Source: Cyanobacteriota bacterium (lineage in GTDB: Bacteria > Cyanobacteriota > Cyanobacteriia > PCC-6307 > Cyanobiaceae). From it: 64,000 nt of DNA. Under the pieces are notes generated by a model. It was not told the origin of the DNA and ran no database searches. It saw nothing but the letters and a program-made list of their open reading frames with translations. Positions 1-64,000 of this stretch are shown in pieces (the stretch's first letter is position 1; each line of letters begins with the position of its first letter). The stretch is from the NCBI GenBank assembly GCA_026389265.1, contig JAPLIE010000045.1, positions 1 through 64,000 of the forward strand, written 5' to 3'. Both the position numbers and the translations under genes were made by a program.

Positions 1-1245
1 GTGACCTCGGCGATCACGGTGACGGGGCTCTCGATCATCGATGTGGGCAGCGAGCTCACCCCGCTGGGCCAGGTGGTGCTGGCGGGCTTGATCCTGATCG
101 GCGGGCTTGGCCTGATGGCGATCACCACCTTCCTGCAGGGCTTCGTGCAGGGACGTTCCGGCCTGCGTCAGAGGCTCGACAAGGGACGCGCCCTCGATGA
201 ATTCGGGGTGGGGGGCATCGGCCCCACCTTCAACCGCATCCTGATCAGCGCCGGCTGCGTGATGGGCCTCGGCACGTTGGTGCTGTTCGGCTTCGGCTTC
301 ACCGACATCGCCAATCCAGTGGAGCGCTTGTGGGCGTCGCTGTTCCATTGCATCAGCGCTTACAACAACGCCGGTTTCGGCCTCCGGAGCAACAATCTGG
401 TGGATTACCAGAGCAATCCCGTTGTGAACGGGGTGATCGGCAGCCTGATCGTGATCGGCGGTATCGGCTGGCGGGTCACCCAGGATCTCTGGAACCAGCG
501 GATCCACTGGCGGCAGCCGCGGCTCTGGAGCCGGCGCCGCCTCAGCCTGCATACCCGGTTGGTGCTGCGCAGCACCGCGTTGCTGATCGTGCTGGGGGCC
601 TTGGGGCTGCTGGTCACCGAGCAGTTCGCGCCTGATGGGGTGATCCAGACCCTGTCGTTTTGGCAACGCCTCCAGGTCACCCTGTTCCAATCGATCACCA
701 CCCGCACGGCTGGTTTCAATACCGTGCCCCTCTCGATCACCACCCTCTCGGATGCGGGCCTGCTGCTGATGATCGCTCTGATGTTCGTCGGGGCCAGCCC
801 CGGCGGCACCGGCGGCGGCATCAAGACCACCACCTTCGCGGTGCTGATGGGGGCTACCCGCTCCACTCTGGAGAACCGCACCGACGTGGTGATCCAGCGG
901 CGCTCGATCGCGCCGGAGCTGGTGCTGCGGGCGGTGGGGGTGACCCTAGCTTCGGCCCTGTTCGTGCTGGCGATGACCCTGCTGTTGGGACTCGGGCCGA
1001 CCGCCGGCGGTCAGCCGCTGGTGGCGCAGACCACCTTCCTGGAGAAGCTGTTCACCTGCATGTCGGCCTTCTGCACCGTGGGCCTAGATGTGGGGGTCAC
1101 CGCCACCCTGGGCCGCTGGGGCCAGCTGGTGCTGATTGTGGGGATGTTCGTGGGAAGGATCGGGATTCTGCTGCTGCTCTCCGCCATCTACGCCCGGCGG
1201 TTGCCGAGTCGGGTGGGGTATCCCCAAGAGGAGGTGTTTCTCTGA
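1..1245 (+). CDS. ktrB: KtrB/TrkH-type potassium uptake channel subunit, 5' end outside window
   Basis: Membrane pore subunit of a Ktr/Trk potassium (or potassium/sodium) uptake system. The reading frame is open from base 1, so the N-terminus lies upstream. All four pore loops of the family can be seen: the first near residue 8 (VTGLS), the second near 119 (YNNAGFG), the third near 234 (TRTAGFNT) and the fourth near 353 (SAFCTVGLD), each with its filter glycine. The SPGGTGGGIKTTT stretch near 265 and FVGRIG near 382 are also family hallmarks. It ends at TGA 1243-1245. A KtrA/TrkA regulatory partner would be expected nearby but is not in the window. The family call is firm; Ktr versus Trk subtype is inferred. 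Confidence 0.9.
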   Translation: MTSAITVTGLSIIDVGSELTPLGQVVLAGLILIGGLGLMAITTFLQGFVQGRSGLRQRLDKGRALDEFGVGGIGPTFNRILISAGCVMGLGTLVLFGFGFTDIANPVERLWASLFHCISAYNNAGFGLRSNNLVDYQSNPVVNGVIGSLIVIGGIGWRVTQDLWNQRIHWRQPRLWSRRRLSLHTRLVLRSTALLIVLGALGLLVTEQFAPDGVIQTLSFWQRLQVTLFQSITTRTAGFNTVPLSITTLSDAGLLLMIALMFVGASPGGTGGGIKTTTFAVLMGATRSTLENRTDVVIQRRSIAPELVLRAVGVTLASALFVLAMTLLLGLGPTAGGQPLVAQTTFLEKLFTCMSAFCTVGLDVGVTATLGRWGQLVLIVGMFVGRIGILLLLSAIYARRLPSRVGYPQEEVFL

Positions 1246-1360
1246 AGCGGCAGCGTTAGCGGCCGCCACGATCCAGGCAGTACCGGCATCGCAAGGCAGG
1301 CGCTGCTGGGGGTGGGGACTTGGGGGCGTTGCTCGGGGTCACCTCTGGCTCCGTAAACTC

Positions 1361-1378
1361 AGTGAGCAAGCACTCACT
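1361..1378. promoter_or_regulatory. Palindromic TetR operator in front of the repressor gene
   Basis: AGTGAGCAAGCACTCACT: six-base arms AGTGAG/CTCACT around a six-base centre. It ends 15 bases before the proposed TTG start of the TetR gene. The same arms with a near-identical centre occur at 5001-5018 in front of the efflux genes, and these two are the only copies I noticed. That pairing fits autoregulation plus control of the pump by the same repressor. Binding is inferred. Confidence 0.75.
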
Positions 1379-1393
1379 TTCAAGGCCCGCTTC

Positions 1394-2098
1394 TTGCCCC
1401 GCGCCGCCGCCATTCCCGCCAGCGAACGACGGGCCCACGCGGTGCGGGTGCTGCTTGAACTCGCCCGCACGACCGCACCGGATGCGATCAGCACCGCCGC
1501 CATCGCCGAGCGGATGGGGGTGAGCCACGGGGCGCTGTTCCGTCATTTCCCCAGTCGCGAAGCCCTCTGGGCCGAGGCGGTGAGCTGGGCCACCGGTGAA
1601 CTGGAGCGCCGCTTCGATGCCTGCCTCAAGCCCCCCGCCCTGGCTCCCACCCCCGTTGCCGCCTCGCCAGCTGATGCCAGCGCTGGCCTACCTCCTTCAG
1701 GACCACTGAACCAGGTGGCCGCTCTGATGGCCAGCCATGCGGGCCTGCTCCAGCAACACCCGGGGCTGGTGCGAATGCTGTTCGCCGAGCTGCAGCGGCC
1801 CGCCACCAGCCCGGCGCGGGAAACCGGCAAGGCCTTCATGCAGCGGTTTCGCCTGCGGCTGGCCACCTTGATGGGGGCCGCCCAGGCAGACGGCGATCTG
1901 GCGCCGGACCTGGATCCCCACGAGCTGGCCGCCCTGCTGGTGGCCACCCAGCAGGGGCTGATGCTGCAGGCCCTGGTGCATGACGGTTTCGCCGGTCTCA
2001 CCGACCGCTCCCGCCGCTGCGTGGCCCTCTTCCTCAGGGCCGGCCCGGGGATGCCGCCGGCGCCGGAGGTTTCCCCAGCAGCAGCACCAGGGGAATGA
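1394..2098 (+). CDS. TetR/AcrR-family transcriptional repressor
   Basis: Probable repressor of the adjacent efflux pair. About 234 residues from a TTG start at 1394. I chose this start because it gives a normal TetR N-terminus and leaves the operator (1361-1378) upstream; the same frame is open further upstream but would run through the operator. The N-terminal helix-turn-helix is clear at about residues 30-60 (AIAERMGVSHGALFRHFPSR). The C-terminal ligand/dimer domain is divergent and has a proline/alanine-rich stretch near residue 80. Its 3' end overlaps the 3' end of the convergent transporter gene by 65 bases. The inducer is unknown. Confidence 0.85.
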   Translation: MPRAAAIPASERRAHAVRVLLELARTTAPDAISTAAIAERMGVSHGALFRHFPSREALWAEAVSWATGELERRFDACLKPPALAPTPVAASPADASAGLPPSGPLNQVAALMASHAGLLQQHPGLVRMLFAELQRPATSPARETGKAFMQRFRLRLATLMGAAQADGDLAPDLDPHELAALLVATQQGLMLQALVHDGFAGLTDRSRRCVALFLRAGPGMPPAPEVSPAAAPGE

Positions 2099-3716
2099 CG
2101 GCCAAAAAGAGCAAGCCCACCAGCCGGAACACATCGCCGTAGGCCAGCAGGGCCGCCTGGCGGTCCACCTGCTGGCTGAGCACCTGCAGGGCCTGGTCCG
2201 CCAGGGTGCCGCCAGTGCCGGAGCGGGAGGCGAGCCAGAACTGCAGTTCCACCAGCCGCTGCTGCAGCCGGGGATCGGTGATCGCCAGGGATTCCACCAG
2301 GTGGGCCCGGTGCACAGCCTGCTGGTGCTCCAGGGCCAGGGTGAGCACGGCGATGCCGAAGCTGCCCCCCAGCTGGCGGGTGAGGTTGTAGAAGCCGCTG
2401 CCGGCCCCCACATCCACCCTGGGCAGGGGGCCCAGGGTGGCCAGGCTGAGGGGCAGGAACATCACCACCGTGGTGATGCCCCGGAAGATCAGGGGCCACC
2501 AGAGAGCATCGGCGCCGGTATCGGGCCCGATCGTGCCCATCGCAAACATCGTGGCCACCATCCCCAGGGCCGCCGCGCCGATCAGCAGGCGGGGATCGAA
2601 GCGGCTCACCACCCGTCCCAGCAGGGCCATGGTGACGCCGGAGGCTAGGGCGCCCGGGAGGATCAGCATCCCGGTCTGGGTGGCGGTGTAGCCGAGCACC
2701 GTCTGGGCGAAGACGGGCACTACAAACACGGAGCCGTAGAGGCCCATGCCCAGCACCAGGGAGAAGGCGCTGCCGGCGGCCAGGGAGCGATGGCGCAGCA
2801 CCCGCAGATCCACCGCCGGGTTGCGCCGCCTGAGCTCCCACCACACGAACACCGGCAGGCTGATGGCCGCCAGCAGGGCCAGGTTGCGGATCAGGGCACT
2901 GTCAAACCAATCGAGTTGGTACCCCTGCTCCAGCACCACCTGAAGGCTGGCCAGGCAAAGGGTGAGCAGCGCGATGCCGGTCCAATCGACGCCGCCCCGT
3001 CCCAGCCCCCGCTGAACCCCGGCGGCCAGCTGGTCGTCGGAGCGATCGGGCTCCAGGAAGGCCAGGGCCATCAGCACCGTGAGCAGGCCGAAGGGCAGGT
3101 TGATGAAGAAGATCCAACGCCAGCCGAGGGTGTCGGTGAGCAGGCCACCGAGGGTGGGACCCAGGGCCGGGCCCACCAGCACCACCATGCCGAACACCGC
3201 CTGGGTGGTGGCCTGGAAGGCCGCCGGCACCGACTGGAACAGGATCGCCTGAGCCTTGGGCAGCAGCCCACCCCCGAGCAGTCCCTGCAAAATGCGCGCC
3301 ACCACCAGCACCGTGAGGTTGGGGGCCAGGCCGCAGAGCATCGAGGCGGCGGTGAAGCCCACCAGGCAGAAGATGAAATAGGTGCGCTGGCCGAAGACGC
3401 CGCTTAGCCAGGTGCTCAGCGGAATCATCACCACACTGGCCATGGCGTAACCGGTGACCACCCAGCCCACCTCGGCCAGGGTGGCGCCGAGACTGGCCTG
3501 GATGTGGATCAGGGCCACGTTGGTGATGCTGGTGTCGATGATCTCCAGCAGGGCGCCGATTGAGGCGGTGATCACCATGGCCCACTGGCGCGGGGTGAGG
3601 CCGGTGGGTTGGGAGCCCGGGGAATCGGGCGTCCCCGCCGAGGGCTGGCCGGGAGGACCGGACACGGCGGGGGAGCCGGGCGTCATGGTTGGTTTCGCCG
3701 GGGCTCCGGCCCTCAT
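2034..3716 (-). CDS. DHA2-family (EmrB/QacA-type) drug/proton antiporter
   Basis: Inner-membrane 14-helix major-facilitator exporter of 560 residues, probably joined through the HlyD partner to an outer-membrane channel for drug efflux. The first helix carries the DHA2 signature (IIDTSITNVAL, about residue 60), followed by repeated hydrophobic helices and the conserved loop GRVVSRFDPR in the second half. Its ATG overlaps the TGA of the upstream HlyD gene (ATGA), indicating translational coupling. It should be controlled by the operator at 5001-5018. An alternative ATG lies ten codons downstream. Confidence 0.9.
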   Translation of the reverse strand: MRAGAPAKPTMTPGSPAVSGPPGQPSAGTPDSPGSQPTGLTPRQWAMVITASIGALLEIIDTSITNVALIHIQASLGATLAEVGWVVTGYAMASVVMIPLSTWLSGVFGQRTYFIFCLVGFTAASMLCGLAPNLTVLVVARILQGLLGGGLLPKAQAILFQSVPAAFQATTQAVFGMVVLVGPALGPTLGGLLTDTLGWRWIFFINLPFGLLTVLMALAFLEPDRSDDQLAAGVQRGLGRGGVDWTGIALLTLCLASLQVVLEQGYQLDWFDSALIRNLALLAAISLPVFVWWELRRRNPAVDLRVLRHRSLAAGSAFSLVLGMGLYGSVFVVPVFAQTVLGYTATQTGMLILPGALASGVTMALLGRVVSRFDPRLLIGAAALGMVATMFAMGTIGPDTGADALWWPLIFRGITTVVMFLPLSLATLGPLPRVDVGAGSGFYNLTRQLGGSFGIAVLTLALEHQQAVHRAHLVESLAITDPRLQQRLVELQFWLASRSGTGGTLADQALQVLSQQVDRQAALLAYGDVFRLVGLLFLAVIPLVLLLGKPPAPAASPGRP

Positions 3717-4996
3717 GGCCTACGCACGCTCACCGTGGCCGAAAGGCCGGGCACCAGGTTCAGACCCTGGGTGTCGCGGGGGTCGAGGTCGATGCGGGCG
3801 GTGATGCGCTGCACCACCTTGGTGAAGTTGCCGGTGGCGTTGTCGGGGGGGAGCAGGGCGAAGCGGGAGCCAGCGGCGGGGGCCAAGCTGTTCACCTTGC
3901 CCCGCAGCACCTTGTTGGGGTAGGCGTCGATGCGCACCTCGGCGGCCTGGCCGGGCTTGAGGGCAGTGAGCTGGGTTTCCTTGAAGTTGGCCTCCACCCA
4001 GGGGTGGGTGTCGACCACGGTCATCAGGGGCTGGCCGGGCTGCACCTGGCGCCCGGGCTCGGCGTGGCGGGAACCAATCCGCCCGGCACTGGGGGCCGTG
4101 ATCCGGGTGTAGGAGAGGTCAAGCTGGGCTTCGGCGAAGGCGGCCTGGGCCTGCATCACCTTCGCCTGGGCGGCGGCAGCCTTCTGGCGATCCACGCCCA
4201 CGTCCTGGATTCGGGCCTGGGCGGTCTGGCGGCTGGCCTGGCTGTGGGTGAAATCGGCCTGAGCCTTGCGGTAGGTGCTCACCGCCCGTTCCGCCTCCTG
4301 GCGCGACACACCACCCTGCTGGGCCAGGCCCACCAGCCGCTGGGCATCGGCGGCGGCGCGGGCCAGTTCGCTGCTGGCCGATTGCTGGTCGGCCACGGCC
4401 ATCCCCTCCGCCGCCCGGGCGGTGCTCACCGAAGCCCCGGCCTGCACCGCCATCGCCTGGGCCTCGCGGGCCACCTGTTCCAGGTCGGCCCGGGCCTTGA
4501 ACAGCCGGGCGCGGGCGTCGCGGTCGTCGAGCTGAACCAGGGGCTGGCCCAGCTTCACCTCCTGGTTGTCCTCCACCAGCACGCGGGCGATGGTGCCCGG
4601 CACCCGGCTGGAGATCTCCGTGAGGTGGCCCTGGAGCTGGGCGTTATCGGTTGCCACCAGACCCCAGTGGGCCACCAGATAGGCCCCGCCACCGGCCAGG
4701 GCCGCCAGGCCCAGCAGGGGGGGCAGCCAGCGGTGGGACGAGGTCGGGGGCTTGGGGAGGGCCAGGGGGGTGTCGGCGTCCGCTTCAGCCAAGCGGGCCG
4801 GTGATCGGTCTGCTCCGTTCGGGCCAGCGGGGATGCCTTTGGATTCGCTGATGGCCGGGGCGCTGACCTCCCCAACTGCCGTCGGGCTGGCGGCAGGGGA
4901 GAGGTCCGACGATCCGTGTCCAGGTAGCGGGGGCGGTGGCGCCCCATCACGGGTGCTCGCAGGCGCCTGCGCATCGACCGAAGGGGCGGACGCCAT
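3713..4996 (-). CDS. HlyD/EmrA-family membrane fusion protein
   Basis: Periplasmic adaptor of the efflux pair. A proline-rich cytoplasmic N-terminus is followed by one membrane helix (about residues 65-85), a first lipoyl half (VPGTIARVLVEDNQEVKLGQ), a long alanine/glutamine-rich coiled-coil hairpin, the second lipoyl half (APSAGRIG) and a beta-barrel domain ending in the LVPGLSATVSV motif usual for EmrA. Start: an ATG at 5017 is also in frame, but its first codons would lie inside the palindrome at 5001-5018, so ATG 4996 is preferred. The gene overlaps the antiporter gene by four bases. Confidence 0.88.
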   Translation of the reverse strand: MASAPSVDAQAPASTRDGAPPPPLPGHGSSDLSPAASPTAVGEVSAPAISESKGIPAGPNGADRSPARLAEADADTPLALPKPPTSSHRWLPPLLGLAALAGGGAYLVAHWGLVATDNAQLQGHLTEISSRVPGTIARVLVEDNQEVKLGQPLVQLDDRDARARLFKARADLEQVAREAQAMAVQAGASVSTARAAEGMAVADQQSASSELARAAADAQRLVGLAQQGGVSRQEAERAVSTYRKAQADFTHSQASRQTAQARIQDVGVDRQKAAAAQAKVMQAQAAFAEAQLDLSYTRITAPSAGRIGSRHAEPGRQVQPGQPLMTVVDTHPWVEANFKETQLTALKPGQAAEVRIDAYPNKVLRGKVNSLAPAAGSRFALLPPDNATGNFTKVVQRITARIDLDPRDTQGLNLVPGLSATVSVRRP

Positions 4997-5000
4997 GGCA

Positions 5001-5018
5001 AGTGAGTAAGTACTCACT
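5001..5018. promoter_or_regulatory. Second palindromic TetR operator, in front of the efflux operon
   Basis: AGTGAGTAAGTACTCACT, a perfect palindrome with eight-base arms around a two-base centre. It differs from the site at 1361-1378 only at positions 7 and 11 (C to T). It sits directly at the start of the HlyD gene, where a bound repressor would block transcription or initiation, and also faces the divergent amidohydrolase remnant at 5149. Binding is inferred from the match. Confidence 0.75.
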
Positions 5019-5148
5019 TAGCGTAAACCCTGTCACCTTCAAGGGGCGATCCGTGGTCGACTTTTCTTGTCGGGAAACGAAGAAACCCCATCGCCCAGGT
5101 GACCGCCGCCGCCGGGCCACCTAAAACCCGAGCAGCCCACTGAATTTG

Positions 5149-7001
5149 ATGGTTTCTCCGCTGCCCCGATCCGTCGCCAGGAGGCGTGCCGCCAGGTCTG
5201 GCTCCCCCCTGATCGCCGCCGCTCTGCTGGCCGGAGCAGCGGCCTTGGCCGGACCCCTGCCGGCGGCGGTAGCGGCCCCCCCAGCCGCCGCAACACCAGC
5301 CACCCTCTACGCCGGCGGCCCGATCCTCACCATGACCGGTCCGCAGCCGGCCTATGCCGAGGCCCTGGTGGAGCGCGGCGGCCGCATTGTCTATGTGGGC
5401 CCCCTGGCCGGGGCGATTCGCGCGGCGGGGGGCGGGGCAAAGCGGGTGAACCTGGCCGGCCGGGCCCTGCTGCCCGGCTTCATCGATGCCCACGGCCACC
5501 TGCCCGATTACGTGGCCACCTGGGGCCGGCCCGACCTCAGCCCACCGCCGGTGGGCAGCACCCGCCGCATCGCCGACATCCAGGCCACGGTGCGCGCCTA
5601 CCTGGCCAGCCACCCCGCCCCGGCCGGCCAGCTGCAGTTCTTCATGGGCTACGACGACAGCCTGTTGGAGGAGAAGCGCCACCCCACCCGCGCCGACCTA
5701 TCCCCCAGCCCGATCTGGCCGAGAAGCTGCGCCGCTTCGATCAAGTGCAGAAATGGTGGGCCAGTTTCGGCATCACCACCGCTCAGGACGGGCTCAGCAA
5801 CCCCAGCAACGTCGACCTGCTGCGGGAGGCGGGCCGTCAGGGACGGCTGATCCTCGATGTGGTGAGTTATCCCTTCTTCCGGGTGCTGGGCGAACTGAAC
5901 AGCCTCGATGCGCGGGCCAGTAGCAGGGCCGTGATCCACACACCCGGGGGCGACCCACGGGCCGTCGCAAACGGCAAGGCCGCCTCTGCCAACGCTCCAG
6001 GGACACCTGCACCGATTAGCTCATTGGTGTCGAACGCCGGCCGTGAATTCGCCAGCGGCGCCGAAGCGGCCACGCCGCCACCAGCCGATGGGGTCACCTC
6101 CGCCAAGCTGGAGGTGGGGATCTACCGCAACCACCTCAAGATCGGCGGCATCAAGCTCACCGGCGATGGCTCACCCCAGGGCAAGACCGCCTACATGAGC
6201 CAGCCCTACACCTCGCCGCCGCCGGGCCAGAAGGCCGATTACCGCGCCTACGCGGTGATGAACCAGCAGGAGGTGAGCGATTGGGTGGCCTTCGGCTACC
6301 GCAACAACATCCAGATCATCACCCACACCAATGGTGATGCCGCCCTCGACCAGTTCCTGGTGGCGGTGCAGCAGGCCCGCGCCACCTATGGCGCCAAGGA
6401 TCTGCGCCCGGTGGCGATCCACGCCCAGCTGGCCCGCCATGACCAGGTGGACCGCATCAAGGCGCTGGGCATCGTGCCGAGCTTCTTCACCGCCCACACC
6501 TTCTTCTGGGGTGATTGGCACCGCCAGAGCTTCGGCGAGCAGCGGGCGGCGGGGATCAGTCCCACGGGCTACGCCTACGGCAAGGGCGTGATCTTCACCA
6601 ACCACAACGATGCGCCGGTGGTACCGCCAGACATGCTGCGCCTGGCCCAGACAGCCGTGGTGCGCACCAGCCGCAGCGGGTTTGTGCTGGGGCCGGCGGA
6701 GCGGGTGAGCCCCTATGTGGCGCTCAAGGCGATGACCGACTGGGCGGCCTATCAGTATTTCGAGGAGAAGAGCAAGGGCACGCTCGAGCCTGGGAAGCTT
6801 GCCGATCTGGTGATCCTGGAGCGCGATCCACTCCAGGTGGATCCCACCACGATCCGCACGATCAAGGTGGTGGAAACGATCAAGGAAGGGAAGCCCATCT
6901 TCCAGCTGGGGGTGGACAAGATCGATGTCGCTGCAGCCCAGGCGGCCAGTCGGGTGGCGCCCAATCCGGAGCTGGCCGAGCAGCGGATTCACCGGCATTG
7001 A
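5149..7001 (+). pseudogene. YtcJ-type amidohydrolase (copy 1), broken by an internal deletion and frame change
   Basis: Remnant of an exported amidohydrolase of the YtcJ/amidohydrolase_3 family. A hydrophobic signal peptide precedes the first metal motif DAHGHL (near 5487). Frame one runs to RHPTRADLS (near 5700); the protein then continues in another frame from PQPDLAEKLRRF. Compared with the paralogue at 17701, about 70 residues are absent exactly at this break, so one deletion of a length not divisible by three explains both changes. The downstream half is well preserved, with HTNGDAALD, the HAQ motif near 6420 and NHNDAPVVPP. A TTG directly before the ATG is an alternative start. Confidence 0.8.
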
Positions 7002-7068
7002 TTCATCGCCACTGATTCATCATCATTGATTCACCGCCACTGATTCACGGCCACTGATTCACGGCCAC
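6985..7068 (+). repeat. Six 14-bp tandem units at the 3' end of the amidohydrolase remnant
   Basis: Units begin at 6985, 6999, 7013, 7027, 7041 and 7055. The first (GGATTCACCGGCAT) encodes the C-terminus; the others begin TGATTCA, and units five and six are identical (TGATTCACGGCCAC). The array looks like slippage or duplication of the gene's terminal codons, with every later unit carrying a TGA. Confidence 0.85.
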
Positions 7069-7111
7069 TGAAGCAAACTTCCAACCCGCAACCAGCAACC
7101 CGAACCCCGCA

Positions 7112-7318
7112 ATGACCATGCAACGCCTGCTGATCACGATCGGTGCAGCCTTTCTGGTGATAGGCCTTCTTTGGCCCCTGATCAGCAGCAGCGGTCTCGG
7201 ACGGCTGCCAGGGGACATCAGCATTCAGCGTCCTGGCCTGCAGATCTACTTCCCCTTCACCAGCGGACTGCTCGTTTCAGCCGGCCTGACCCTGGTGCTC
7301 TGGCTGCTGCGGCGATGA
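7112..7318 (+). CDS. DUF2905-family small membrane protein
   Basis: A 68-residue protein with two membrane helices (about residues 4-22 and 48-66) separated by the conserved loop LGRLPGDISI, which marks the DUF2905 family. Function is unknown in the family. Length is normal. ATG 7112 is used; ATG 7118 is possible. It stands alone between the broken amidohydrolase and the decayed hsdR fragment on the other strand. Confidence 0.8.
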   Translation: MTMQRLLITIGAAFLVIGLLWPLISSSGLGRLPGDISIQRPGLQIYFPFTSGLLVSAGLTLVLWLLRR

Positions 7319-7389
7319 GGTGAGGCAAGCAAGCGAGTAGACGCTGCGGTCGCGCTCGGGGTAGGCCTGTTCGATGTGGGGGACACGGC

Positions 7390-7654
7390 CACCAGGCCCA
7401 TGGCCGAGCGGTTGCGGCTGATCTCCTCGATGGCGGCGCTGATCGCTTCCGGCGGCTGGCCGGGATTGAGGCGCTCCAGGGCGGCCCGTAGGCGCGGCAA
7501 CAGCACAACCTCAGAACGGTTGCGGCGGCCGAGACTGCCCCCCCGGCGCAAAGGTTTCCTCCAACCCGCCGGCCGTTTGCCAACCCAGCTCGGCCAGAAG
7601 GGCCAGGGCGGGCTGTTCCACCAGCTGGTCTTCGGTTTAGGGGATGGGGGTCAT
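7390..7654 (-). pseudogene. hsdR N-terminal fragment (type I restriction subunit), decayed
   Basis: Reading the minus strand from ATG 7654 gives, after an early TAA, a start typical of type I restriction R subunits (EDQLVEQPALALLAELGWQT). It then changes frame at a run of seven C (7538-7544, plus strand) and continues as SEVVLLPRLRAALERLNPG. After about 85 codons the similarity stops. The nuclease and helicase domains are missing. Its ATG overlaps the TGA of the ATPase gene, implying the two once shared an operon. Family assignment is by eye. Confidence 0.6.
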
Positions 7655-8940
7655 ACCGGTGGTGCGGCGTACCAGAGACTGGCGAGTGGCAGAGCCCAGA
7701 TCGGGCGGCCGGCAACAGAGCCCATGGGCAGGGTCTGGATGCCGTCGTAGAGGATCACGCCACCGAGGAAGCGATCACCGGCCTGGCTGGCGAGGCGGCG
7801 CAGGCCGGCACATTGGGCCGCCTGAACGCTGGCCGCAGCCTTAACCTCCACGCCAACAAGCTGGCCATGGCCATTGGCGATCACGACATCCACCTCCAGT
7901 TGATCCTTGTCGCGATACATGAAGAGTTCGTAGCTATCTTCACTCCAGCTGGCCAGACGTAGTAATTCAGCATAGACATAGCACTCGAGCGCTGGACCAA
8001 AAGCGGTCCGGTTCGTCATGAGTCCAGCCAGCCTGAGCCCCAAGAGCGCACTCAATAACCCGGAATCGAGAAACTGGAGTTTGGGGGTCTTGACCACCCG
8101 CGCCAGAGCATTGGCCGACCAGGCCGGTACACGCCGCACCAGAAAGAGCTGCTCCAGCAGGGTGATGTAGCGCGTCACCGTCTTGCCATCGAGGCCGATG
8201 CGGGCACCCAGCTGGGTGTAGTTGCAAAGCTGGCCACACACTTGAGCGAGCGCCGTGAGCAGCTGGGGAAGGCTCTGCAACTTATCGACGGAGGCGATCT
8301 CGCGAACGTCGCGTTGAAGGATGGCGTTGAGATAGCTGTGCGCCCACGCCTGACGGCGGCTTTCGCTGCTGCGATGCAACGCCTCGGGATAGCCGCCGGT
8401 GAGCACCCGCCTCTCCAGGGCCTCGCCCACCTGGGCAGCTGCCTGCTCGGGCGGTGGCGAGAGTGGCGCCGTCTCGGCCGCCAGGGCAGAGAACAGGGCA
8501 TCGATCCAGGCGCTGGGCTGGCCGGCTAGTTCGCAACCCGCAAGCGGCAGCAGGGACAGCACCTCCAGGCGCCCGGCCAACGAGTCGGCCACACGGGGCA
8601 GGGCCATCACATCGGCGGAGCCGGTGAGCAGGAAGCGGCCGGGCCGACGCCGATCATCCACCGCCAGCTTGATCGCCAAGAGCAGTTCGGGGACCCGCTG
8701 CACCTCATCGATCACGGCCCCATCAAGGCGACGGATGAAGCCTTGCGGATCCTCGCGGGCGGCGGCGCAGGTGGTGGCGTCGTCGAGGGTGAGGTAAGGG
8801 CGCTGCTCGGTGGCGAATTGCCGCACCAGGGTGGTCTTGCCGCTCTGGCGAGGCCCGTTGAGCAGCACCACGGGCGTATCGGCCAGGCTCTCCTGCAGAC
8901 GCCTGACGATGCCGCGGGGCCAGACCGACTGCGAGAGCAT
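7651..8940 (-). CDS. AAA ATPase with C-terminal DUF4143/nuclease-like domain (ATPase 1)
   Basis: A 429-residue P-loop ATPase of the family common in defence and toxin-antitoxin islands; biochemical role unknown. Walker A GPRQSGKTTL at residues 29-38, Walker B AVIDEVQR near 75 and sensor LLTGSAD near 105 are intact. The C-terminal DUF4143 region contains FLDSGLLSALLG and a PD-(D/E)XK-like pattern (LEVDVVI then VGVEVKA). The gene is full length and appears intact although both restriction genes around it are ruined. Three tandem 22-bp repeats lie just upstream (8982-9047). A related, more divergent copy is at 33325. Confidence 0.85.
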   Translation of the reverse strand: MLSQSVWPRGIVRRLQESLADTPVVLLNGPRQSGKTTLVRQFATEQRPYLTLDDATTCAAAREDPQGFIRRLDGAVIDEVQRVPELLLAIKLAVDDRRRPGRFLLTGSADVMALPRVADSLAGRLEVLSLLPLAGCELAGQPSAWIDALFSALAAETAPLSPPPEQAAAQVGEALERRVLTGGYPEALHRSSESRRQAWAHSYLNAILQRDVREIASVDKLQSLPQLLTALAQVCGQLCNYTQLGARIGLDGKTVTRYITLLEQLFLVRRVPAWSANALARVVKTPKLQFLDSGLLSALLGLRLAGLMTNRTAFGPALECYVYAELLRLASWSEDSYELFMYRDKDQLEVDVVIANGHGQLVGVEVKAAASVQAAQCAGLRRLASQAGDRFLGGVILYDGIQTLPMGSVAGRPIWALPLASLWYAAPPV

Positions 8941-8981
8941 GGATCCGCGGCAGCTGATCTGGAGGCTAGCAGCGGCTGATC

Positions 8982-9047
8982 CGGAATCCGGAGCCGTCCA
9001 ACTCGGAATCTGATGGCGGTCAAGTCGGAATCAACTGGCGGCTGATC
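8982..9047 (-). repeat. Three 22-bp direct repeats upstream of ATPase 1
   Basis: CGGAATC recurs at 8982, 9004 and 9026 on the plus strand, an exact 22-base period. On the coding (minus) strand every unit ends GATTCCG, and the middle unit reads CATCAGATTCCG. The array ends 41 bases before the ATPase start. The second DUF4143 ATPase has a comparable three-unit array at 33231-33299. The rest of 8941-9268 shows no gene. Confidence 0.7.
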
Positions 9048-9268
9048 GGGAGCAGGCAGGACCAACAGGCTGTTGGGCAATGGGTGGCATTGGGGTTTGT
9101 GCAAGCAGCCCTCTCGATGGGGATCCAGGGCCACCGGCACCACGTCCTGACCACGGGCGGTGAGAGTGCTGCGCATGGCGTGAATGATCAAAGCTCCCCG
9201 ATTGCAGCTCGGCGCATCACAAGCGACATCAAACGATGCCTGCGCTGTCGCGACTCCTGGGCGGAACA

Positions 9269-9463
9269 ATGCGCACCACCGTGACGCTCGACGATGAACT
9301 GCTGGCCAAGGCCGAGCAGCTGTGCGGAGACCTGGAACGGAGCGCCCTGTTGAAGGAAGCTCTGCGGGCTCTGGTGCAGCGCGAGAGCGCCAAGCGACTG
9401 GCGGCCCTGAGCGGCAGTGAACCCGCGCTGGAAACGATCCCCCGCCGGCAGAGCGCGGCGTGA
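9269..9463 (+). CDS. vapB: VapB-family antitoxin
   Basis: A 64-residue ribbon-helix-helix antitoxin beginning MRTTVTLDDELLAKAEQL, the usual VapB start; the middle (ALLKEALRALVQRESAKRLA) also fits the family. ATG 9269 is chosen because it gives the family N-terminus. It overlaps the remnant toxin start by GTGA at 9460. Because that toxin is broken, this antitoxin has no functional partner in the window and may act only on its own promoter or on a related toxin elsewhere. Confidence 0.8.
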   Translation: MRTTVTLDDELLAKAEQLCGDLERSALLKEALRALVQRESAKRLAALSGSEPALETIPRRQSAA

Positions 9464-9700
9464 TCCTGATCGACACCCGCCACGCCCCTGCAGGAAGGCG
9501 AGGTGCTGATCCATCCCTGGGTGATCGGCGAACTGGCCTGCGGCAATCTGCGCAACCGATCTCAAGTACTGGATCTGTTGCAGGGCCTGCAGGCAGCGAC
9601 GGTGGCCAGCGATGCGGAAGTGTTGCTGCTGATTGAGCGCGAGCGGCTGATGGGCCGAGGTATTGGCTATGTCGATGTCCACTACGAGGTCGCCTTCTAG
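9460..9700 (+). pseudogene. VapC PIN-domain toxin, deleted and truncated
   Basis: The GTG at 9460 opens with VILIDTRHA, like a VapC N-terminus (first catalytic Asp), but the frame then departs. The match resumes in another frame at LQEGEVLIHPWVIGELACGN (from about 9490), so some 20 codons are missing. The protein then reads well as far as GIGYVDVH and stops shortly afterwards, losing the C-terminal strand. It abuts the truncated hsdS on the other strand, so both probably lost their ends at the same breakpoint (about 9680-9765). Confidence 0.75.
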
Positions 9701-9987
9701 AGCTGCCGTAGTAGACGTTTGAGCCGTTTAGGCGGCTTGCGCGGCCATGGCTCTCGTTTTGCCAGGACTCCCTCGTCTATCGGAAATCCAACAACAAGCT
9801 GGCTAAGCCGGACAACCTTATAGCCGGACAAGTCCTGGCTTGCCACTCTTTTTTTGAACTTGTTTGCCTGCTCAACCAGTCCATCTCTCATTGTCATCGA
9901 GAGGACCTGGTATTTTCCTTGACCCGCTTTTACTGAAGGCGCCTTGTGGATCAGGCTTTCCAAGGACACAACATTTATCTGGTTCAT
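9697..9987 (-). pseudogene. hsdS: hsdS N-terminal fragment (type I specificity subunit)
   Basis: A frame of 96 residues starting at ATG 9987, overlapping the hsdM TGA (ATGA). Residues 8-70 match the start of a specificity subunit target-recognition domain (SLIHKAPSVKAGQGKYQVLS, QLVVGFPIDEGVLA). From there it becomes a basic, unrelated tail and stops. The second recognition domain and the coiled coils are absent. A separate hsdS tail-like fragment exists at 33051-33221. Confidence 0.75.
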
Positions 9988-11838
9988 CGCAGCATCCCCT
10001 CCAGATCCTCGATCCCCTGCAGGATCTCCTGCTCGATCGTCCGCAGTTCCGCCAGGATCTCCAACGGTGGGCGGTGCTCCACCTCGTCGTGGATGAGCTC
10101 CTTGTAGCGGTTGAGGCTGAGGTCGTAGCCCTGCTCGGCAATCTCCGCCTTGGGCACGCAGAAGCTTTGGGCGCTGCGTTCCCGCTCTCTCTCTGAATCC
10201 TTGCGTTGGCGCCAGCGATCCAGGCAGTCGGGCAGGTTGTTCTTCTCGTGCTCGCCCTCGGCCAGGGCGTCCTTGGGAGCAGGCCCGAGCTTCTCCAGCG
10301 GCAGCAGCGGATTGCGCTTGTCGTCGAGGCTCCAGCCGTCGGCGGTCATGTCGTAGAACCACACCTGATCGGTGCCGCCACGGCCGGTTTTGGTGAAGAA
10401 CAGGATCGCAGTGCTCACTCCTGCATAGGGGCGGAACACTCCGCTCGGCAGCGACACCACGCCTTCGAGGAAATGGTCTTCTACCAGGGTGCGGCGCAGC
10501 TCCTTGTGGGCCTTGCTGGATCCGAAGAGCACGCCATCTGGCACGATCACCGCCGCCCGCCCGCCGGGTTTGAGCAGCTGCAGGAAGAGCGCCATGAACA
10601 GCAGCTCGGTCTTTTTGGTCTTCACCACCCGCTGCAGCTTGCCGCTCGTGCTCTCGTAATCCAGCGAACCGGCAAAGGGTGGATTGGCCAGGACCAAGGT
10701 GTACTTGTTTTCCTCGCTGGCGCTGTCTTCCGAGAGCGAATCGCGGTAGCTCACATCAGGGTTCTCCACCCCGTGCAGGAGCATGTTCATAGCGCCGATG
10801 CGCAGCATCGTGTTGTCGAAATCAAAGCCATGGAACAGGCCATGGTTGAAGTGCTCGCGCAGCTCCGGATCGCTGAGCACCTCGGGGTGGTGCTTCGCGT
10901 AGGTATTCACCCACCGCCACCGGGAAGCCGCATGTGCCGCAGGCCGGATCCACCATCACATCGCGTGGGGTGGGCTCGGTCATGGCCACCATCAGCTCGA
11001 TGATGTGGCGGGGCGTGCGGAACTGGCCGTTGGTGCCGGCGGTGGCCAGCTTGCCGAGCATGTACTCGTAGATATCGCCCTTGGTGTCGCGGTCCTCCAT
11101 CGGCACCGCATCGAGCAGCTCCACCACCTTGGTGAGCAGCCCCGGCGTGGGGATCGTGAAGCGCGCATCACGCATGTGGGTGGCGTAAGCCGATTCCTCA
11201 CCGCCCAGCTCCCGCAGGAACGGGAACACCCGCTCGCCCACCACCTTGTACATCGAGGCGGCCTCGCCCAGCTCCTTGAAGCGGCTCCACCGCAGCTCTT
11301 GGCTGTCGTCGGGAAAGATGTGGCGGCGCATTGGCTGCCCCGAACGCTGGCTGCGCCGCTCCTCAAGAGTTTCCAGCTCATCGAGCCGGCGAATGAATAG
11401 CACGTAAGTGAGCTGCTCCAGCACCTCCAACGGGTTGGCGATGCCGCCGCTCCAGAAGGCATCCCAGATCCGGTCGATCTGATTGCGGAGCTCACCGGTA
11501 AGTACCGAGGCCGCCGTGGTGCCGGGGGCGATGGCGGATTGGGGGGCTGGCGCGGCTGAGCCGTTGCCGCTGCGGCGGGTGCGGGTGCCTGCTGCACTAG
11601 CAGCCGTTCGCGAAGGCGGGTCGATCCCCGGCGCTCTCAGGCCACCGCCGGGGCCTTTCACACCCTCGGCGGCACCCAGGGCCACCACCTGGCCCCTGAT
11701 CTCCTTCAGATCCTCATCGCTGATGGGCTCTCCCGTCTCGCGCTCCAGGGCAGCGCGAATCTCGTCGTTTGTGATCCGGCTGCCGTCCTCCGGGATCAGA
11801 GCGATCAGGTCGTTGACGAGGTCGGCGAGGTCGGGCAT
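9984..11838 (-). pseudogene. hsdM: hsdM (type I DNA methyltransferase subunit), frameshifted
   Basis: The N-terminal part (11838 to about 10895) carries the HsdM helical domain (IDRIWDAFWSGG, LEQLTYVLFIRRLDELE) and methyltransferase motif I, DPACGTCGF, where the usual second glycine and following leucine are changed. At about 10893 one extra base moves the frame; removing it restores GEYLREHHPEVLSDP. The rest to 9984 is intact, with catalytic motif IV NPPF near 10680 and the C-terminal region that contacts HsdS. The mixture of motif change and frameshift points to a dead gene rather than only a sequencing slip. Confidence 0.85.
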
Positions 11839-12192
11839 CGGAGCGGGCTGGAGACGCTGGGCTGGGGATCAGGGAAGCAGAGCCTGGGACTGGCGAGAGG
11901 ACCTGAACCTGGGTGATCTCACGATGGCTTGGCGGGCATGAAACAGATCAGTCGCCGAGCGAAAGACCAGATCGGGGTGTGTTGGTGACCATTTCCGACT
12001 TCACGTGACACCAGTTTGCGTAGTTCTACAGCGAGGCAGCGGCAGATGCAGTGCGATCTCCATGCCCGTGCTGGCGTGGCTATGCACCAACCGCATAGTT
12101 TTTTGATCGGGACTCTGCGAGGACTGGCGGATTCTCATCGGCCTAACCGAGCTGGCGAGCTATCATTACATGTAACCTCAGCGCAAGCCACC
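11839..12192. other. Gene-free stretch with candidate mazEF-type operator
   Basis: No convincing coding frame was seen. The perfect palindrome TTACATGTAA at 12166-12175 lies 17 bases before the antitoxin start and is a plausible site for autoregulation by the antitoxin or the toxin-antitoxin complex. The rest is probably the decayed upstream flank of hsdM. Confidence 0.5.
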
Positions 12193-12456
12193 ATGGAAGC
12201 GGAAGCCACTCCAAGCGCCAGCCCCGACGACATCCGCCGCGCAGCCACCCGCCGCAAGGTGCGCGCACACCGGCAGCGATTGCGGGCCAAGGGCATGCGG
12301 CCGATCCAGATCTGGGTGCCGGATGTGCATTCACCTGAGTTTGCTGCCGAGGCCCGGCGGCAATGTCTGTTGGCCAATGCCAGCCCCGAGGAGGCAGAGA
12401 TCCAGGCCTTCATCGACTCGGTGTACGAGTGGCCTGACGACGAGTACAGCCAGTGA
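12193..12456 (+). CDS. MazE-family (DUF3018-like) antitoxin
   Basis: An 87-residue charged protein with a basic core (RRKVRAHRQRLRAKGMRPIQ) followed by IWVPDVHSPEFAAEARRQ, a pattern of antitoxins annotated as MazE-family/DUF3018, and an acidic C-terminus (YEWPDDEY) suited to toxin binding. ATG 12193 is chosen because the family begins near here and the palindrome lies just upstream; the frame remains open further 5'. It overlaps the toxin start by GTGA. It looks intact, unlike the neighbouring vapBC pair. Confidence 0.78.
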   Translation: MEAEATPSASPDDIRRAATRRKVRAHRQRLRAKGMRPIQIWVPDVHSPEFAAEARRQCLLANASPEEAEIQAFIDSVYEWPDDEYSQ

Positions 12457-12782
12457 AGCGCGGTGAGCTCTGGACCATGGCCGGCGGCTCCGGCTATGCC
12501 AGCAAGCCCCGCCCTGTGGTGATTGTTCAGGACGACGCCTTTACCGCCCGCGACTCCGTGACGGTGTGCCTGATCACGACTGATCCGTCTGATCTGCTGG
12601 TCTTTCGCGTCCCCGTCGAGCCCACAACGGAGAACGGTCTGCGAGCCGCCAGCCGCCTGATGGTCGACAAGGTCACCACCGTGCCCAAAAGCCGCTTGGG
12701 CCAACGCATCGGCCGCCTAGCCGATGACGACCTGCTGCGCCTCAATCGCTCGTTGCTGGTGTTTCTAGGCCTGGCCCGCTGA
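12453..12782 (+). CDS. MazF/PemK-family toxin (endoribonuclease)
   Basis: A 109-residue toxin expected to cut mRNA. The family landmarks are present: MKRGELWTM at the start, KPRPVVIVQDD near residue 18, then VCLITTDPSD and the C-terminal LMVDKVTTVPKSRLGQRIG containing the conserved D/K pair and the Ser/Thr region. The GTG start at 12453 overlaps the antitoxin stop, typical of such operons. Length is normal and no lesion was seen. Confidence 0.88.
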   Translation: MKRGELWTMAGGSGYASKPRPVVIVQDDAFTARDSVTVCLITTDPSDLLVFRVPVEPTTENGLRAASRLMVDKVTTVPKSRLGQRIGRLADDDLLRLNRSLLVFLGLAR

Positions 12783-12800
12783 GCGCGGATCAGCTCAGCC

Positions 12801-14771
12801 TCACAGCCTAAACATCACCTGGGAAATCACCACCCAGGCGTTCTTGTCGCCGAACACGTCATAGGTGGTGAGTTTGTAATTGCCCTCCAGGCCCAGCTGC
12901 AGCCAGGGATTCACATCCCAGAGCACGTTGGCGAAGATGCCGCTGTTGACCTGCAGGCCGAACAGCCCGGAGTCCTGGGCATTGTCGATGCCATAGCCGA
13001 GGTTGAGGCGCAGGTTGTCGGCCACATACACATAGAACTGGCCCCAGCCGCCGGCGGTGGGCACGGCCTGGTTGGTGGCGCGGTTGTAGGTCTGGAGGAT
13101 GCCGGCCATGTATTCGCCCAACCCCTGGCCGGTGTAGAGCTCGCCGCTGAGGCCGAAGCGGCGGCCCAGGGCGATCTGCCCATCGATGGCGGCCCCCCAG
13201 ACGTTCACCGTGCTGCGATCGGACACCAGGGTGAGCGGATCGGTGGGGCGGATGTTGTCGAGCACCCGCAGCTGGCCCACGATCCCGGACACCCCCAGCT
13301 CCACCGGCCGCAGACTGCGGCCACCGGCACGGTCGGCGTAGGCGCCGAAACCGAAGTTCAGCCGCGCCTCCAGGTTGGGCCAGCCGTTGTCCTCCACGAT
13401 CTCCTGACCCTGGAGATTGGCCAAATCCACGTTGCTGGGCAGGGCGGTGGTGACCGGCGAGGAGGCCGCCAGCTGCACCACCCCACCAAAACCAGGGCCC
13501 GCCTCAAAGGTGCGCTCCACCCGGAACTGGGGCCGATAGGCGCCGGGGTTGCCGGTGGCGGCCAACTTGCCGTTGGGCAGGGTGTCCGGGTCTCGGGGGG
13601 CGAACACATCGAAGTTCTGGCCGGCGGCCACCCGCCAGGCGCCATTGCCGATTTCGCCGTAAGCCACCACCGGCGTGAAGCTGTAGCCCTCGGCCAGCAG
13701 GTTGTCCTGCAGCCAGAAGATGGCAAAGGCGCCGGGGGTCCAGGAGCCCCACTTCGGCCCGCGGAAGGCCGCATACACCATGCTCTGCTGGGCCGAGAGG
13801 TCGTAGGAGGCGGCCGGATCCTTCGGGCTCACGATCAGGGGCTGGCCCGGGTTGAAGGTGTAACGACTGCTGGAGAAGCCCAGCAGCTTGGCCTCGGCCC
13901 AGAGGCGCAGGGTGGCGTCGCCGGCCTGGAGGGCGAAGCCCTTGCCGGGGGTGTAGGTGGCCGTTGATGCCGGTGCGGTGGGAGCGCCGGCAGAGGCTGG
14001 AGCGCTCAGGGTGCTGGGGATGCCTTCAGCCGCGGCGGTTGCGGGGGGGGCTGGAGCGCTGGGTGTGGCGGCCACCGGGCCGGGGGCCGGAGCGGTGGAG
14101 CCCGGAGCCGTGGAACCCGGAGCCGCTGCAGGCGCCGTAACACCGGCGGCGGGGGTGATGGTGGCGGAAGGCGCTGGGGCTGATGCAGTTGCAGGGGCGG
14201 CGGATTGGGAAGCGGCCGCAATGGGCAGGGCCCCACCAGCAGCGAGTGCGGCGGCGGTGGGAGCGCTGGAGATGGCAGCGCCTGGAATGGCAGCACCAGG
14301 GGTGGCGGACTGGCTGGTGAGCTGCTGGCGTAGCTGGGCCAGGTCGGCGGCGAGGGTGTCCTGGCGGGTGGTTTCGGCGGCCAGTTGGCTCTGCTGGGCT
14401 GCGATCCGCTGGCGCGAGGCGGCCAGTTCCTGCTCCAGTCGCTCCAATCGGCTCAGGGCATCGCCGGGGGTGCGGCAGGCGGGGGCGGCGGACAGCTTCG
14501 CCGGCAGAGCCGGATCGGCCCGCAGGAGCTCGGCCGGCGTCGTGGTGGCAGGTAAACCCAGGGCGTGGCGGCACCCGGGCACCGCCAGGCTGGCGGCCAT
14601 TCCCGGCGGCTCAGGTGCGTTGGCCCGGGCGGGGGGAAGCAGCGCGATCGCCCCGCCTCCCGCCAGCAGCAGGGGGAGCAGAAACGGACTAGGCCGGCAC
14701 TGTTGAAGCAGACCGTGTAGGGACCACGAGCCAAGGGGAAACACCAGGGCAGTGCGGGCCAGGTTCAACAC
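12801..14771 (-). CDS. Outer-membrane beta-barrel protein with coiled coil and Ala/Pro linker (DcaP/porin-like)
   Basis: A 656-residue exported protein. An N-terminal hydrophobic segment is followed by a coiled coil (about residues 105-150, ERLEQELAASRQRIAAQQSQ), a long low-complexity Ala/Pro/Thr/Ser linker (about 155-270) and a beta-rich barrel to the C-terminus. The barrel resembles porins of the DcaP/FlxA-like group: YTFNPGQPLI, AAFRGPKWG, RVAAGQNFDVFAPRDP, and a terminal strand ending in FRL. It probably forms a pore for small solutes. The substrate is unknown. The exact start is uncertain. Confidence 0.7.
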   Translation of the reverse strand: MLNLARTALVFPLGSWSLHGLLQQCRPSPFLLPLLLAGGGAIALLPPARANAPEPPGMAASLAVPGCRHALGLPATTTPAELLRADPALPAKLSAAPACRTPGDALSRLERLEQELAASRQRIAAQQSQLAAETTRQDTLAADLAQLRQQLTSQSATPGAAIPGAAISSAPTAAALAAGGALPIAAASQSAAPATASAPAPSATITPAAGVTAPAAAPGSTAPGSTAPAPGPVAATPSAPAPPATAAAEGIPSTLSAPASAGAPTAPASTATYTPGKGFALQAGDATLRLWAEAKLLGFSSSRYTFNPGQPLIVSPKDPAASYDLSAQQSMVYAAFRGPKWGSWTPGAFAIFWLQDNLLAEGYSFTPVVAYGEIGNGAWRVAAGQNFDVFAPRDPDTLPNGKLAATGNPGAYRPQFRVERTFEAGPGFGGVVQLAASSPVTTALPSNVDLANLQGQEIVEDNGWPNLEARLNFGFGAYADRAGGRSLRPVELGVSGIVGQLRVLDNIRPTDPLTLVSDRSTVNVWGAAIDGQIALGRRFGLSGELYTGQGLGEYMAGILQTYNRATNQAVPTAGGWGQFYVYVADNLRLNLGYGIDNAQDSGLFGLQVNSGIFANVLWDVNPWLQLGLEGNYKLTTYDVFGDKNAWVVISQVMFRL

Positions 14772-14842
14772 GCAGTTCAGGGAAAGCTGGCTGGATGATC
14801 GCTATGGGTGCGGCGATTTGCCATCGATCAGCGGCGCTGGCT

Positions 14843-14860
14843 CTGCGCAGAAAACGCAAA
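14843..14860 (+). repeat. 18-bp repeat CTGCGCAGAAAACGCAAA, copy 1
   Basis: Identical to 16498-16515. It combines the palindrome CTGCGCAG with AAAACGCAAA and lies 14 bases before the ATG of the signal-peptide relic. Both copies precede genes with related signal peptides, so it may be a shared upstream element or duplicated flank. Confidence 0.7.
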
Positions 14861-14874
14861 TCTTCGGTTCAACG

Positions 14875-15177
14875 ATGCGCACACCGCGGACCATTTCCCC
14901 TTGCCAAGCCCTCCGTCCCGGTTCGGCAACGCGGCACCTCTGGAGGGTGGCCCTGGGGCTCGCGGCCCTGGTGCTTGGTTACCCGTAAGCCCCGCGGGCT
15001 CTCGCCGCTGCCGGGGCCGAGGCGCTGGCAGCGGCGGCTGGCTGGGAAAGCGCCGTGGCTGGCAGGGCAGCTCCGGCGGGGAGTGCGGAGGCGCTGAGAG
15101 CGCTGGCGTTGGCAGCAGCTGGGACGGCAGCGACCGCCGCCTGCCCACTGGCCGATGAGCTCAAGGCAAACGAATAG
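14875..15177 (+). pseudogene. Signal-peptide relic with in-frame TAA
   Basis: From ATG 14875 the frame gives a signal peptide (RVALGLAALVLGYP), a TAA at 14986-14988, then continues in frame through APRALA and an alanine-rich stretch to TAG at 15175. The DNA around the signal peptide closely matches that of the outer-membrane protein at 16615 (VALGLAGLVLGFLPAPQALA), so the stop probably replaced LP or PQ codons. The downstream alanine-rich part has no recognisable domain. Best read as a decayed duplicate of the 5' end of that gene. Confidence 0.5.
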
Positions 15178-15219
15178 GCTCTTTGGGGATGATTTGGCAG
15201 GCGTGGCTTTAGAGTTGAT

Positions 15220-16437
15220 ATGTATCTTTTGGCACCGATATTGAGCCTTAACCGCCGGCGCCGTCATCGCCTCCAGTCGTTGCTGATCGCCCCATGGGCT
15301 CTGGCTGTCTTGGCGATGGCGCCAGAGCTGGTCAGGGCCGCAACGCCGCCGGCTGGGGTTAAGGCCGGTGGGGCCAAGACCGGTGGGATCAGGACCGTTT
15401 TCACCGGTGATGTGATCAACGGCAAGAAGGTGGTGAGTTCACTCAATACCGACGACCTGGAGCCCGGCCGCAAACACCTGCTTTATTTCCAGGGTGTTCA
15501 GATGGCCACGGGGCAGTATTGGTATGTCTCAGTGATCGTGGCCAAGGGGATCCGGCCCGGCAAGCGTCTCACCCTAACCAGTGGTGTCCATGGCGATGAG
15601 ATGAGTTCGGTGCACACCGTCCAGACGATCATGGGTCGCCTCAAGCCGGCTGAAATGACAGGTACCGTGATGGCGGTTCTCGACATTGCCCGCCCGGCGG
15701 TGGAGAGCATGCAGCGGCGCTGGCCGAGTATGGGCCGGGGCCAGGAGTTGACCGACATGAACCGCGAGTGGCCCGGCAACGAACAGGGCATCGGTGCCGC
15801 CAGTCGCCAGGCCGGCCTGGTGTTCAATCGGCTGCTCAGGCCCAATACCGATCTGGCCATTGACTTCCATACGGGCACCACGGGCATCGATGCTGCCGCC
15901 TTTCACATCGGCGACATGCGCATCCCGGAGGTCAAGACGATGATGATGCTCTATCCCGTGCCGCTGATTTGGGACAATCCCGTGTATCCCAGTGTTCTGC
16001 ACAACGCATTCATCAAAGCCGGCATTCCCTGTTTCACTCCCGAGATTGGCCCGGCGCGGCGGCTCGATCTGGACATGATTCCTCTGTTCGTGGATGGCAC
16101 GCTGAATGTCTTGAAGCACTATGGCGTGATTCCTGGCCCCATCGGGCGCACTGCCATCGACGCCAATGTGTTGATCGGTCAGAACGTTTATACCGTCGTC
16201 AGTAGCCAGGGAGGCTTCATCGAATGGCTGGTGAAAATCACCGACAACGTGAGGGCTGGTCAAAAGCTGGCGATTCAGCGCAACGCCTTTGGTGAGGTGC
16301 TGGCTGAATACACCAGCCCCGTCCAGGGCCGGATCTCTGCTCTGCGCAGCGACGCCACATCGGAGCCTGGTAATGTGCTGGCGTTCATTCTGTCCACCTC
16401 AGCCCCAAGTTCTGGAGCGGTTCCCTATGCAGAATAG
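15220..16437 (+). CDS. Exported succinylglutamate desuccinylase/aspartoacylase-family protein (M14-like)
   Basis: A 405-residue zinc-dependent hydrolase family member. A signal peptide or anchor lies at about residues 18-40. Zinc and catalytic signatures are clear: SGVHGDEMS (His and Glu ligands, near 127) and DFHTGT (second His, near 213), with ARPAVESMQRRWP and DMNREWPG in between. The C-terminal beta domain (YTSPVQGRISALR) is typical of the group. It removes an acyl group from an unknown amide substrate. Because it appears exported, a role on external or periplasmic N-acyl compounds is more likely than arginine catabolism. Intact. Confidence 0.8.
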   Translation: MYLLAPILSLNRRRRHRLQSLLIAPWALAVLAMAPELVRAATPPAGVKAGGAKTGGIRTVFTGDVINGKKVVSSLNTDDLEPGRKHLLYFQGVQMATGQYWYVSVIVAKGIRPGKRLTLTSGVHGDEMSSVHTVQTIMGRLKPAEMTGTVMAVLDIARPAVESMQRRWPSMGRGQELTDMNREWPGNEQGIGAASRQAGLVFNRLLRPNTDLAIDFHTGTTGIDAAAFHIGDMRIPEVKTMMMLYPVPLIWDNPVYPSVLHNAFIKAGIPCFTPEIGPARRLDLDMIPLFVDGTLNVLKHYGVIPGPIGRTAIDANVLIGQNVYTVVSSQGGFIEWLVKITDNVRAGQKLAIQRNAFGEVLAEYTSPVQGRISALRSDATSEPGNVLAFILSTSAPSSGAVPYAE

Positions 16438-16497
16438 ATGCTTCGCCGGAGCTGACACTACTGAGTAACACCATTTCAAAATAGCTGCTCGGCGCCA

Positions 16498-16515
16498 CTG
16501 CGCAGAAAACGCAAA
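16498..16515 (+). repeat. 18-bp repeat CTGCGCAGAAAACGCAAA, copy 2
   Basis: Exact match to 14843-14860, lying 99 bases before the proposed start of the outer-membrane protein. A looser relative with longer flanking arms (GTTGC/GCAAC) is at 38111-38130. Confidence 0.7.
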
Positions 16516-16614
16516 ACTGTGGCATGTGCTCCAGGGCAGGCCTATCTTCTATGCGCCACCCATGGTTTGCATGGACACCATCTGGTCTGCATGAAAACAA
16601 ACTGGTCGCTTTCG

Positions 16615-17652
16615 ATGAAGCCCTTGCTGCAGACGATGCCGAATCCTTGTTCCCAAACTGCTGCCCCGGTCCGAAGATGTGGCCCATCTGGGGGGGTGGC
16701 CCTTGGTCTCGCGGGCTTGGTTTTGGGGTTCCTTCCAGCCCCGCAGGCCCTGGCAACGGAGCTTCCATTGCTCCCGTCAGCACCCGGGGCCGCCGAAATC
16801 TCCGTAAGCGGCCAGGGCGTTGCGGCGGTTCAAGCCAAACAACCCATGATCGCCCAGGCCCCGGGCCCGGCCACTGGAAGCGGCCAAGGGCAGGAAACAC
16901 CCCAGGAGCTCCGCACCGAGGAGGCCGGCCTGGCCAAGCAACTGGCCAACCCGGTGGCCTCGCTGATCAGCGTGCCCTTCCAGTTCAACTACGACCGTGG
17001 CATCGGCGTTCAGGAGAACATCCAGCGGGCCACCCTCAACATCCAGCCGGTGGTGCCCTTCAAGCTCTCGGCCAACTGGAACCTGATCTCCCGCACGATC
17101 CTGCCGGTGGTGAACTTCCAAGGCGCGGCCGGGGCGGAAACCGGCCAGCTCAATTTCGGTGACACCGTGCAAAGCCTGTTCTTCTCCCCCGCCAACCCCG
17201 GCCCCAGGGGCGTGATCTGGGGCGTCGGCCCGGTGGCCCTGCTGCCCACCGCCACCGGCCAACTCAGCGGCATCCACCAATGGGGCCTTGGACCCACCGG
17301 CGTGGCTCTGGTGCAGCGGGGCCCCTGGACCGTGGGCGCCCTGGCCAACCACCTCTGGAGCGTGGCCAACAACGGCTCCAATAGCAATGTGAATGCCACC
17401 TTTCTGCAGCCCTTCCTGAGCTACACCACCCCAACCGCCTGGACCATCAGCCTCAACACCGAATCCTCCTACGACTGGGCCGCCAACCGGTGGGCCGTGC
17501 CGATCAATCTTCTGGTGGGCAAGGTGACCAAGGTGGGCAACCAGCTCCTCTCTGTGGGAGCGGGCGTGCGCTATTGGGTCGATGGACCCGCTAGCGGCCC
17601 CCACGGCTGGGGAGCCCGCCTGGTGGCCACCCTGCTCTTTCCCACCCGCTGA
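16615..17652 (+). CDS. Outer-membrane transporter-like beta-barrel protein
   Basis: About 345 residues. A signal peptide (VALGLAGLVLGFLPAPQALA) is followed by a variable Gln/Pro/Gly region and then a beta-rich domain (LISVPFQFNYDRGIG, NWNLISRTILPVVNFQG, VGPVALLPTATGQ) like the predicted outer-membrane transporter family related to MetA of phenol degradation. The start is uncertain: ATGs at 16591, 16615 and 16636 all precede the signal peptide. Only 48 bases separate it from the second amidohydrolase, so the two may have been co-transcribed. Confidence 0.72.
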   Translation: MKPLLQTMPNPCSQTAAPVRRCGPSGGVALGLAGLVLGFLPAPQALATELPLLPSAPGAAEISVSGQGVAAVQAKQPMIAQAPGPATGSGQGQETPQELRTEEAGLAKQLANPVASLISVPFQFNYDRGIGVQENIQRATLNIQPVVPFKLSANWNLISRTILPVVNFQGAAGAETGQLNFGDTVQSLFFSPANPGPRGVIWGVGPVALLPTATGQLSGIHQWGLGPTGVALVQRGPWTVGALANHLWSVANNGSNSNVNATFLQPFLSYTTPTAWTISLNTESSYDWAANRWAVPINLLVGKVTKVGNQLLSVGAGVRYWVDGPASGPHGWGARLVATLLFPTR

Positions 17653-17700
17653 ACCCATCGCTCCAGTGCGCCCCCCCCCGATCCCATCCCCTGCCGCCCC

Positions 17701-19433
17701 ATGAACCCCAAAGCCCCCCTGGTTGTCCCTGGCCTTCGGGCCGCCGGCCTTGGCCTGGCCTTCGGCCTGATCGGTGCCACCGCCACCCCGGCGGGAGCGG
17801 CACCGCTGCAGCAGCCCGCCGCCACCCTGTATCGCGGCGGCGACATCCTCACCATGGCGGGGCCCAAGCCCGCCTACGCCGAGGCGCTGGTGGAGAAGGG
17901 CGGGCGCATCCTTTATGTGGGGCCCCTGGCCGGGGCGATCAAGGCGGCCGGTGGCGGCGCCCGCCAGGTGAACCTCACCGGCCGCACCCTGCTGCCGGGC
18001 TTCATCGATGCCCATGGCCACCTGGTGCTGGCCAGCCACACGCTGCTCAACGCCGACCTGATCGGCGTGAAGAGCATCCCCGAACTGCTCGGGCGCATGA
18101 AGGCCCATGCCGCCACCTTGCCGGAGGGCGTGTGGGTGGAGGGCCTGGGCTACCGGGCTGAACAGCTCGCCGAAAACCGTCACCCCACCAAGGAGGAGCT
18201 CGACAGCGTGAGCACCAGCCGGGCGGTATTCGTGCAGGACGGCTCCGGCCACCAGGGTTCGATCAATTCCGTGCTGCTCAAGCAAATGGGCTGGAGCGCC
18301 AGCAGCAAGGATCCAGCCGGGGGGGTGATCTCCCGCAAACCGGGCAGCAGCGAGCCCAGCGGCCACATCGCTGAAGCGCCGGTGTTTGCGGTGCTGGCGG
18401 CCAAGGCGCCCCTCACCCCAGCCCAGATTCGCCTCGGGGTGGCCAAGGCCGTGGCCCTCTGGACGGCCAACGGTCAAACCACGGCCTCCGAGATGGGTTT
18501 TGGCCTCAGCGATGACGACATCGACGTGGCCCGGCAGATGCTCGATGAGAAGCTGCTGCCGATCGACCTGCTGCTCTATGTGAAGCAGTCCTTCCTGGAG
18601 CAGGCCAAGGCGGGCCGCAGTGCCGTGATGGCCCAATACGCCGATCCCGCATCGCGAGCGCCGCGGGTGGATGGCGATGGGCGCTATCTCAACCGGGTGC
18701 GGTTGGCAGGGGCAAAATTCTGGCTGGACGGCAGCATGGATAACGCCTTCATGTCGCAGCCCTACACCAACAATCCGCCGGGAAATACGGAGAAAAACTT
18801 CCGCGGCCTGGCCGTGGATCCCCAGGCCGCCGTGGAGGCCACCGTGGCCACCTATTGGAAGAGCAACCGCCAGGTGGCCGGCCACAGCATCGGCGACCAG
18901 GCGGTGGATAACTTCCTCACGGCGATCGAGCCGGGGCGGCTGGTTCAGTGCAGCGGGCCGGCATCCCCTGGACCATGCACCACGACATGCCCGCCGGCGT
19001 GAGCCCCAGCCTGATTTATGCCCTCTGGAACATCGTGAACCGCACCACCAAATCCGGGGTGGTGCTGGCACCACAGGAAAAGGTGAGCGCCTACGACGGC
19101 CTGCGGGCCATCACGATCAACGGTGCCTACCAGTTCCACGAGGAGAAAAGCAAGGGTTCGCTAGAGCCCGGCAAGCTGGCCGACCTGGTGGTGCTGAGCG
19201 CCAATCCCTTGAAGGTGGACCCCCTTTCCATCAAGGACATCCAGGTGCTGGAAACGATCAAGGAGGGCACCAGCCTCTATCGCAATCCCGCCCTCAGCGC
19301 CGGCGGGGCCACCACCGCAGCGGCACCGATCAACGAGAAGGACAACTGCCTGGTGCCCCACGACCACCCCCAGAAGCCCCTCAATCCGGCCCAGCAGGCC
19401 ACCATGGATCGGCTGTTGGCGCCAAGGCCCTGA
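17701..19433 (+). pseudogene. YtcJ-type amidohydrolase (copy 2), broken by an internal deletion and frame change
   Basis: Paralogue of 5149-7001. Signal peptide, DAHGHL, the RHPT...GSGHQGS region and LAGAKFWLDGSMDNAF are present in the first frame up to DNFLTAIEPG (about 18935). The sequence then resumes in another frame at RAGIPWTMHHDMP and runs to 19433. Compared with copy 1, about 65 residues are missing at the break, including the strand with the metal-binding HAQ motif. So copy 2 keeps what copy 1 lost and lacks what copy 1 kept. Not expected to be active. Confidence 0.8.
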
Positions 19434-19532
19434 GGCGCTCGACAGGCAGGTACCCAACCAGGCGTTCGTGCTCCGAGGCAAGCCCGTCTGGCGGTCGTTA
19501 TTCTGGCACGCTCACGACATCGCCCGCGCCCG

Positions 19533-20591
19533 ATGCTCACCATCCCGGATCGTTGGGGGCCGTGTTGCCTCAGCGAACCGCGACTGCCCTTTCTCAACCT
19601 GCCCGGAACCTCGGCCCAGCTCGGTGACCCGGTGCAGGTGGCCGAGAGGCTGGCCACCCTGCTCCCCGTGCGCAGTTGTGATACCCAGGAGCGTCCCTCC
19701 CCGGCGCGGCCGTTCCGCTGTCACACCGGTGGCCTACGGCTCGGGCCCCTCAGCCTGGTGGCGATCTGGGGACCGGGGCTGCGGGGCGAGGTGGACGGCA
19801 TCGCGCAGGCCAGCTTCATCCTTCCCTACCGGGGCCAGGGGCACTTCCGGCTCGGCCGCAGCAGCCTCCGCAACCTCGCCGGCCGGACCCTGCTCTATCT
19901 GCCCCCAGAACCCTGGCGCACCAGCAACGACGCCATGGGGGGTATCACGATCCGGCTCGATCCGGCCCTGATCCGCCAAGTGGGACTCACCATGGCCGGA
20001 CCCCGGGCCGCCCCGGAAGCCTGGCAGGCTCTGGCCACCCATCCGCTCGTGGTGGAGCTGGAGCAGCCCTCCAACCCGGTGCGCTTCGAGCGGCTCTACC
20101 GGTTGATGCTGTTCATCGATGGCCTGCTGCTCCGCCAAGGAGGTGTGTCGGATCTGCTGCGGCTCGACGATCTGCTGCTGCGCCAGATCGTGGAGGTGCT
20201 GGCCCCGGCCCTGCTGGCCGATCGCGCCGCCCCCGATCCGGAGGTTTCCGACTGTGCCATCGATGCGCTGGTGGATTGGATCCATGCCCACTGCCACGAG
20301 CCGATCAGCCTCTCGGAACTGGAACAGCGCTCCCATTACTCGCGCCGCAGTCTGCAGTACGCCTTCAAAGCCAGGTTCGGCTGCGGTCCGATGCAATACC
20401 TGCGGCGCCAAAGGCTCTGGCTGGCCCGCCGCCGGCTGGAGGACCCCGGGCCGGAGTGCAACGTGAGCAGCATCGCCAGCGCCTGTGGCTATCTCAGCCT
20501 GGCCAGCTTCAGTCGGGATTTCCAGCGGCGCTTTGGAACTTCCCCCTCCAACATGCTGGCCCAGCGGCGATGGTCCTGGAAGGGCAAGTAG
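19533..20591 (+). CDS. AraC-family transcriptional regulator
   Basis: A 352-residue regulator. The C-terminal 100 residues carry the double helix-turn-helix of AraC/XylS proteins (ISLSELEQRSHYSRRSLQYA; then VSSIASACGYLSLASFSRDF). The N-terminal part resembles the AraC_binding_2/RipA-like sensory region (LPYRGQGHFRLG, LLYLPPEPWR). ATG 19533 is used. It lies upstream of the arginase gene on the same strand with a 74-base gap, so it may control that gene, but no binding site could be defined. Confidence 0.88.
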   Translation: MLTIPDRWGPCCLSEPRLPFLNLPGTSAQLGDPVQVAERLATLLPVRSCDTQERPSPARPFRCHTGGLRLGPLSLVAIWGPGLRGEVDGIAQASFILPYRGQGHFRLGRSSLRNLAGRTLLYLPPEPWRTSNDAMGGITIRLDPALIRQVGLTMAGPRAAPEAWQALATHPLVVELEQPSNPVRFERLYRLMLFIDGLLLRQGGVSDLLRLDDLLLRQIVEVLAPALLADRAAPDPEVSDCAIDALVDWIHAHCHEPISLSELEQRSHYSRRSLQYAFKARFGCGPMQYLRRQRLWLARRRLEDPGPECNVSSIASACGYLSLASFSRDFQRRFGTSPSNMLAQRRWSWKGK

Positions 20592-20665
20592 CGGTAAGCA
20601 CAGCCATTCAGGTCAAGCCACGACGAAAGTGCACCCCTGGCGTCTTTCCTTTGGTCTTGACCGCT

Positions 20666-21811
20666 GTGCAGGATATTTCCAACCTATTCAACCCATTAGT
20701 CCTCAACGCCGACGGGGAGATCAGCCAGCGGCTGAAGACGACCTTTGGGCAGCTCACCAGCACGGCCCGCCTCGCCGCCGTGGGGTTGGTGGAGGTGGAC
20801 TGTGATTTGGGAGCGGGAACCGCTGGAGCCGGATCGGGGATCGAGCTGCTCAGGGGCGAGGTGCTGCGCCAACAAGATCCTTCCGCCAGGGTGACCGCCC
20901 GAGCCTCCGAAGTCGACGGCGGCACCGCGACACCCCATGCGCGCCACATTGAGGCAATCACGCGGGTGATGGCCGATGCCGCCGACCTGGTGGCCGCCAC
21001 CCTCGAGCAGGGCCTGTTTCCGATTGTGCTGGCCGGCGACCATTCGACGGCCGCCGCCACCATCGCCGGCATCCGCCGCGCCCATCCCGGCGATCGATTG
21101 GGGGTGATCTGGATCGATGCCCACGCCGATATCCACTCCCCGTTCACCACGCCCTCGGGGAACATGCACGGCATGCCCCTGGCGATCGCGGCCGCCCATG
21201 ACAACCTGCCGGAGGCGATCAATGATCCGGATACCATGACTCGCCAGCTCTGGCGGCAGCTGCAGGAGCTGGGCGGATCCCAGGGGCCGGCCCTCGATCT
21301 GGGAGACCTGATCTACATCGCGGTTCGCGATACGGAGCCAGCCGAGGATGCAACGCTGGCCTCCTATGCCATCCCGGTGGTCTGCACCGAACAAGTGCGG
21401 CGTGAAGGGCCCGATGCCGCCGCCCGCCGCTGCCTCAATTACCTCGCCGCGGTGGATCGGATCTACGTGAGCTTCGATGTGGATGCCCTTGATTCCACGA
21501 TCTGCAAGGGTACGGGCACACCGGTGCCCGGTGGGCTCTGGGCCGATGAAGCCGAGGCGATCCTGCGACGCCTGCTGGCCGATCCGCGGGTGTGCTGCTG
21601 GGAAATCTGTGAGATCAATCCCCATCTCGATACCCTCAACACCTTGGCGGAGCTGTCGCTGAGGATTTTCAACAGCGGTCTGGAGCAGCTCGCGGAGCGT
21701 TTCACCGCTCCCGGGTCGGCCATGCACGCTGATTCCCGGCTTCCGCTTTCGCAAAGATCGATCGATCCGGATGGCCCAGTCGCGTTGGGCTGGCGCAGTT
21801 CGCGGCGCTAG
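20666..21811 (+). CDS. Arginase-family ureohydrolase
   Basis: Predicted to hydrolyse arginine (or a related guanidino compound) to urea and an amine, using two manganese ions. Metal-binding motifs: LAGDHST near residue 127, WIDAHADIH near 150 and SFDVDALDS near 270. The loop PSGNMHGMPLA is the one seen in true arginases rather than agmatinases. The C-terminus is longer than usual. The start is unsure: GTG 20666 is used, TTG 20657 is possible, and the frame stays open upstream. Adjacent AraC gene upstream. Confidence 0.85.
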   Translation: MQDISNLFNPLVLNADGEISQRLKTTFGQLTSTARLAAVGLVEVDCDLGAGTAGAGSGIELLRGEVLRQQDPSARVTARASEVDGGTATPHARHIEAITRVMADAADLVAATLEQGLFPIVLAGDHSTAAATIAGIRRAHPGDRLGVIWIDAHADIHSPFTTPSGNMHGMPLAIAAAHDNLPEAINDPDTMTRQLWRQLQELGGSQGPALDLGDLIYIAVRDTEPAEDATLASYAIPVVCTEQVRREGPDAAARRCLNYLAAVDRIYVSFDVDALDSTICKGTGTPVPGGLWADEAEAILRRLLADPRVCCWEICEINPHLDTLNTLAELSLRIFNSGLEQLAERFTAPGSAMHADSRLPLSQRSIDPDGPVALGWRSSRR

Positions 21812-21887
21812 ATGGCGGCCAACCCCCCTCCGCCAGCGTGAGATCCGCCACCAAAACGCCTTAGCGGCAAGGCTCAGGGCATTGAAA

Positions 21888-23045
21888 ATGATTGCCACAT
21901 ACCACTGCCCACCCCCGGCCTTGGCTGACGCCCAACCCACCCTGATCCGCGATTTCGCCTCCCGCTGCCGGGAGCGGATCGAGGAATTTGAGAAAACCCA
22001 GGTGCGTTGCGGGCTGATCGGGCCCTCCGGCAGCGGTAAGTCGTCGCTGATCAATGCCATTGCCGGTGAACGCATCGCCCGGGTGGGCGTGGTGGAGACC
22101 ACCAACGATCCCCTGGAGATCAGCCACCGCGGCATCACGTTTGTGGATCTGCCGGGCTGTGGCACCCGCCGCTGGCCGAAGGACACCTACGTGGAGCGGC
22201 TGGATCTGGCCAGCTACGACTGCTTCCTGCTGGTGACAGCCCAGCGCTTTTACGAAAACGACGCTTTCCTGTTCCACCAGCTGCGGGCCCTTGGCAAACC
22301 CTGCTTTGTGGTGCGCAACATGATCGATCGCGCCATCGAGGATGGCCGCCACGACCACGGCCACGACGAGTTCGAGATTCGGAGCATCATTCAACAGGAC
22401 ATTACCGCTCAGCTGGAGCCCGATCCACCGGAGCGGGTGTATCTCACCTCGGCCCGCCAGCCCGCCCAACACGACCTGCAGGTGCTGCTAGTGGATATCG
22501 GCGCGGCTCTGGCGGGGCTGAAGCAATCGCGCTTCGTGGCCGATATGGCCGCCTACGGCCAGGACGCCCTCCAGCGCAAGCGCAAGGTGGCCCAGGAGCG
22601 CATCCCCCCCTATGCCGGCCTGGCCGCCGCCAATGGCAGCCTCAATCCCATACCCGGCCTGGATCTGGCTGCCGATGTGTCATTGCTGCTGAAGCTCGGC
22701 GAGGAGATCTCCGCCATCTATGGCCTCACCAGCAGCCAGTTCGATTACATCAAGCGCCTGCTCGGGCCGAAGGCCCTGCCCTCGTTGCTCACCAAACTCG
22801 CCCAGTTCGGCACCAAATACCTGGCCCGCGAGGGCCTGATCGGCCTGCTGAAACGCCTCGCCAGCCGCGAGCTGAGCCGCCAGTCGACCCGCTGGATTCC
22901 CCTGGCGGGCCCCTTGATCGCAGCGGGGATCGGCTGGCAGTCCACCTTCATGCTCGGCGAGCAGCTGGTGGATGAGGCTGAGGCGCTGGCGGGCGAGATC
23001 CTGGCCGACATCCTCAGCAGCAACGAACTGCCGCAGCGGGGCTGA
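21888..23045 (+). CDS. IRG-like (interferon-inducible GTPase-like) P-loop GTPase
   Basis: A 385-residue GTPase. G1 GPSGSGKSS at residues 45-53, G3 DLPGCGT near 89, and a G4-like VRNMID near 140. The C-terminal half is helical and hydrophobic (LNPIPGLDLAADVSLLLKLG; IPLAGPLIAAGIGWQ), as in bacterial relatives of immunity-related GTPases that act on membranes. Bacterial function is unknown. Start ATG 21888 gives a compact N-terminus. It follows arginase by 76 bases on the same strand. Intact. Confidence 0.8.
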   Translation: MIATYHCPPPALADAQPTLIRDFASRCRERIEEFEKTQVRCGLIGPSGSGKSSLINAIAGERIARVGVVETTNDPLEISHRGITFVDLPGCGTRRWPKDTYVERLDLASYDCFLLVTAQRFYENDAFLFHQLRALGKPCFVVRNMIDRAIEDGRHDHGHDEFEIRSIIQQDITAQLEPDPPERVYLTSARQPAQHDLQVLLVDIGAALAGLKQSRFVADMAAYGQDALQRKRKVAQERIPPYAGLAAANGSLNPIPGLDLAADVSLLLKLGEEISAIYGLTSSQFDYIKRLLGPKALPSLLTKLAQFGTKYLAREGLIGLLKRLASRELSRQSTRWIPLAGPLIAAGIGWQSTFMLGEQLVDEAEALAGEILADILSSNELPQRG

Positions 23046-23130
23046 GCCGGCGGCTGTGTGATCAACGTGTTGGTGGGCTGATCCACCCGAAGGCGAGGCT
23101 GGGGGCGTCTCCAGCAGCGGCGTCGCGGCA

Positions 23131-23754
23131 TCAATCTTGGCGCCGCCACACCGCCAACCCCCCGGAACGGCCGCGGGCCGCCAGCCAGCGGCCCTCAGCG
23201 CCGCTGGCGATCAGGGCAAAGAAGGCCCCGCGCCGGGAATCCGGTGCCGGCAGGGAGCGTTGCAGCAGCAGCCATTGGCCAGCGCGGATCTCGAGCCGAT
23301 CGAACTGGAAGCGCAGCAGGGGCCTGCGCCCCTCCAGCCAGCCTGGTCCCTGAAAGCGCAGTTCCAGGGGCCCAAGCTTCACCGCATTGGTGAGCTTCAA
23401 GCCGGGGTGGGGCTTCGGCGCGGTATCCGGGCCGGTATTCGGTCCGTTGTCAGGCCCGGCGTCCGGTTGGGTATTCGGTCCGGTATCGAGTCCGGAGTCC
23501 GGCCCGGCGCCTGGTTCCGCCTCGATCCGCAGGCTGGCCCCCAGGGCCCGCAGCGCCACCCCGGCGAGGGGCGAGGGCTGTCGCTGTCCCCGAGACCAAA
23601 CCCTCTCCAGCCACCAGAGCCCCGCCAGGTCGGCCCTCTCCAGGCCCGATCCATCCCGCCGGGCCACTTGCTCCAAGGCCTGCAGCGCATCGCCACTGGG
23701 TAATGCCTCCTTAGCAGGCCCGCCTTCGGGAACAGCATCGATCGGAGCAGGCAT
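23131..23754 (-). CDS. Hypothetical protein with a G-P-(D/N)-X repeat
   Basis: A 207-residue protein of unknown function. The N-terminal part (LAGLWWLERVWSRGQ) and C-terminal part (LGPLELRFQGPGWLEGRRPL, LRFQFDRLEIRAGQWLLLQR) look like one beta-rich domain split by a low-complexity insert of about 32 residues made of four-residue units such as GPDT, GPNT and GPDN. The insert is encoded by the 12-bp repeats at 23423-23518. The layout is faintly reminiscent of plastid-lipid-associated (fibrillin-like) proteins, but this is not secure. Divergent from feoA. Confidence 0.6.
   Translation of the reverse strand: MPAPIDAVPEGGPAKEALPSGDALQALEQVARRDGSGLERADLAGLWWLERVWSRGQRQPSPLAGVALRALGASLRIEAEPGAGPDSGLDTGPNTQPDAGPDNGPNTGPDTAPKPHPGLKLTNAVKLGPLELRFQGPGWLEGRRPLLRFQFDRLEIRAGQWLLLQRSLPAPDSRRGAFFALIASGAEGRWLAARGRSGGLAVWRRQD
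23423..23518. repeat. Eight degenerate 12-bp tandem repeats inside a coding region
   Basis: Units of 12 bases, two of them identical (GTATTCGGTCCG at 23435 and 23471), encode four-residue G-P-(D/N)-(T/S/A/N) blocks on the minus strand. The period is a multiple of three, so copy-number change keeps the frame. Confidence 0.8.
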
Positions 23755-23952
23755 GGGGACAGCAGCGTCGCTGATGGGGATGGCGGGGCTGAACAGGTGG
23801 AGCTGGCGGAACTGGCGGAGCAGGCGCGGCCGGAGCCTCGGGGAGGCCTAGTTCGGCGCCGTCGCGGACCACCGGCCGCTTCCGCCGCTGGAGGAGAATC
23901 GGCTAGTTGGGCGTTCCCTTCGCAGGCCCACCATTGCAGAGACTCGCCGCTG

Positions 23953-24252
23953 ATGGTTGCCAGCCCCGGATCCCCCTCGAATCCCTCCCCTCAATCGCTC
24001 AACGATGTGCCGGTGGGCCAGCGGGTGCGGATCGCCTCGCTTCCCAGCCACGCCGTGCTGCGGGAACGCCTCAGGGCCCTCGGGATCCGGCCGGGTGTGG
24101 TGATCCAGGTGGTGCGCCGGGGCCGGCCGGGGGGGATTCTGCACCTGGCCCATGGGCCGCTGGAATTCATGCTGCGCCGTGAGCAGGCCGCCGAGATCGC
24201 CGTGGGTGTGGCAGGGGCTCCCGGAGAGGGGCCCCGCCCCCAGGAGCCCTGA
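23953..24252 (+). CDS. feoA: FeoA-family ferrous iron transport accessory protein
   Basis: A 99-residue protein with the SH3-like FeoA fold: VPVGQRVRIASLPSHAVLRE, LRALGIRPG, then RRGRPGG and PLEFMLRREQAAEIAV. It is thought to regulate or assemble with FeoB. It has a short Pro/Ser-rich N-terminal extension and a proline-rich tail. Unusually it is convergent with feoB (38 bases between the stops) rather than upstream of it on the same strand, so the two cannot share a promoter. Confidence 0.88.
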   Translation: MVASPGSPSNPSPQSLNDVPVGQRVRIASLPSHAVLRERLRALGIRPGVVIQVVRRGRPGGILHLAHGPLEFMLRREQAAEIAVGVAGAPGEGPRPQEP

Positions 24253-24290
24253 GGGCCAATGGCCTGGCTGCGCCAACCGGACTCTGAGCC

Positions 24291-26210
24291 TCAGCCCCCG
24301 GCCAGCCCCAGCAGCCGGCCGCCCTGGAACACCAGCAGCGCCGCGATCCAGGCCAGGCTCATGGACCAGAGCACGGAGCGCAGGGCGAACATCCGACTCT
24401 TCGCCTCCTTGATCTGCACCGCCACCGTGGAGAGGCAGGGGGTGTAGAGGAGCGTGAAGGTCATGAAGCTGAGGGCCTGAAGCGGCGTGATTGAGGCCTG
24501 CATCGCCGCCCCCAGGCCCGCCTCGCTGGTGTGGTGGATCACGGCCATGGCGCCCAGCAGGATCTCCTTGGCGATGAAGCCGAAGAACAGGGCCACCGTG
24601 AGATCGGGGGTCATGCCGATCGGGGCGAGCAGCGGATCAAAGACGCTGCCGATCCGGCTGGCGAAGGTGGGGCCTGCCCCCGCCACCTGAGGCGGCAGGT
24701 TGGTGAGCAGCCACACCAGGGCCGCCCCGGCCACGATGAAGCCCCGGGTGGTGACCATGAAGTTGTTCATCTCCCGCCAGGCGCGCCGCAGCATCGTGTG
24801 GAGGCTGGGTTTGCGGTAGGGCGGCAACTCCAGCACGAAGGCCTCGCGGTTGGGATAGGCCCGCTTGAAGAGCAGGCCGGTGATGATCGCGGCCGCGAAG
24901 CTCATCAGATAGAAGCCAAACACCACCAGGCCCGGCGCCCACCAGGGCTTCGGGAAGAACACCGCCGCCATGAACACGAACACCGTGAGCCTGGCCTGAC
25001 AGAGGGCAAACGGGATCACCATCATCGCCAGCAGCCGCATGCCGCGATCCCGGATCACCCGGGTGCCCATGATGGCCGGCACATTGCAGCCGAATCCCAT
25101 CACCTGCAGCACAAACGCCCGGCCGTCGAGCCCCAGCCAGTGCATGAAGCCATCCATCAGGAAGGCGGCCCGGGGTAGATAGCCCGAATCCTCCACGATC
25201 GCCAGGATCAGATAGAAGAGAAAGATGATCGGCAGGAAGCTCATCACCGTGCTCACGCCGAGCCATACCCCATCCACCAGGAAGTCGCGTAGCACCGGCG
25301 GTGTCCGCAGGACTTGAAGGAGGGGCACCAGCAGCTGATCGCGGAGCCCGTCGAACAGCCCGCCCATCAGCTCCTGCAGGGGCGTTCCCAGGGCATAGAT
25401 GGTCTGGAACATCACCAGCACGATGGCCAGGAACAGCAGCGGCCCCACCAGGGGGTGCAGCAGCAGCCGATCGAGGCGGCGGCTGTGGGGCCGCAGAAGC
25501 TGCTCCGGTTGGTCCACGAAGCGCTCCACCAGCTCCAGGCGAAGCGCCTCCAGTTGGTGGTCGTCAGCGCCGAAGAGGATCGGCCCGAGGGGATCAGTCC
25601 CCCGTCCATCCACCGAATGCTCTCGACCTGCGCGTCTGACGGTGTCGTCCGGCTGTCCTTCGGCCGGGCCCGGAATCCCCTCCTCCTGGGATGGGCGGCA
25701 GCCCTGGTGGATGGCAGCGAGTAGGCCGGCCATGCCCTCATGGCGTCGGGCGCTCACCGGCAGCACAGGCAGGGATAGGGCCTGCGCCAGCCCCCCAGGG
25801 TCGATCCGCACGCCGAAGCGCCTGGCCTCATCGCTCATGTTGAGGGCCAGCACGATCGGCAGGCCCGTTTCCCGCATCTGCAGCACCAACCGCAGCTGGC
25901 TGGCCACCTGGGTGGCGTTCAGCACCAGCAGCAGCAGATCCGGCGGCGTCTCGCTCAGGAAGCGCTGCACAATCGCCTCGTCCTCACTGCGGCCGGAGAG
26001 GTCGTGCACGCCCGGCAGGTCCACCAATTCGAAGGGCCGTCCCTCGCTGTCTGCGGGCAGGCGGCCCCGCAGCAGATCCACCGTGAGCCCAGGCCAGTTG
26101 GCGATATGGGCATGGCCGCCGGTGAGCCGGTTGAACAGGGTTGATTTGCCCGTGTTCGGCATACCCACCAGAGCCACCACAGCGGTTCCCGCCGGGGTCT
26201 GTGCCGCCAT
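24291..26210 (-). CDS. feoB: FeoB ferrous iron transporter
   Basis: Inner-membrane Fe(II) transporter of about 639 residues with an N-terminal G domain: G1 GMPNTGKS (about residue 16), G3 DLPG (about 62), G4 NMSD (about 127). A helical linker is followed by two Gate domains with the conserved GFGCNVPAIMGTR and LLYTPCLSTVAV, whose cysteines sit in the pore. ATG 26210 (MAAQTPAG) places the G domain normally; ATG 26276 upstream is possible. A variable acidic stretch (about 195-220) separates the G domain from the membrane part. Intact. Confidence 0.92.
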   Translation of the reverse strand: MAAQTPAGTAVVALVGMPNTGKSTLFNRLTGGHAHIANWPGLTVDLLRGRLPADSEGRPFELVDLPGVHDLSGRSEDEAIVQRFLSETPPDLLLLVLNATQVASQLRLVLQMRETGLPIVLALNMSDEARRFGVRIDPGGLAQALSLPVLPVSARRHEGMAGLLAAIHQGCRPSQEEGIPGPAEGQPDDTVRRAGREHSVDGRGTDPLGPILFGADDHQLEALRLELVERFVDQPEQLLRPHSRRLDRLLLHPLVGPLLFLAIVLVMFQTIYALGTPLQELMGGLFDGLRDQLLVPLLQVLRTPPVLRDFLVDGVWLGVSTVMSFLPIIFLFYLILAIVEDSGYLPRAAFLMDGFMHWLGLDGRAFVLQVMGFGCNVPAIMGTRVIRDRGMRLLAMMVIPFALCQARLTVFVFMAAVFFPKPWWAPGLVVFGFYLMSFAAAIITGLLFKRAYPNREAFVLELPPYRKPSLHTMLRRAWREMNNFMVTTRGFIVAGAALVWLLTNLPPQVAGAGPTFASRIGSVFDPLLAPIGMTPDLTVALFFGFIAKEILLGAMAVIHHTSEAGLGAAMQASITPLQALSFMTFTLLYTPCLSTVAVQIKEAKSRMFALRSVLWSMSLAWIAALLVFQGGRLLGLAGG

Positions 26211-26365
26211 GGGGCTGCCATGGCACAGCACTCCGCTCGGTAACGCCCCCGGCCCCTGGCGGGAGGAGGCAGTCATGGGCTGTGCCCGTGGCGGCTGGGT
26301 GGCATCGCGATGCTCAGGTGTCCCTCGGCTCGATCATGGCCCCCAGACTCTCCCAGAATGAGCCC

Positions 26366-26902
26366 ATGGCCCACCCGCCACCTCCATTCCGGGGGCGTGC
26401 CCTCCGCCTCCCGGAGTCCCTGCACAGGAGCGCCGCCGTGGCCGGCAACGGCGCTCAGTCCCGGACCCACCCGATCGACCATGCCCTGCGGTTGCGCAGT
26501 CTCTGGCTGGCCTACCTCCTGGCCATGCTCTTCCACGTGGACCTGGGCCTGATGCCCCTGTTTCACGGCCTCTCGCCGGAGATCGCCGCCCAGGTGCCGC
26601 CGGCGCGGCTTGGATTGCTGTTCTGGGCGATATTGGTGTATTTCCTGATTCCGCTCGGCGCCTTGCTACGGATCGCCTGGGCCGCCAGCCAGCCCACACG
26701 CCCCGGCCACTGGCTCCGCTGGCGCCGCACCCATTTCTGGATCAGCGTGGTTTATACCCTCACCAACATTCCCCATCTGGTGGCCGACATCCTCGTGCCC
26801 GATTCCCGCGGTGACCAGGTGGCGCTGATGGCGGTGCTGCTGCTGATCGGTGTGCTGATCAACCGCGAGGCCTGGGCCTGGTGGCGCGAGGCCCGCCCCT
26901 GA
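26366..26902 (+). CDS. Predicted four-helix membrane protein of unknown function
   Basis: About 178 residues from ATG 26366. Four hydrophobic helices are visible (about residues 46-66, 80-102, 122-140 and 150-165). Motifs such as YTLTNIPHLVADILVPDSRG look conserved, but I do not recognise the family. It is separated from feoB by a divergent gap of 155 bases and is followed closely by the esterase gene. Confidence 0.6.
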   Translation: MAHPPPPFRGRALRLPESLHRSAAVAGNGAQSRTHPIDHALRLRSLWLAYLLAMLFHVDLGLMPLFHGLSPEIAAQVPPARLGLLFWAILVYFLIPLGALLRIAWAASQPTRPGHWLRWRRTHFWISVVYTLTNIPHLVADILVPDSRGDQVALMAVLLLIGVLINREAWAWWREARP

Positions 26903-26932
26903 GAGCATGGCCTCCCCTTCTGCTCCTCACCC

Positions 26933-27718
26933 TTGGCGTCGCCCGATCCCGATCCACTGGTCCCGATCAGGGCACGCACCCCGGACCAGCCGATCCTGGT
27001 GCTTGGTGGTTTTCTGATCGGCGCAGAGGCCTATGGGCCGCTGGTGGCCAGCCTGGAGCAGCTCAGCGCTCAGCCGGTGGAGCTGGTGCCGGTGTCGCGC
27101 CTCGACTGGCTGCTGACGCTGTTTCCCTTCGGCTGGGCGCGGCTGCTCGATCGGGTGGCGCCGCTGGCCGGCGAGCTGGCCGCCCGCTCCCCCAGCGGCC
27201 GCATCACCCTGGTGGGCCACAGTTCCGGCGGGATCCTGCTGCGGCTGTTCCTGGCCGACGGCCCCTTTGAGGGCCGCCGATATAGCGGCCGCCGCCTGGC
27301 CGACACCCTGGTGATGCTCGGCTCTCCCCATACGGCCCTGAAGGCCACCGCCATGCGGGCCCGGGTGGCGCGGGAGCTGCCGGGGGCCTTCTTCGCCAGC
27401 GCCGACACCGATCCGGTGCGCTATGTGGCGGTGGCTGGGGCAATTGATCTGGCTGAGGAGGCCGGTCAGGCCAGCGCCACGGCCCGCCGGCTGGCCCCCA
27501 CCGCCTACCGCAACAGCACCGGTGATCCGGCCGATCGAGGCGATGGCCTGGTGCCGGTGGAGTCGGCCCTGCTGGAGGGTGCCGAAGCGCTCGTGCTGGA
27601 GGGGGTGGCCCATGGCGGGGCCTTTGGACCCGTCTGGTACGGCACCCCGGCGGTGGTGGAGCGCTGGTGGGCGGCGGTGGCCAGCTCAGCCGCCGGGCCC
27701 GCCCTCGGCGCGGCCTGA
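26933..27718 (+). CDS. Alpha/beta-hydrolase (esterase/lipase-like)
   Basis: A 261-residue predicted serine hydrolase. The nucleophile elbow GHSSGG lies near residue 93; an oxyanion-type segment ILVLGGFLIGAEAYGPL precedes it; candidate acid and His are in RGDGLVPVESALL and VAHGGAFG near the C-terminus. It resembles cyanobacterial lipase-like proteins with a phospholipase or PGAP1-like fold. The start is uncertain because the frame begins with TTG 26933 and no ATG is available; the gene follows its neighbour after about 30 bases. Confidence 0.75.
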   Translation: MASPDPDPLVPIRARTPDQPILVLGGFLIGAEAYGPLVASLEQLSAQPVELVPVSRLDWLLTLFPFGWARLLDRVAPLAGELAARSPSGRITLVGHSSGGILLRLFLADGPFEGRRYSGRRLADTLVMLGSPHTALKATAMRARVARELPGAFFASADTDPVRYVAVAGAIDLAEEAGQASATARRLAPTAYRNSTGDPADRGDGLVPVESALLEGAEALVLEGVAHGGAFGPVWYGTPAVVERWWAAVASSAAGPALGAA

Positions 27719-27721
27719 AGA

Positions 27722-28024
27722 TCAACTGCGCCGCAACCAGCCCGGTGCGCCGGAGAACCACTCGCCCAGGTCGTCGCGGCGGGGATCGAAGGCTCCTTCC
27801 GGACCCACTTCGCCGAGATCCATCTGGGCGAGGAAGCGATCCAGTCCTTCCCTGGGTGTTCCTTGAACCTGGGTGCGTCGAGCCCGGCGCAGCCAGCTCC
27901 ACACGGTGGGATCGCGGTCGGCGAACTTCTGCACGTAGATGCGTTCGGCGAGGCTCACCGGTTCGGCGGCAGCGATGCGGTCGATGATCTCCTGGAGCCG
28001 AAGCCTGGTTTTCGGCGTGAGCAT
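27722..28024 (-). CDS. Small conserved-looking hypothetical protein
   Basis: A 100-residue, mostly helical, charged protein beginning MLTPKTRLRLQEIIDRIAA, with VSLAERIYVQKFADRDPTVW in the middle. No family was recognised, but regular codon use and a clean start support a real gene. Its stop is three bases from the stop of the convergent esterase gene. Confidence 0.6.
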   Translation of the reverse strand: MLTPKTRLRLQEIIDRIAAAEPVSLAERIYVQKFADRDPTVWSWLRRARRTQVQGTPREGLDRFLAQMDLGEVGPEGAFDPRRDDLGEWFSGAPGWLRRS

Positions 28025-28475
28025 GGAGAGGGGTGCAATGGGGTGGCGGCAGATTCAGACCGCTGCCCCGATGAAATGGTGGCGAACCGTACCAATCCCC
28101 CCGCTATGTCAGCGGATCCCCGTGATTTCCGGATGCCATCGCTACCGAAGTGGGTTCGTGGTGCTGAAAAGCGGCGAATCACAGCGCCATCAAGCGGTGA
28201 GCGATTCGGGATTGATGAGCTTATGCCAACAATTCCGTGGTGATGGTTGATGGTGATCTCATGGTCCGCTATGGATCAAACGCTCAGCCCTGCCATGCCC
28301 CCCATCCCCCGATCCGGTCTGGACCCACCGTTTCAGCGCCGAGGAGCAGGAGGCCCTGGCCGAGGAGGCCAGCGCCGGCGCCGTAGCTGGCCCCGCTGCC
28401 CCCCCTGCAGCCGGCCCCGCAGCTGCCGCAGGAGGAGCTGCTGCATGGGGACCTGCCGCTGGAGGGGCGGCCCCC

Positions 28476-29657
28476 TTGGCGGGCCTGCGCTTCGCGGTGA
28501 AGGATCTGCTTGCGGTGCGGGGCTGCCGGTTGGGTTGCGGCAATCCCCACTGGGCTGCCCGCCAGGAGCCCAGCCCGGTTACTGCTGCCGCAGTGCAGCG
28601 GCTGCTGGCGGCCGGCGGCCGCTGCCTCGGCACCACCTGGCTCGATGAATTCGCCTTCGGGCTGGCCGGAGAGAACGCCTGGGGTGGCACGCCCCCGAAC
28701 CCGCGCGCACCCGGCCGAATCCCGGGGGGCTCCAGCAGCGGCAGCGCCTCGGCGGTGGCCCTTGGCGAGGCCGATCTGGCCCTCGCCACCGACACCGCTG
28801 GCTCGATCCGAGCCCCCGCCAGCTGGTGCGGCCTCTGGGGACTGCGGCCCAGCCACGGTGCCGTCAGCACCGATGGGGTAGCACCGCTGGCCCCCAGCCT
28901 CGACACGGTGGGCCTGTTCGCCTCCTCCCGCGAGACGTTGCAGCTGGGTATGGCAACGCTGCTGGAGCCGATCTCGCCGCACAACTCCGGCGATCACGCA
29001 ACCTACGCCCCCGCCGCCATCGCCGTCGCAACCTCCTCAACGGTCCGCGCCATCGGCTGGATCCCCGAGCTGTGGGCCCTGGCCGATCCCGCCGTGGCGG
29101 CACCCCTGGAGCGGCAAGCCCGGGAGCTGGCCGAGCAACTGGGGCGCCCGTTGCAGCGCTGGCCCCTGGCGGAGCTGGGCTTCGCCTCCCCGGAGGAGCT
29201 GCAGCGCCTGCTGGAGGCGGTGCAGTGGTCCGAGATCGAGCAGAGCCTGATCCAGCTGCCGCGCGATCTGCCGGTGGGTCCCACCCTGGCGCGCAACCGC
29301 GCCCTGGTGGCCGGCCGTGATCGCAGCCTGTTGCCGGGAGCCCTGATCGCCCGCGAGGCCCTGCGGCAGAAGCTGCACCAGCTGCTGGCCCGAGGGTCTA
29401 GCGGTGGCGGGCCAGCCCTGCTGCTGCTGCCCTGCACCCCCACGGTGGCGCCCCTCTGCGGCAGCCTCGGCAGCGACCGCAGCACCAACACCGTGATCCA
29501 GCGGCTGCTGCAGCTGGGCGCCCTGGCCAGCCTCGCCGGCCTGCCCCAGCTGGCCAGGCCCGGCAGCGTGGACCGTGAGCACGGACTGCCGGTGGGCTTG
29601 GGGGTGCTCACCCAAGCCGGCGGCGACCGGCTGCTGTTGGCATTGCCGGACCCTTAG
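28476..29657 (+). CDS. Amidase-signature hydrolase, N-terminus probably frameshifted
   Basis: An amidase-signature enzyme with Ser-cisSer-Lys triad: Lys in FAVKDLL (residue 9 from this start), GGSSSGSAS with the cis-Ser, and DTAGSIRAPASWCGLWGLRP with the nucleophile. The TTG 28476 start places the catalytic Lys only nine residues in. Upstream, the same frame encodes a plausible N-terminal helix (THRFSAEEQEALAEEAS) with no start codon, while ATG 28271 begins MDQTLSPAMPPIP in another frame. Removing one C from the run at 28306-28310 would join them. Substrate unknown. Confidence 0.8.
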   Translation: MAGLRFAVKDLLAVRGCRLGCGNPHWAARQEPSPVTAAAVQRLLAAGGRCLGTTWLDEFAFGLAGENAWGGTPPNPRAPGRIPGGSSSGSASAVALGEADLALATDTAGSIRAPASWCGLWGLRPSHGAVSTDGVAPLAPSLDTVGLFASSRETLQLGMATLLEPISPHNSGDHATYAPAAIAVATSSTVRAIGWIPELWALADPAVAAPLERQARELAEQLGRPLQRWPLAELGFASPEELQRLLEAVQWSEIEQSLIQLPRDLPVGPTLARNRALVAGRDRSLLPGALIAREALRQKLHQLLARGSSGGGPALLLLPCTPTVAPLCGSLGSDRSTNTVIQRLLQLGALASLAGLPQLARPGSVDREHGLPVGLGVLTQAGGDRLLLALPDP

Positions 29658-29668
29658 CCTCACGGGTC

Positions 29669-30112
29669 ATGGACCGGATCCAGTTCCACCTCTCCATCCC
29701 CGCCCTCGACCTGGACGCCACCCAGCGCTGGTATGTCGAGGGGCTTGGTTGCGTGGTCGGCCGCCGCAGTGCCTATGCCCTGATCCTCGATCTGGGCGGC
29801 CACCAGCTGGTGGCTCAGCGCACCGATCCGGCCAGCCTTGGCGAGGAGCAGCGCGGCATCTATCCGCGTCATTTCGGACTGGTGTTCGCTGAGCTGGCCA
29901 GCTGGCAGGTCTTGCTGGAACGCAGCCGTTCCGCCGGCCTGGAGTTCGGGATCGAGCCGAAGCTGCGCTTTGCCGGCGAAGCGCTGGAGCACCACACTTT
30001 TTTTCTGATTGATCCAGCCGGCAACTGGCTGGAGTTCAAGCACTACAGCGATCCGGAGGCGGTGCTCGGCTGCCGCAGCCACACCCTGGTGGGCGATTCA
30101 CGCCATGGCTGA
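29669..30112 (+). CDS. VOC-family (glyoxalase/bleomycin-resistance fold) protein
   Basis: A 147-residue vicinal oxygen chelate protein. It opens with the paired beta-alpha-beta pattern MDRIQFHLSIPALDLDATQR, has a central PRHFGLVF strand, and ends with the common DPAGNWLEFKHY segment carrying the metal-binding Glu; the first His is in QFHLSI. Possible dioxygenase or isomerase; substrate unknown. It follows the amidase by 11 bases and overlaps the next gene, so the three form an operon-like run. Confidence 0.85.
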   Translation: MDRIQFHLSIPALDLDATQRWYVEGLGCVVGRRSAYALILDLGGHQLVAQRTDPASLGEEQRGIYPRHFGLVFAELASWQVLLERSRSAGLEFGIEPKLRFAGEALEHHTFFLIDPAGNWLEFKHYSDPEAVLGCRSHTLVGDSRHG

Positions 30113-30872
30113 AGCTGCGCTCCAATGGGTGCGGTGCCGGTTGGTGGCGGGCCATGGCGTGGCATCGGGCCGGGCCGCCACCAGCCCCTACCCGGCCGGC
30201 ACGATTCACCTGCAGGCGCCCTATTTCGCGGCCAGGGGCATCGATCTGGCGCCCTTCTTCGCCGGCACCCTCAACCTGGAGGCCGCTCGGGGCCACTGGC
30301 GCCTCCGCGACCCCGATGCCCGGATTGAGGCCCTGGAGTGGACCGATCGCCATCCACCGGAGACCTTCTCCTTCTGGCACTGCCGCCTGCGGGTTCCCGC
30401 CGAAGCCGCCGCCGCCGTTGGTTCCGCCGGTCTGGCCGCCCTCATTTATTACCCCCACCCCGAAACCAAGCGCGCCCACCACCAGGCGCCCAGCTGCCTG
30501 GAGCTGCTGGCCCCCTGGATCCCCGGCCTTCACCCCGAAGCGGAGCTGGAGCTGGGCGTCGATCCGCGCCGCTGCCGCCTGATCGATCCGGCCCGGCTGC
30601 GGGCGCGGCTGCTGGAGTTCCTCAAGTTCCGCGTGCTGGCGGCCCAGGAGGAGTTCTTCGAGGCGTTCCTGGTGCCCCAGCCCGGTGAGGCCCCAGGGCC
30701 GAATCCGAGGCCTTGCCTGGCTCCCGCCTTGGCCGCCCTTGGACCCAGCGCCGTCCTCGATCTCAATCGCTTCCGCACCTGGCTCCAAGCTCTCTGGCCC
30801 GAAGCCCTCGATCTCGACGACGCCGACCTGCTGGCCACCCTGGAGCAGGCCCGCCAGCTCTATGTGAACTGA
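30105..30872 (+). CDS. Hypothetical protein with a GTLNL motif
   Basis: A 255-residue protein overlapping the VOC gene by eight bases. The N-terminal half contains a strand-loop pattern around FAGTLNLEAARGHW and YYPHPETKRAHHQAPSCLEL; the C-terminal half is helical (FLKFRVLAAQEEFFEAFLVP). The GTLNL segment recalls the nucleotide-binding loop of archaeal CTP-dependent riboflavin kinases, but nothing else supports that, so I leave the function open. Confidence 0.6.
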   Translation: MAEAALQWVRCRLVAGHGVASGRAATSPYPAGTIHLQAPYFAARGIDLAPFFAGTLNLEAARGHWRLRDPDARIEALEWTDRHPPETFSFWHCRLRVPAEAAAAVGSAGLAALIYYPHPETKRAHHQAPSCLELLAPWIPGLHPEAELELGVDPRRCRLIDPARLRARLLEFLKFRVLAAQEEFFEAFLVPQPGEAPGPNPRPCLAPALAALGPSAVLDLNRFRTWLQALWPEALDLDDADLLATLEQARQLYVN

Positions 30873-30908
30873 GCGCTAATGCCGGTCGTCCGATTCCAAG
30901 CCCGGCGC

Positions 30909-31304
30909 TCAGCGCTTGCCAGCCAGCTGCTCGCAGGCGGGGGGCCGGCCCATTTGCTGTGCCGTTTCCACCGGCCGCCCAAACTGGCGCTGCAGCTCCT
31001 GGAGCTGTTGGTTGATGGCACACTGGGCCTAACGCCAGGCCAGCTGCATGGCGGGATCGCTGGGTTCGGGACCCAGGGCGTCGGCCTCCCGCAGCAGGGG
31101 CCGCAGCTGATCGGCCCAGAGGCCGCGCTGGCCTGGGATGTTCTCTTTCGGCAGATCGCGGCTGAGGGAAGCCTGGTCCCAGGCACTGCGGCGATCGGGC
31201 CGCAGCAACAGCAAGGCTCCCAGGCCCAGCAGCAGGGCAACGCTGGCACCGATGAGCACGGGACGTGGACGCACAGCAGGGCCAAGGGCTGGTGATTCCA
31301 GCAT
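30909..31304 (-). pseudogene. Small membrane-anchored protein interrupted by one in-frame TAG
   Basis: From ATG 31304 the protein has a membrane helix (LIGASVALLLGLGALLLL) and a charged helical domain ending at AMQLAWR, then TAG at 31031-31029. Reading on in the same frame gives 39 further residues with a natural look (AQCAINQQLQELQRQFGRPV; PACEQLAGKR) and a TGA at 30911-30909. The likely original is a 131-residue protein with one nonsense change. Family not recognised. Confidence 0.55.
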
Positions 31305-31889
31305 GGACTTTGATCCTAAACGCTGCCTCTCTGGCGCCAACGTGCTGAGCTGTGCTCTGGGCAGATCAACAGCAGCTCAACCCGGCGTTAGGCGCTTGCA
31401 GCACTGCTTACCTTTTGCAACCTTCCAAACCCTTATCGGCGGATCCAGCCATCAAACTCAGGGATTCGCTAACAAACTGTTCGGAGGATCGACATATATG
31501 GCCGCGTATACCCAATAATCGTACCGTCTTCATCTCATTTCGGTGGTGGTTTCGGCATTGTCTACACGTTTCCCATGGCAAGGTCTTTCAATCGTGCCAG
31601 ACTCTATTATTTCGTCCCTATCTGCCCCTGCACTCCTTTGTAGCAGAGTGAACACATCTTATGCGGATCCACCTAAGATGCACCAGCGTTGGTCGATGAG
31701 CCATGAGATCCATTGTGGCGCAGTGCTTCTGTCACCTGGCTGCCGGGCGAGTGATGCGTCTTAGGCGGACAGCCGGGGGCTTCGGTGCGACTTTTACGGA
31801 TCCGCCCAAATAGTAGTTGGCCGGTCTACGTGAGGGGATCCCGCAAAGCCCAAATTGAAGCTAGTCTGATGAAATCCAGGAGATGATTG
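31305..31889. other. Gene-free, lower-GC stretch at the edge of an accessory island
   Basis: No supported gene. The base composition turns more AT-rich than the flanks. CGGATCC recurs three times with similar neighbours (near 31440, 31665 and 31797). The last 30 bases hold the hicB ribosome-binding site (AGGAG at 31878-31882, seven bases before the start). Confidence 0.5.
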
Positions 31890-32099
31890 ATGGCAAGGCA
31901 GTTTGACGTCGTGGTGGAGAAGGACTCAGATGGATTCTTCGTCGCCAGCGTTCCCGCTCTCGCTGGGTGTCACACACAGGCACGCTCATTGGATCAGTTG
32001 ATGGAGCGTATCAAAGAAGCTATTGAGCTCTGCCTCGAAGTTCAGAAAGGTGATTTTGAGCAACTTGATTTTGTAGGCGTTCAGAGGGTTACGGTGTAA
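31890..32099 (+). CDS. hicB: HicB-family antitoxin
   Basis: A 69-residue antitoxin with the degenerate RNase-H-like HicB fold: FDVVVEKDSDGFFVASVPAL, GCHTQARSLDQLMERIKEAI. It is the short form without a C-terminal DNA-binding domain. A strong AGGAG sits seven bases before ATG 31890, which decides the start over TTG 31887. It precedes hicA by two bases. Codon use is less GC-biased than in neighbours beyond the island. Confidence 0.88.
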   Translation: MARQFDVVVEKDSDGFFVASVPALAGCHTQARSLDQLMERIKEAIELCLEVQKGDFEQLDFVGVQRVTV

Positions 32100-32101
32100 A
32101 G

Positions 32102-32401
32102 GTGTCGAAGTACTCATCTGTTACAGGTAAAGCCCTGATATTGGAACTTAAGAGGGCTGGCTTTCTTGTCCAGAGAGTAAAGGGAAGTCATCATTTTGTT
32201 CGGCATCCAGATGGGAGGACAACCGTAGTGCCAGTGCATTCCGGTGAATCAATTGGACCTGGGTTGCTGGCGAAGATCCTGCGGGACAAGCTCCCTGCCT
32301 GCCACTCAAGGGCAGCGTTAGACATGCCCATGCCTGACCTTTACCATTGCCAACCGCGCTTGTTTTCAACCATCTATACTGCTACCGGATTTTCTGACTG
32401 A
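32102..32401 (+). CDS. hicA: HicA-family toxin with a replaced C-terminus
   Basis: Double-stranded-RNA-binding-like mRNA interferase. Residues 1-62 are a good HicA: SVTGKALILELKRAGFLVQR, catalytic GSHHFVRHPDGR, TTVVPVHSGESIGPGLLAKI, LRD. The usual last helix is missing; instead 36 unrelated residues follow (from PACHSRAAL), encoded by sequence containing a hairpin repeat shared with 48946-48967. The catalytic His is kept, so activity may remain, but the fold could be impaired. GTG start. The stop overlaps the next ATG (TGATG). Confidence 0.8.
   Translation: MSKYSSVTGKALILELKRAGFLVQRVKGSHHFVRHPDGRTTVVPVHSGESIGPGLLAKILRDKLPACHSRAALDMPMPDLYHCQPRLFSTIYTATGFSD
32296..32317. repeat. 22-bp hairpin repeat, copy 1 (inside the hicA tail)
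   Basis: TGCCTGCCACTCA, then A, then GGGCAGCG; the stem is CTGCC/GGCAG. It matches 48946-48967 at 21 of 22 positions. It starts where hicA stops resembling its family, so it may mark a recombination junction. Confidence 0.65.
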
Positions 32402-32850
32402 TGAACATGATTGGCGCTCACCTTAGGTACCGATACGCCTTCAGCCGAATGGATGCGGCGATGGAAGAAGGCTGGCTAATGGAGGCAATTACAATTCAAG
32501 AGAGCATTCTTTCGGGTCGGCTTTTGTCGGCCCTCTATTCGACAGGGATTGTTGTCAACCCAAGGGATTCGTTTAGATCATTAATCGATAGATTCAAGAA
32601 GCATTGCGAGGATCAAGATCCGCATGTCGAGGTGCTTGTAGCTCGTCTGCACGAATGGCGTGTCAAAAGAAATGAGACTTTGCACTCTGTTTGCCGCCAT
32701 ATTGATGATCCTTACGATGAAGACACTGTAAGAAAGTTTGAGGATAAGCTTGTTGACGCTGCAAGTGAAGGAAGGGTATTGGTTGATGATGTGCGAAACA
32801 CGGTTGAACGGGTTAAGCGTAGAATTAAAAATGCTGGCAAAACGAGTTGA
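32401..32850 (+). CDS. HEPN-like hypothetical protein downstream of hicBA
   Basis: A 149-residue helical protein whose ATG overlaps the hicA stop. The region VARLHEWRVKRNETLHSV contains RNETLH, matching the R-N-x3-H signature of HEPN RNases, and the helical pattern before it (ITIQESILSGRLLSALYS) fits such a fold. Base composition is lower in GC than the flanks, suggesting transfer. Whether it is a third toxin-antitoxin component or an independent cassette gene is unknown. The 200 bases after it hold no supported gene. Confidence 0.6.
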   Translation: MNMIGAHLRYRYAFSRMDAAMEEGWLMEAITIQESILSGRLLSALYSTGIVVNPRDSFRSLIDRFKKHCEDQDPHVEVLVARLHEWRVKRNETLHSVCRHIDDPYDEDTVRKFEDKLVDAASEGRVLVDDVRNTVERVKRRIKNAGKTS

Positions 32851-33050
32851 GGAATTTCAAACACACTCCTCGAGTGGACAGGCCTTCGCAGCCATCTCAG
32901 ATCCAGTGCCTGACCCTGCTTCGGTTGGGCCAAGCATCGATCGCAACGCCTCCAATGGGCTTGCCTTCCGCCTGGGCAGCTGTCAGGCCTACATCAACCT
33001 ACTGAGCTTCTGTTGACCTTCATCGCCCCCAGCCCGCTGCGCGATGCCGG

Positions 33051-33221
33051 CACGACGACAGCCAGGAGACCGCCGTCGACTTGCGCGTAGAAACCCAACA
33101 TCTCATTCGCCTCGACGAACGCAAACTCGCCGCCCTGGAGGAACTGAAGCAGTCCCACCTGCACCAGGCCTTCAACGACGAACTTGGAGCCGTGGCGGTC
33201 GCCTCCCCTTCCCCTGCATGA
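33051..33221 (+). pseudogene. hsdS C-terminal fragment
   Basis: An open frame without a start, ending at TGA 33219-33221. The stretch ETQHLIRLDERKLAALEELK then QSHLHQAFNDEL closely follows the C-terminal coiled coil of type I specificity subunits, which usually ends KLAALDELKxSLLHQAF. Nothing of the recognition domains is present upstream. It lies directly before the repeat array and ATPase 2, mirroring the order hsdS-repeats-ATPase at 9987-7651. Confidence 0.65.
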
Positions 33222-33230
33222 GCTGAGCAG

Positions 33231-33299
33231 TTTTTCCTGCATCAGAAGCTCCGTTTTATCTGCATCAGATGGCCGGTTTTTACTGCATTAGAATTCCGG
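33231..33299 (+). repeat. Three 23-bp direct repeats upstream of ATPase 2
   Basis: Units at 33231, 33254 and 33277. Each starts TTTT, has CTGCAT(C/T)AGA in the middle and ends in CCG or CCGG. The array ends 25 bases before the ATPase ATG. Unit two contains CATCAGAT, also found in the middle unit of the array before ATPase 1. Confidence 0.8.
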
Positions 33300-33324
33300 C
33301 ATCTTCAGCATTGCCCGCCCCGCC

Positions 33325-34593
33325 ATGGCCGCCAGCAACGGCTTGGCCTACCGCCCCCGCATCGCCGACGCCGAGTTGCGCGCCTGCCTGGGCGCCGCCG
33401 GTGCAGTGGTGATCGAGGGCCCCAAAGCCTGCGGCAAGACGCGCCTGGCCCAGCAGCTGGCGGCCTCCACGGTGCTGCTGGATGTGGACACCGCCGCCCG
33501 CCAGGCGCTGGCGGTGGATCCGGCACTGGTGCTGGCGGGGCCCCGGCCGCGCCTGGTGGATGAATGGCAGGTGGCGCCGGTGCTCTGGAACCAGGTGCGG
33601 CGGGCTTTGGATGCCGTTGAGGCGCCTGGGCAATTTCTGCTCACCGGTTCGGCGGTGCCGGCCGATGACGCCGAGCGTCACACCGGGGCCGGACGCTTTT
33701 CCTTTCTGCGGCTGCGGCCGATGAGCCTGGTGGAAAGTGGCGCCGGCCAGGGCGGCGTCTCGCTGGCGGCGCTGCTGGAGGGGGAGCCGCCCAGCTGCGC
33801 TGATCCGGGATTGGGCGTGGCGGATCTGGCCGAGCTGCTGTGCCGCGGCGGCTGGCCGGCCCAGCTGGAGCGGCCCCTGGCGGCGGCCTGCCGCGCCGCA
33901 CGCGATTACCTGGAGCGGGTGCGCCAGGTGGACGTGCAGCGGCTGGATGGGCGGCGGCGGGATCCCCAGCGCCTGGGGGCCCTGCTGCGCTCCCTCGGCC
34001 GCAACGTGGCCACCGAGGTGAAGCTGTCCACCCTGGCGGCCGATGCCGGTGGTGCCGATGGGCCCCTCGACCCGCGCACCGTGGCCGACCATCTGCAGGC
34101 CCTGGAGCGGCTGATGGTGCTGGAGAACCAGCCCGCCTGGCAGCCCCATCTGCGATCGAAAGCCGCCCTGCGCCAGGCACCGCGGCGCCATTTCTGCGAC
34201 CCCTCTCTGGCGGTGGCGGCGCTGGGCGGCAGCCCCGATCGGCTCCTGAAGGATCTGGAGTGGCTGGGGTTGCTGTTCGAGTCGCTAGTGATTCGCGACC
34301 TGCGGGTGCTGGCCCAGGCGCTGGATGGCGAGCTGTTCCACTACCGCGACGACTACGGCGTTGAGGTGGACGCGATCGTGCAGCTGCGCGATGGCCGCTG
34401 GGGTGCGATCGAGATCAAGCTCGGACCGGGCCAGGTGGAGGCCGCCGCCGCCGGCCTGCTGCGCTTTCGCCAGCAGATCGATACCCGCCGCACCGGCGAA
34501 CCCGCCTTCCTGGCGGTGGTCTGCGGCAGCGGCTATGGCTACCGGCGCGCCGACGGCATCGCCGTGGTGCCGGTGGGGGCATTGGGGGCTTGA
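33325..34593 (+). CDS. AAA ATPase with DUF4143/nuclease-like C-terminus (ATPase 2)
   Basis: A 422-residue paralogue of the protein at 7651-8940. Walker A GPKACGKTRL (residues 32-41), Walker B RLVDEWQ (about 76-82), sensor FLLTGSAVP. The C-terminal domain contains FESLVIRDLRVLAQ and the PD-(D/E)XK-like VEVDAIVQL with IEIKLG. The N-terminus is alanine-rich. The gene appears intact. Its TGA overlaps a TTG that opens a nucleotidyltransferase-like frame, so it may share a transcript with the MNT/HEPN genes. Function unknown; defence or toxin-antitoxin association is inferred from family and context. Confidence 0.85.
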   Translation: MAASNGLAYRPRIADAELRACLGAAGAVVIEGPKACGKTRLAQQLAASTVLLDVDTAARQALAVDPALVLAGPRPRLVDEWQVAPVLWNQVRRALDAVEAPGQFLLTGSAVPADDAERHTGAGRFSFLRLRPMSLVESGAGQGGVSLAALLEGEPPSCADPGLGVADLAELLCRGGWPAQLERPLAAACRAARDYLERVRQVDVQRLDGRRRDPQRLGALLRSLGRNVATEVKLSTLAADAGGADGPLDPRTVADHLQALERLMVLENQPAWQPHLRSKAALRQAPRRHFCDPSLAVAALGGSPDRLLKDLEWLGLLFESLVIRDLRVLAQALDGELFHYRDDYGVEVDAIVQLRDGRWGAIEIKLGPGQVEAAAAGLLRFRQQIDTRRTGEPAFLAVVCGSGYGYRRADGIAVVPVGALGA

Positions 34594-34769
34594 GCAGGCC
34601 CAGGCGATCGCTCGCGATCTTCTACGGCTCCCGGGCCCTAGGGCGGCACCGTCCCGCCTCCGATATCGACCTCACCCTGATCGGCCCCGCGATCAGCGCC
34701 GCCTCCCTGGCCCGCATCGCGCGTGCCGGCGTGGAGCTGTATCGCCCCCGGATGCGTCAAACTCACCCC
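34590..34769 (+). pseudogene. Partial nucleotidyltransferase core fused ahead of the MNT gene
   Basis: In frame with the following gene and overlapping the ATPase stop, this segment encodes LAIFYGSRALGRHRPASDID, a canonical minimal nucleotidyltransferase core (GSRA...SDID), then stops resembling the family after about 45 residues. Only the first half of a domain is present. Either it is a remnant of another MNT gene or it forms an N-terminal extension of the next protein. Confidence 0.55.
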
Positions 34770-35132
34770 ATGGCTACCTCTTCCCGCCCCTCCAGCTATC
34801 ACTACGTGGTGGATGAACCTTTGCTGCGCACGATCGCGGCTGAGATCCAGGCGGCCATTCCCGGCGCCCAGGTGCGCCTGTTCGGCTCCCGCGCCCGCGG
34901 CACCGAACGGCCCGATTCCGACCTTGATCTGCTGGTGACGGTGCCGAATGAATGGTTGGGCAGCCGTTCTCGGTTTGTGGAAACGGGCGATCTGTGCCGA
35001 AAGCTCGCTCATCACAGAATCCCCATCGACTTGCTTCTCTATTCCGACGCAGAGGTTCAGGAGCGACGTCAGTACATCCAGCATGTGGTGACCGAGGCTT
35101 ATCACAATGGGAGAGATCTCTATGCCGTCTGA
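34770..35132 (+). CDS. MNT-type minimal nucleotidyltransferase antitoxin
   Basis: About 120 residues from ATG 34770. The core GSRARGTERPDSDLDLLV gives the G-S motif and the paired Asp residues for metal and NTP; PIDLLLYSDAEVQERR follows. In MNT/HEPN pairs this protein neutralises the HEPN partner by adding AMP to a tyrosine. The stop overlaps the start of the HEPN gene, as expected. Reading could also begin at 34590, including the partial domain. Confidence 0.82.
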   Translation: MATSSRPSSYHYVVDEPLLRTIAAEIQAAIPGAQVRLFGSRARGTERPDSDLDLLVTVPNEWLGSRSRFVETGDLCRKLAHHRIPIDLLLYSDAEVQERRQYIQHVVTEAYHNGRDLYAV

Positions 35133-35508
35133 TCGTCAGCGCGAAGCAGCTCGGATGCTGCGGATTGCCCATCGAGATCTCAAGGCTGCGAGATCGATGC
35201 TCGATCCCGATCTTTTTGATGAAGCATCATGGGGCTTCCATGTTCAGCAGGCCACAGAAAAAGCTTTGAAAGCCTGGATTTCGGCGCTTGAAGAGCAGTA
35301 TCCGCGCACTCATGATCTCGCACTGCTTGACCAGTTGATCATCGATGGTGGCGGTGATCCAACACGCTTTCTATCGCTTGAAAACTTCACGCCCTTTGGA
35401 TCGAGGCTCCGCTACGACGAGGTCGCCGAGCCCGAAAGTCTCGATCGCGCCGCCTGGAACCAACTCTGCGCTGACCTGCTCGCTCACGTGGCCTCCCTGC
35501 TTCCATGA
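35122..35508 (+). CDS. HEPN-domain toxin partner of MNT
   Basis: About 128 residues. A helical HEPN protein of the MNT-associated type: AARMLRIAHRDLKAAR, the conserved ASWGFHVQQATEKALKAW helix, and PRTHDLALLDQLI. Start ATG 35122 overlaps the MNT stop; ATG 35107 is five codons upstream. Predicted RNase toxin whose activity is blocked by adenylylation from the MNT protein. Intact. Confidence 0.85.
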   Translation: MPSDRQREAARMLRIAHRDLKAARSMLDPDLFDEASWGFHVQQATEKALKAWISALEEQYPRTHDLALLDQLIIDGGGDPTRFLSLENFTPFGSRLRYDEVAEPESLDRAAWNQLCADLLAHVASLLP

Positions 35509-35669
35509 ACGAAGCCGAAACCCGCGCTGAGTTGATCGATCCGCTGTTCGCGGCCGCCGGCTGAGCTGTGGTAGCGCGCTTAACCAGCACAGCCGCCGCT
35601 GGGAGCATGCCCTGCATTTCCTGCCGGTTTGACGGCGGGATCCGAGGATCACCCACAAAGGGAGCCGCC

Positions 35670-36575
35670 GTGCTGCGCTTTGTCAGCGAACTGATCCCCT
35701 CCCTGCTGGTGGGCCTGTTGCTGGGGCTTCGCTTTCCGCAGCTGCCCTCCCGGCTGGCTGCGCCGCTGGTGAACTGGGGGGTGCCGCTCAGCCTGGTGGG
35801 CCTGCTGCTGCGCTCGGGGATGGGGCGCGAGCTGCTGGTGTCTGGAGCGATGGCGGCCCTGGTGAATGGGGCCGGCTTGCTGCTACTGCTCGGATGGGCA
35901 CCGCTGCGCCGCTCTATCCCCCATGGCGGCCTGCAGCTGGGGGCGGTGGTGGGCAACACGGGCTACTTCGGCATTCCGGTGGCCGTGGCCCTGCTGCCGC
36001 CGGCCTCGCTCGGGTTCAGCATCAGCTACGACCTCGTGGGCACCCTGATCACCTGGAGCGTGGGTCCGCTGCTGGTGCAGGGGCTCGCCTTCGATGCCCG
36101 CCGCGCCCTGGCGATGCTGTGGGGCAGTCCGGCCTGCAAGGGACTGGCGATCGCCCTGTTGCTGCATCTTTCGCCCTGGGGCGCGGAGCTGGGCCGGCTG
36201 CTGTGGTGGCCGTCTCAGCTGTTGCTGCTGCTGGCCCTGAGCGTGGTGGGGATGCGGCTGGGGGCGAGCCTGCGCCAAGGGGTGCCGCTGGCGCCCGGGG
36301 ATGTGTGGCCCCTGGGGGGAGCCGTGGCCTTCAAGCTCCTGGCCATGCCGCTGCTGATGATCGCGCTCACGCGGCTGATCCCGTTGCCGCTCGCCGTGCG
36401 GGATGCGGTGGTGCTGCAGGCGGCGGCTCCCACGGCGGTGTCGGCCCTGCTGCTGGCCGAGGCGGCCGGCCGCGACGCCGAACGCACCGCCCACCTGGTG
36501 TTGGCCACCACCCTGCTGGCTCTGGTCACGGTGCCGCTCTGGTGGCGGCTGCTGGCCCTTCTGCCGGCTGGCTGA
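35670..36575 (+). CDS. AEC-family (auxin efflux carrier-like) transporter
   Basis: A 301-residue inner-membrane carrier with about ten helices. Family features: N-terminal IPSLLVGLLLG, the conserved VVGNTGYFGIPVA segment in the first half, and QAAAPTAVSALLLAEAAG in the second. Substrates in this family include small organic acids; none can be assigned here. The GTG at 35670 is chosen because AAAGGGAG precedes it at good spacing. Stands alone after the HEPN gene. Confidence 0.85.
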   Translation: MLRFVSELIPSLLVGLLLGLRFPQLPSRLAAPLVNWGVPLSLVGLLLRSGMGRELLVSGAMAALVNGAGLLLLLGWAPLRRSIPHGGLQLGAVVGNTGYFGIPVAVALLPPASLGFSISYDLVGTLITWSVGPLLVQGLAFDARRALAMLWGSPACKGLAIALLLHLSPWGAELGRLLWWPSQLLLLLALSVVGMRLGASLRQGVPLAPGDVWPLGGAVAFKLLAMPLLMIALTRLIPLPLAVRDAVVLQAAAPTAVSALLLAEAAGRDAERTAHLVLATTLLALVTVPLWWRLLALLPAG

Positions 36576-36642
36576 TCGGTTGGGCCCCTCACAATGGGGG
36601 TCCTCCACTCACCGGGTTAGGCCCGCTTCTGTGTCCCCCGTC

Positions 36643-37935
36643 ATGGGCTCCCTGCTAGACCCGGGCTGGCAGCCGGCGGCCAAGCCCTCAGGGCTGCGTC
36701 TGGTTGCTCCGGTTGCCATTCGCTGCGCTCGGCGCGCCGCTGGCTTGCGCCGCTGCCCAGCAGCCTTGCTGGCCCTGCTGCTGACCCTTCCCACCAGGGC
36801 CGCTGATCGACCACCGGTCAGTCCCGCCGCCAGCGCTCCTGCCCATGCCTTGATCCAGCTGGCCGGCCAGCCGCTTTCGGGCGGCCGCAGCCGGGGCACG
36901 GTGAGCCTGCCGCTGGAGCGGGCCGAGGGAGGCCACACGCCGGTGCTCGACTTTCAGGTTGCGGGCGTCGGGGCGGCGCCCGGCTCCGGCGCAGCCGCTG
37001 CCAGCCCTGGCCCTGCTCCCCTCCTCCGCCGCCAGGGCGCTCGCATCCGTCTGCTGCTCGACACCGGCGCCACCTCCACGATGGTTACCCCGGAGCTGGC
37101 GGAGCGGCTGGCCCTGGTGCGCCGCCCCCTGCCTGCGGGCACCTTTGGACTGGCAGGAGGCGGCCACGGTTGCGCTGATCTGAACCCTCAGCGCACTCGG
37201 CTTCCCGATCTGCTGCTGCGCGACCCGGCCGCACCTCCCGGAACGCCTGGTCTTTCCCTGGAGGGTGTGGAGGCGCTGGTGCTGCCGGTGGCCGCCCTGC
37301 CGGCGGGGGTGGATGGGGTGCTGGGGGCACCGAGCCTGCGGTTGCTGCCGATCCGGATTGATCCCACTTTGGGGCGCATCGCGCTCGGCGCGGCGGCCCT
37401 CGACCAGCTGCCGTTTCCGCTCTCCCTGTCTTCCAGTGCAACGCCACCCGCTCAGTCCTCTGCGCCGCGCGATCCACAGCCCACTGCAGCGGCGACCTCT
37501 CGATCGCGGCCGCAGCGGGTTCCGCTGCGGTGGCATCGCGGCGTGCCGTTGCTGCAGCTGCGCACGTCGGTTGGCCCCGTGCAGGCTCTGGCCGACACCG
37601 GCGCTGAGGGGCTGTTCCTGCAGCCGGCTCTGGCGGCTCGACTGCGGCCGCTCGGTCCGGCCCAGCCGCTGCGGCTGGTGGGGTTCTGCGGCGAGCAGCG
37701 CGTTGAGCGCCGGCTTTATGCCGGGCTTGGACTTGGCCCCGGGTCCGGGGGGCTTGCCGCCACGCCCGGTTCGCCTTCGCCGGGGGATGGTCCTGCCGGT
37801 GTGGAGGGGATCGTGACCGACAACCCGATCTTTGAGCAGCTCGGGGTCGAGGCGATCCTCGGCCAGGAGCTGCTGCACCGCCACCGCCAGCTCTGGCGAC
37901 TGGATCAGGCCAGGCCTGAGCTGCTGCTCTGGTGA
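36643..37935 (+). CDS. Secreted protein with two retropepsin-like aspartic protease domains
   Basis: A 430-residue exported protein (hydrophobic segment ALLALLLTLPTRAADR near residue 45). The first domain contains LLLDTGATSTMV (Asp near 140) and the second ALADTGAEGLFL (Asp near 315), each with the D-T-G-A motif, separated by a Pro/Ser/Gln-rich linker. Retropepsins normally dimerise, so two domains in one chain could form one active site, as in pepsin. Start ATG 36643; GTG 36631 is possible. Confidence 0.75.
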   Translation: MGSLLDPGWQPAAKPSGLRLVAPVAIRCARRAAGLRRCPAALLALLLTLPTRAADRPPVSPAASAPAHALIQLAGQPLSGGRSRGTVSLPLERAEGGHTPVLDFQVAGVGAAPGSGAAAASPGPAPLLRRQGARIRLLLDTGATSTMVTPELAERLALVRRPLPAGTFGLAGGGHGCADLNPQRTRLPDLLLRDPAAPPGTPGLSLEGVEALVLPVAALPAGVDGVLGAPSLRLLPIRIDPTLGRIALGAAALDQLPFPLSLSSSATPPAQSSAPRDPQPTAAATSRSRPQRVPLRWHRGVPLLQLRTSVGPVQALADTGAEGLFLQPALAARLRPLGPAQPLRLVGFCGEQRVERRLYAGLGLGPGSGGLAATPGSPSPGDGPAGVEGIVTDNPIFEQLGVEAILGQELLHRHRQLWRLDQARPELLLW

Positions 37936-38531
37936 TGACGGGAACTACTGGGTTAGGAGAACCACTAGGCCATCCACCAACAGAAGACCCCCCAACCGCA
38001 ACGGCCGAGGGGTCCACTGGAGCTGCCGGGCAAGGGAGGCGCTCAGTCCGACGTTGGCTGGTGAGGGCGTCGGTATTGTTGTTTTACGCGAGTCGGCCGC
38101 AGCAGATCCCGTTGCTGCAAAAAACGCAACATTGGCCCTGAACCGGAGATCAGCTGGCCTGGAATCGGAAGGGGGCCCACTGGGCGATCAGTTGCTCATG
38201 GCGCACCAGTTGGTAGCGGGTGTGTTCGTTGGGCTGAGTGAGATAGCAATCGCGCAGGTCCTGGAGGCGGAGCTCCATGGAGGTGAGCACAGGATGGTTG
38301 TCGTACACAAGGCTGCCGCTGACTTCAGAATCTTAAGGGAATCTGTAGCCCCTCGGAGCCGGCCGCAATCTTTCGTTGTTGGTTCCCTGTTCATCCCAGC
38401 TCCACGGCCGCTCGATGAAACAGCGATGGGCGCTCCGGGTCGCGGTTCATGTCGAACGCGCCAGCGGCGCTGCCACCGCCACAATGCGGGTCCATAAGGT
38501 CGTTCGGCGGCCCCTGTCTCCACCGGATTCC
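37936..38531. other. Mostly gene-free stretch before the desaturase gene
   Basis: No gene on the plus strand is supported. An inverted pair GTTGC/GCAAC at 38111-38130 encloses TGCAAAAAAC and resembles the 18-bp repeat at 14843 and 16498. A short minus-strand frame (38150-38308) is listed separately. Confidence 0.45.
38150..38308 (-). CDS. Possible small protein or gene remnant
   Basis: A 52-residue frame from GTG 38308 (or 42 residues from ATG 38278) to TGA 38150. It reads as a compact, protein-like sequence (MELRLQDLRDCYLTQPNEHT; YQLVRHEQLIAQW), unlike the shadows around it. A TAA lies upstream in frame. It may be a real small gene or the tail of a lost one; no family was recognised. Confidence 0.3.
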   Translation of the reverse strand: MYDNHPVLTSMELRLQDLRDCYLTQPNEHTRYQLVRHEQLIAQWAPFRFQAS

Positions 38532-39641
38532 ATGGGCGAGCCCGCTCCCTTGGCCCACCAGGGCGCTCCTGCGAGCCAACCTGCGGCTTCAAGGTCGCCG
38601 CTGTCCTCGGCTTCGTCGTCACCGACCGCAGCAGCGCTGGGATCCCTGCCGGCCGACCGGCTGGCTGCCCTCAACCAGCGCCATGACCGGCACGGGCTGC
38701 TGCAGTTGGCCTTCCATCTGGGCGTGCTGGTGGCTGGTGGGCTGCTGTGGGGCCAGGCGCTGGGGCAGGGTCCGCTGGCTGGATCGCTTCTGGGCTGGTC
38801 TCTGGTGCCTGCGCCTTTGGTGGCGCCGCTGGGGTTGATCGGCCTGCTGCTGCTGGGTTGGGGCCTGGCCTTAGCGTTCTGCGCGATGCACGAGGCCGGC
38901 CACCGCACCGCCTTCGCCAGCCGCTCCCTCAACGATGCGGTGGCCTGGTGGGCCGGTGTGCTGAGTTTCTACAACGCCGATTTCTACAGGCGTTACCACC
39001 AGTGGCACCACCGCTACACCCAGCTGGTGGGCCTCGATCCAGCGCTGGTGGACAGTCCTCCCACCACGCGGGGGGCCGCTCTGCTGGAGCTCAGTGCCAT
39101 CCCCTGGTGGATCGGCAAGGTGCGCGGCCATCTGGCGGGGCTGCGCGGCGATTTCAGCGCCCGTCCTTATATCCCCGCCGATGCCGTCCCTGCGGTGCGT
39201 CGTTCGCTGGGGCTGCAGTTCGCTGTCTATGGCCTGTTTGCCCTGGTTTCCCTTATCGGCGCCAACGGTTTTCTCTTCTGGTATTGGCTACTGCCCCTGG
39301 CGGTGGGGCAACCCCTGCTGCGTTTTGTGCTGCTGGCCGAGCACGGCGGCTGCCCCTTTGTGAGCGATGGGCGGCGCAACACCCGCACCACCCACACCTT
39401 GGCGCCGTTGCGGCGGCTGATGTGGAATATGCCCTTCCACGCCGAGCACCACCTCTACCCCTCGCTGCCCTTTCATGCCCTGGCGGCGGCCCATCGGGAT
39501 CTGGGGCCGAGCCTTGCGGTGGTGGCCCCCGGCTACCTGGCCGTGCACCGCGGTTTCCTGGCCAACCTCGCCGCCCTGGCGATGCCAGCCGCCGCCGCTG
39601 ATGGGCAGTTAGCAGCGTTGCCCGCGTCTCTTCGGAGCTGA
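38532..39641 (+). CDS. Membrane fatty-acid-desaturase-family protein
   Basis: About 369 residues. Three histidine boxes bind the di-iron centre: HEAGH near residue 120, HQWHH near 158 and HAEHHLYPSLPFH near 305, set between pairs of membrane helices. It could desaturate or hydroxylate lipid chains or carotenoids; the substrate is not evident. Start ATG 38532 is preferred; ATG 38484 is in frame upstream. The first 40 residues are Ala/Ser/Pro-rich and probably unstructured. Confidence 0.85.
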   Translation: MGEPAPLAHQGAPASQPAASRSPLSSASSSPTAAALGSLPADRLAALNQRHDRHGLLQLAFHLGVLVAGGLLWGQALGQGPLAGSLLGWSLVPAPLVAPLGLIGLLLLGWGLALAFCAMHEAGHRTAFASRSLNDAVAWWAGVLSFYNADFYRRYHQWHHRYTQLVGLDPALVDSPPTTRGAALLELSAIPWWIGKVRGHLAGLRGDFSARPYIPADAVPAVRRSLGLQFAVYGLFALVSLIGANGFLFWYWLLPLAVGQPLLRFVLLAEHGGCPFVSDGRRNTRTTHTLAPLRRLMWNMPFHAEHHLYPSLPFHALAAAHRDLGPSLAVVAPGYLAVHRGFLANLAALAMPAAAADGQLAALPASLRS

Positions 39642-39885
39642 TGGCCAGTCCGCTCCACCCGGCAGGCTGCTCCAATCCAGGCGAGCAGGCAGTCACCCCC
39701 CACGATCACCGCGCCGGGGGCGCCATCTCGGGTGAGCCGGCCCCATGCCCTGGCCGAATCGCCACCCCGAGTTCTGATCGGAAGCATGCAGGCCCAGCAG
39801 CAGCCGGCCTTGCTGATCCCGCCAGGCCGATGGGCTCGCGCTGCCGCTCTGCCGCCCATCGGGCTTCTCCGAAGGGATCCGGGCC

Positions 39886-40986
39886 ATGACCCCCCCCAAG
39901 GCCCGCCGATTCGATCTGGGCTCCTTCCCCCTGGCCAGCGGTGAAACCCTCCCCGCCGCGCAGCTGGATTACCGCGTGTTCGGCGAGCTCAACACCGAGC
40001 GCTCCAACCTCGTGCTCTATCCCAGCTCCTACGGCGCCTGGCCGGAGGACATCGCCTGGGCGGTAGGGACGATCCTCGATCCCAGCAAGCACTGCGTGGT
40101 GCTGGTGAGCCAGTTCGGCAACGGCCGCTCCAGCAGCCCCAGCAACGGTGGTCCGCCGCTGCGCCAGGGGGGCTGGCCGATCGATCACCGCGACAACCTG
40201 CAGGCCCAGATTCGGCTGCTGGAGGAGGTCTTCGGCGTGGAGCGGCCGGCTCTGATCTATGGCTGGTCGATGGGGGCCCAGCAGGCCTACCACTGGGCGG
40301 TGCTCGAACCCCAGCGGCCCCGGCGGATCTGCTGCGTGTGCGGAACGGCCCGAACCACCCCCCACAACCGTTTGTTTCTGCTCAGCCTGCGCCAGGCCCT
40401 CAGCGCCGATCCGGCCTGGAACGGCAGCGGCTTCGACGCCGCTCCCGAACAGGGGCTACGCACCTTCGCGCTGATCTACGCCAGCTGGGCTGCCAGCCAG
40501 CCTTACTACCGCCGCGGCGCCCACCGGGAGCTCGGCTACGACACCGTGGAGGACTACGTGAAGGACTCCTGGCTGCCCGCCTATCGCCGCCATGACCCCC
40601 GCGACCTGATCGCCATGCTTGATGTGTGGCTCGCGAATGATGTGGCGGGGGCGGCCGGAATCCATTGGCCCTTCGCTGCCGAGGTCGACATCCCCGCGCC
40701 TGGCGGCCAGCCCATGGCCGCGACCGCTTTCAGCCAAAACGTTGGCACCGGTTCAGACCCCCTCGCCATAGCTCTGGGCCGCATCCAGGCCGCCACCGCC
40801 GTAGTGGCGGGCCGCCACGATCTCTATTTCCCTCCGGCCGACTGCGCCCACGAAGCGGCGCTGATCCCGGGGGCCACCTTCCACGTGCTGGAGTCCGACC
40901 TCGGCCACCGGGCCGGCAACCCTCGCCAGGCCCTGGCGGAGCAGGCCCAGCTCCGGGCGGTGGTGGAGGAGCTTCTGAGTCGTTGA
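39886..40986 (+). CDS. MetX-like alpha/beta-hydrolase (homoserine O-acyltransferase family)
   Basis: A 366-residue protein. Nucleophile elbow YGWSMGAQQAYHWA near residue 125, acid Asp in GRHDLYFPP near 308 and His in SDLGHRAGNP near 340 make a complete triad. The N-terminal LASGETLPAAQLDYRVFGEL is characteristic of the MetX branch. Key homoserine-binding residues cannot be judged by eye, so it may be a generic hydrolase. The 244 bases before it hold no supported gene. Confidence 0.82.
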   Translation: MTPPKARRFDLGSFPLASGETLPAAQLDYRVFGELNTERSNLVLYPSSYGAWPEDIAWAVGTILDPSKHCVVLVSQFGNGRSSSPSNGGPPLRQGGWPIDHRDNLQAQIRLLEEVFGVERPALIYGWSMGAQQAYHWAVLEPQRPRRICCVCGTARTTPHNRLFLLSLRQALSADPAWNGSGFDAAPEQGLRTFALIYASWAASQPYYRRGAHRELGYDTVEDYVKDSWLPAYRRHDPRDLIAMLDVWLANDVAGAAGIHWPFAAEVDIPAPGGQPMAATAFSQNVGTGSDPLAIALGRIQAATAVVAGRHDLYFPPADCAHEAALIPGATFHVLESDLGHRAGNPRQALAEQAQLRAVVEELLSR

Positions 40987-41304
40987 AGGAACAGATCATG
41001 AGGAAGCATCGTCCCAACAGGCTCTGCCTTCCTCCTTTCGCTCCCCAGCCTCGCTGCCATGGAGCCATGCCCGTTCGTTCTGGTCCGTCTCCGCTGGCTA
41101 CAACCCTTAGGCGAGCCGTTTTCGGCACCCTGGTCTGTGGTCTGCCGGGTTCGCCGCCTTCCGGATCAGCGCTTCGGCTGCGGCCCTCCGCTTCGGTTAC
41201 GGAGTTGTGATTCGGCCCATGCTGAACGGGCGGCCGCGCCATTCAGGCCTAGATCCCCCAGGGCATGCATCCGCCTGGATCGCGCCTGCCCAGGGCCCCA
41301 GCCC

Positions 41305-42630
41305 ATGGCGCCGCCCTCCGTCCCAACCCCCCACCCCAAGGACCTCAAGTACCTCCCGATGAACGACCTGGCCCAGACCGTTGCCGACCGTGGCCTGCGC
41401 CATGTGCTGTTCTCCTTCACCGATCTGTTCGGCGTGCAGCGGGCCAAGCTGGTGCCGGCCTCGGCCGTGGCGGCGCTGGCGGAAGGCGGGGCGGGCTTTG
41501 CGGGCTTCGCGGCCTGGCTGCAGCTCACCCCGGCCGATCCCGATGTGCTGGCCCTGCCGGATCCGGCCAGTCTGATGGTGCTGCCCTGGCAACGGGATGT
41601 GGCCTGGGTGGCCACCGATCTGGTGGTGGAGGGCCAGCCGCTGGAACAGGTGCCGCGGCGGGTGCTGCAGCAGCAGCTGAAGCGGGCCGAGGCCCTCGGC
41701 TTCCAATTCCGCAGCGGTGTGGAAGCAGAGTTCTTCCTGCTTGATCCCGCGCAGGGGGGCGTGGCCGACCGATTCGATCGCCAGTCGAAGCCTTGCTACG
41801 ACCAGCTGAGCCTGATGCGGCGCTACCCGCTGATCAGCGAATTAATCGGTGCGATGGAGGAGCTGGGCTGGGGGCCTTATCAGGCCGATCACGAGGATGC
41901 CAATGGCCAGTTCGAGCTGAACTGGACCTTCGCCGATGCCCTCACCACCGCCGACCGCCACGCCTTCTTCAAGGTGATGGCCGCCACCCTGGCCGAGCAG
42001 CACGGCTGCGGCGTGAGCTTTGATCCAAAGCCGATCGAGGGCCTCACCGGCAATGGCGCCCACCTGCATGTGTCGCTGTGGCAGGGCGGCCGCAACCTCT
42101 TCCACGACCCAGCCGGCGAGAAGGGCCTTTCGACCCTGGCCTATCACTTCCTCGCCGGCCTGCTCGCCCATGCCCGCGCCCTCTGCGCCCTCACCAATCC
42201 GGTGCCGGCCAGCTACCGCCGCCTGGCCCGAGCCAGCACCAGCTCCGGTGCCACCTGGTCACCGGCCTGGATCAGCTACGGCGGCAACAACCGCACCCAC
42301 CTGGTGCGCATCCCCGACGATCAGCGCCTCGAACTGCGCCTGCCCGACGGCGCCGCCAACCCCTACCTGCTGCAGGCGGCGGTGCTGGCGGCGGGCCTCG
42401 ATGGCATCGAGCGCCAGCTCGACCCCGGCCCCCGCAGCGATGCCAACACCTACACCGACCCTCCGGCACCGGGCACGGCCCAGCCCCTACCCGGCAGCCT
42501 GGAGGAAGCCCTGGAGGCCTTCGCGGCCGACAAGATCCTCCAGGATGCTATCGGCAGCGAGTTCTGCTCGGCTTACCAGGAGCTGGTGGCGTTGCATCCG
42601 GCGCGGGGTGGCGGAATGCGGCCTACTTAG
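41305..42630 (+). CDS. Type III (GlnT-like) glutamine synthetase family protein
   Basis: A 441-residue ATP-dependent ligase, shorter than standard GlnA. Motifs: FSFTDLFGVQRAKLVP at the N-terminus, GVEAEFFLLD with metal-binding Glu, GNGAHLHVSL with ammonia-site and ATP residues, and NNRTHLVRIPDDQRLELRLP. It may make glutamine or a gamma-glutamyl amide. ATG 41305 is used; ATG 41359 is an alternative. The 318 bases before it show no gene and no recognisable glutamine riboswitch. Confidence 0.85.
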   Translation: MAPPSVPTPHPKDLKYLPMNDLAQTVADRGLRHVLFSFTDLFGVQRAKLVPASAVAALAEGGAGFAGFAAWLQLTPADPDVLALPDPASLMVLPWQRDVAWVATDLVVEGQPLEQVPRRVLQQQLKRAEALGFQFRSGVEAEFFLLDPAQGGVADRFDRQSKPCYDQLSLMRRYPLISELIGAMEELGWGPYQADHEDANGQFELNWTFADALTTADRHAFFKVMAATLAEQHGCGVSFDPKPIEGLTGNGAHLHVSLWQGGRNLFHDPAGEKGLSTLAYHFLAGLLAHARALCALTNPVPASYRRLARASTSSGATWSPAWISYGGNNRTHLVRIPDDQRLELRLPDGAANPYLLQAAVLAAGLDGIERQLDPGPRSDANTYTDPPAPGTAQPLPGSLEEALEAFAADKILQDAIGSEFCSAYQELVALHPARGGGMRPT

Positions 42631-42655
42631 CCTGGGATCTCTTGCCCTGAATTCG

Positions 42656-43123
42656 GTGCTCCGAACCACCGCCAGCCTCAGCCTCGCCCTCACCCTGCTG
42701 GCGACCCCCGGCCTGGCCCAGCCGAACGGGGTGGTGCCCGCCAAGGAACAACTGCCGGCCGATGGTTATCACCAGTCCGGGGCTGCCAGCGTGACCCAGG
42801 GCGTGCTGGCCATCCGGCGGCTCGGCGCCCAGCCCCTCGACCATGACTTCCCCACCCTCGCGGGCCGGGAGCTGCGCATCCGCGAGATCACCGTTGCTCC
42901 CGGTGGCAGCATTGCGCTGCACCGCCACGATCACCGCCCTGGCCTCGCTTACATCCTGGAAGGGCAGATGACGGAGCGGCGTGGTCCCGGCTTCGCCCCG
43001 CTGGTGCTGGGGCCTGGAGGGGTGGCTCTCGAAGCCACCGGCGTCACCCACTGGTGGCGCAATGAGGGCAAAGGCCCCGCCCGGGCTCTGGTGGTGGACA
43101 TCGTTCCGAAGGGAACCCCCTGA
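42656..43123 (+). CDS. Secreted cupin-domain protein
   Basis: About 155 residues from GTG 42656. A signal peptide (LSLALTLLATPGLA) is followed by one cupin barrel: GSIALHRHDHRPGLAYILEG holds the first motif with metal-binding histidines and Glu, and EATGVTHWWRN the second. Likely a metal-binding or small-molecule-binding protein in the periplasm. It follows the glutamine synthetase gene by 25 bases, so may share its transcript. Confidence 0.8.
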   Translation: MLRTTASLSLALTLLATPGLAQPNGVVPAKEQLPADGYHQSGAASVTQGVLAIRRLGAQPLDHDFPTLAGRELRIREITVAPGGSIALHRHDHRPGLAYILEGQMTERRGPGFAPLVLGPGGVALEATGVTHWWRNEGKGPARALVVDIVPKGTP

Positions 43124-43140
43124 ACGCCACCTGAGCGGTG

Positions 43141-43180
43141 TCAACCCGGGCAGCCAGCTGGTGCAACCTGCCCCGGTTGA
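43141..43180. terminator. Inverted repeat between cupin and clpB, probable bidirectional terminator
   Basis: Arms 43141-43153 (TCAACCCGGGCAG) and 43168-43180 (CTGCCCCGGTTGA) pair over 13 positions with one mismatch around a 14-base loop. The right arm touches the clpB stop codon. No long T run follows, so termination efficiency is uncertain. Confidence 0.6.
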
Positions 43181-45811
<2,631 letters not shown>

Positions 45812-45992
45812 AAACAAACCTCCTGTGGTTCTGCGCTCAGGTGGGATTAACGGCACCGTATGGGATCCGGATGCAGCCGATAGGCCGGTGCTCCGAACTG
45901 CGGGGTTCGGGCCCCCCTACCCAGGATGGGCAGGCCGAACCGGTTTGGGGTGGGAACCTACCAAGGGAATGGGCTGAGGGCTCGGCCCGGGG

Positions 45993-46460
45993 TCAGGGTC
46001 CACCCGGTGGAAGGGAGATCTGATTGCCCTTGGCGGTCCCGCACAACCGCTTTGGGCAGCCATCAGCACCGTAGATCGCATCGGCCGCGGATAGGCAGCC
46101 GAAGCTGTTCTTGAGAGGAATCTGGGCTGGGTGGAGGTGCAGCGGCTGCAGGGGGGCATCCTTCACCGGCACGATCAGGCGGCAGGGGGGAATGGGTGGC
46201 CGTGGTCCGCTGATCGCCTGAGGCTGGCTGCCTTTGGCGGGATTAAAACGCTGGCCGTTGGCGGGCAGCAAGAAGCTGGGCGGATCGGCACCGGGCAGGA
46301 AGGGACCGTTGGGATCAAAGGCCCAGGCTGGGTTCAGGGGCGGTGCCGGTGGCAGGGGTTCTGCCTTCAAGGCTGCCGTCGCGGCCGGCGCCAACGCCAG
46401 CAGCAGCGCCGCTGCGGTGCGCAGCGCGCTCAAGACCGGCTGAAATCGGCACGGGGTCAT
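45993..46460 (-). CDS. Small secreted proline-rich protein
   Basis: A 155-residue protein with a signal peptide (ALRTAAALLLALAPAATAAL) and a proline-rich body with four mature cysteines (PPCRLIVPVKD, FGCLSAADAIYGADGCPKRL, LCG) that could form two disulfides. Function and family unknown. ATG 46460 is chosen because it opens the signal peptide; the frame is open further upstream. Confidence 0.6.
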   Translation of the reverse strand: MTPCRFQPVLSALRTAAALLLALAPAATAALKAEPLPPAPPLNPAWAFDPNGPFLPGADPPSFLLPANGQRFNPAKGSQPQAISGPRPPIPPCRLIVPVKDAPLQPLHLHPAQIPLKNSFGCLSAADAIYGADGCPKRLCGTAKGNQISLPPGGP

Positions 46461-46534
46461 GCGGCCTGGGCCTTCCTGAGATGCCTTCAGTCTGCCGGTT
46501 GCGCCAGGATCCTTCCTGCCGCTGCTGCGTTGTG

Positions 46535-46933
46535 ATGGCCGTCCCCTACGCCGACCCCCCGGCCGCCGATGGTTCGTCGGTGCCACCGGTTCCGGAGCCC
46601 TCTCTGCCCCAGCGGGAAAGCGGATCGAACCCGCAACCCCTGGAGGGCAACAGATCGGCCGTTTCCCAGGGTCTTGAGCCCAAGGGAGGGGGCAACCAGG
46701 TCGATTCTCTGGTGATCGCCCTGGCGGAGGCGTCGCGGCAGTTTGATGGCACGGGCGCCGATCCGGAACGCAACTGCTGGATGGCGGTGCACCAGCACCT
46801 GCATGGCGTGCTGCCCTCCGAATACGACATCCGCGAGATCGACGAAGATTTGTACCTTGCAGTGCTGGCCTACCGTCGCAGGCAAAATGCTGGCCTAGAC
46901 AGCGATCTGAGCGGTGGTGTGCCGCCGACTTAG
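46535..46933 (+). CDS. Hypothetical protein with conserved-looking C-terminal domain
   Basis: A 132-residue protein. The first 50 residues are low-complexity (Pro/Ser/Gly). The C-terminal 70 residues look folded: LVIALAEASRQFDGTGADPE, then NCWMAVHQHLHGVLPSEYDI and EIDEDLYLAVLAYRRRQ. I do not recognise the family. Divergent from the secreted protein, with 74 bases between the starts. Confidence 0.6.
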   Translation: MAVPYADPPAADGSSVPPVPEPSLPQRESGSNPQPLEGNRSAVSQGLEPKGGGNQVDSLVIALAEASRQFDGTGADPERNCWMAVHQHLHGVLPSEYDIREIDEDLYLAVLAYRRRQNAGLDSDLSGGVPPT

Positions 46934-47065
46934 GAGAAAGGAAGGGACGGAAAGGCACTGGAGATGGGTGCGGCAATCACGGGCCGGGCTTCCGGCACGA
47001 CGAAGTGGGTGGGCCGCGGGCGCCCGGGATTCGCCATGATTGCCATTCCCGACTCCATGACATCG

Positions 47066-47350
47066 ATGCAGGCGAGTTGGAATGGCCAGGTGATCGCCGA
47101 GAGCGGCGACATTGTCAAGGTGGAGGGCAACGCCTACTTCCCGGCGGAGGCGCTGAGCGGCGATTGTTTCCGGCCCTCCAGCCACCGCACCGTCTGCGGC
47201 TGGAAGGGTGAGGCCCACTACTACGACGTTGTGTTGGACGGGCAGGTGAATGCCAACGCCGCCTGGTTCTATCCCGATCCCAAGGCCGCCGCCGAGGAGA
47301 TCCGCGGCCGCGTGGCCTTCTGGAAAGGGGTCACGGTCAGCAACGGCTGA
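47066..47350 (+). CDS. DUF427-family protein
   Basis: A 94-residue beta-rich protein with the DUF427 core: MQASWNGQVIAESGDIVKVE, then GNAYFPAEALSGDCFRPSSH, TVCGWKGEAHYYDVVLDG and AAWFYPDPKAAAEEI. Function unknown. ATG 47066 gives the usual N-terminus; ATGs at 47036 and 47057 are in frame. Confidence 0.85.
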   Translation: MQASWNGQVIAESGDIVKVEGNAYFPAEALSGDCFRPSSHRTVCGWKGEAHYYDVVLDGQVNANAAWFYPDPKAAAEEIRGRVAFWKGVTVSNG

Positions 47351-47715
47351 TCGACGGCCCGGCCGCCGCGCCGGCACGGGCGAGCACAAGAAGGGCCCCG
47401 CCATCCGCCGCCTGCTGCAGGAGACTTCACCAGGCCAGCAGCCCGGCCCAGTTGAAGCAATTCATCGCGCCCTTCGTACTGGATTCCGAGGCCCACCTGT
47501 CCGAGCCCCGGCTTAACTGTGGCATCGGGAGATGAATTGTGGCTGGGCTGCCGCCAAGTCGGCCACCATGCTCAGCCTGGATCGGCTGGTGGACGCCGTG
47601 GCCAGGCCCCCTGATCGCAGCAACTAGTTGCGCATACCTAATTGCGCATACCTAGTTGCGCATACAATGCATCTAGGGCCATAGTCTTGGGATCTTGTGT
47701 GGGGATCGCATTTAA
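47351..47715. other. Gene-free stretch with a short tandem array
   Basis: No supported gene; short stretches look like scrambled coding remnants (for example near 47400-47510) but cannot be assigned. The right end holds the palindrome GCAACTAGTTGC (47620-47631) and the three-copy repeat listed next. GC content falls from here into the next genes. Confidence 0.45.
47624..47665. repeat. Three 14-bp tandem repeats CTA(G/A)TTGCGCATAC
   Basis: Units at 47624, 47638 and 47652; the first and third are identical and the middle one differs by one base. The first overlaps the palindrome GCAACTAGTTGC. No gene starts immediately next to it. Confidence 0.85.
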
Positions 47716-48078
47716 CTACACCATCTCAAAGCCAGATGCTGCTGGAGAGACGACTGAAACGAAGACAAGCGGTTCTTGACCTGTATTAAGCACACCATGA
47801 ACTTCTCGGCGATGGGCTACCAGCACATCTCCCTTGGCGATGGCAATCGACTCCCCAGTAGAACTAACGAGATACTCGCCGCTACCGGAAAGAATAGTCC
47901 AGGTATCTTGGCCATCAGGATGTACATGAGCAGAGATACGTTGACCTGGTTTGACATGCCAAGCCACGACCGCACAGTCAGCCGACTCGGTTAGGACAGA
48001 GCGCAAGGGCTCACCGTCTGCTGGGTGGAGGTAATCTGTGATCTTGAATAGACGCTCCGGGCACATTGTGGACTCCAT
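47716..48078 (-). CDS. Single-domain cupin protein
   Basis: A 120-residue cytoplasmic cupin. Motif one: HVKPGQRISAHVHPDGQDTW; motif two: VLVAHRREVHGVLNTG, with the usual His ligands. Base composition is less GC-rich than the chromosome around it, as for the DUF1348 gene upstream on the same strand. ATG 48078 is used; ATG 48066 is also possible. Function unknown. Confidence 0.82.
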   Translation of the reverse strand: MESTMCPERLFKITDYLHPADGEPLRSVLTESADCAVVAWHVKPGQRISAHVHPDGQDTWTILSGSGEYLVSSTGESIAIAKGDVLVAHRREVHGVLNTGQEPLVFVSVVSPAASGFEMV

Positions 48079-48238
48079 GGAACTGATTTAACCAGTTTTA
48101 GTGAGAATGGCGGCGCAGCTGTTCATTGAGGCCTTCCGAGCCAAGCCCAGCGACACGGCCAACAAGGCGAGTGAATAAGCAGCAGCGCGAGGGGCGACTG
48201 CTCTGTGACGCTTGATTCGGTGATTCAGCCGATCTGGA

Positions 48239-48718
48239 TCACAAGCCGAGCTCTGAAAGAGAAGGATGGTCATCGGGACGGCGCCCGAGACTCCAATGAT
48301 ACTTCCGTTCGCTGTCTTGGATGGGAAGATCATTTATACTAGCGATGCGTAATCGCATGAAACCATGGTAGTCAAACTCCCAATTCTCGTTACCGTAAGA
48401 CCGATACCATTGGCCGGCATCATCGTGCCACTCGTAGGCAAAGCGCACGGCAATCCGGTTACCTTCAAACGCCCATAGCTCTTTGATGAGTCGATAATCG
48501 AGTTCCTTGTTCCATTTGCGGATCAGAAACTCAAGAATGGCCGGACGACCCGAAACGAACTCTGAGCGGTTGCGCCAAGTGCTGTCGGGTGTATAGGCAA
48601 GTGAAACCTTCTCTGGGTCCCGCATGTTCCATGCGTCTTCCGCCATACGGACCTTCTTGGCTGCCGTCTCAGCATTGAAGGGAGGGAATGGCGGTCTTGG
48701 GTTTTCTGGAGCGGACAT
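48239..48718 (-). CDS. DUF1348 / NTF2-like family protein
   Basis: A 159-residue protein with the complete DUF1348 pattern: [77 protein letters not shown] and [21 protein letters not shown]2-like fold; biochemical role unknown. Intact. It shares a lower-GC segment with the cupin 160 bases downstream. Confidence 0.88.
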
Positions 48719-48793
48719 GTTGGTTCAAGTTTTGCAGAATTGCCTAAGGGTATGTTAGCTGATGCTGAAGCGAGAAGCGCACATCAATGTTCC

Positions 48794-48840
48794 GTGTGGG
48801 AGTTCTGTGTGGGAGTTCTGTTTGGGAGTTCTGTTTGGGA
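48794..48840. repeat. 13-bp tandem repeats, about 3.6 copies
   Basis: GTGTGGGAGTTCT at 48794 and 48807, GTTTGGGAGTTCT at 48820, and a partial GTTTGGGA at 48833. Lies in a gene-free stretch (48719-49011). Confidence 0.85.
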
Positions 48841-48945
48841 TCGTCGCGCAGCCATTCAGAGTGTGCATAAGCTTCGACCTGAGAACGCTTGCTATCACTT
48901 GGCCGTAAAGAGCTACGGATTTCGGGTCTCCGTGGGTTCACAACT

Positions 48946-48967
48946 TGCCTGCCACTCAGGGGCAGCG
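48946..48967. repeat. 22-bp hairpin repeat, copy 2
   Basis: Matches 32296-32317 except for one base (G for A in the loop). Lies at the right edge of the lower-GC segment, 45 bases before the end of the eight-gene operon. The shared element links the two accessory regions. Confidence 0.65.
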
Positions 48968-49011
48968 ATCACCGACTCACCCAGGGGCTACGGAACCCGG
49001 CACGGCCGGAC

Positions 49012-49548
49012 TTAACAGCCGAGCAGTCGGCCACAGCGCTCCAGCCCTTCAGCGCAGTCGCCCCGCATCAGCAGGCCAGAGCCCCCCCAGACGAGGCGCA
49101 GCGGCAGGTCGGTGAAGCCGGCCCCCACCTCCCGCACCGGTTCAAAGCCCAGCCGCTGGAAATAGCGCACCAGGCAGCGGTGCTGACGGTCACCGTCGCG
49201 GATGGCCAGCAGCCGGGCGCTGCGGCAGGGCGTGCTCTCCAGGGCCCAGGCGAAGGTGGCGGCCCAGATCAGCAGGCCGACCCCGGCGGTGTCCTGGCCC
49301 TGCACCCGCATCGTGTCGAGCTGCAGGCCGGCGGAGATTGGTAGGCACCAGCCCTTGAGTTCTCCCAGCAGCTGGGCTCGATCAACGGCGAGGGGCCGAG
49401 CCACCCCCACCTGGAAGCTCCACACCCCTAGGCGACGGGGGGCCCGCAGGCGCAGCTTGAGGCCCCGCGCGGCCGCCAGCGCTTCCACCCGCTCCAGGCT
49501 CAGGGGGGGAAGGGGAAGCGTTGCGATCGAGGGGGCAGCGCTGGTCAT
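49012..49548 (-). CDS. GNAT-like hypothetical protein, last gene of the lysA operon
   Basis: A 178-residue protein. The segment RLLAIRDGDRQHRCLVRYFQ followed by RLGFEPVREVGAGFTDLPLR resembles the acetyl-CoA-binding helix and last strands of GNAT acetyltransferases. The N-terminal half is less typical, so it may be a degenerate GNAT fold. Its ATG overlaps the upstream stop (ATGA). Function unknown. Confidence 0.65.
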   Translation of the reverse strand: MTSAAPSIATLPLPPLSLERVEALAAARGLKLRLRAPRRLGVWSFQVGVARPLAVDRAQLLGELKGWCLPISAGLQLDTMRVQGQDTAGVGLLIWAATFAWALESTPCRSARLLAIRDGDRQHRCLVRYFQRLGFEPVREVGAGFTDLPLRLVWGGSGLLMRGDCAEGLERCGRLLGC

Positions 49549-50579
49549 GGCCGGTAGAGCTCGGCCGCCACCACGGCCTCACAGGGCAGCGGACCGCCAT
49601 AGAGGTGCGGGAACAGTTCACCGCTCTCTGGCGCCGGTTCCTCCCGCACCTCCAAGCCGGCGGCCGCCAACCTCTTGGGATCGAGGCTGAGCAAGCGAAC
49701 CGGACCGGCGTCGGCATAGAAACGCTCAAAGGTGGCGGCGATCTGGTGGGCATGGCTGGCATGGAGGAAGCCCACCTGCTCAAGGGACAGGCCCCGGGTG
49801 GAGCGGCGGTAGACCCCCTCCGCCTTGGCAACGCGCCACTCCTCCGTCAGGGCTAGGTGGTAGAGCCAGCTTGGAGACCGCCAGGGCTGACGGAAGGCCA
49901 AGGGTGGGGCCATCACCGCCGCCAGCTCCGCGCTGGTCTCAAAGCGGTCCAGCCAGGCCCGCACGGCCTCCAGCCCGGCTGTGGTGGCGAAGCCGGCGGG
50001 ATCGGCGATGCGGAACTGGCGCACAAAGGGCAGCAAGGCCCAGTCAGCCAGGCAGGACTGCGGGCCCAGCAACCAGCCTTTGCCCACACCGCAGCCAGAA
50101 GCGCCTTCCTCAAGCCGACTGTTCCAACGCCGCAGGATGGCCAGAGTTGCCTGGTGATGGGCGCCGGGATCCTCGCCCGGGTAGCGGTTGGCGTACTTGA
50201 AGCGCTCCAGGTGGTGTTTGAAGGGCCCATCGTTCTCGGCCACCAGCGCCGCGATCCGCCGCCGCTGCTCGCCCGCAGCCTCCCCCCGCACCGCCCGACG
50301 CAACCAGTCCTGGGGGTCGCGCTGCTCCAGGGCCCAGGTCATCACATCGAGGCTCTCGGTGAGCGGCGGGCCATCCGGACGCTCCAACACCGGCACCGTG
50401 GCCGGCGGCCATCGCTCCAGCAACTCCGGGGGCCTGGCCCCAAGGTTCACCTCCCGCACCTCCACCCCAACCCCGGCGGTGGCCAGGGCGAGGCGGGCGC
50501 GGATCGCATAGGGGCAGCGGCGGAAACTCCAGAGGATTGCTGCCTCCTCATCTGGCCTTGGCGCCATCGGAGCGGCCAT
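49545..50579 (-). CDS. Glutathione S-transferase-like protein fused to DUF952
   Basis: A 344-residue protein with two domains. Residues about 10-235 form a GST: thioredoxin-like ILWSFRRCPYAIRARLALA with a CPYA active-site-like motif, PPATVPVLERPDGPPLTESL, then a helical domain. Residues about 240-344 are a DUF952 domain: LYHLALTEEWRVAKAEGVYR, GFLHASHAHQIAATFERFYA and ELFPHLYGGPLPCEAVV. One continuous frame links them. ATG 50579 is two bases after the preceding stop. Joint function unknown. Confidence 0.82.
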   Translation of the reverse strand: MAAPMAPRPDEEAAILWSFRRCPYAIRARLALATAGVGVEVREVNLGARPPELLERWPPATVPVLERPDGPPLTESLDVMTWALEQRDPQDWLRRAVRGEAAGEQRRRIAALVAENDGPFKHHLERFKYANRYPGEDPGAHHQATLAILRRWNSRLEEGASGCGVGKGWLLGPQSCLADWALLPFVRQFRIADPAGFATTAGLEAVRAWLDRFETSAELAAVMAPPLAFRQPWRSPSWLYHLALTEEWRVAKAEGVYRRSTRGLSLEQVGFLHASHAHQIAATFERFYADAGPVRLLSLDPKRLAAAGLEVREEPAPESGELFPHLYGGPLPCEAVVAAELYRP

Positions 50580-50581
50580 GA

Positions 50582-51817
50582 TCAGAAGAGATAGGCCAGG
50601 ATCAACACCGCTGCCAGGCCGGCCAGGGAGATCTGCTGAAAGCGGCGATCGGCAAGATCGATCCTTCTCCGATGCATCCATTCAGCCGCCGGTGCGACTT
50701 GATCAGCGGTTTCATTGGAAACGGCGGCCTCGGCGACGGCAAGGACATTGATGCCCCAGACAAACAAAACAAACTGAGCGATCGCTATCAGGTAGCAGAA
50801 GGCGTAGATGATGTCGAGGAAGGTGAGGTAGGGGAGTGGCGGTAATTCGGCCTGGTACGTCTGCTGCATCACCACCAGCGTCAGCAGGGCGGTTGAGGGA
50901 ATGGCCAGCCGCAATTCGCCGAGGGAAGCCTCCAGACTCGGGGCTAGGAACACGACCGCCATCACGATCAGCAGCGGCAACAGCCATTGTAGGAAGGCCG
51001 TGAATCGGTGGATGCGGTAGTAAACCCGCAATTCAGTCATGGAGAAATCGCGGGTGGCGCGATCATCAAAATCGGTCGGGTAGGTATGAATCAGGGGCTG
51101 AATATTCACGCCAACTTCCTGATAGCCCCTGATCGAGGCATAGGCCCCCACCAGACCCTCCTGGTTGGCCTCCGGCACCAAAAGCACGGGATCCTCACCA
51201 TCCACGGCAAAGGATTGGGGGCGGGTTTCGAACAGCAAAGGCAGCGAGAGCTGGTTAAAGGGTGAACGGCGCATATTGAGATCATCGATGTAGAAGTGGC
51301 CGGAAAAGCGGAACAGCTGGTAACGGCTACCATCAGGGCGCAGCTGCGGTTCGGCGTTATCAGCTTCCACATGGAAGTCGTAGCCGACGATGTTGTTCAC
51401 CACCTCTACCAGCTGATCGGGGTCGATCTTCTCGGCTTCGATCCGTTGCTGCACCGCCGCGGGCCATTCCAGCCAGTACCAGCCGTCAGCCATGTAGGTC
51501 TGGTCCGGGATCGAGAGGTTGTGGGCGTTCTCCAGATGCACCCCCAGGCGGATGCGCGGTGCGGCGGCCAGCTCGGGGGGAATGGGCTCCAGGCGCCTGT
51601 AGAGATCGCGGCGCCGCACCGGTTGCGGTTGCATGACCGGCGGCTGGTGCCCTTCGCCGGGTTTCAGAGTTGCCCGTCCATCGCCCGCACCGGCGGCTCC
51701 GTGATGGAGCAGCGAGAAGGCCACTCCCAGGGTGAGCAGCAAGGCCAGCAGACTCGCCAGCCAGCGGGGCCGATGGGTTGGGGGTTGGGGAGAGACCCCG
51801 CGAAGCCGCTCAGCCAT
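50582..51817 (-). CDS. Pentameric ligand-gated ion channel-like (Cys-loop-family-like) protein
   Basis: A 411-residue membrane protein. A signal or anchor segment at about 20-40 is followed by a beta-rich extracytoplasmic domain with channel-family patterns (GVHLENAHNLSIPDQTYMAD, and RSPFNQLSLPLLFE at the FPFDxQ position). There is then a four-helix membrane domain: M1 LQWLLPLLIVMAVVFLAP, M2 LRLAIPSTALLTLVVMQQTY, M3 LDIIYAFCYLIAIAQFVLF, M4 ISLAGLAAVLILAYLF. There is no Cys-loop, as in other bacterial members. ATG 51817 overlaps the trhO stop by eight bases; the longer frame from 51937 lies inside trhO. Ligand and ion unknown. Confidence 0.75.
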   Translation of the reverse strand: MAERLRGVSPQPPTHRPRWLASLLALLLTLGVAFSLLHHGAAGAGDGRATLKPGEGHQPPVMQPQPVRRRDLYRRLEPIPPELAAAPRIRLGVHLENAHNLSIPDQTYMADGWYWLEWPAAVQQRIEAEKIDPDQLVEVVNNIVGYDFHVEADNAEPQLRPDGSRYQLFRFSGHFYIDDLNMRRSPFNQLSLPLLFETRPQSFAVDGEDPVLLVPEANQEGLVGAYASIRGYQEVGVNIQPLIHTYPTDFDDRATRDFSMTELRVYYRIHRFTAFLQWLLPLLIVMAVVFLAPSLEASLGELRLAIPSTALLTLVVMQQTYQAELPPLPYLTFLDIIYAFCYLIAIAQFVLFVWGINVLAVAEAAVSNETADQVAPAAEWMHRRRIDLADRRFQQISLAGLAAVLILAYLF

Positions 51818-52775
51818 GGCTTGGCTGCGGGGGGTGCCCGGGAGGGAATTCCCTCCCGATGTGCGCCTCACCCCGCCGGCGGGCCAGATCCACTTGACGC
51901 TGGCGTTCGCTGAATCGTTCCCGGTCCTCCGGCGCAAGGCGAGGGATGCAATGGCGACAGCTCACGCCTTCGCAGTAGCTCGGCAGCGCCCGGTCGGCGG
52001 GTGACAGGGGCATGCGGCAGCCATGGCAGAGGCTGTGATCGCCGCGCTCCAACCGATGGTTCACCGCCACCCGCTGATCGAACACAAAGCAATCTCCCTG
52101 CCAGCGGCTCTCGGCCGGATCCACGGCCTCCAGGTAGCGCAGGATGCCGCCCTGCAGATGGTGCACCCCCTCGAAGCCCTCCTCGATCAGATGGGCCGTG
52201 GCCTTCTCGCAGCGGATGCCGCCGGTGCAGAAGAGGGCCAGGGCCCTGGGCCGTTGCGCTTCCACCAGGGGGCGCAGCTGCCGCTCCACCCAAGCGGGAA
52301 ACTCCCGAAAGGAGGACGTACCAGGATGAACGGACCCAGCAAACGTTCCCACGGCGACCTCATAAATATTGCGGGTGTCGATCACCAGGGTCCTGGGATC
52401 CGAGATCAGGGCGTTCCAGTCTTGGGGGTCCACGTAGGCGCCCACCGCCGCGGTGGGATCCACCTCCGCCCGGCCGATCGTGACAATCTCCCGTTTCAGC
52501 CGCACCTTGAGGCGGTGGAAGGCCTGATCTTTTGTGCAGTGGCGCTTCACCTCCAGGGACTTGAGGCCCGGATCGGCCTGCTGCAGGAGCTCCAGCAGCT
52601 CCTCCACTCCGGCCTCCGGACCGCTCACGGTGCCGTTCACCCCCTCAGGGGCGAGCAGCACCGTGCCCTTCACGTCCCCCGCGCTCCCCACGGCCAGAAG
52701 CCGTTGGCGCAACTCCGCGAGATGCGCCTCGGCCAGGGGGGCGAAGCGATAGAAGGCGGCCACCTGCAGGCTCAT
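51810..52775 (-). CDS. trhO: tRNA uridine(34) hydroxylase TrhO (rhodanese domain)
   Basis: A 321-residue protein with an N-terminal acylphosphatase-like domain ([16 protein letters not shown]), a central rhodanese domain with the active-site loop [11 protein letters not shown], and a C-terminal cysteine cluster ([21 protein letters not shown]). TrhO uses O2 or prephenate to hydroxylate U34 of certain tRNAs. Its ATG overlaps the bioB stop (ATGA). Confidence 0.9.
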
Positions 52776-53737
52776 CGGGCCAGAGCGGGTTCCGCTTCCA
52801 CCCGAACCCCAGCCGCTGCCAGAAGCTCCCGATCAGCCTCCACCGCGGGGTTGCCGGTGGTGAGCAGGGTGTCGCCGTAGAAGATCGAATCGGCCCCGGC
52901 GAGCAGGCAGAGGATCTGGGCCTCACGATTCAGTTGCTCCCGGCCGGCGCTGAGCCGCACCCGGCTGTGGGGCATCAGGATGCGGGCGGTGGCCACCATC
53001 CGCACCAAATCGAGGGGGTCCACCGCCGGGCGATCTTCCAGGGGGGTACCCTCCACCGCCACCAGGGCATTGATCGGCACGCTTTCGGGGTGGGGATCGA
53101 GGCTGGCCAGCACTTGAAGCAGCGAGGCCCGGTCGGCGTTGCTCTCGCCCAGGCCGATGATGCCGCCGCAGCAGAGCTGAATGCCCGCCGTGCGCACCCG
53201 CTCCAGGGTTTCGAGGCGCTCCTGATAGGAGCGAGTGCTGATGATCCGGTCGTAGTGCTCCGGGCTGGTGTCGAGGTTGTGGTTGTAGGCGGTGAGGCCG
53301 GCCTCGGCCAAGCGGGCGGCCTGGGGCCCGGTGAGCATGCCGGCGGTCACGCAGGCCTCCAGCCCCAGCTCCCGCACGCCCCGCACCATGGCCAGCATCG
53401 CCTCAAAAGGAGCACCATCGCGGATGTCGCGCCAGGCCCAGCCCATACAAAAACGGTGGGCGCCGGCATCCCGGGCATCCCGAGCCCGCGCCAGCACCAG
53501 CTCCACCTCCAGCTCGGGACGGCCGCTCACATCACTGCTGTGGTGGATCGACTGGGGGCAGTAGGCACAGTCCTCCTCACAGCCGCCGGTCTTGACGCTC
53601 AGCAGGGAGGCCAGCTGCACCCGGTAACCTGGGTTAGCGGCGCGATGCACCTGCTGGGCCTGCCAGAGGAGCTCCATCAGGGGGAGATCAAGCAGGGCCT
53701 GGATTTCGGCCTGGCTCCAGTCGTGACGGGTGATCAT
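52772..53737 (-). CDS. bioB: Biotin synthase
   Basis: A 321-residue radical-SAM enzyme that inserts sulfur into dethiobiotin. The SAM cluster cysteines are C53, C57 and C60 in [23 protein letters not shown] and [11 protein letters not shown] are BioB motifs, and [14 protein letters not shown] carries residues near the auxiliary [2Fe-2S] cluster. Overlaps uppS upstream by ATGA. No other bio genes are in the window. Confidence 0.95.
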
Positions 53738-54510
53738 GCCGGCGTCTCCACCCCACCGAAGCGGCGGTTGCGGCCCTGGTAGTCCAGGAGTGCTGCGAGC
53801 AGGGCCTGAGCGTCGAAATCGGGCCAGAGCACATCGGTGATGTGAAGCTCGGCGTAAGCCAGCTGCCAGAGCAGGAAGTTGCTAATCCGTTGCTCGCCGC
53901 TGGTGCGGATCAGGAGGTCGGGATCGGGTTCACCAGCGGTGTGCAGTTCGGCCGCAAAACGCTCCTCATCGAGGCAGGCCGGATCGAGGTCGCCCCGGGC
54001 GGCCTGCTCCGCCAGACGACGGGCGGCCCGCACCAGCTCCCGACGGCCGCCGTAGTTGGTGCAGACGTTGAAATGGATGCCGGTGTTGGCGGCGGTTCGA
54101 GCCGTGGCATCGGCGATCAAGCTCTGCAGACCCTGGGGTAGTTCCTCGAGATCGCCGAGAAAGCGAATCCTCACCTGCTCCCTCTCCAAGGCCTCCAGCT
54201 CTCGGGCCAGCACTCGCTCGAAGAGGGTCATCAGGAAGGTGACCTCCTCCCCGGGGCGGCTCCAGTTCTCCGTGGAGAAGGCGTAGGCGGTAAGGGCCCC
54301 GATGCCCCAGTCGCTGCAGAGGCGGAGGGTGCGCTTGAGGGCCTCCACGCCGGCCCGATGGCCCATCACGCGGGGCAGCCCCCGCTGGCGGGCCCAGCGG
54401 CCATTGCCGTCCATGATCACCGCCACATGGGCGGGGAGTCGGTCAGGATCCAGCTGCCGCGGCAGAGGCTGACGCTGGGATAGGGGAGTGGTCGCCAGGA
54501 CGCGACTCAT
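53734..54510 (-). CDS. uppS: Isoprenyl (undecaprenyl) diphosphate synthase, cis type
   Basis: A 258-residue cis-prenyltransferase that makes the lipid carrier for cell-wall building. Catalytic Asp34 lies in [15 protein letters not shown]; then [21 protein letters not shown] and the C-terminal [19 protein letters not shown] with substrate-binding Arg residues. Overlaps cdaA by four bases. Complete and normal in length. Confidence 0.95.
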
Positions 54511-55394
54511 CCGCGGGGCTCCGGCGGGTCCAAGGCCACGGTACGACCCGCCGGTGCCGTACCGGCCGCCGCCAGGGCCTCGGTGAGCAGGTCGTGGAGT
54601 CGGCTGCTGGTGATCGGTCGCTCCAGCCGCCCCTGGCTGGCCAGGGAGAGGGTGCCGGTCTCCTCGGAGACCACCACGCAGAGGCAGCGGTCGAAGCGCT
54701 CGGTGAGGCCAAGGGCTGCCAGATGGCGGGTGCCGAATCGGTTCGGACCTTGCCGGGAGAGGGGCAGGATCACCCCAGCGGCCACCACCCGGTTCTTCTG
54801 CACCAGCACGGCGCCGTCGTGGAGCGGGGTATCAGCCGCGAAGAGATTCAGGAGCAGGTCCACCGAAAGGCGCGCATCGAGATGGATGCCGGGATTGAGG
54901 AAATCCTCCGGCCGCAGGTCGCTGCCCACATCCAGCACCATCAGCGCCCCACGCCGGGACTGGGACAGCCGCCCGGCCGCCTCGGTGAGGGTGCTCACGG
55001 ATCCGGAGGTGAGCTGATCGCCACTGCGATCAGCAAACAACACCCCGAGTCGACCGGTGCCGAGCAATTCCATCAACCGGCGCAGATCGCCCTGCCACAG
55101 GATCGCCAAGGCCAGGCTGCAGGCCAGCACGAGGGCATCAATGAGCTTGCTGGTGAGGGGAAGGGGCGCATAGCGCTGCACCATCCAGGCCAGGGCCACC
55201 AAGAAGAGATAACCCCGCAGCAGCCAGAGAGTGCGCGCTTCCTTGACCCTGCCGAGCAGAAGGACGCCGATGGATCCTGCAAGGGCAACATCTGCCAGCA
55301 GCAACAAGGAATCCCCGGTGGGCTGCCAAATCACTGGGTCAATCGTTCCGCTGCTGAAATCAAGGGGCCAGCTGCGCATGGCCAGCATGCCCAT
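54507..55394 (-). CDS. cdaA: Membrane diadenylate cyclase (c-di-AMP synthase)
   Basis: A 295-residue protein with three N-terminal membrane helices (about residues 25-120) and a DAC domain with both catalytic motifs: [11 protein letters not shown] and [13 protein letters not shown]. It makes c-di-AMP, which in cyanobacteria and other bacteria controls osmolyte and potassium transport and metabolism. Start ATG 55394 is eight bases after the lysA stop; ATGs at 55388 and 55379 are in frame. The frame upstream lies within lysA and is a shadow. Confidence 0.93.
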
Positions 55395-55402
55395 GCCCTG
55401 AT

Positions 55403-56839
55403 TCAGGTTATCGGCTGTAGATGGGGCGGCAGAAGGTCGTAGCGCAGTAGTTCCTCCGGCTGTTCGCGCCGTTGCACCACCTCCGCCTCCCCACCGTGCA
55501 CGAGCACCGTGGCCGGACGAGGAATCCGGTTGTAATTGGATGCCATCGAAGCGTTGTAGGCACCGGTGGCGAACACGGCCAGCACGGCCCCGGCGGCAGG
55601 CTGGGGAAGGGCGATGTCCGGCAAAAGCACATCGCCGGATTCGCAATGTTTGCCGGCCACGGTGAAGGACCCCTCGACTGCCGCCAGAGGCTGTGCCGCC
55701 AGTACGGCGGTGTAGCGCGATTGGTAAGTGATCGGGCGCGGGTTGTCGCTCATGCCGCCGTCGATCGACACATAGGTGCGGATGCCGGGGATCTCCTTGC
55801 GGCTGCCCACGGTGTAAAGGGTCACTCCGGCGGTGGCCACCAGGGAACGGCCGGGTTCACAGAGCAGACGAGGCAGGCTGAGCCCCCGCTCGCGGCAGGC
55901 GGTGGCCACAGCCTCGGCCACGGTGCGCACCCAGTCCTGGATCGTCGGGGGATCATCAGTGGCCACATAGCGGATCCCCAGCCCCCCGCCCACGTTGAGA
56001 TCGGAGCAGGGGTGGCCTAGGGAGCGGGCCAGGGCGAGGGCGTCGGCCATCACGGCGGCCAGGTCGCGGTGGGGCTCAATTTCGAAGATCTGGGAGCCAA
56101 TGTGGGCATGGAGCCCATCCAGCCAGGCCCAGCTGCAGCTGGCCAGATGGCGGAGAACTGGCTCCAGCTGGTCAGGATCGAAGCCGAACTTGCTGTCGAG
56201 ATGGCCGGTGCGGATGTACTCGTGGGTGTGGCACTCGATGCCGGGGGTGAAGCGCACCAATAGCCGCACCGGGGACCGCCGGCCCGGAGCGATGCGGGTG
56301 AGGATCTCCACGTCTTGCCAGTTGTCGAGCACCACGGTGACGCGGTGAGCCAGGGCCAGCTCAAGCTCCTCCTCGGATTTGTTGTTGCCGTGCAACACGA
56401 TCCGCTCCGGAGGCATCCCCCCCTGGAGCGCGGTGAGCAGCTCTCCAGCAGACACCGCATCAAGCCCTAGCCCCTCGGAGGCCACCAAGGCGGTCAGGGC
56501 GAGGGAGCTGTTGGCCTTGGAGGCATACAGCGCCAGGGAAGGCCCGGGATAGAAGGTCTCGAGGGCCTGGCGGTAGGCCCGGCAGGTGGCCCTGAGAGTG
56601 GCCTCGTCGAGCACGTAGAGCGGGGTGCCGTAGCTGCGGGCGAGGTCTTCGAGCCGGCAGCCGCCCACCACGAGGACGCCCTCCTGATCGACCGCTGTGG
56701 TGATCGGTGCGAGGTTCCGGTTCGGACTGACGGCATCCACGTCGGGCTCGAACGCTTCCAAACCCTCAACAGCCGCAGGGGAAGTCCCGCCTTCGGCGAA
56801 GCCGGATGGGGCGCTGTCGGGGGCTGACGTGGACACCAT
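55403..56839 (-). CDS. lysA: Diaminopimelate decarboxylase
   Basis: A 478-residue PLP enzyme for the last step of lysine synthesis, first gene of the minus-strand operon. PLP lysine in ALYASKANSS; HAHIGSQIFEIE; GGGLGIRY; CEPGRSLVATAG; C-terminal CESGDVLL and FATGAYNASMASNYN with active-site Cys and Tyr. The N-terminus has a 40-residue extension. ATG 56839 is used; the longer frame up to 57448 overlaps rimI and is a shadow. Confidence 0.94.
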   Translation of the reverse strand: MVSTSAPDSAPSGFAEGGTSPAAVEGLEAFEPDVDAVSPNRNLAPITTAVDQEGVLVVGGCRLEDLARSYGTPLYVLDEATLRATCRAYRQALETFYPGPSLALYASKANSSLALTALVASEGLGLDAVSAGELLTALQGGMPPERIVLHGNNKSEEELELALAHRVTVVLDNWQDVEILTRIAPGRRSPVRLLVRFTPGIECHTHEYIRTGHLDSKFGFDPDQLEPVLRHLASCSWAWLDGLHAHIGSQIFEIEPHRDLAAVMADALALARSLGHPCSDLNVGGGLGIRYVATDDPPTIQDWVRTVAEAVATACRERGLSLPRLLCEPGRSLVATAGVTLYTVGSRKEIPGIRTYVSIDGGMSDNPRPITYQSRYTAVLAAQPLAAVEGSFTVAGKHCESGDVLLPDIALPQPAAGAVLAVFATGAYNASMASNYNRIPRPATVLVHGGEAEVVQRREQPEELLRYDLLPPHLQPIT

Positions 56840-56932
56840 GGTGGTCGGGCTGCGGAGTTCAGCCGGAAGCGATCCGGCGCCGCTGCGGAAAGGGAATCCG
56901 CAATCGTAGGGATCTTCCCGACCTCGACCGCC

Positions 56933-57403
56933 GTGGATCCCGAAGCACGAACGGAGACGGGGCAGGGCCTGATCCGGCCGCTGCGGCCGGCGGATCTGGC
57001 GGACTGCCTCGATCTCGACCGGCGGGCCCTCGGAGGCCTTTGGAGCGAGACGCAATGGCAGCGTGAACTGGCCGAGGCGAACAGGCCGGGACTCGGGATC
57101 TGGCAGGCGGACGGCCTTCGGGCCATGGCCTGTGGTTGGCTCATCCTCGACGAACTCCACATCACCGTGGTGGCGGTGGATCCTTTCTTCCGGCGCCGCG
57201 GTCTTGGTCGTGGGGTGCTGGCGGGTCTGCTGGCCCATGGCCAGGCGGCTGGCGCCCGCCACGCCACCCTGGAGGTGGCCGCTCCAAACGGGGCCGCCAG
57301 GGGCCTTTACGCAGCAGCTGGATTCCAGGAAGCGGGGATCCGTCGCGCTTACTACCGAAATGGCGACGATGCCCTGATCCAATGGCTGAAGCTGGTTCGA
57401 TGA
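56933..57403 (+). CDS. rimI: RimI-type ribosomal-protein alanine N-acetyltransferase
   Basis: A 156-residue GNAT enzyme that acetylates the N-terminal alanine of a ribosomal protein. Motif A FRRRGLGRGVLAGLLAHGQ binds acetyl-CoA; LEVAAPNGAARGLYAAAGF and RRAYYRNGDDALIQW are typical of RimI. GTG start at 56933, divergent from lysA with 93 bases between the starts. Confidence 0.88.
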   Translation: MDPEARTETGQGLIRPLRPADLADCLDLDRRALGGLWSETQWQRELAEANRPGLGIWQADGLRAMACGWLILDELHITVVAVDPFFRRRGLGRGVLAGLLAHGQAAGARHATLEVAAPNGAARGLYAAAGFQEAGIRRAYYRNGDDALIQWLKLVR

Positions 57404-57581
57404 GCAATGGTACGGGAAACCGGCAATTTGTGTTAACGCGGGAGCCAACGTTGAGGACTTGATTTATGCCAGGAACTGCCAGATCCCTTGCCATCACTGA
57501 GACTTCTGGAATGGTGCCAACGGCAACCCACGCTGCGCTTCAATCCTGATAGGTTGGTATCACTGCAACAGGCCCCGGCCC

Positions 57582-60134
<2,553 letters not shown>

Positions 60135-60210
60135 GGTCATCCCTCTTGGCGAGCCCACACACGGTCCCCAATCACCTGTGCCCCAACTAGGGCTCACAGC
60201 CTCCAAGACC

Positions 60211-61314
60211 ATGGGCACCTTCACCACCACCCAAGCGATCGCCCCAGCGCTCCTGTTGCGCGGTGATGTCTTTTGGCCTCAAGCGATTGAGGCCATCGCT
60301 CAGCTCGGCAATCGCCCCCTGCTTCTGGGTCGCAGTGCCGGCACCGCAACCCTCCGCGAAGGGCTGCTGGCCCAGTTCGGCAGCCACGGACTAATGCCGC
60401 AAGCAGCTTGCCTCCAGCATGACTGCTGTGAGCAGGATCTCGCCCGGATCAGCGCCTTGGCCGAAACTTCAGCCTGCGACATGGTCATCGCTGCCGGAGG
60501 AGGCAAGGTGCTGGATGCAGGCAAGCTCCTGGCCGATCGCCTTGACCTCCCCTGCGTCACCGTGCCGACCAGCGCCGCCACCTGCGCCGGCTGGACGGCG
60601 CTGGCCAACCTCTATTCCCCCAACGGCGCCTTTGCGCAAGACGTCACCCTCAGGCGTTGTCCAGAGCTGCTGGTGTTCGACCATGCCCTGGTGGTTCAGG
60701 CGCCGGCCCGCACCTTGGCCAGCGGCATCGCCGACGCCATGGCCAAGTGGTATGAGGCCTCGGTGAGCAGCGGTGGCAGCGAAGACGGCCTGGTCCAGCA
60801 GGCCGTTCAAATGGCTCGCATCCTGCGGGACCAACTGCTACTCGAGGGCCAGGAGGCGATGGCGAACCCCGGCGGGGCCGCCTGGAAGCGGGTGGCTGAG
60901 GCCTCGGCCCTCACCGCCGGTCTAGTCGGTGGCCTGGGGGGGGCCCGCTGCCGCACCGTGGCAGCCCACGCCGTCCACAACGGCCTCACCCAGCTGGAAG
61001 CCACCCATGGCAGCCTTCACGGCGAAAAGGTGGGCTTCGGCGTTCTGGTGCAGCTGCGGCTTGAGGAGCTGGTGGGGGGCAACCGACTGGCGGCACAGGC
61101 CAGACGGCAGCTGCTTCCCTTCTTCCGGGCCCTGGCCCTGCCCCTGAGCCTCGCCGACCTGGGCCTCGGCTCCGCCAGCCTCAGCGATCTCATGGCGGTG
61201 TGCGACTTCGCCTGCCGGGAGGATTCCGACCTTCACCACCTGCCCTTCCAGGTTGCCCCCGACGATCTGCTGGCGGCCCTGGTCAGCACCACAGTCGAGC
61301 GCCAGCCTGCATGA
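60211..61314 (+). CDS. Glycerol-dehydrogenase-like iron/zinc-dependent alcohol dehydrogenase
   Basis: A 367-residue member of the GldA branch. NAD-binding AAGGGKVLDAGK near residue 97, VPTSAATCAGWTALANLYS near 125, and metal-ligand segments ASGIADAMAKWYEA, AAHAVHNGLTQLE and HGEKVGFGVL. Probable oxidoreductase for a small polyol; substrate unconfirmed. ATG 60211 is used; a GTG 11 codons upstream is possible. Overlaps the next gene by ATGA. Confidence 0.85.
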   Translation: MGTFTTTQAIAPALLLRGDVFWPQAIEAIAQLGNRPLLLGRSAGTATLREGLLAQFGSHGLMPQAACLQHDCCEQDLARISALAETSACDMVIAAGGGKVLDAGKLLADRLDLPCVTVPTSAATCAGWTALANLYSPNGAFAQDVTLRRCPELLVFDHALVVQAPARTLASGIADAMAKWYEASVSSGGSEDGLVQQAVQMARILRDQLLLEGQEAMANPGGAAWKRVAEASALTAGLVGGLGGARCRTVAAHAVHNGLTQLEATHGSLHGEKVGFGVLVQLRLEELVGGNRLAAQARRQLLPFFRALALPLSLADLGLGSASLSDLMAVCDFACREDSDLHHLPFQVAPDDLLAALVSTTVERQPA

Positions 61315-62198
61315 GCACAACCGTCCGCGATGGCCGCCAGCTCGTGGAGTCGGCGGCCAGGACCCTGCTCGACCCCCTGGGCCGGGACTTGGCTATGGCA
61401 GTGCAATGGTGGGAGCTGGAGGGACTGCCTGACCGCTGGCCTGTGGCGGTGATCGGCCAGGGCCCACCGCTTCTACTGCTCCACGGCTTCGACAGTTCCT
61501 TCCTGGAGTTCCGCCGCCTCGCTCCCTTGCTGGCTCCTCACCACCAGCTGTTCATCCCCGACCTTTACGGCTTTGGCTTCAGCCCTCGCCCCGCCGATGG
61601 CAGCTTTTCCCCAGACGGTGTCCTGGCCCATCTCGATGCACTCCTGGAGGCCCTGCTGCGCCAGGGGATCGATGAACCACTGGGTGTAATCGGAGCCTCG
61701 ATGGGTGGGTCCGTGGCCGTTGAACTGGCCCGCCGCCATGCCGGGCGGGTGGGGCGATTGTTACTGCTGTCGCCGGCGGGGCTCACCGGGCGCCCCATGC
61801 CGCTCCCGCCTGGCCTCGATGCCCTAGGGGTCTGGTTCCTGGGGCGGCCCGGGGTGCGGCGGGGACTGTGCCGCTCCGCCTTCGCCGATCCGGACTCGGC
61901 CGTCGGAGCCGCCGAACTGGAGATCGCCTCATTGCATCTGGCCACCCCCGGCTGGGGCGAGGCCTTGGGTCGCTTTGCCCGCTCCGGTGGTTTCGCCGGT
62001 TGCGGCGACCCCCTGCCAGAGCAGCCCCTGCAAGTGCTCTGGGGCCGGGAGGATCGGATTCTGCGACCACCCCAGAAACGCGCCGCCCAGACGCTTCTCG
62101 GTGATCGGCTGCGAGAACTGGACGCCTGCGGGCACCTGCCCCACGTCGACCAACCCCAGGCGGTGGCGGCATGCTGGCTGGAATCCAATACCGGCTGA
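61311..62198 (+). CDS. Alpha/beta-hydrolase
   Basis: A 295-residue hydrolase. Oxyanion LLLLHGFDSSFLEFRRLAP, nucleophile elbow GVIGASMGGSVAVELA (near residue 130), acid in GREDRILRPPQ and His in ACGHLPHVDQPQ. The ATG overlaps the upstream stop, so it is co-translated with the dehydrogenase-like gene. The substrate is not evident; the fold also includes chlorophyll-related and haloalkane hydrolases. Confidence 0.85.
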   Translation: MSTTVRDGRQLVESAARTLLDPLGRDLAMAVQWWELEGLPDRWPVAVIGQGPPLLLLHGFDSSFLEFRRLAPLLAPHHQLFIPDLYGFGFSPRPADGSFSPDGVLAHLDALLEALLRQGIDEPLGVIGASMGGSVAVELARRHAGRVGRLLLLSPAGLTGRPMPLPPGLDALGVWFLGRPGVRRGLCRSAFADPDSAVGAAELEIASLHLATPGWGEALGRFARSGGFAGCGDPLPEQPLQVLWGREDRILRPPQKRAAQTLLGDRLRELDACGHLPHVDQPQAVAACWLESNTG

Positions 62199-62201
62199 GC
62201 G

Positions 62202-62726
62202 ATGCCCACGGACCGTCCTTCCTTCACGCCCCACCAAGCCTCTCTACACCGGTCACGCCCCTGCGACAAGCGGCAGATGCCCTGGCTAGCGCGATTCGCG
62301 CTGATCATGGGAATGCTCCTGGCCCTGGTGTTCACCGCTCCCGGCGCCGCCCAAGCATCCTTACTCCACCTGGAGGGGCCCCCTCCGGCCGACCTTGGCC
62401 TGCACCACGAGCATCTGTCACCCTGCCCGTCTCCCGCCCACTGCGCGCGGGAAGACTGGTCCGCGGCGGATCCTGCCGCCGCCCTGGAAAAGCTTCTACC
62501 CGCCGTGTTGGCTCTTGAGGGCGTTGAGATCGTGGAAACGGGATCCGGCTACATCCACGCCACCGCAAGCAGCCGCATCTTCGGCTTCGTGGACGACCTG
62601 GAACTCCATGCCGCATCGGCCGACGGGGTCATCGAGGCACGCTCCCTGTCCCGCATCGGTGACTCCGACCTAGGGGTCAATGGCCGCCGGCTGAACACCC
62701 TCCGGCGTGCCCTGGAGGCAGCCTGA
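62202..62726 (+). CDS. DUF1499-family exported protein
   Basis: A 174-residue protein. A hydrophobic signal (ARFALIMGMLLALVFTAPGA) precedes the DUF1499 domain: HLSPCPSPAHCAREDW, GYIHATASSRIFGFVDDLEL and ARSLSRIGDSDLGVNGRRLN. Function unknown. The start may be ATG 62202 or ATG 62277; the latter places the signal peptide right at the N-terminus. It follows the hydrolase by three bases. Confidence 0.85.
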   Translation: MPTDRPSFTPHQASLHRSRPCDKRQMPWLARFALIMGMLLALVFTAPGAAQASLLHLEGPPPADLGLHHEHLSPCPSPAHCAREDWSAADPAAALEKLLPAVLALEGVEIVETGSGYIHATASSRIFGFVDDLELHAASADGVIEARSLSRIGDSDLGVNGRRLNTLRRALEAA

Positions 62727-62761
62727 GCCCCCCCGGCTCAGCCTTCTCCACCTTCGCCACC

Positions 62762-62956
62762 TTAGCCACCATGCTTCTCGCCAGCGGGCCGGGGCGCAGC
62801 GGGAGCCGCAGGCGGCGCCACAGCGGGCTTCCCCATCTCCGCCGGACCCGGGCCGCTATCGCCGGAGGGCACCCGGGCGCAGCCACCGCCCATGGCCACC
62901 AGACCGGCAGTGGCAAGAAAAAGAGCAATGCGGGAACGATCCAAGGCAGGTCTCAC
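62762..62956 (-). CDS. Small putative lipoprotein
   Basis: A 64-residue frame: charged start, hydrophobic core IALFLATAGLVAMGGGC with a cysteine in lipobox-like position, then a Pro/Ala/Gly-rich tail. Convergent with DUF1499 and divergent from the hydroxylase. Short and low-complexity, so the call is tentative. Confidence 0.5.
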   Translation of the reverse strand: MRPALDRSRIALFLATAGLVAMGGGCARVPSGDSGPGPAEMGKPAVAPPAAPAAPRPAGEKHGG

Positions 62957-63062
62957 TCACGGATGGCCATTCTTGGCAAGCGGCACAGGCCACGGGGGCC
63001 AAGATGCCACCGATGCCTGTGCCAATCATCACGTTTTCAGGTCTCCCCTGTTCCCCAGCACC

Positions 63063-63728
63063 ATGCGGTTCCAGATCGATGGCGTGCTCCAATCCCAGGC
63101 CCTGGAAGAGCTGCGTAATGAGCTCCTCGCGCTAGAGGTCGACTGGCGGCCAGGCCAGGAGAGTGCCGGCTGGCATGCCCGCGGCGTGAAGCACAACCGC
63201 CAGCTCGACCGCGCCTCCCCCCTGCATCAGCGGCTGGCCGCTCTGGTGACCGCCAGCCTCGAGGCCCAGCCACTGCTCCAGGCGGCCGCTCTGCCGGTGC
63301 GACTCCACGGGCTGCTATTCAGCCGCTGCGGGCCCGGGGAAGGCTATGGCCGCCATGTCGACAACGCCTTCATGGCCGGGGGGCGGGCGGATGTGTCCTT
63401 CACCCTCTTCCTGCAGGATCCGGCCGCGTACAGCGGCGGTGGCCTGATGCTCGAAACGCCCGCTGGGGAGGACGAAGTGCGGCTGGCGGCCGGCAGCGCC
63501 ATCGTGTATCCGAGCACCCTGCTGCATCGAGTGGCGCCCGTGACCGGGGGCGAACGGCTCGTGGCGGTGGGCTGGATCCAGAGCCGGGTGCGCGACGCCG
63601 AACGGCGCGAGATCCTCTTCGACCTCGACACGGCCCGCCGTCAGATCTTCCAGCGGGAGGGCAAGACCGAGGTGTTCGACCTGATCAGCCGCAGCTACAG
63701 CAACCTTCTGCGCCGCTGGGGTGAATGA
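63063..63728 (+). CDS. PKHD-type 2-oxoglutarate/Fe(II) hydroxylase
   Basis: A 221-residue dioxygenase of the PiuC/YbiX group. Iron ligands: H and D in YGRHVDNAF (about residue 97) and H in STLLHRVAPV (about 158); 2-oxoglutarate Arg in GGERLVAVGW region. VKHNRQL at the N-terminus and VRDAERREILFDLDTARRQI at the C-terminus are typical. Substrate unknown; relatives are often linked to iron uptake. ATG 63063 is used. Confidence 0.9.
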   Translation: MRFQIDGVLQSQALEELRNELLALEVDWRPGQESAGWHARGVKHNRQLDRASPLHQRLAALVTASLEAQPLLQAAALPVRLHGLLFSRCGPGEGYGRHVDNAFMAGGRADVSFTLFLQDPAAYSGGGLMLETPAGEDEVRLAAGSAIVYPSTLLHRVAPVTGGERLVAVGWIQSRVRDAERREILFDLDTARRQIFQREGKTEVFDLISRSYSNLLRRWGE

Positions 63729-63792
63729 GGCGCCAGCATGGCCGCCGCCGGGGATCCCCGGTGCCAACCCCGAACCGAAAAAGGCTGCCCCC

Positions 63793-64000
63793 ATGCCGGA
63801 ACTGCCCACCAACCCGGTGGCCCCCGAAAGCCACAGCCCCGACCGAAAAGCCGTGCTGGCCGCCTCGGCCCCCTGGCTCGGTGCGTTGCTCAACGTGCTG
63901 CCCGGTCTCGGGGCAGGCTACCTGTATCAACGCCGCTGGCGGGCCTGGTGGATCACCTCGGGCCTCTCCAGCGCCTGGTTCCTGCTCGGGGCCATGCTGC
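63793..64000 (+). CDS. Membrane protein, 3' end outside window
   Basis: From ATG 63793 (or GTG 63721, which would overlap the hydroxylase stop) the frame stays open to the window end. A polar N-terminus is followed by a helix with a glycine-rich turn (LLNVLPGLGAGYLYQRRWRA) and another hydrophobic helix. The pattern is common in cyanobacterial small membrane proteins with paired helices. Function unknown. Confidence 0.6.
   Translation, partial: MPELPTNPVAPESHSPDRKAVLAASAPWLGALLNVLPGLGAGYLYQRRWRAWWITSGLSSAWFLLGAML

Follow-up and report, generated by a model that had tools for sequence, protein, structure and literature searches.

Two private out-of-frame losses in the paired YtcJ-like amidohydrolase genes of a cyanobacterial genome: assembly fault or very young deletions

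Introduction

YtcJ-like amidohydrolases carry the Amidohydro_3 domain (Pfam PF07969) and have a solved relative, 3ICJ. A described protein with this domain is metalloBSH of Bilophila wadsworthia, which, according to a 2026 preprint, combines it with a signal peptide and a predicted dinuclear metal site (PMC13081902). Many putative bacterial pseudogenes are attributed in one study to assembly errors (PMC11017572).

Here we consider two Amidohydro_3 genes, copy 1 and copy 2, each split by an out-of-frame loss, in a window of 64,000 nucleotides (the whole stretch of DNA that was analysed). The window lies on contig C42 of a cyanobacterial genome (3.49 Mb in 214 contigs, 95.4% complete) which appears to be a metagenome bin. 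We hypothesise that the 184 bp lost from copy 2 and the 202 bp lost from copy 1 are absent only from the assembly, a proposition that we regard as evenly poised between true and false and that was missing from the initial annotation of this DNA. The choice between an assembly fault and a young real deletion is nearly balanced, slightly towards the assembly fault.

Two paralogues split at different places

Copy 2 is a YtcJ-like Amidohydro_3 gene on the plus strand (17701-19433), which changes from frame 1 to frame 3 at a joint where, by comparison with intact relatives, 184 bp or about 61 residues are absent out of frame (Table 1). The initial annotation had put a loss of some 65 residues around an HAQ motif near 18935, and this holds in the refined form given here. 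Its paralogue copy 1 (5146-7001, plus strand) is without 202 bp, also out of frame, at a different place, so that the annotation was right in describing two paralogues with independent losses that are not multiples of three. It was also right that each copy keeps what the other has lost: the QHAQFLRPDQ segment falls inside the stretch missing from copy 2 and its counterpart IHAQLARHDQV is retained by copy 1, and copy 2 keeps the stretch whose loss has cost copy 1 its HASGH segment.

Table 1. Coordinates of the two split genes and of their neighbours in the window.
Feature	Position	Strand	Remarks
Copy 1, upstream part	5146..5699	+	Frame 1; PF07969 profile 3-84
Copy 1, joint	5699..5700		202 bp of relatives missing; 0 bp homology; contig G052:C146 ends exactly here
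Copy 1, downstream part	5700..7001	+	Frame 3, keeps IHAQLARHD; PF07969 profile 167-472
Outer-membrane-porin-like gene between the copies	12801..14771	-	By eye; no Pfam/NCBIfam match at E 0.001
AstE/AspA-type deacylase gene upstream of copy 2	15220..16437	+	PF24827
Beta-barrel-like gene directly upstream of copy 2	16519..17652	+	By eye; no Pfam/NCBIfam match at E 0.001
Copy 2, upstream part	17701..18930	+	410 codons, frame 1; PF07969 profile 3-296
Copy 2, joint	18930..18931		184 bp of relatives missing; 1 bp homology at the joint
Copy 2, downstream part	18931..19433	+	Frame 3, HHDMPAG to C-terminus, open; PF07969 profile 362-472
Copy 2, out-of-frame tail of the 433-codon frame 1 ORF	18931..19002	+	ORF list
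AraC-family regulator downstream of copy 2	19533..20591	+	PF12833

All four gene parts pass the curated PF07969 cut-off of 29.7 bits, those of copy 2 with 139.8 and 88.6 bits. The upstream part of copy 2, which is 92% identical to its orthologue in the related genome G023, has a signal-peptide-like start (by eye), an IDAHGH motif, an SGHQGSINS segment, GHSIGD, and AGAKFWLDGS, with the lysine kept (AGVKFW in relatives); the listed ORF of the downstream part begins at a GTG at 18948. The metal-site set of HxH, Lys, two His and Asp, given for BwBSH1 in the preprint (PMC13081902) and mapped to copy 2 by eye, is incomplete in copy 2, from which the QHAQ segment, present in the intact orthologues, is gone. 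This segment aligns with IEHA of 3icj, and the G023 orthologue matches 3icj_A with an E value of 4.5e-26. Copy 2 is the orthologue of an intact, conserved, YtcJ-like metal amidohydrolase that is probably exported. One open frame across the domain is found in neither window copy, both being split, and a whole enzyme could come from neither gene as assembled.

The annotation had suggested that the complementary breaks reflect exchange between the copies. The two do lie 12 kb apart in the same orientation, as gene conversion or recombination between them might favour, but their longest identical run is 17 bp, no tract of near-identity ends at a break, amino-acid identity in the matching parts is 40-56%, and the two parts flanking each break both match the orthologues of that same copy. 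We therefore consider exchange highly improbable, and the annotation's further idea that recombination might restore a full gene looks implausible at this level of identity. An even slighter chance attaches to the notion that the deletions are real and that the fragments pair into a split two-subunit hydrolase, which is conceivable in that the upstream part of copy 2 and the downstream part of copy 1 overlap and together span the whole domain. A third, distant paralogue with an open frame is found on contig C89 (37% identity).

The neighbours of the two genes, namely the AstE/AspA-type deacylase, the two barrel-like proteins and the AraC-family regulator, suggest a cluster that takes up an amide substrate and hydrolyses it outside the cytoplasm. 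Several differences from relatives are seen along the contig. About 5.4 kb between the copies (7330-12800) are absent from G001 and G005, and G018 is without them up to about 12160; by eye they hold a DUF4143-like ATPase, type I restriction methylase ORFs and a toxin-antitoxin-like pair. Near 10893 there is a frame change in the putative methylase-like gene of type I, assigned to the minus strand; compared with G023, which has a single ORF there (561-878 codons class), the window carries one extra base. G023 itself lacks about 3.8 kb corresponding to 1245-5052 (named by eye as a TetR-like regulator, an MFS transporter and an HlyD-like protein) and, from its deacylase gene, about 405 bp (15680-16083, a multiple of three) that are whole in the window and in G055 (L068). 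A gap of 129 bp relative to G018 (L131), with 0 bp homology, falls at 34612|34613 and takes away the beginning of an ORF that by eye is nucleotidyltransferase-like; the frame of G018 is itself interrupted by a stop at this point, and no genome other than G018 has a clean match across it. A mobile origin was rejected, as plasmids gave two records covering 9-10% of the query and viral contigs one distant relative at 35%.

Both losses are private to one genome

The relatives were drawn from 42 same-genus genomes, the window's own included. The 202 bp of copy 1 are present at exactly that length in all nine relatives that match both sides of its break (G060, G023, G055, G018, G054, G061, G056, G058 and G001), and the 184 bp of copy 2 at exactly that length in all six that match both sides of the other (G055, G023, G061, G056, G001 and G060); the latter six carry both copies. 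Since each stretch is kept at one length in every relative that spans it, both losses are private to the window's genome among the genomes compared. The intact copies that the annotation had proposed to seek do exist, as the translated orthologues have an open frame in 9/9 cases for copy 1 and 5/5 for copy 2 (a set that leaves out G061; in G060, copy 2 begins at the contig edge). The shortened forms that the annotation had named as counting against its reading were seen in no relative among the 42 genomes, of which G005 and G018 are uninformative for copy 2, since their contigs stop short of the break, and G052 for copy 1, since its contig stops at the break; a relative with one intact and one decayed copy was not seen among the genus genomes compared. 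The closest named records encoding copy 2 (L040-L044 and L068) are titled Cyanobium, Synechococcus, Synechococcaceae or cyanobacterium bins, mostly MAGs, and their names suggest that they come from lakes.

Selection on the remaining codons

The remaining codons of both copies contain no stop. Against relatives, copy 2 has a dN/dS of 0.14-0.18 and copy 1 one of 0.18-0.30, compared with 0.15-0.23 and 0.15-0.34, respectively, among the intact relatives. Of the changes private to the window, two are nonsynonymous in each copy, against 13 synonymous ones in copy 2 and five in copy 1. Selection on these codons is purifying, as in intact relatives, and the losses, if real, are very young. Looked at as pseudogenes, the copies have a frame-breaking lesion relative to intact orthologues and show neither relaxed selection nor further lesions, although a very young pseudogene would look identical.

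These data bear on the other explanation offered by the annotation, decay after redundancy, by which the copies do the same job and one was lost and then the other. Membership of the same family and the same cluster would suit such a history, but six relatives keep both copies, with open frames in the translated orthologues and purifying selection on both in those compared, and neither window copy has decayed further, so that we hold it to be very unlikely.

Assembly fault or recent deletion

The assembly reading rests on several of these results taken together: one length in six of six and nine of nine relatives with the shortened form in none, no decay in the remaining codons, joints with 1 bp (copy 2) and 0 bp (copy 1) of homology, and the coincidence of a contig end with the copy 1 break. 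The last of these concerns contig G052:C146 (3412 bp), which stops exactly at 5699; its last 141 bases (L262:1761-1901) are identical to window 5559-5699 and the preceding base differs, hinting that the window's genome and G052 may come from one assembly. In a survey of contig ends in the window's genome (exact matches of at least 25 bp, 58 of 214 contigs, with ten cut right ends and the wholly N contigs left out), the commonest exact overlap was likewise 141 (nine of 25 records, five pairs of ends), the other 16 being 30 to 140 long. The default largest k of MEGAHIT is 141. From the commonest overlap and the end of G052:C146 we conclude that the assembly probably used a k of 141 and that its graph probably broke at 5699.

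A fault of this kind might arise as follows. The amidohydrolase cluster would be unusually alike among related species, so that the de Bruijn graph of a mixed sample would break there; pieces of the graph would then be butted together with a short middle piece left out, giving the 184-bp and 202-bp gaps, and the joints would have been made by the assembly or by later processing. In keeping with this, G055 is 93% identical to the window in copy 2 and, as read from its longer matches, mostly 70-83% identical over window 24-64 kb, with a few stretches at 88-91%, which makes shared k-mers likelier in the cluster. A hard-to-sequence stretch was rejected as the cause, since the lost stretches, tested in G055 only, are ordinary in G+C and folding energy, a result that weighs against the assembly reading.

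Other results temper the assembly reading. A k=141 graph alone is unable to join sequences that share only 0-1 bp. The N runs in 833 kb of the genome consist of one 72,000-base block and eight wholly N contigs, which we do not take for scaffold gaps, and overlapping contig ends were left unmerged, so that no scaffolding step is visible, which counts against a fault. Other relatives share exact runs of 92-130 bp with the window inside the 141-bp block that ends at 5699, so that the block is conserved and a long identical run there is less surprising; the coincidence was spotted after the fact, no similar one was found for the copy 2 joint, and contig ends inside these genes are, by a rough hand estimate, not clearly commoner than genome fragmentation predicts.

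We also took ORFs from 800 kb of G022, a genome in one contig, as references for the same 833 kb (58 contigs, C42 included, 87 kb N). Matches at 55% amino-acid identity or above were found for 96 genes, three of which were dropped because another reference frame matched better, and N-terminally partial matches were taken as over-extended starts. None of the 93 conserved genes left (27,089 aa), some of which sit on the window's own contig, has a clear out-of-frame loss of at least 100 bp, in a screen that can miss some; this counts against a uniform assembly fault, as at this contig's rate of 2-3 per 52 kb the chance of finding none would be 0.04-0.009. A second match in another frame was seen for 11 of the 93. 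For seven of them a reference frame with a better score accounts for it (upstream over-extension of ORFs), and the two kinds of split found there recur in G001 and G018. Of the remaining four, r77 changes frame at a weak second match (44%) and is some 50 nt short, r910 and r1138 change frame and lose nothing, and r1257 has the look of tandem paralogues. The reference C-terminus is unreached in four (r77, r1052, r2041 and r1138). A scan of the window's contig against relatives, which is not fully sensitive, flagged copy 2 and a weak place at 27233 and missed copy 1. Many stretches of the window are missing from G023; at first look we took them for assembly noise, but several are multiples of three and they were not used as evidence.

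The main competitor is a real and very recent loss, in which two independent illegitimate deletions inactivated both amidohydrolases of the cluster, whose substrate had perhaps ceased to be important. We rate this as a serious contender, with a likelihood somewhat short of even. It accords with both members of one cluster being affected, with the further clean 129-bp difference on the same contig, by which an accessory nucleotidyltransferase-like gene loses its start, with the clean result for all 93 conserved genes and with the unscaffolded look of the contigs, whose junctions should then have read support. Nor were the lost stretches found elsewhere in the genome, parts of which read N (the 202-bp query recovered its target in three of three other genomes used as a control; the 184-bp query had no such control). 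It sits less well with the lack of relaxed selection, with joints of so little homology and with the fact that one edge coincides to the base with a contig end of 141 bp.

Comparison with known systems

Complementary broken paralogues invite explanation by exchange or redundancy, and the present case is a caution, as relatives show the two losses to be separate and confined to a single genome, with one ending at an apparent graph break point. Should the losses be real, a picocyanobacterial hydrolase cluster would have lost two genes very recently.

The artefactual pseudogenes of assemblies resemble the two genes in having a frame-breaking lesion that is not common to relatives; the cases that the study speaks of are frameshifts and internal stops (PMC11017572), and it is we who extend the comparison to a likely metagenome assembly and to losses of some 200 bp. 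The points of likeness to metalloBSH (PMC13081902) are the Amidohydro_3 domain, the signal peptide and the dinuclear metal site, which is predicted for metalloBSH, but metalloBSH has 945 residues and an extra C-terminal domain, and the likeness implies no bile-salt activity for the window enzymes. The likeness to the YtcJ-like amidohydrolases is that all four gene parts match PF07969, and the difference is that in the window an out-of-frame loss splits each copy.
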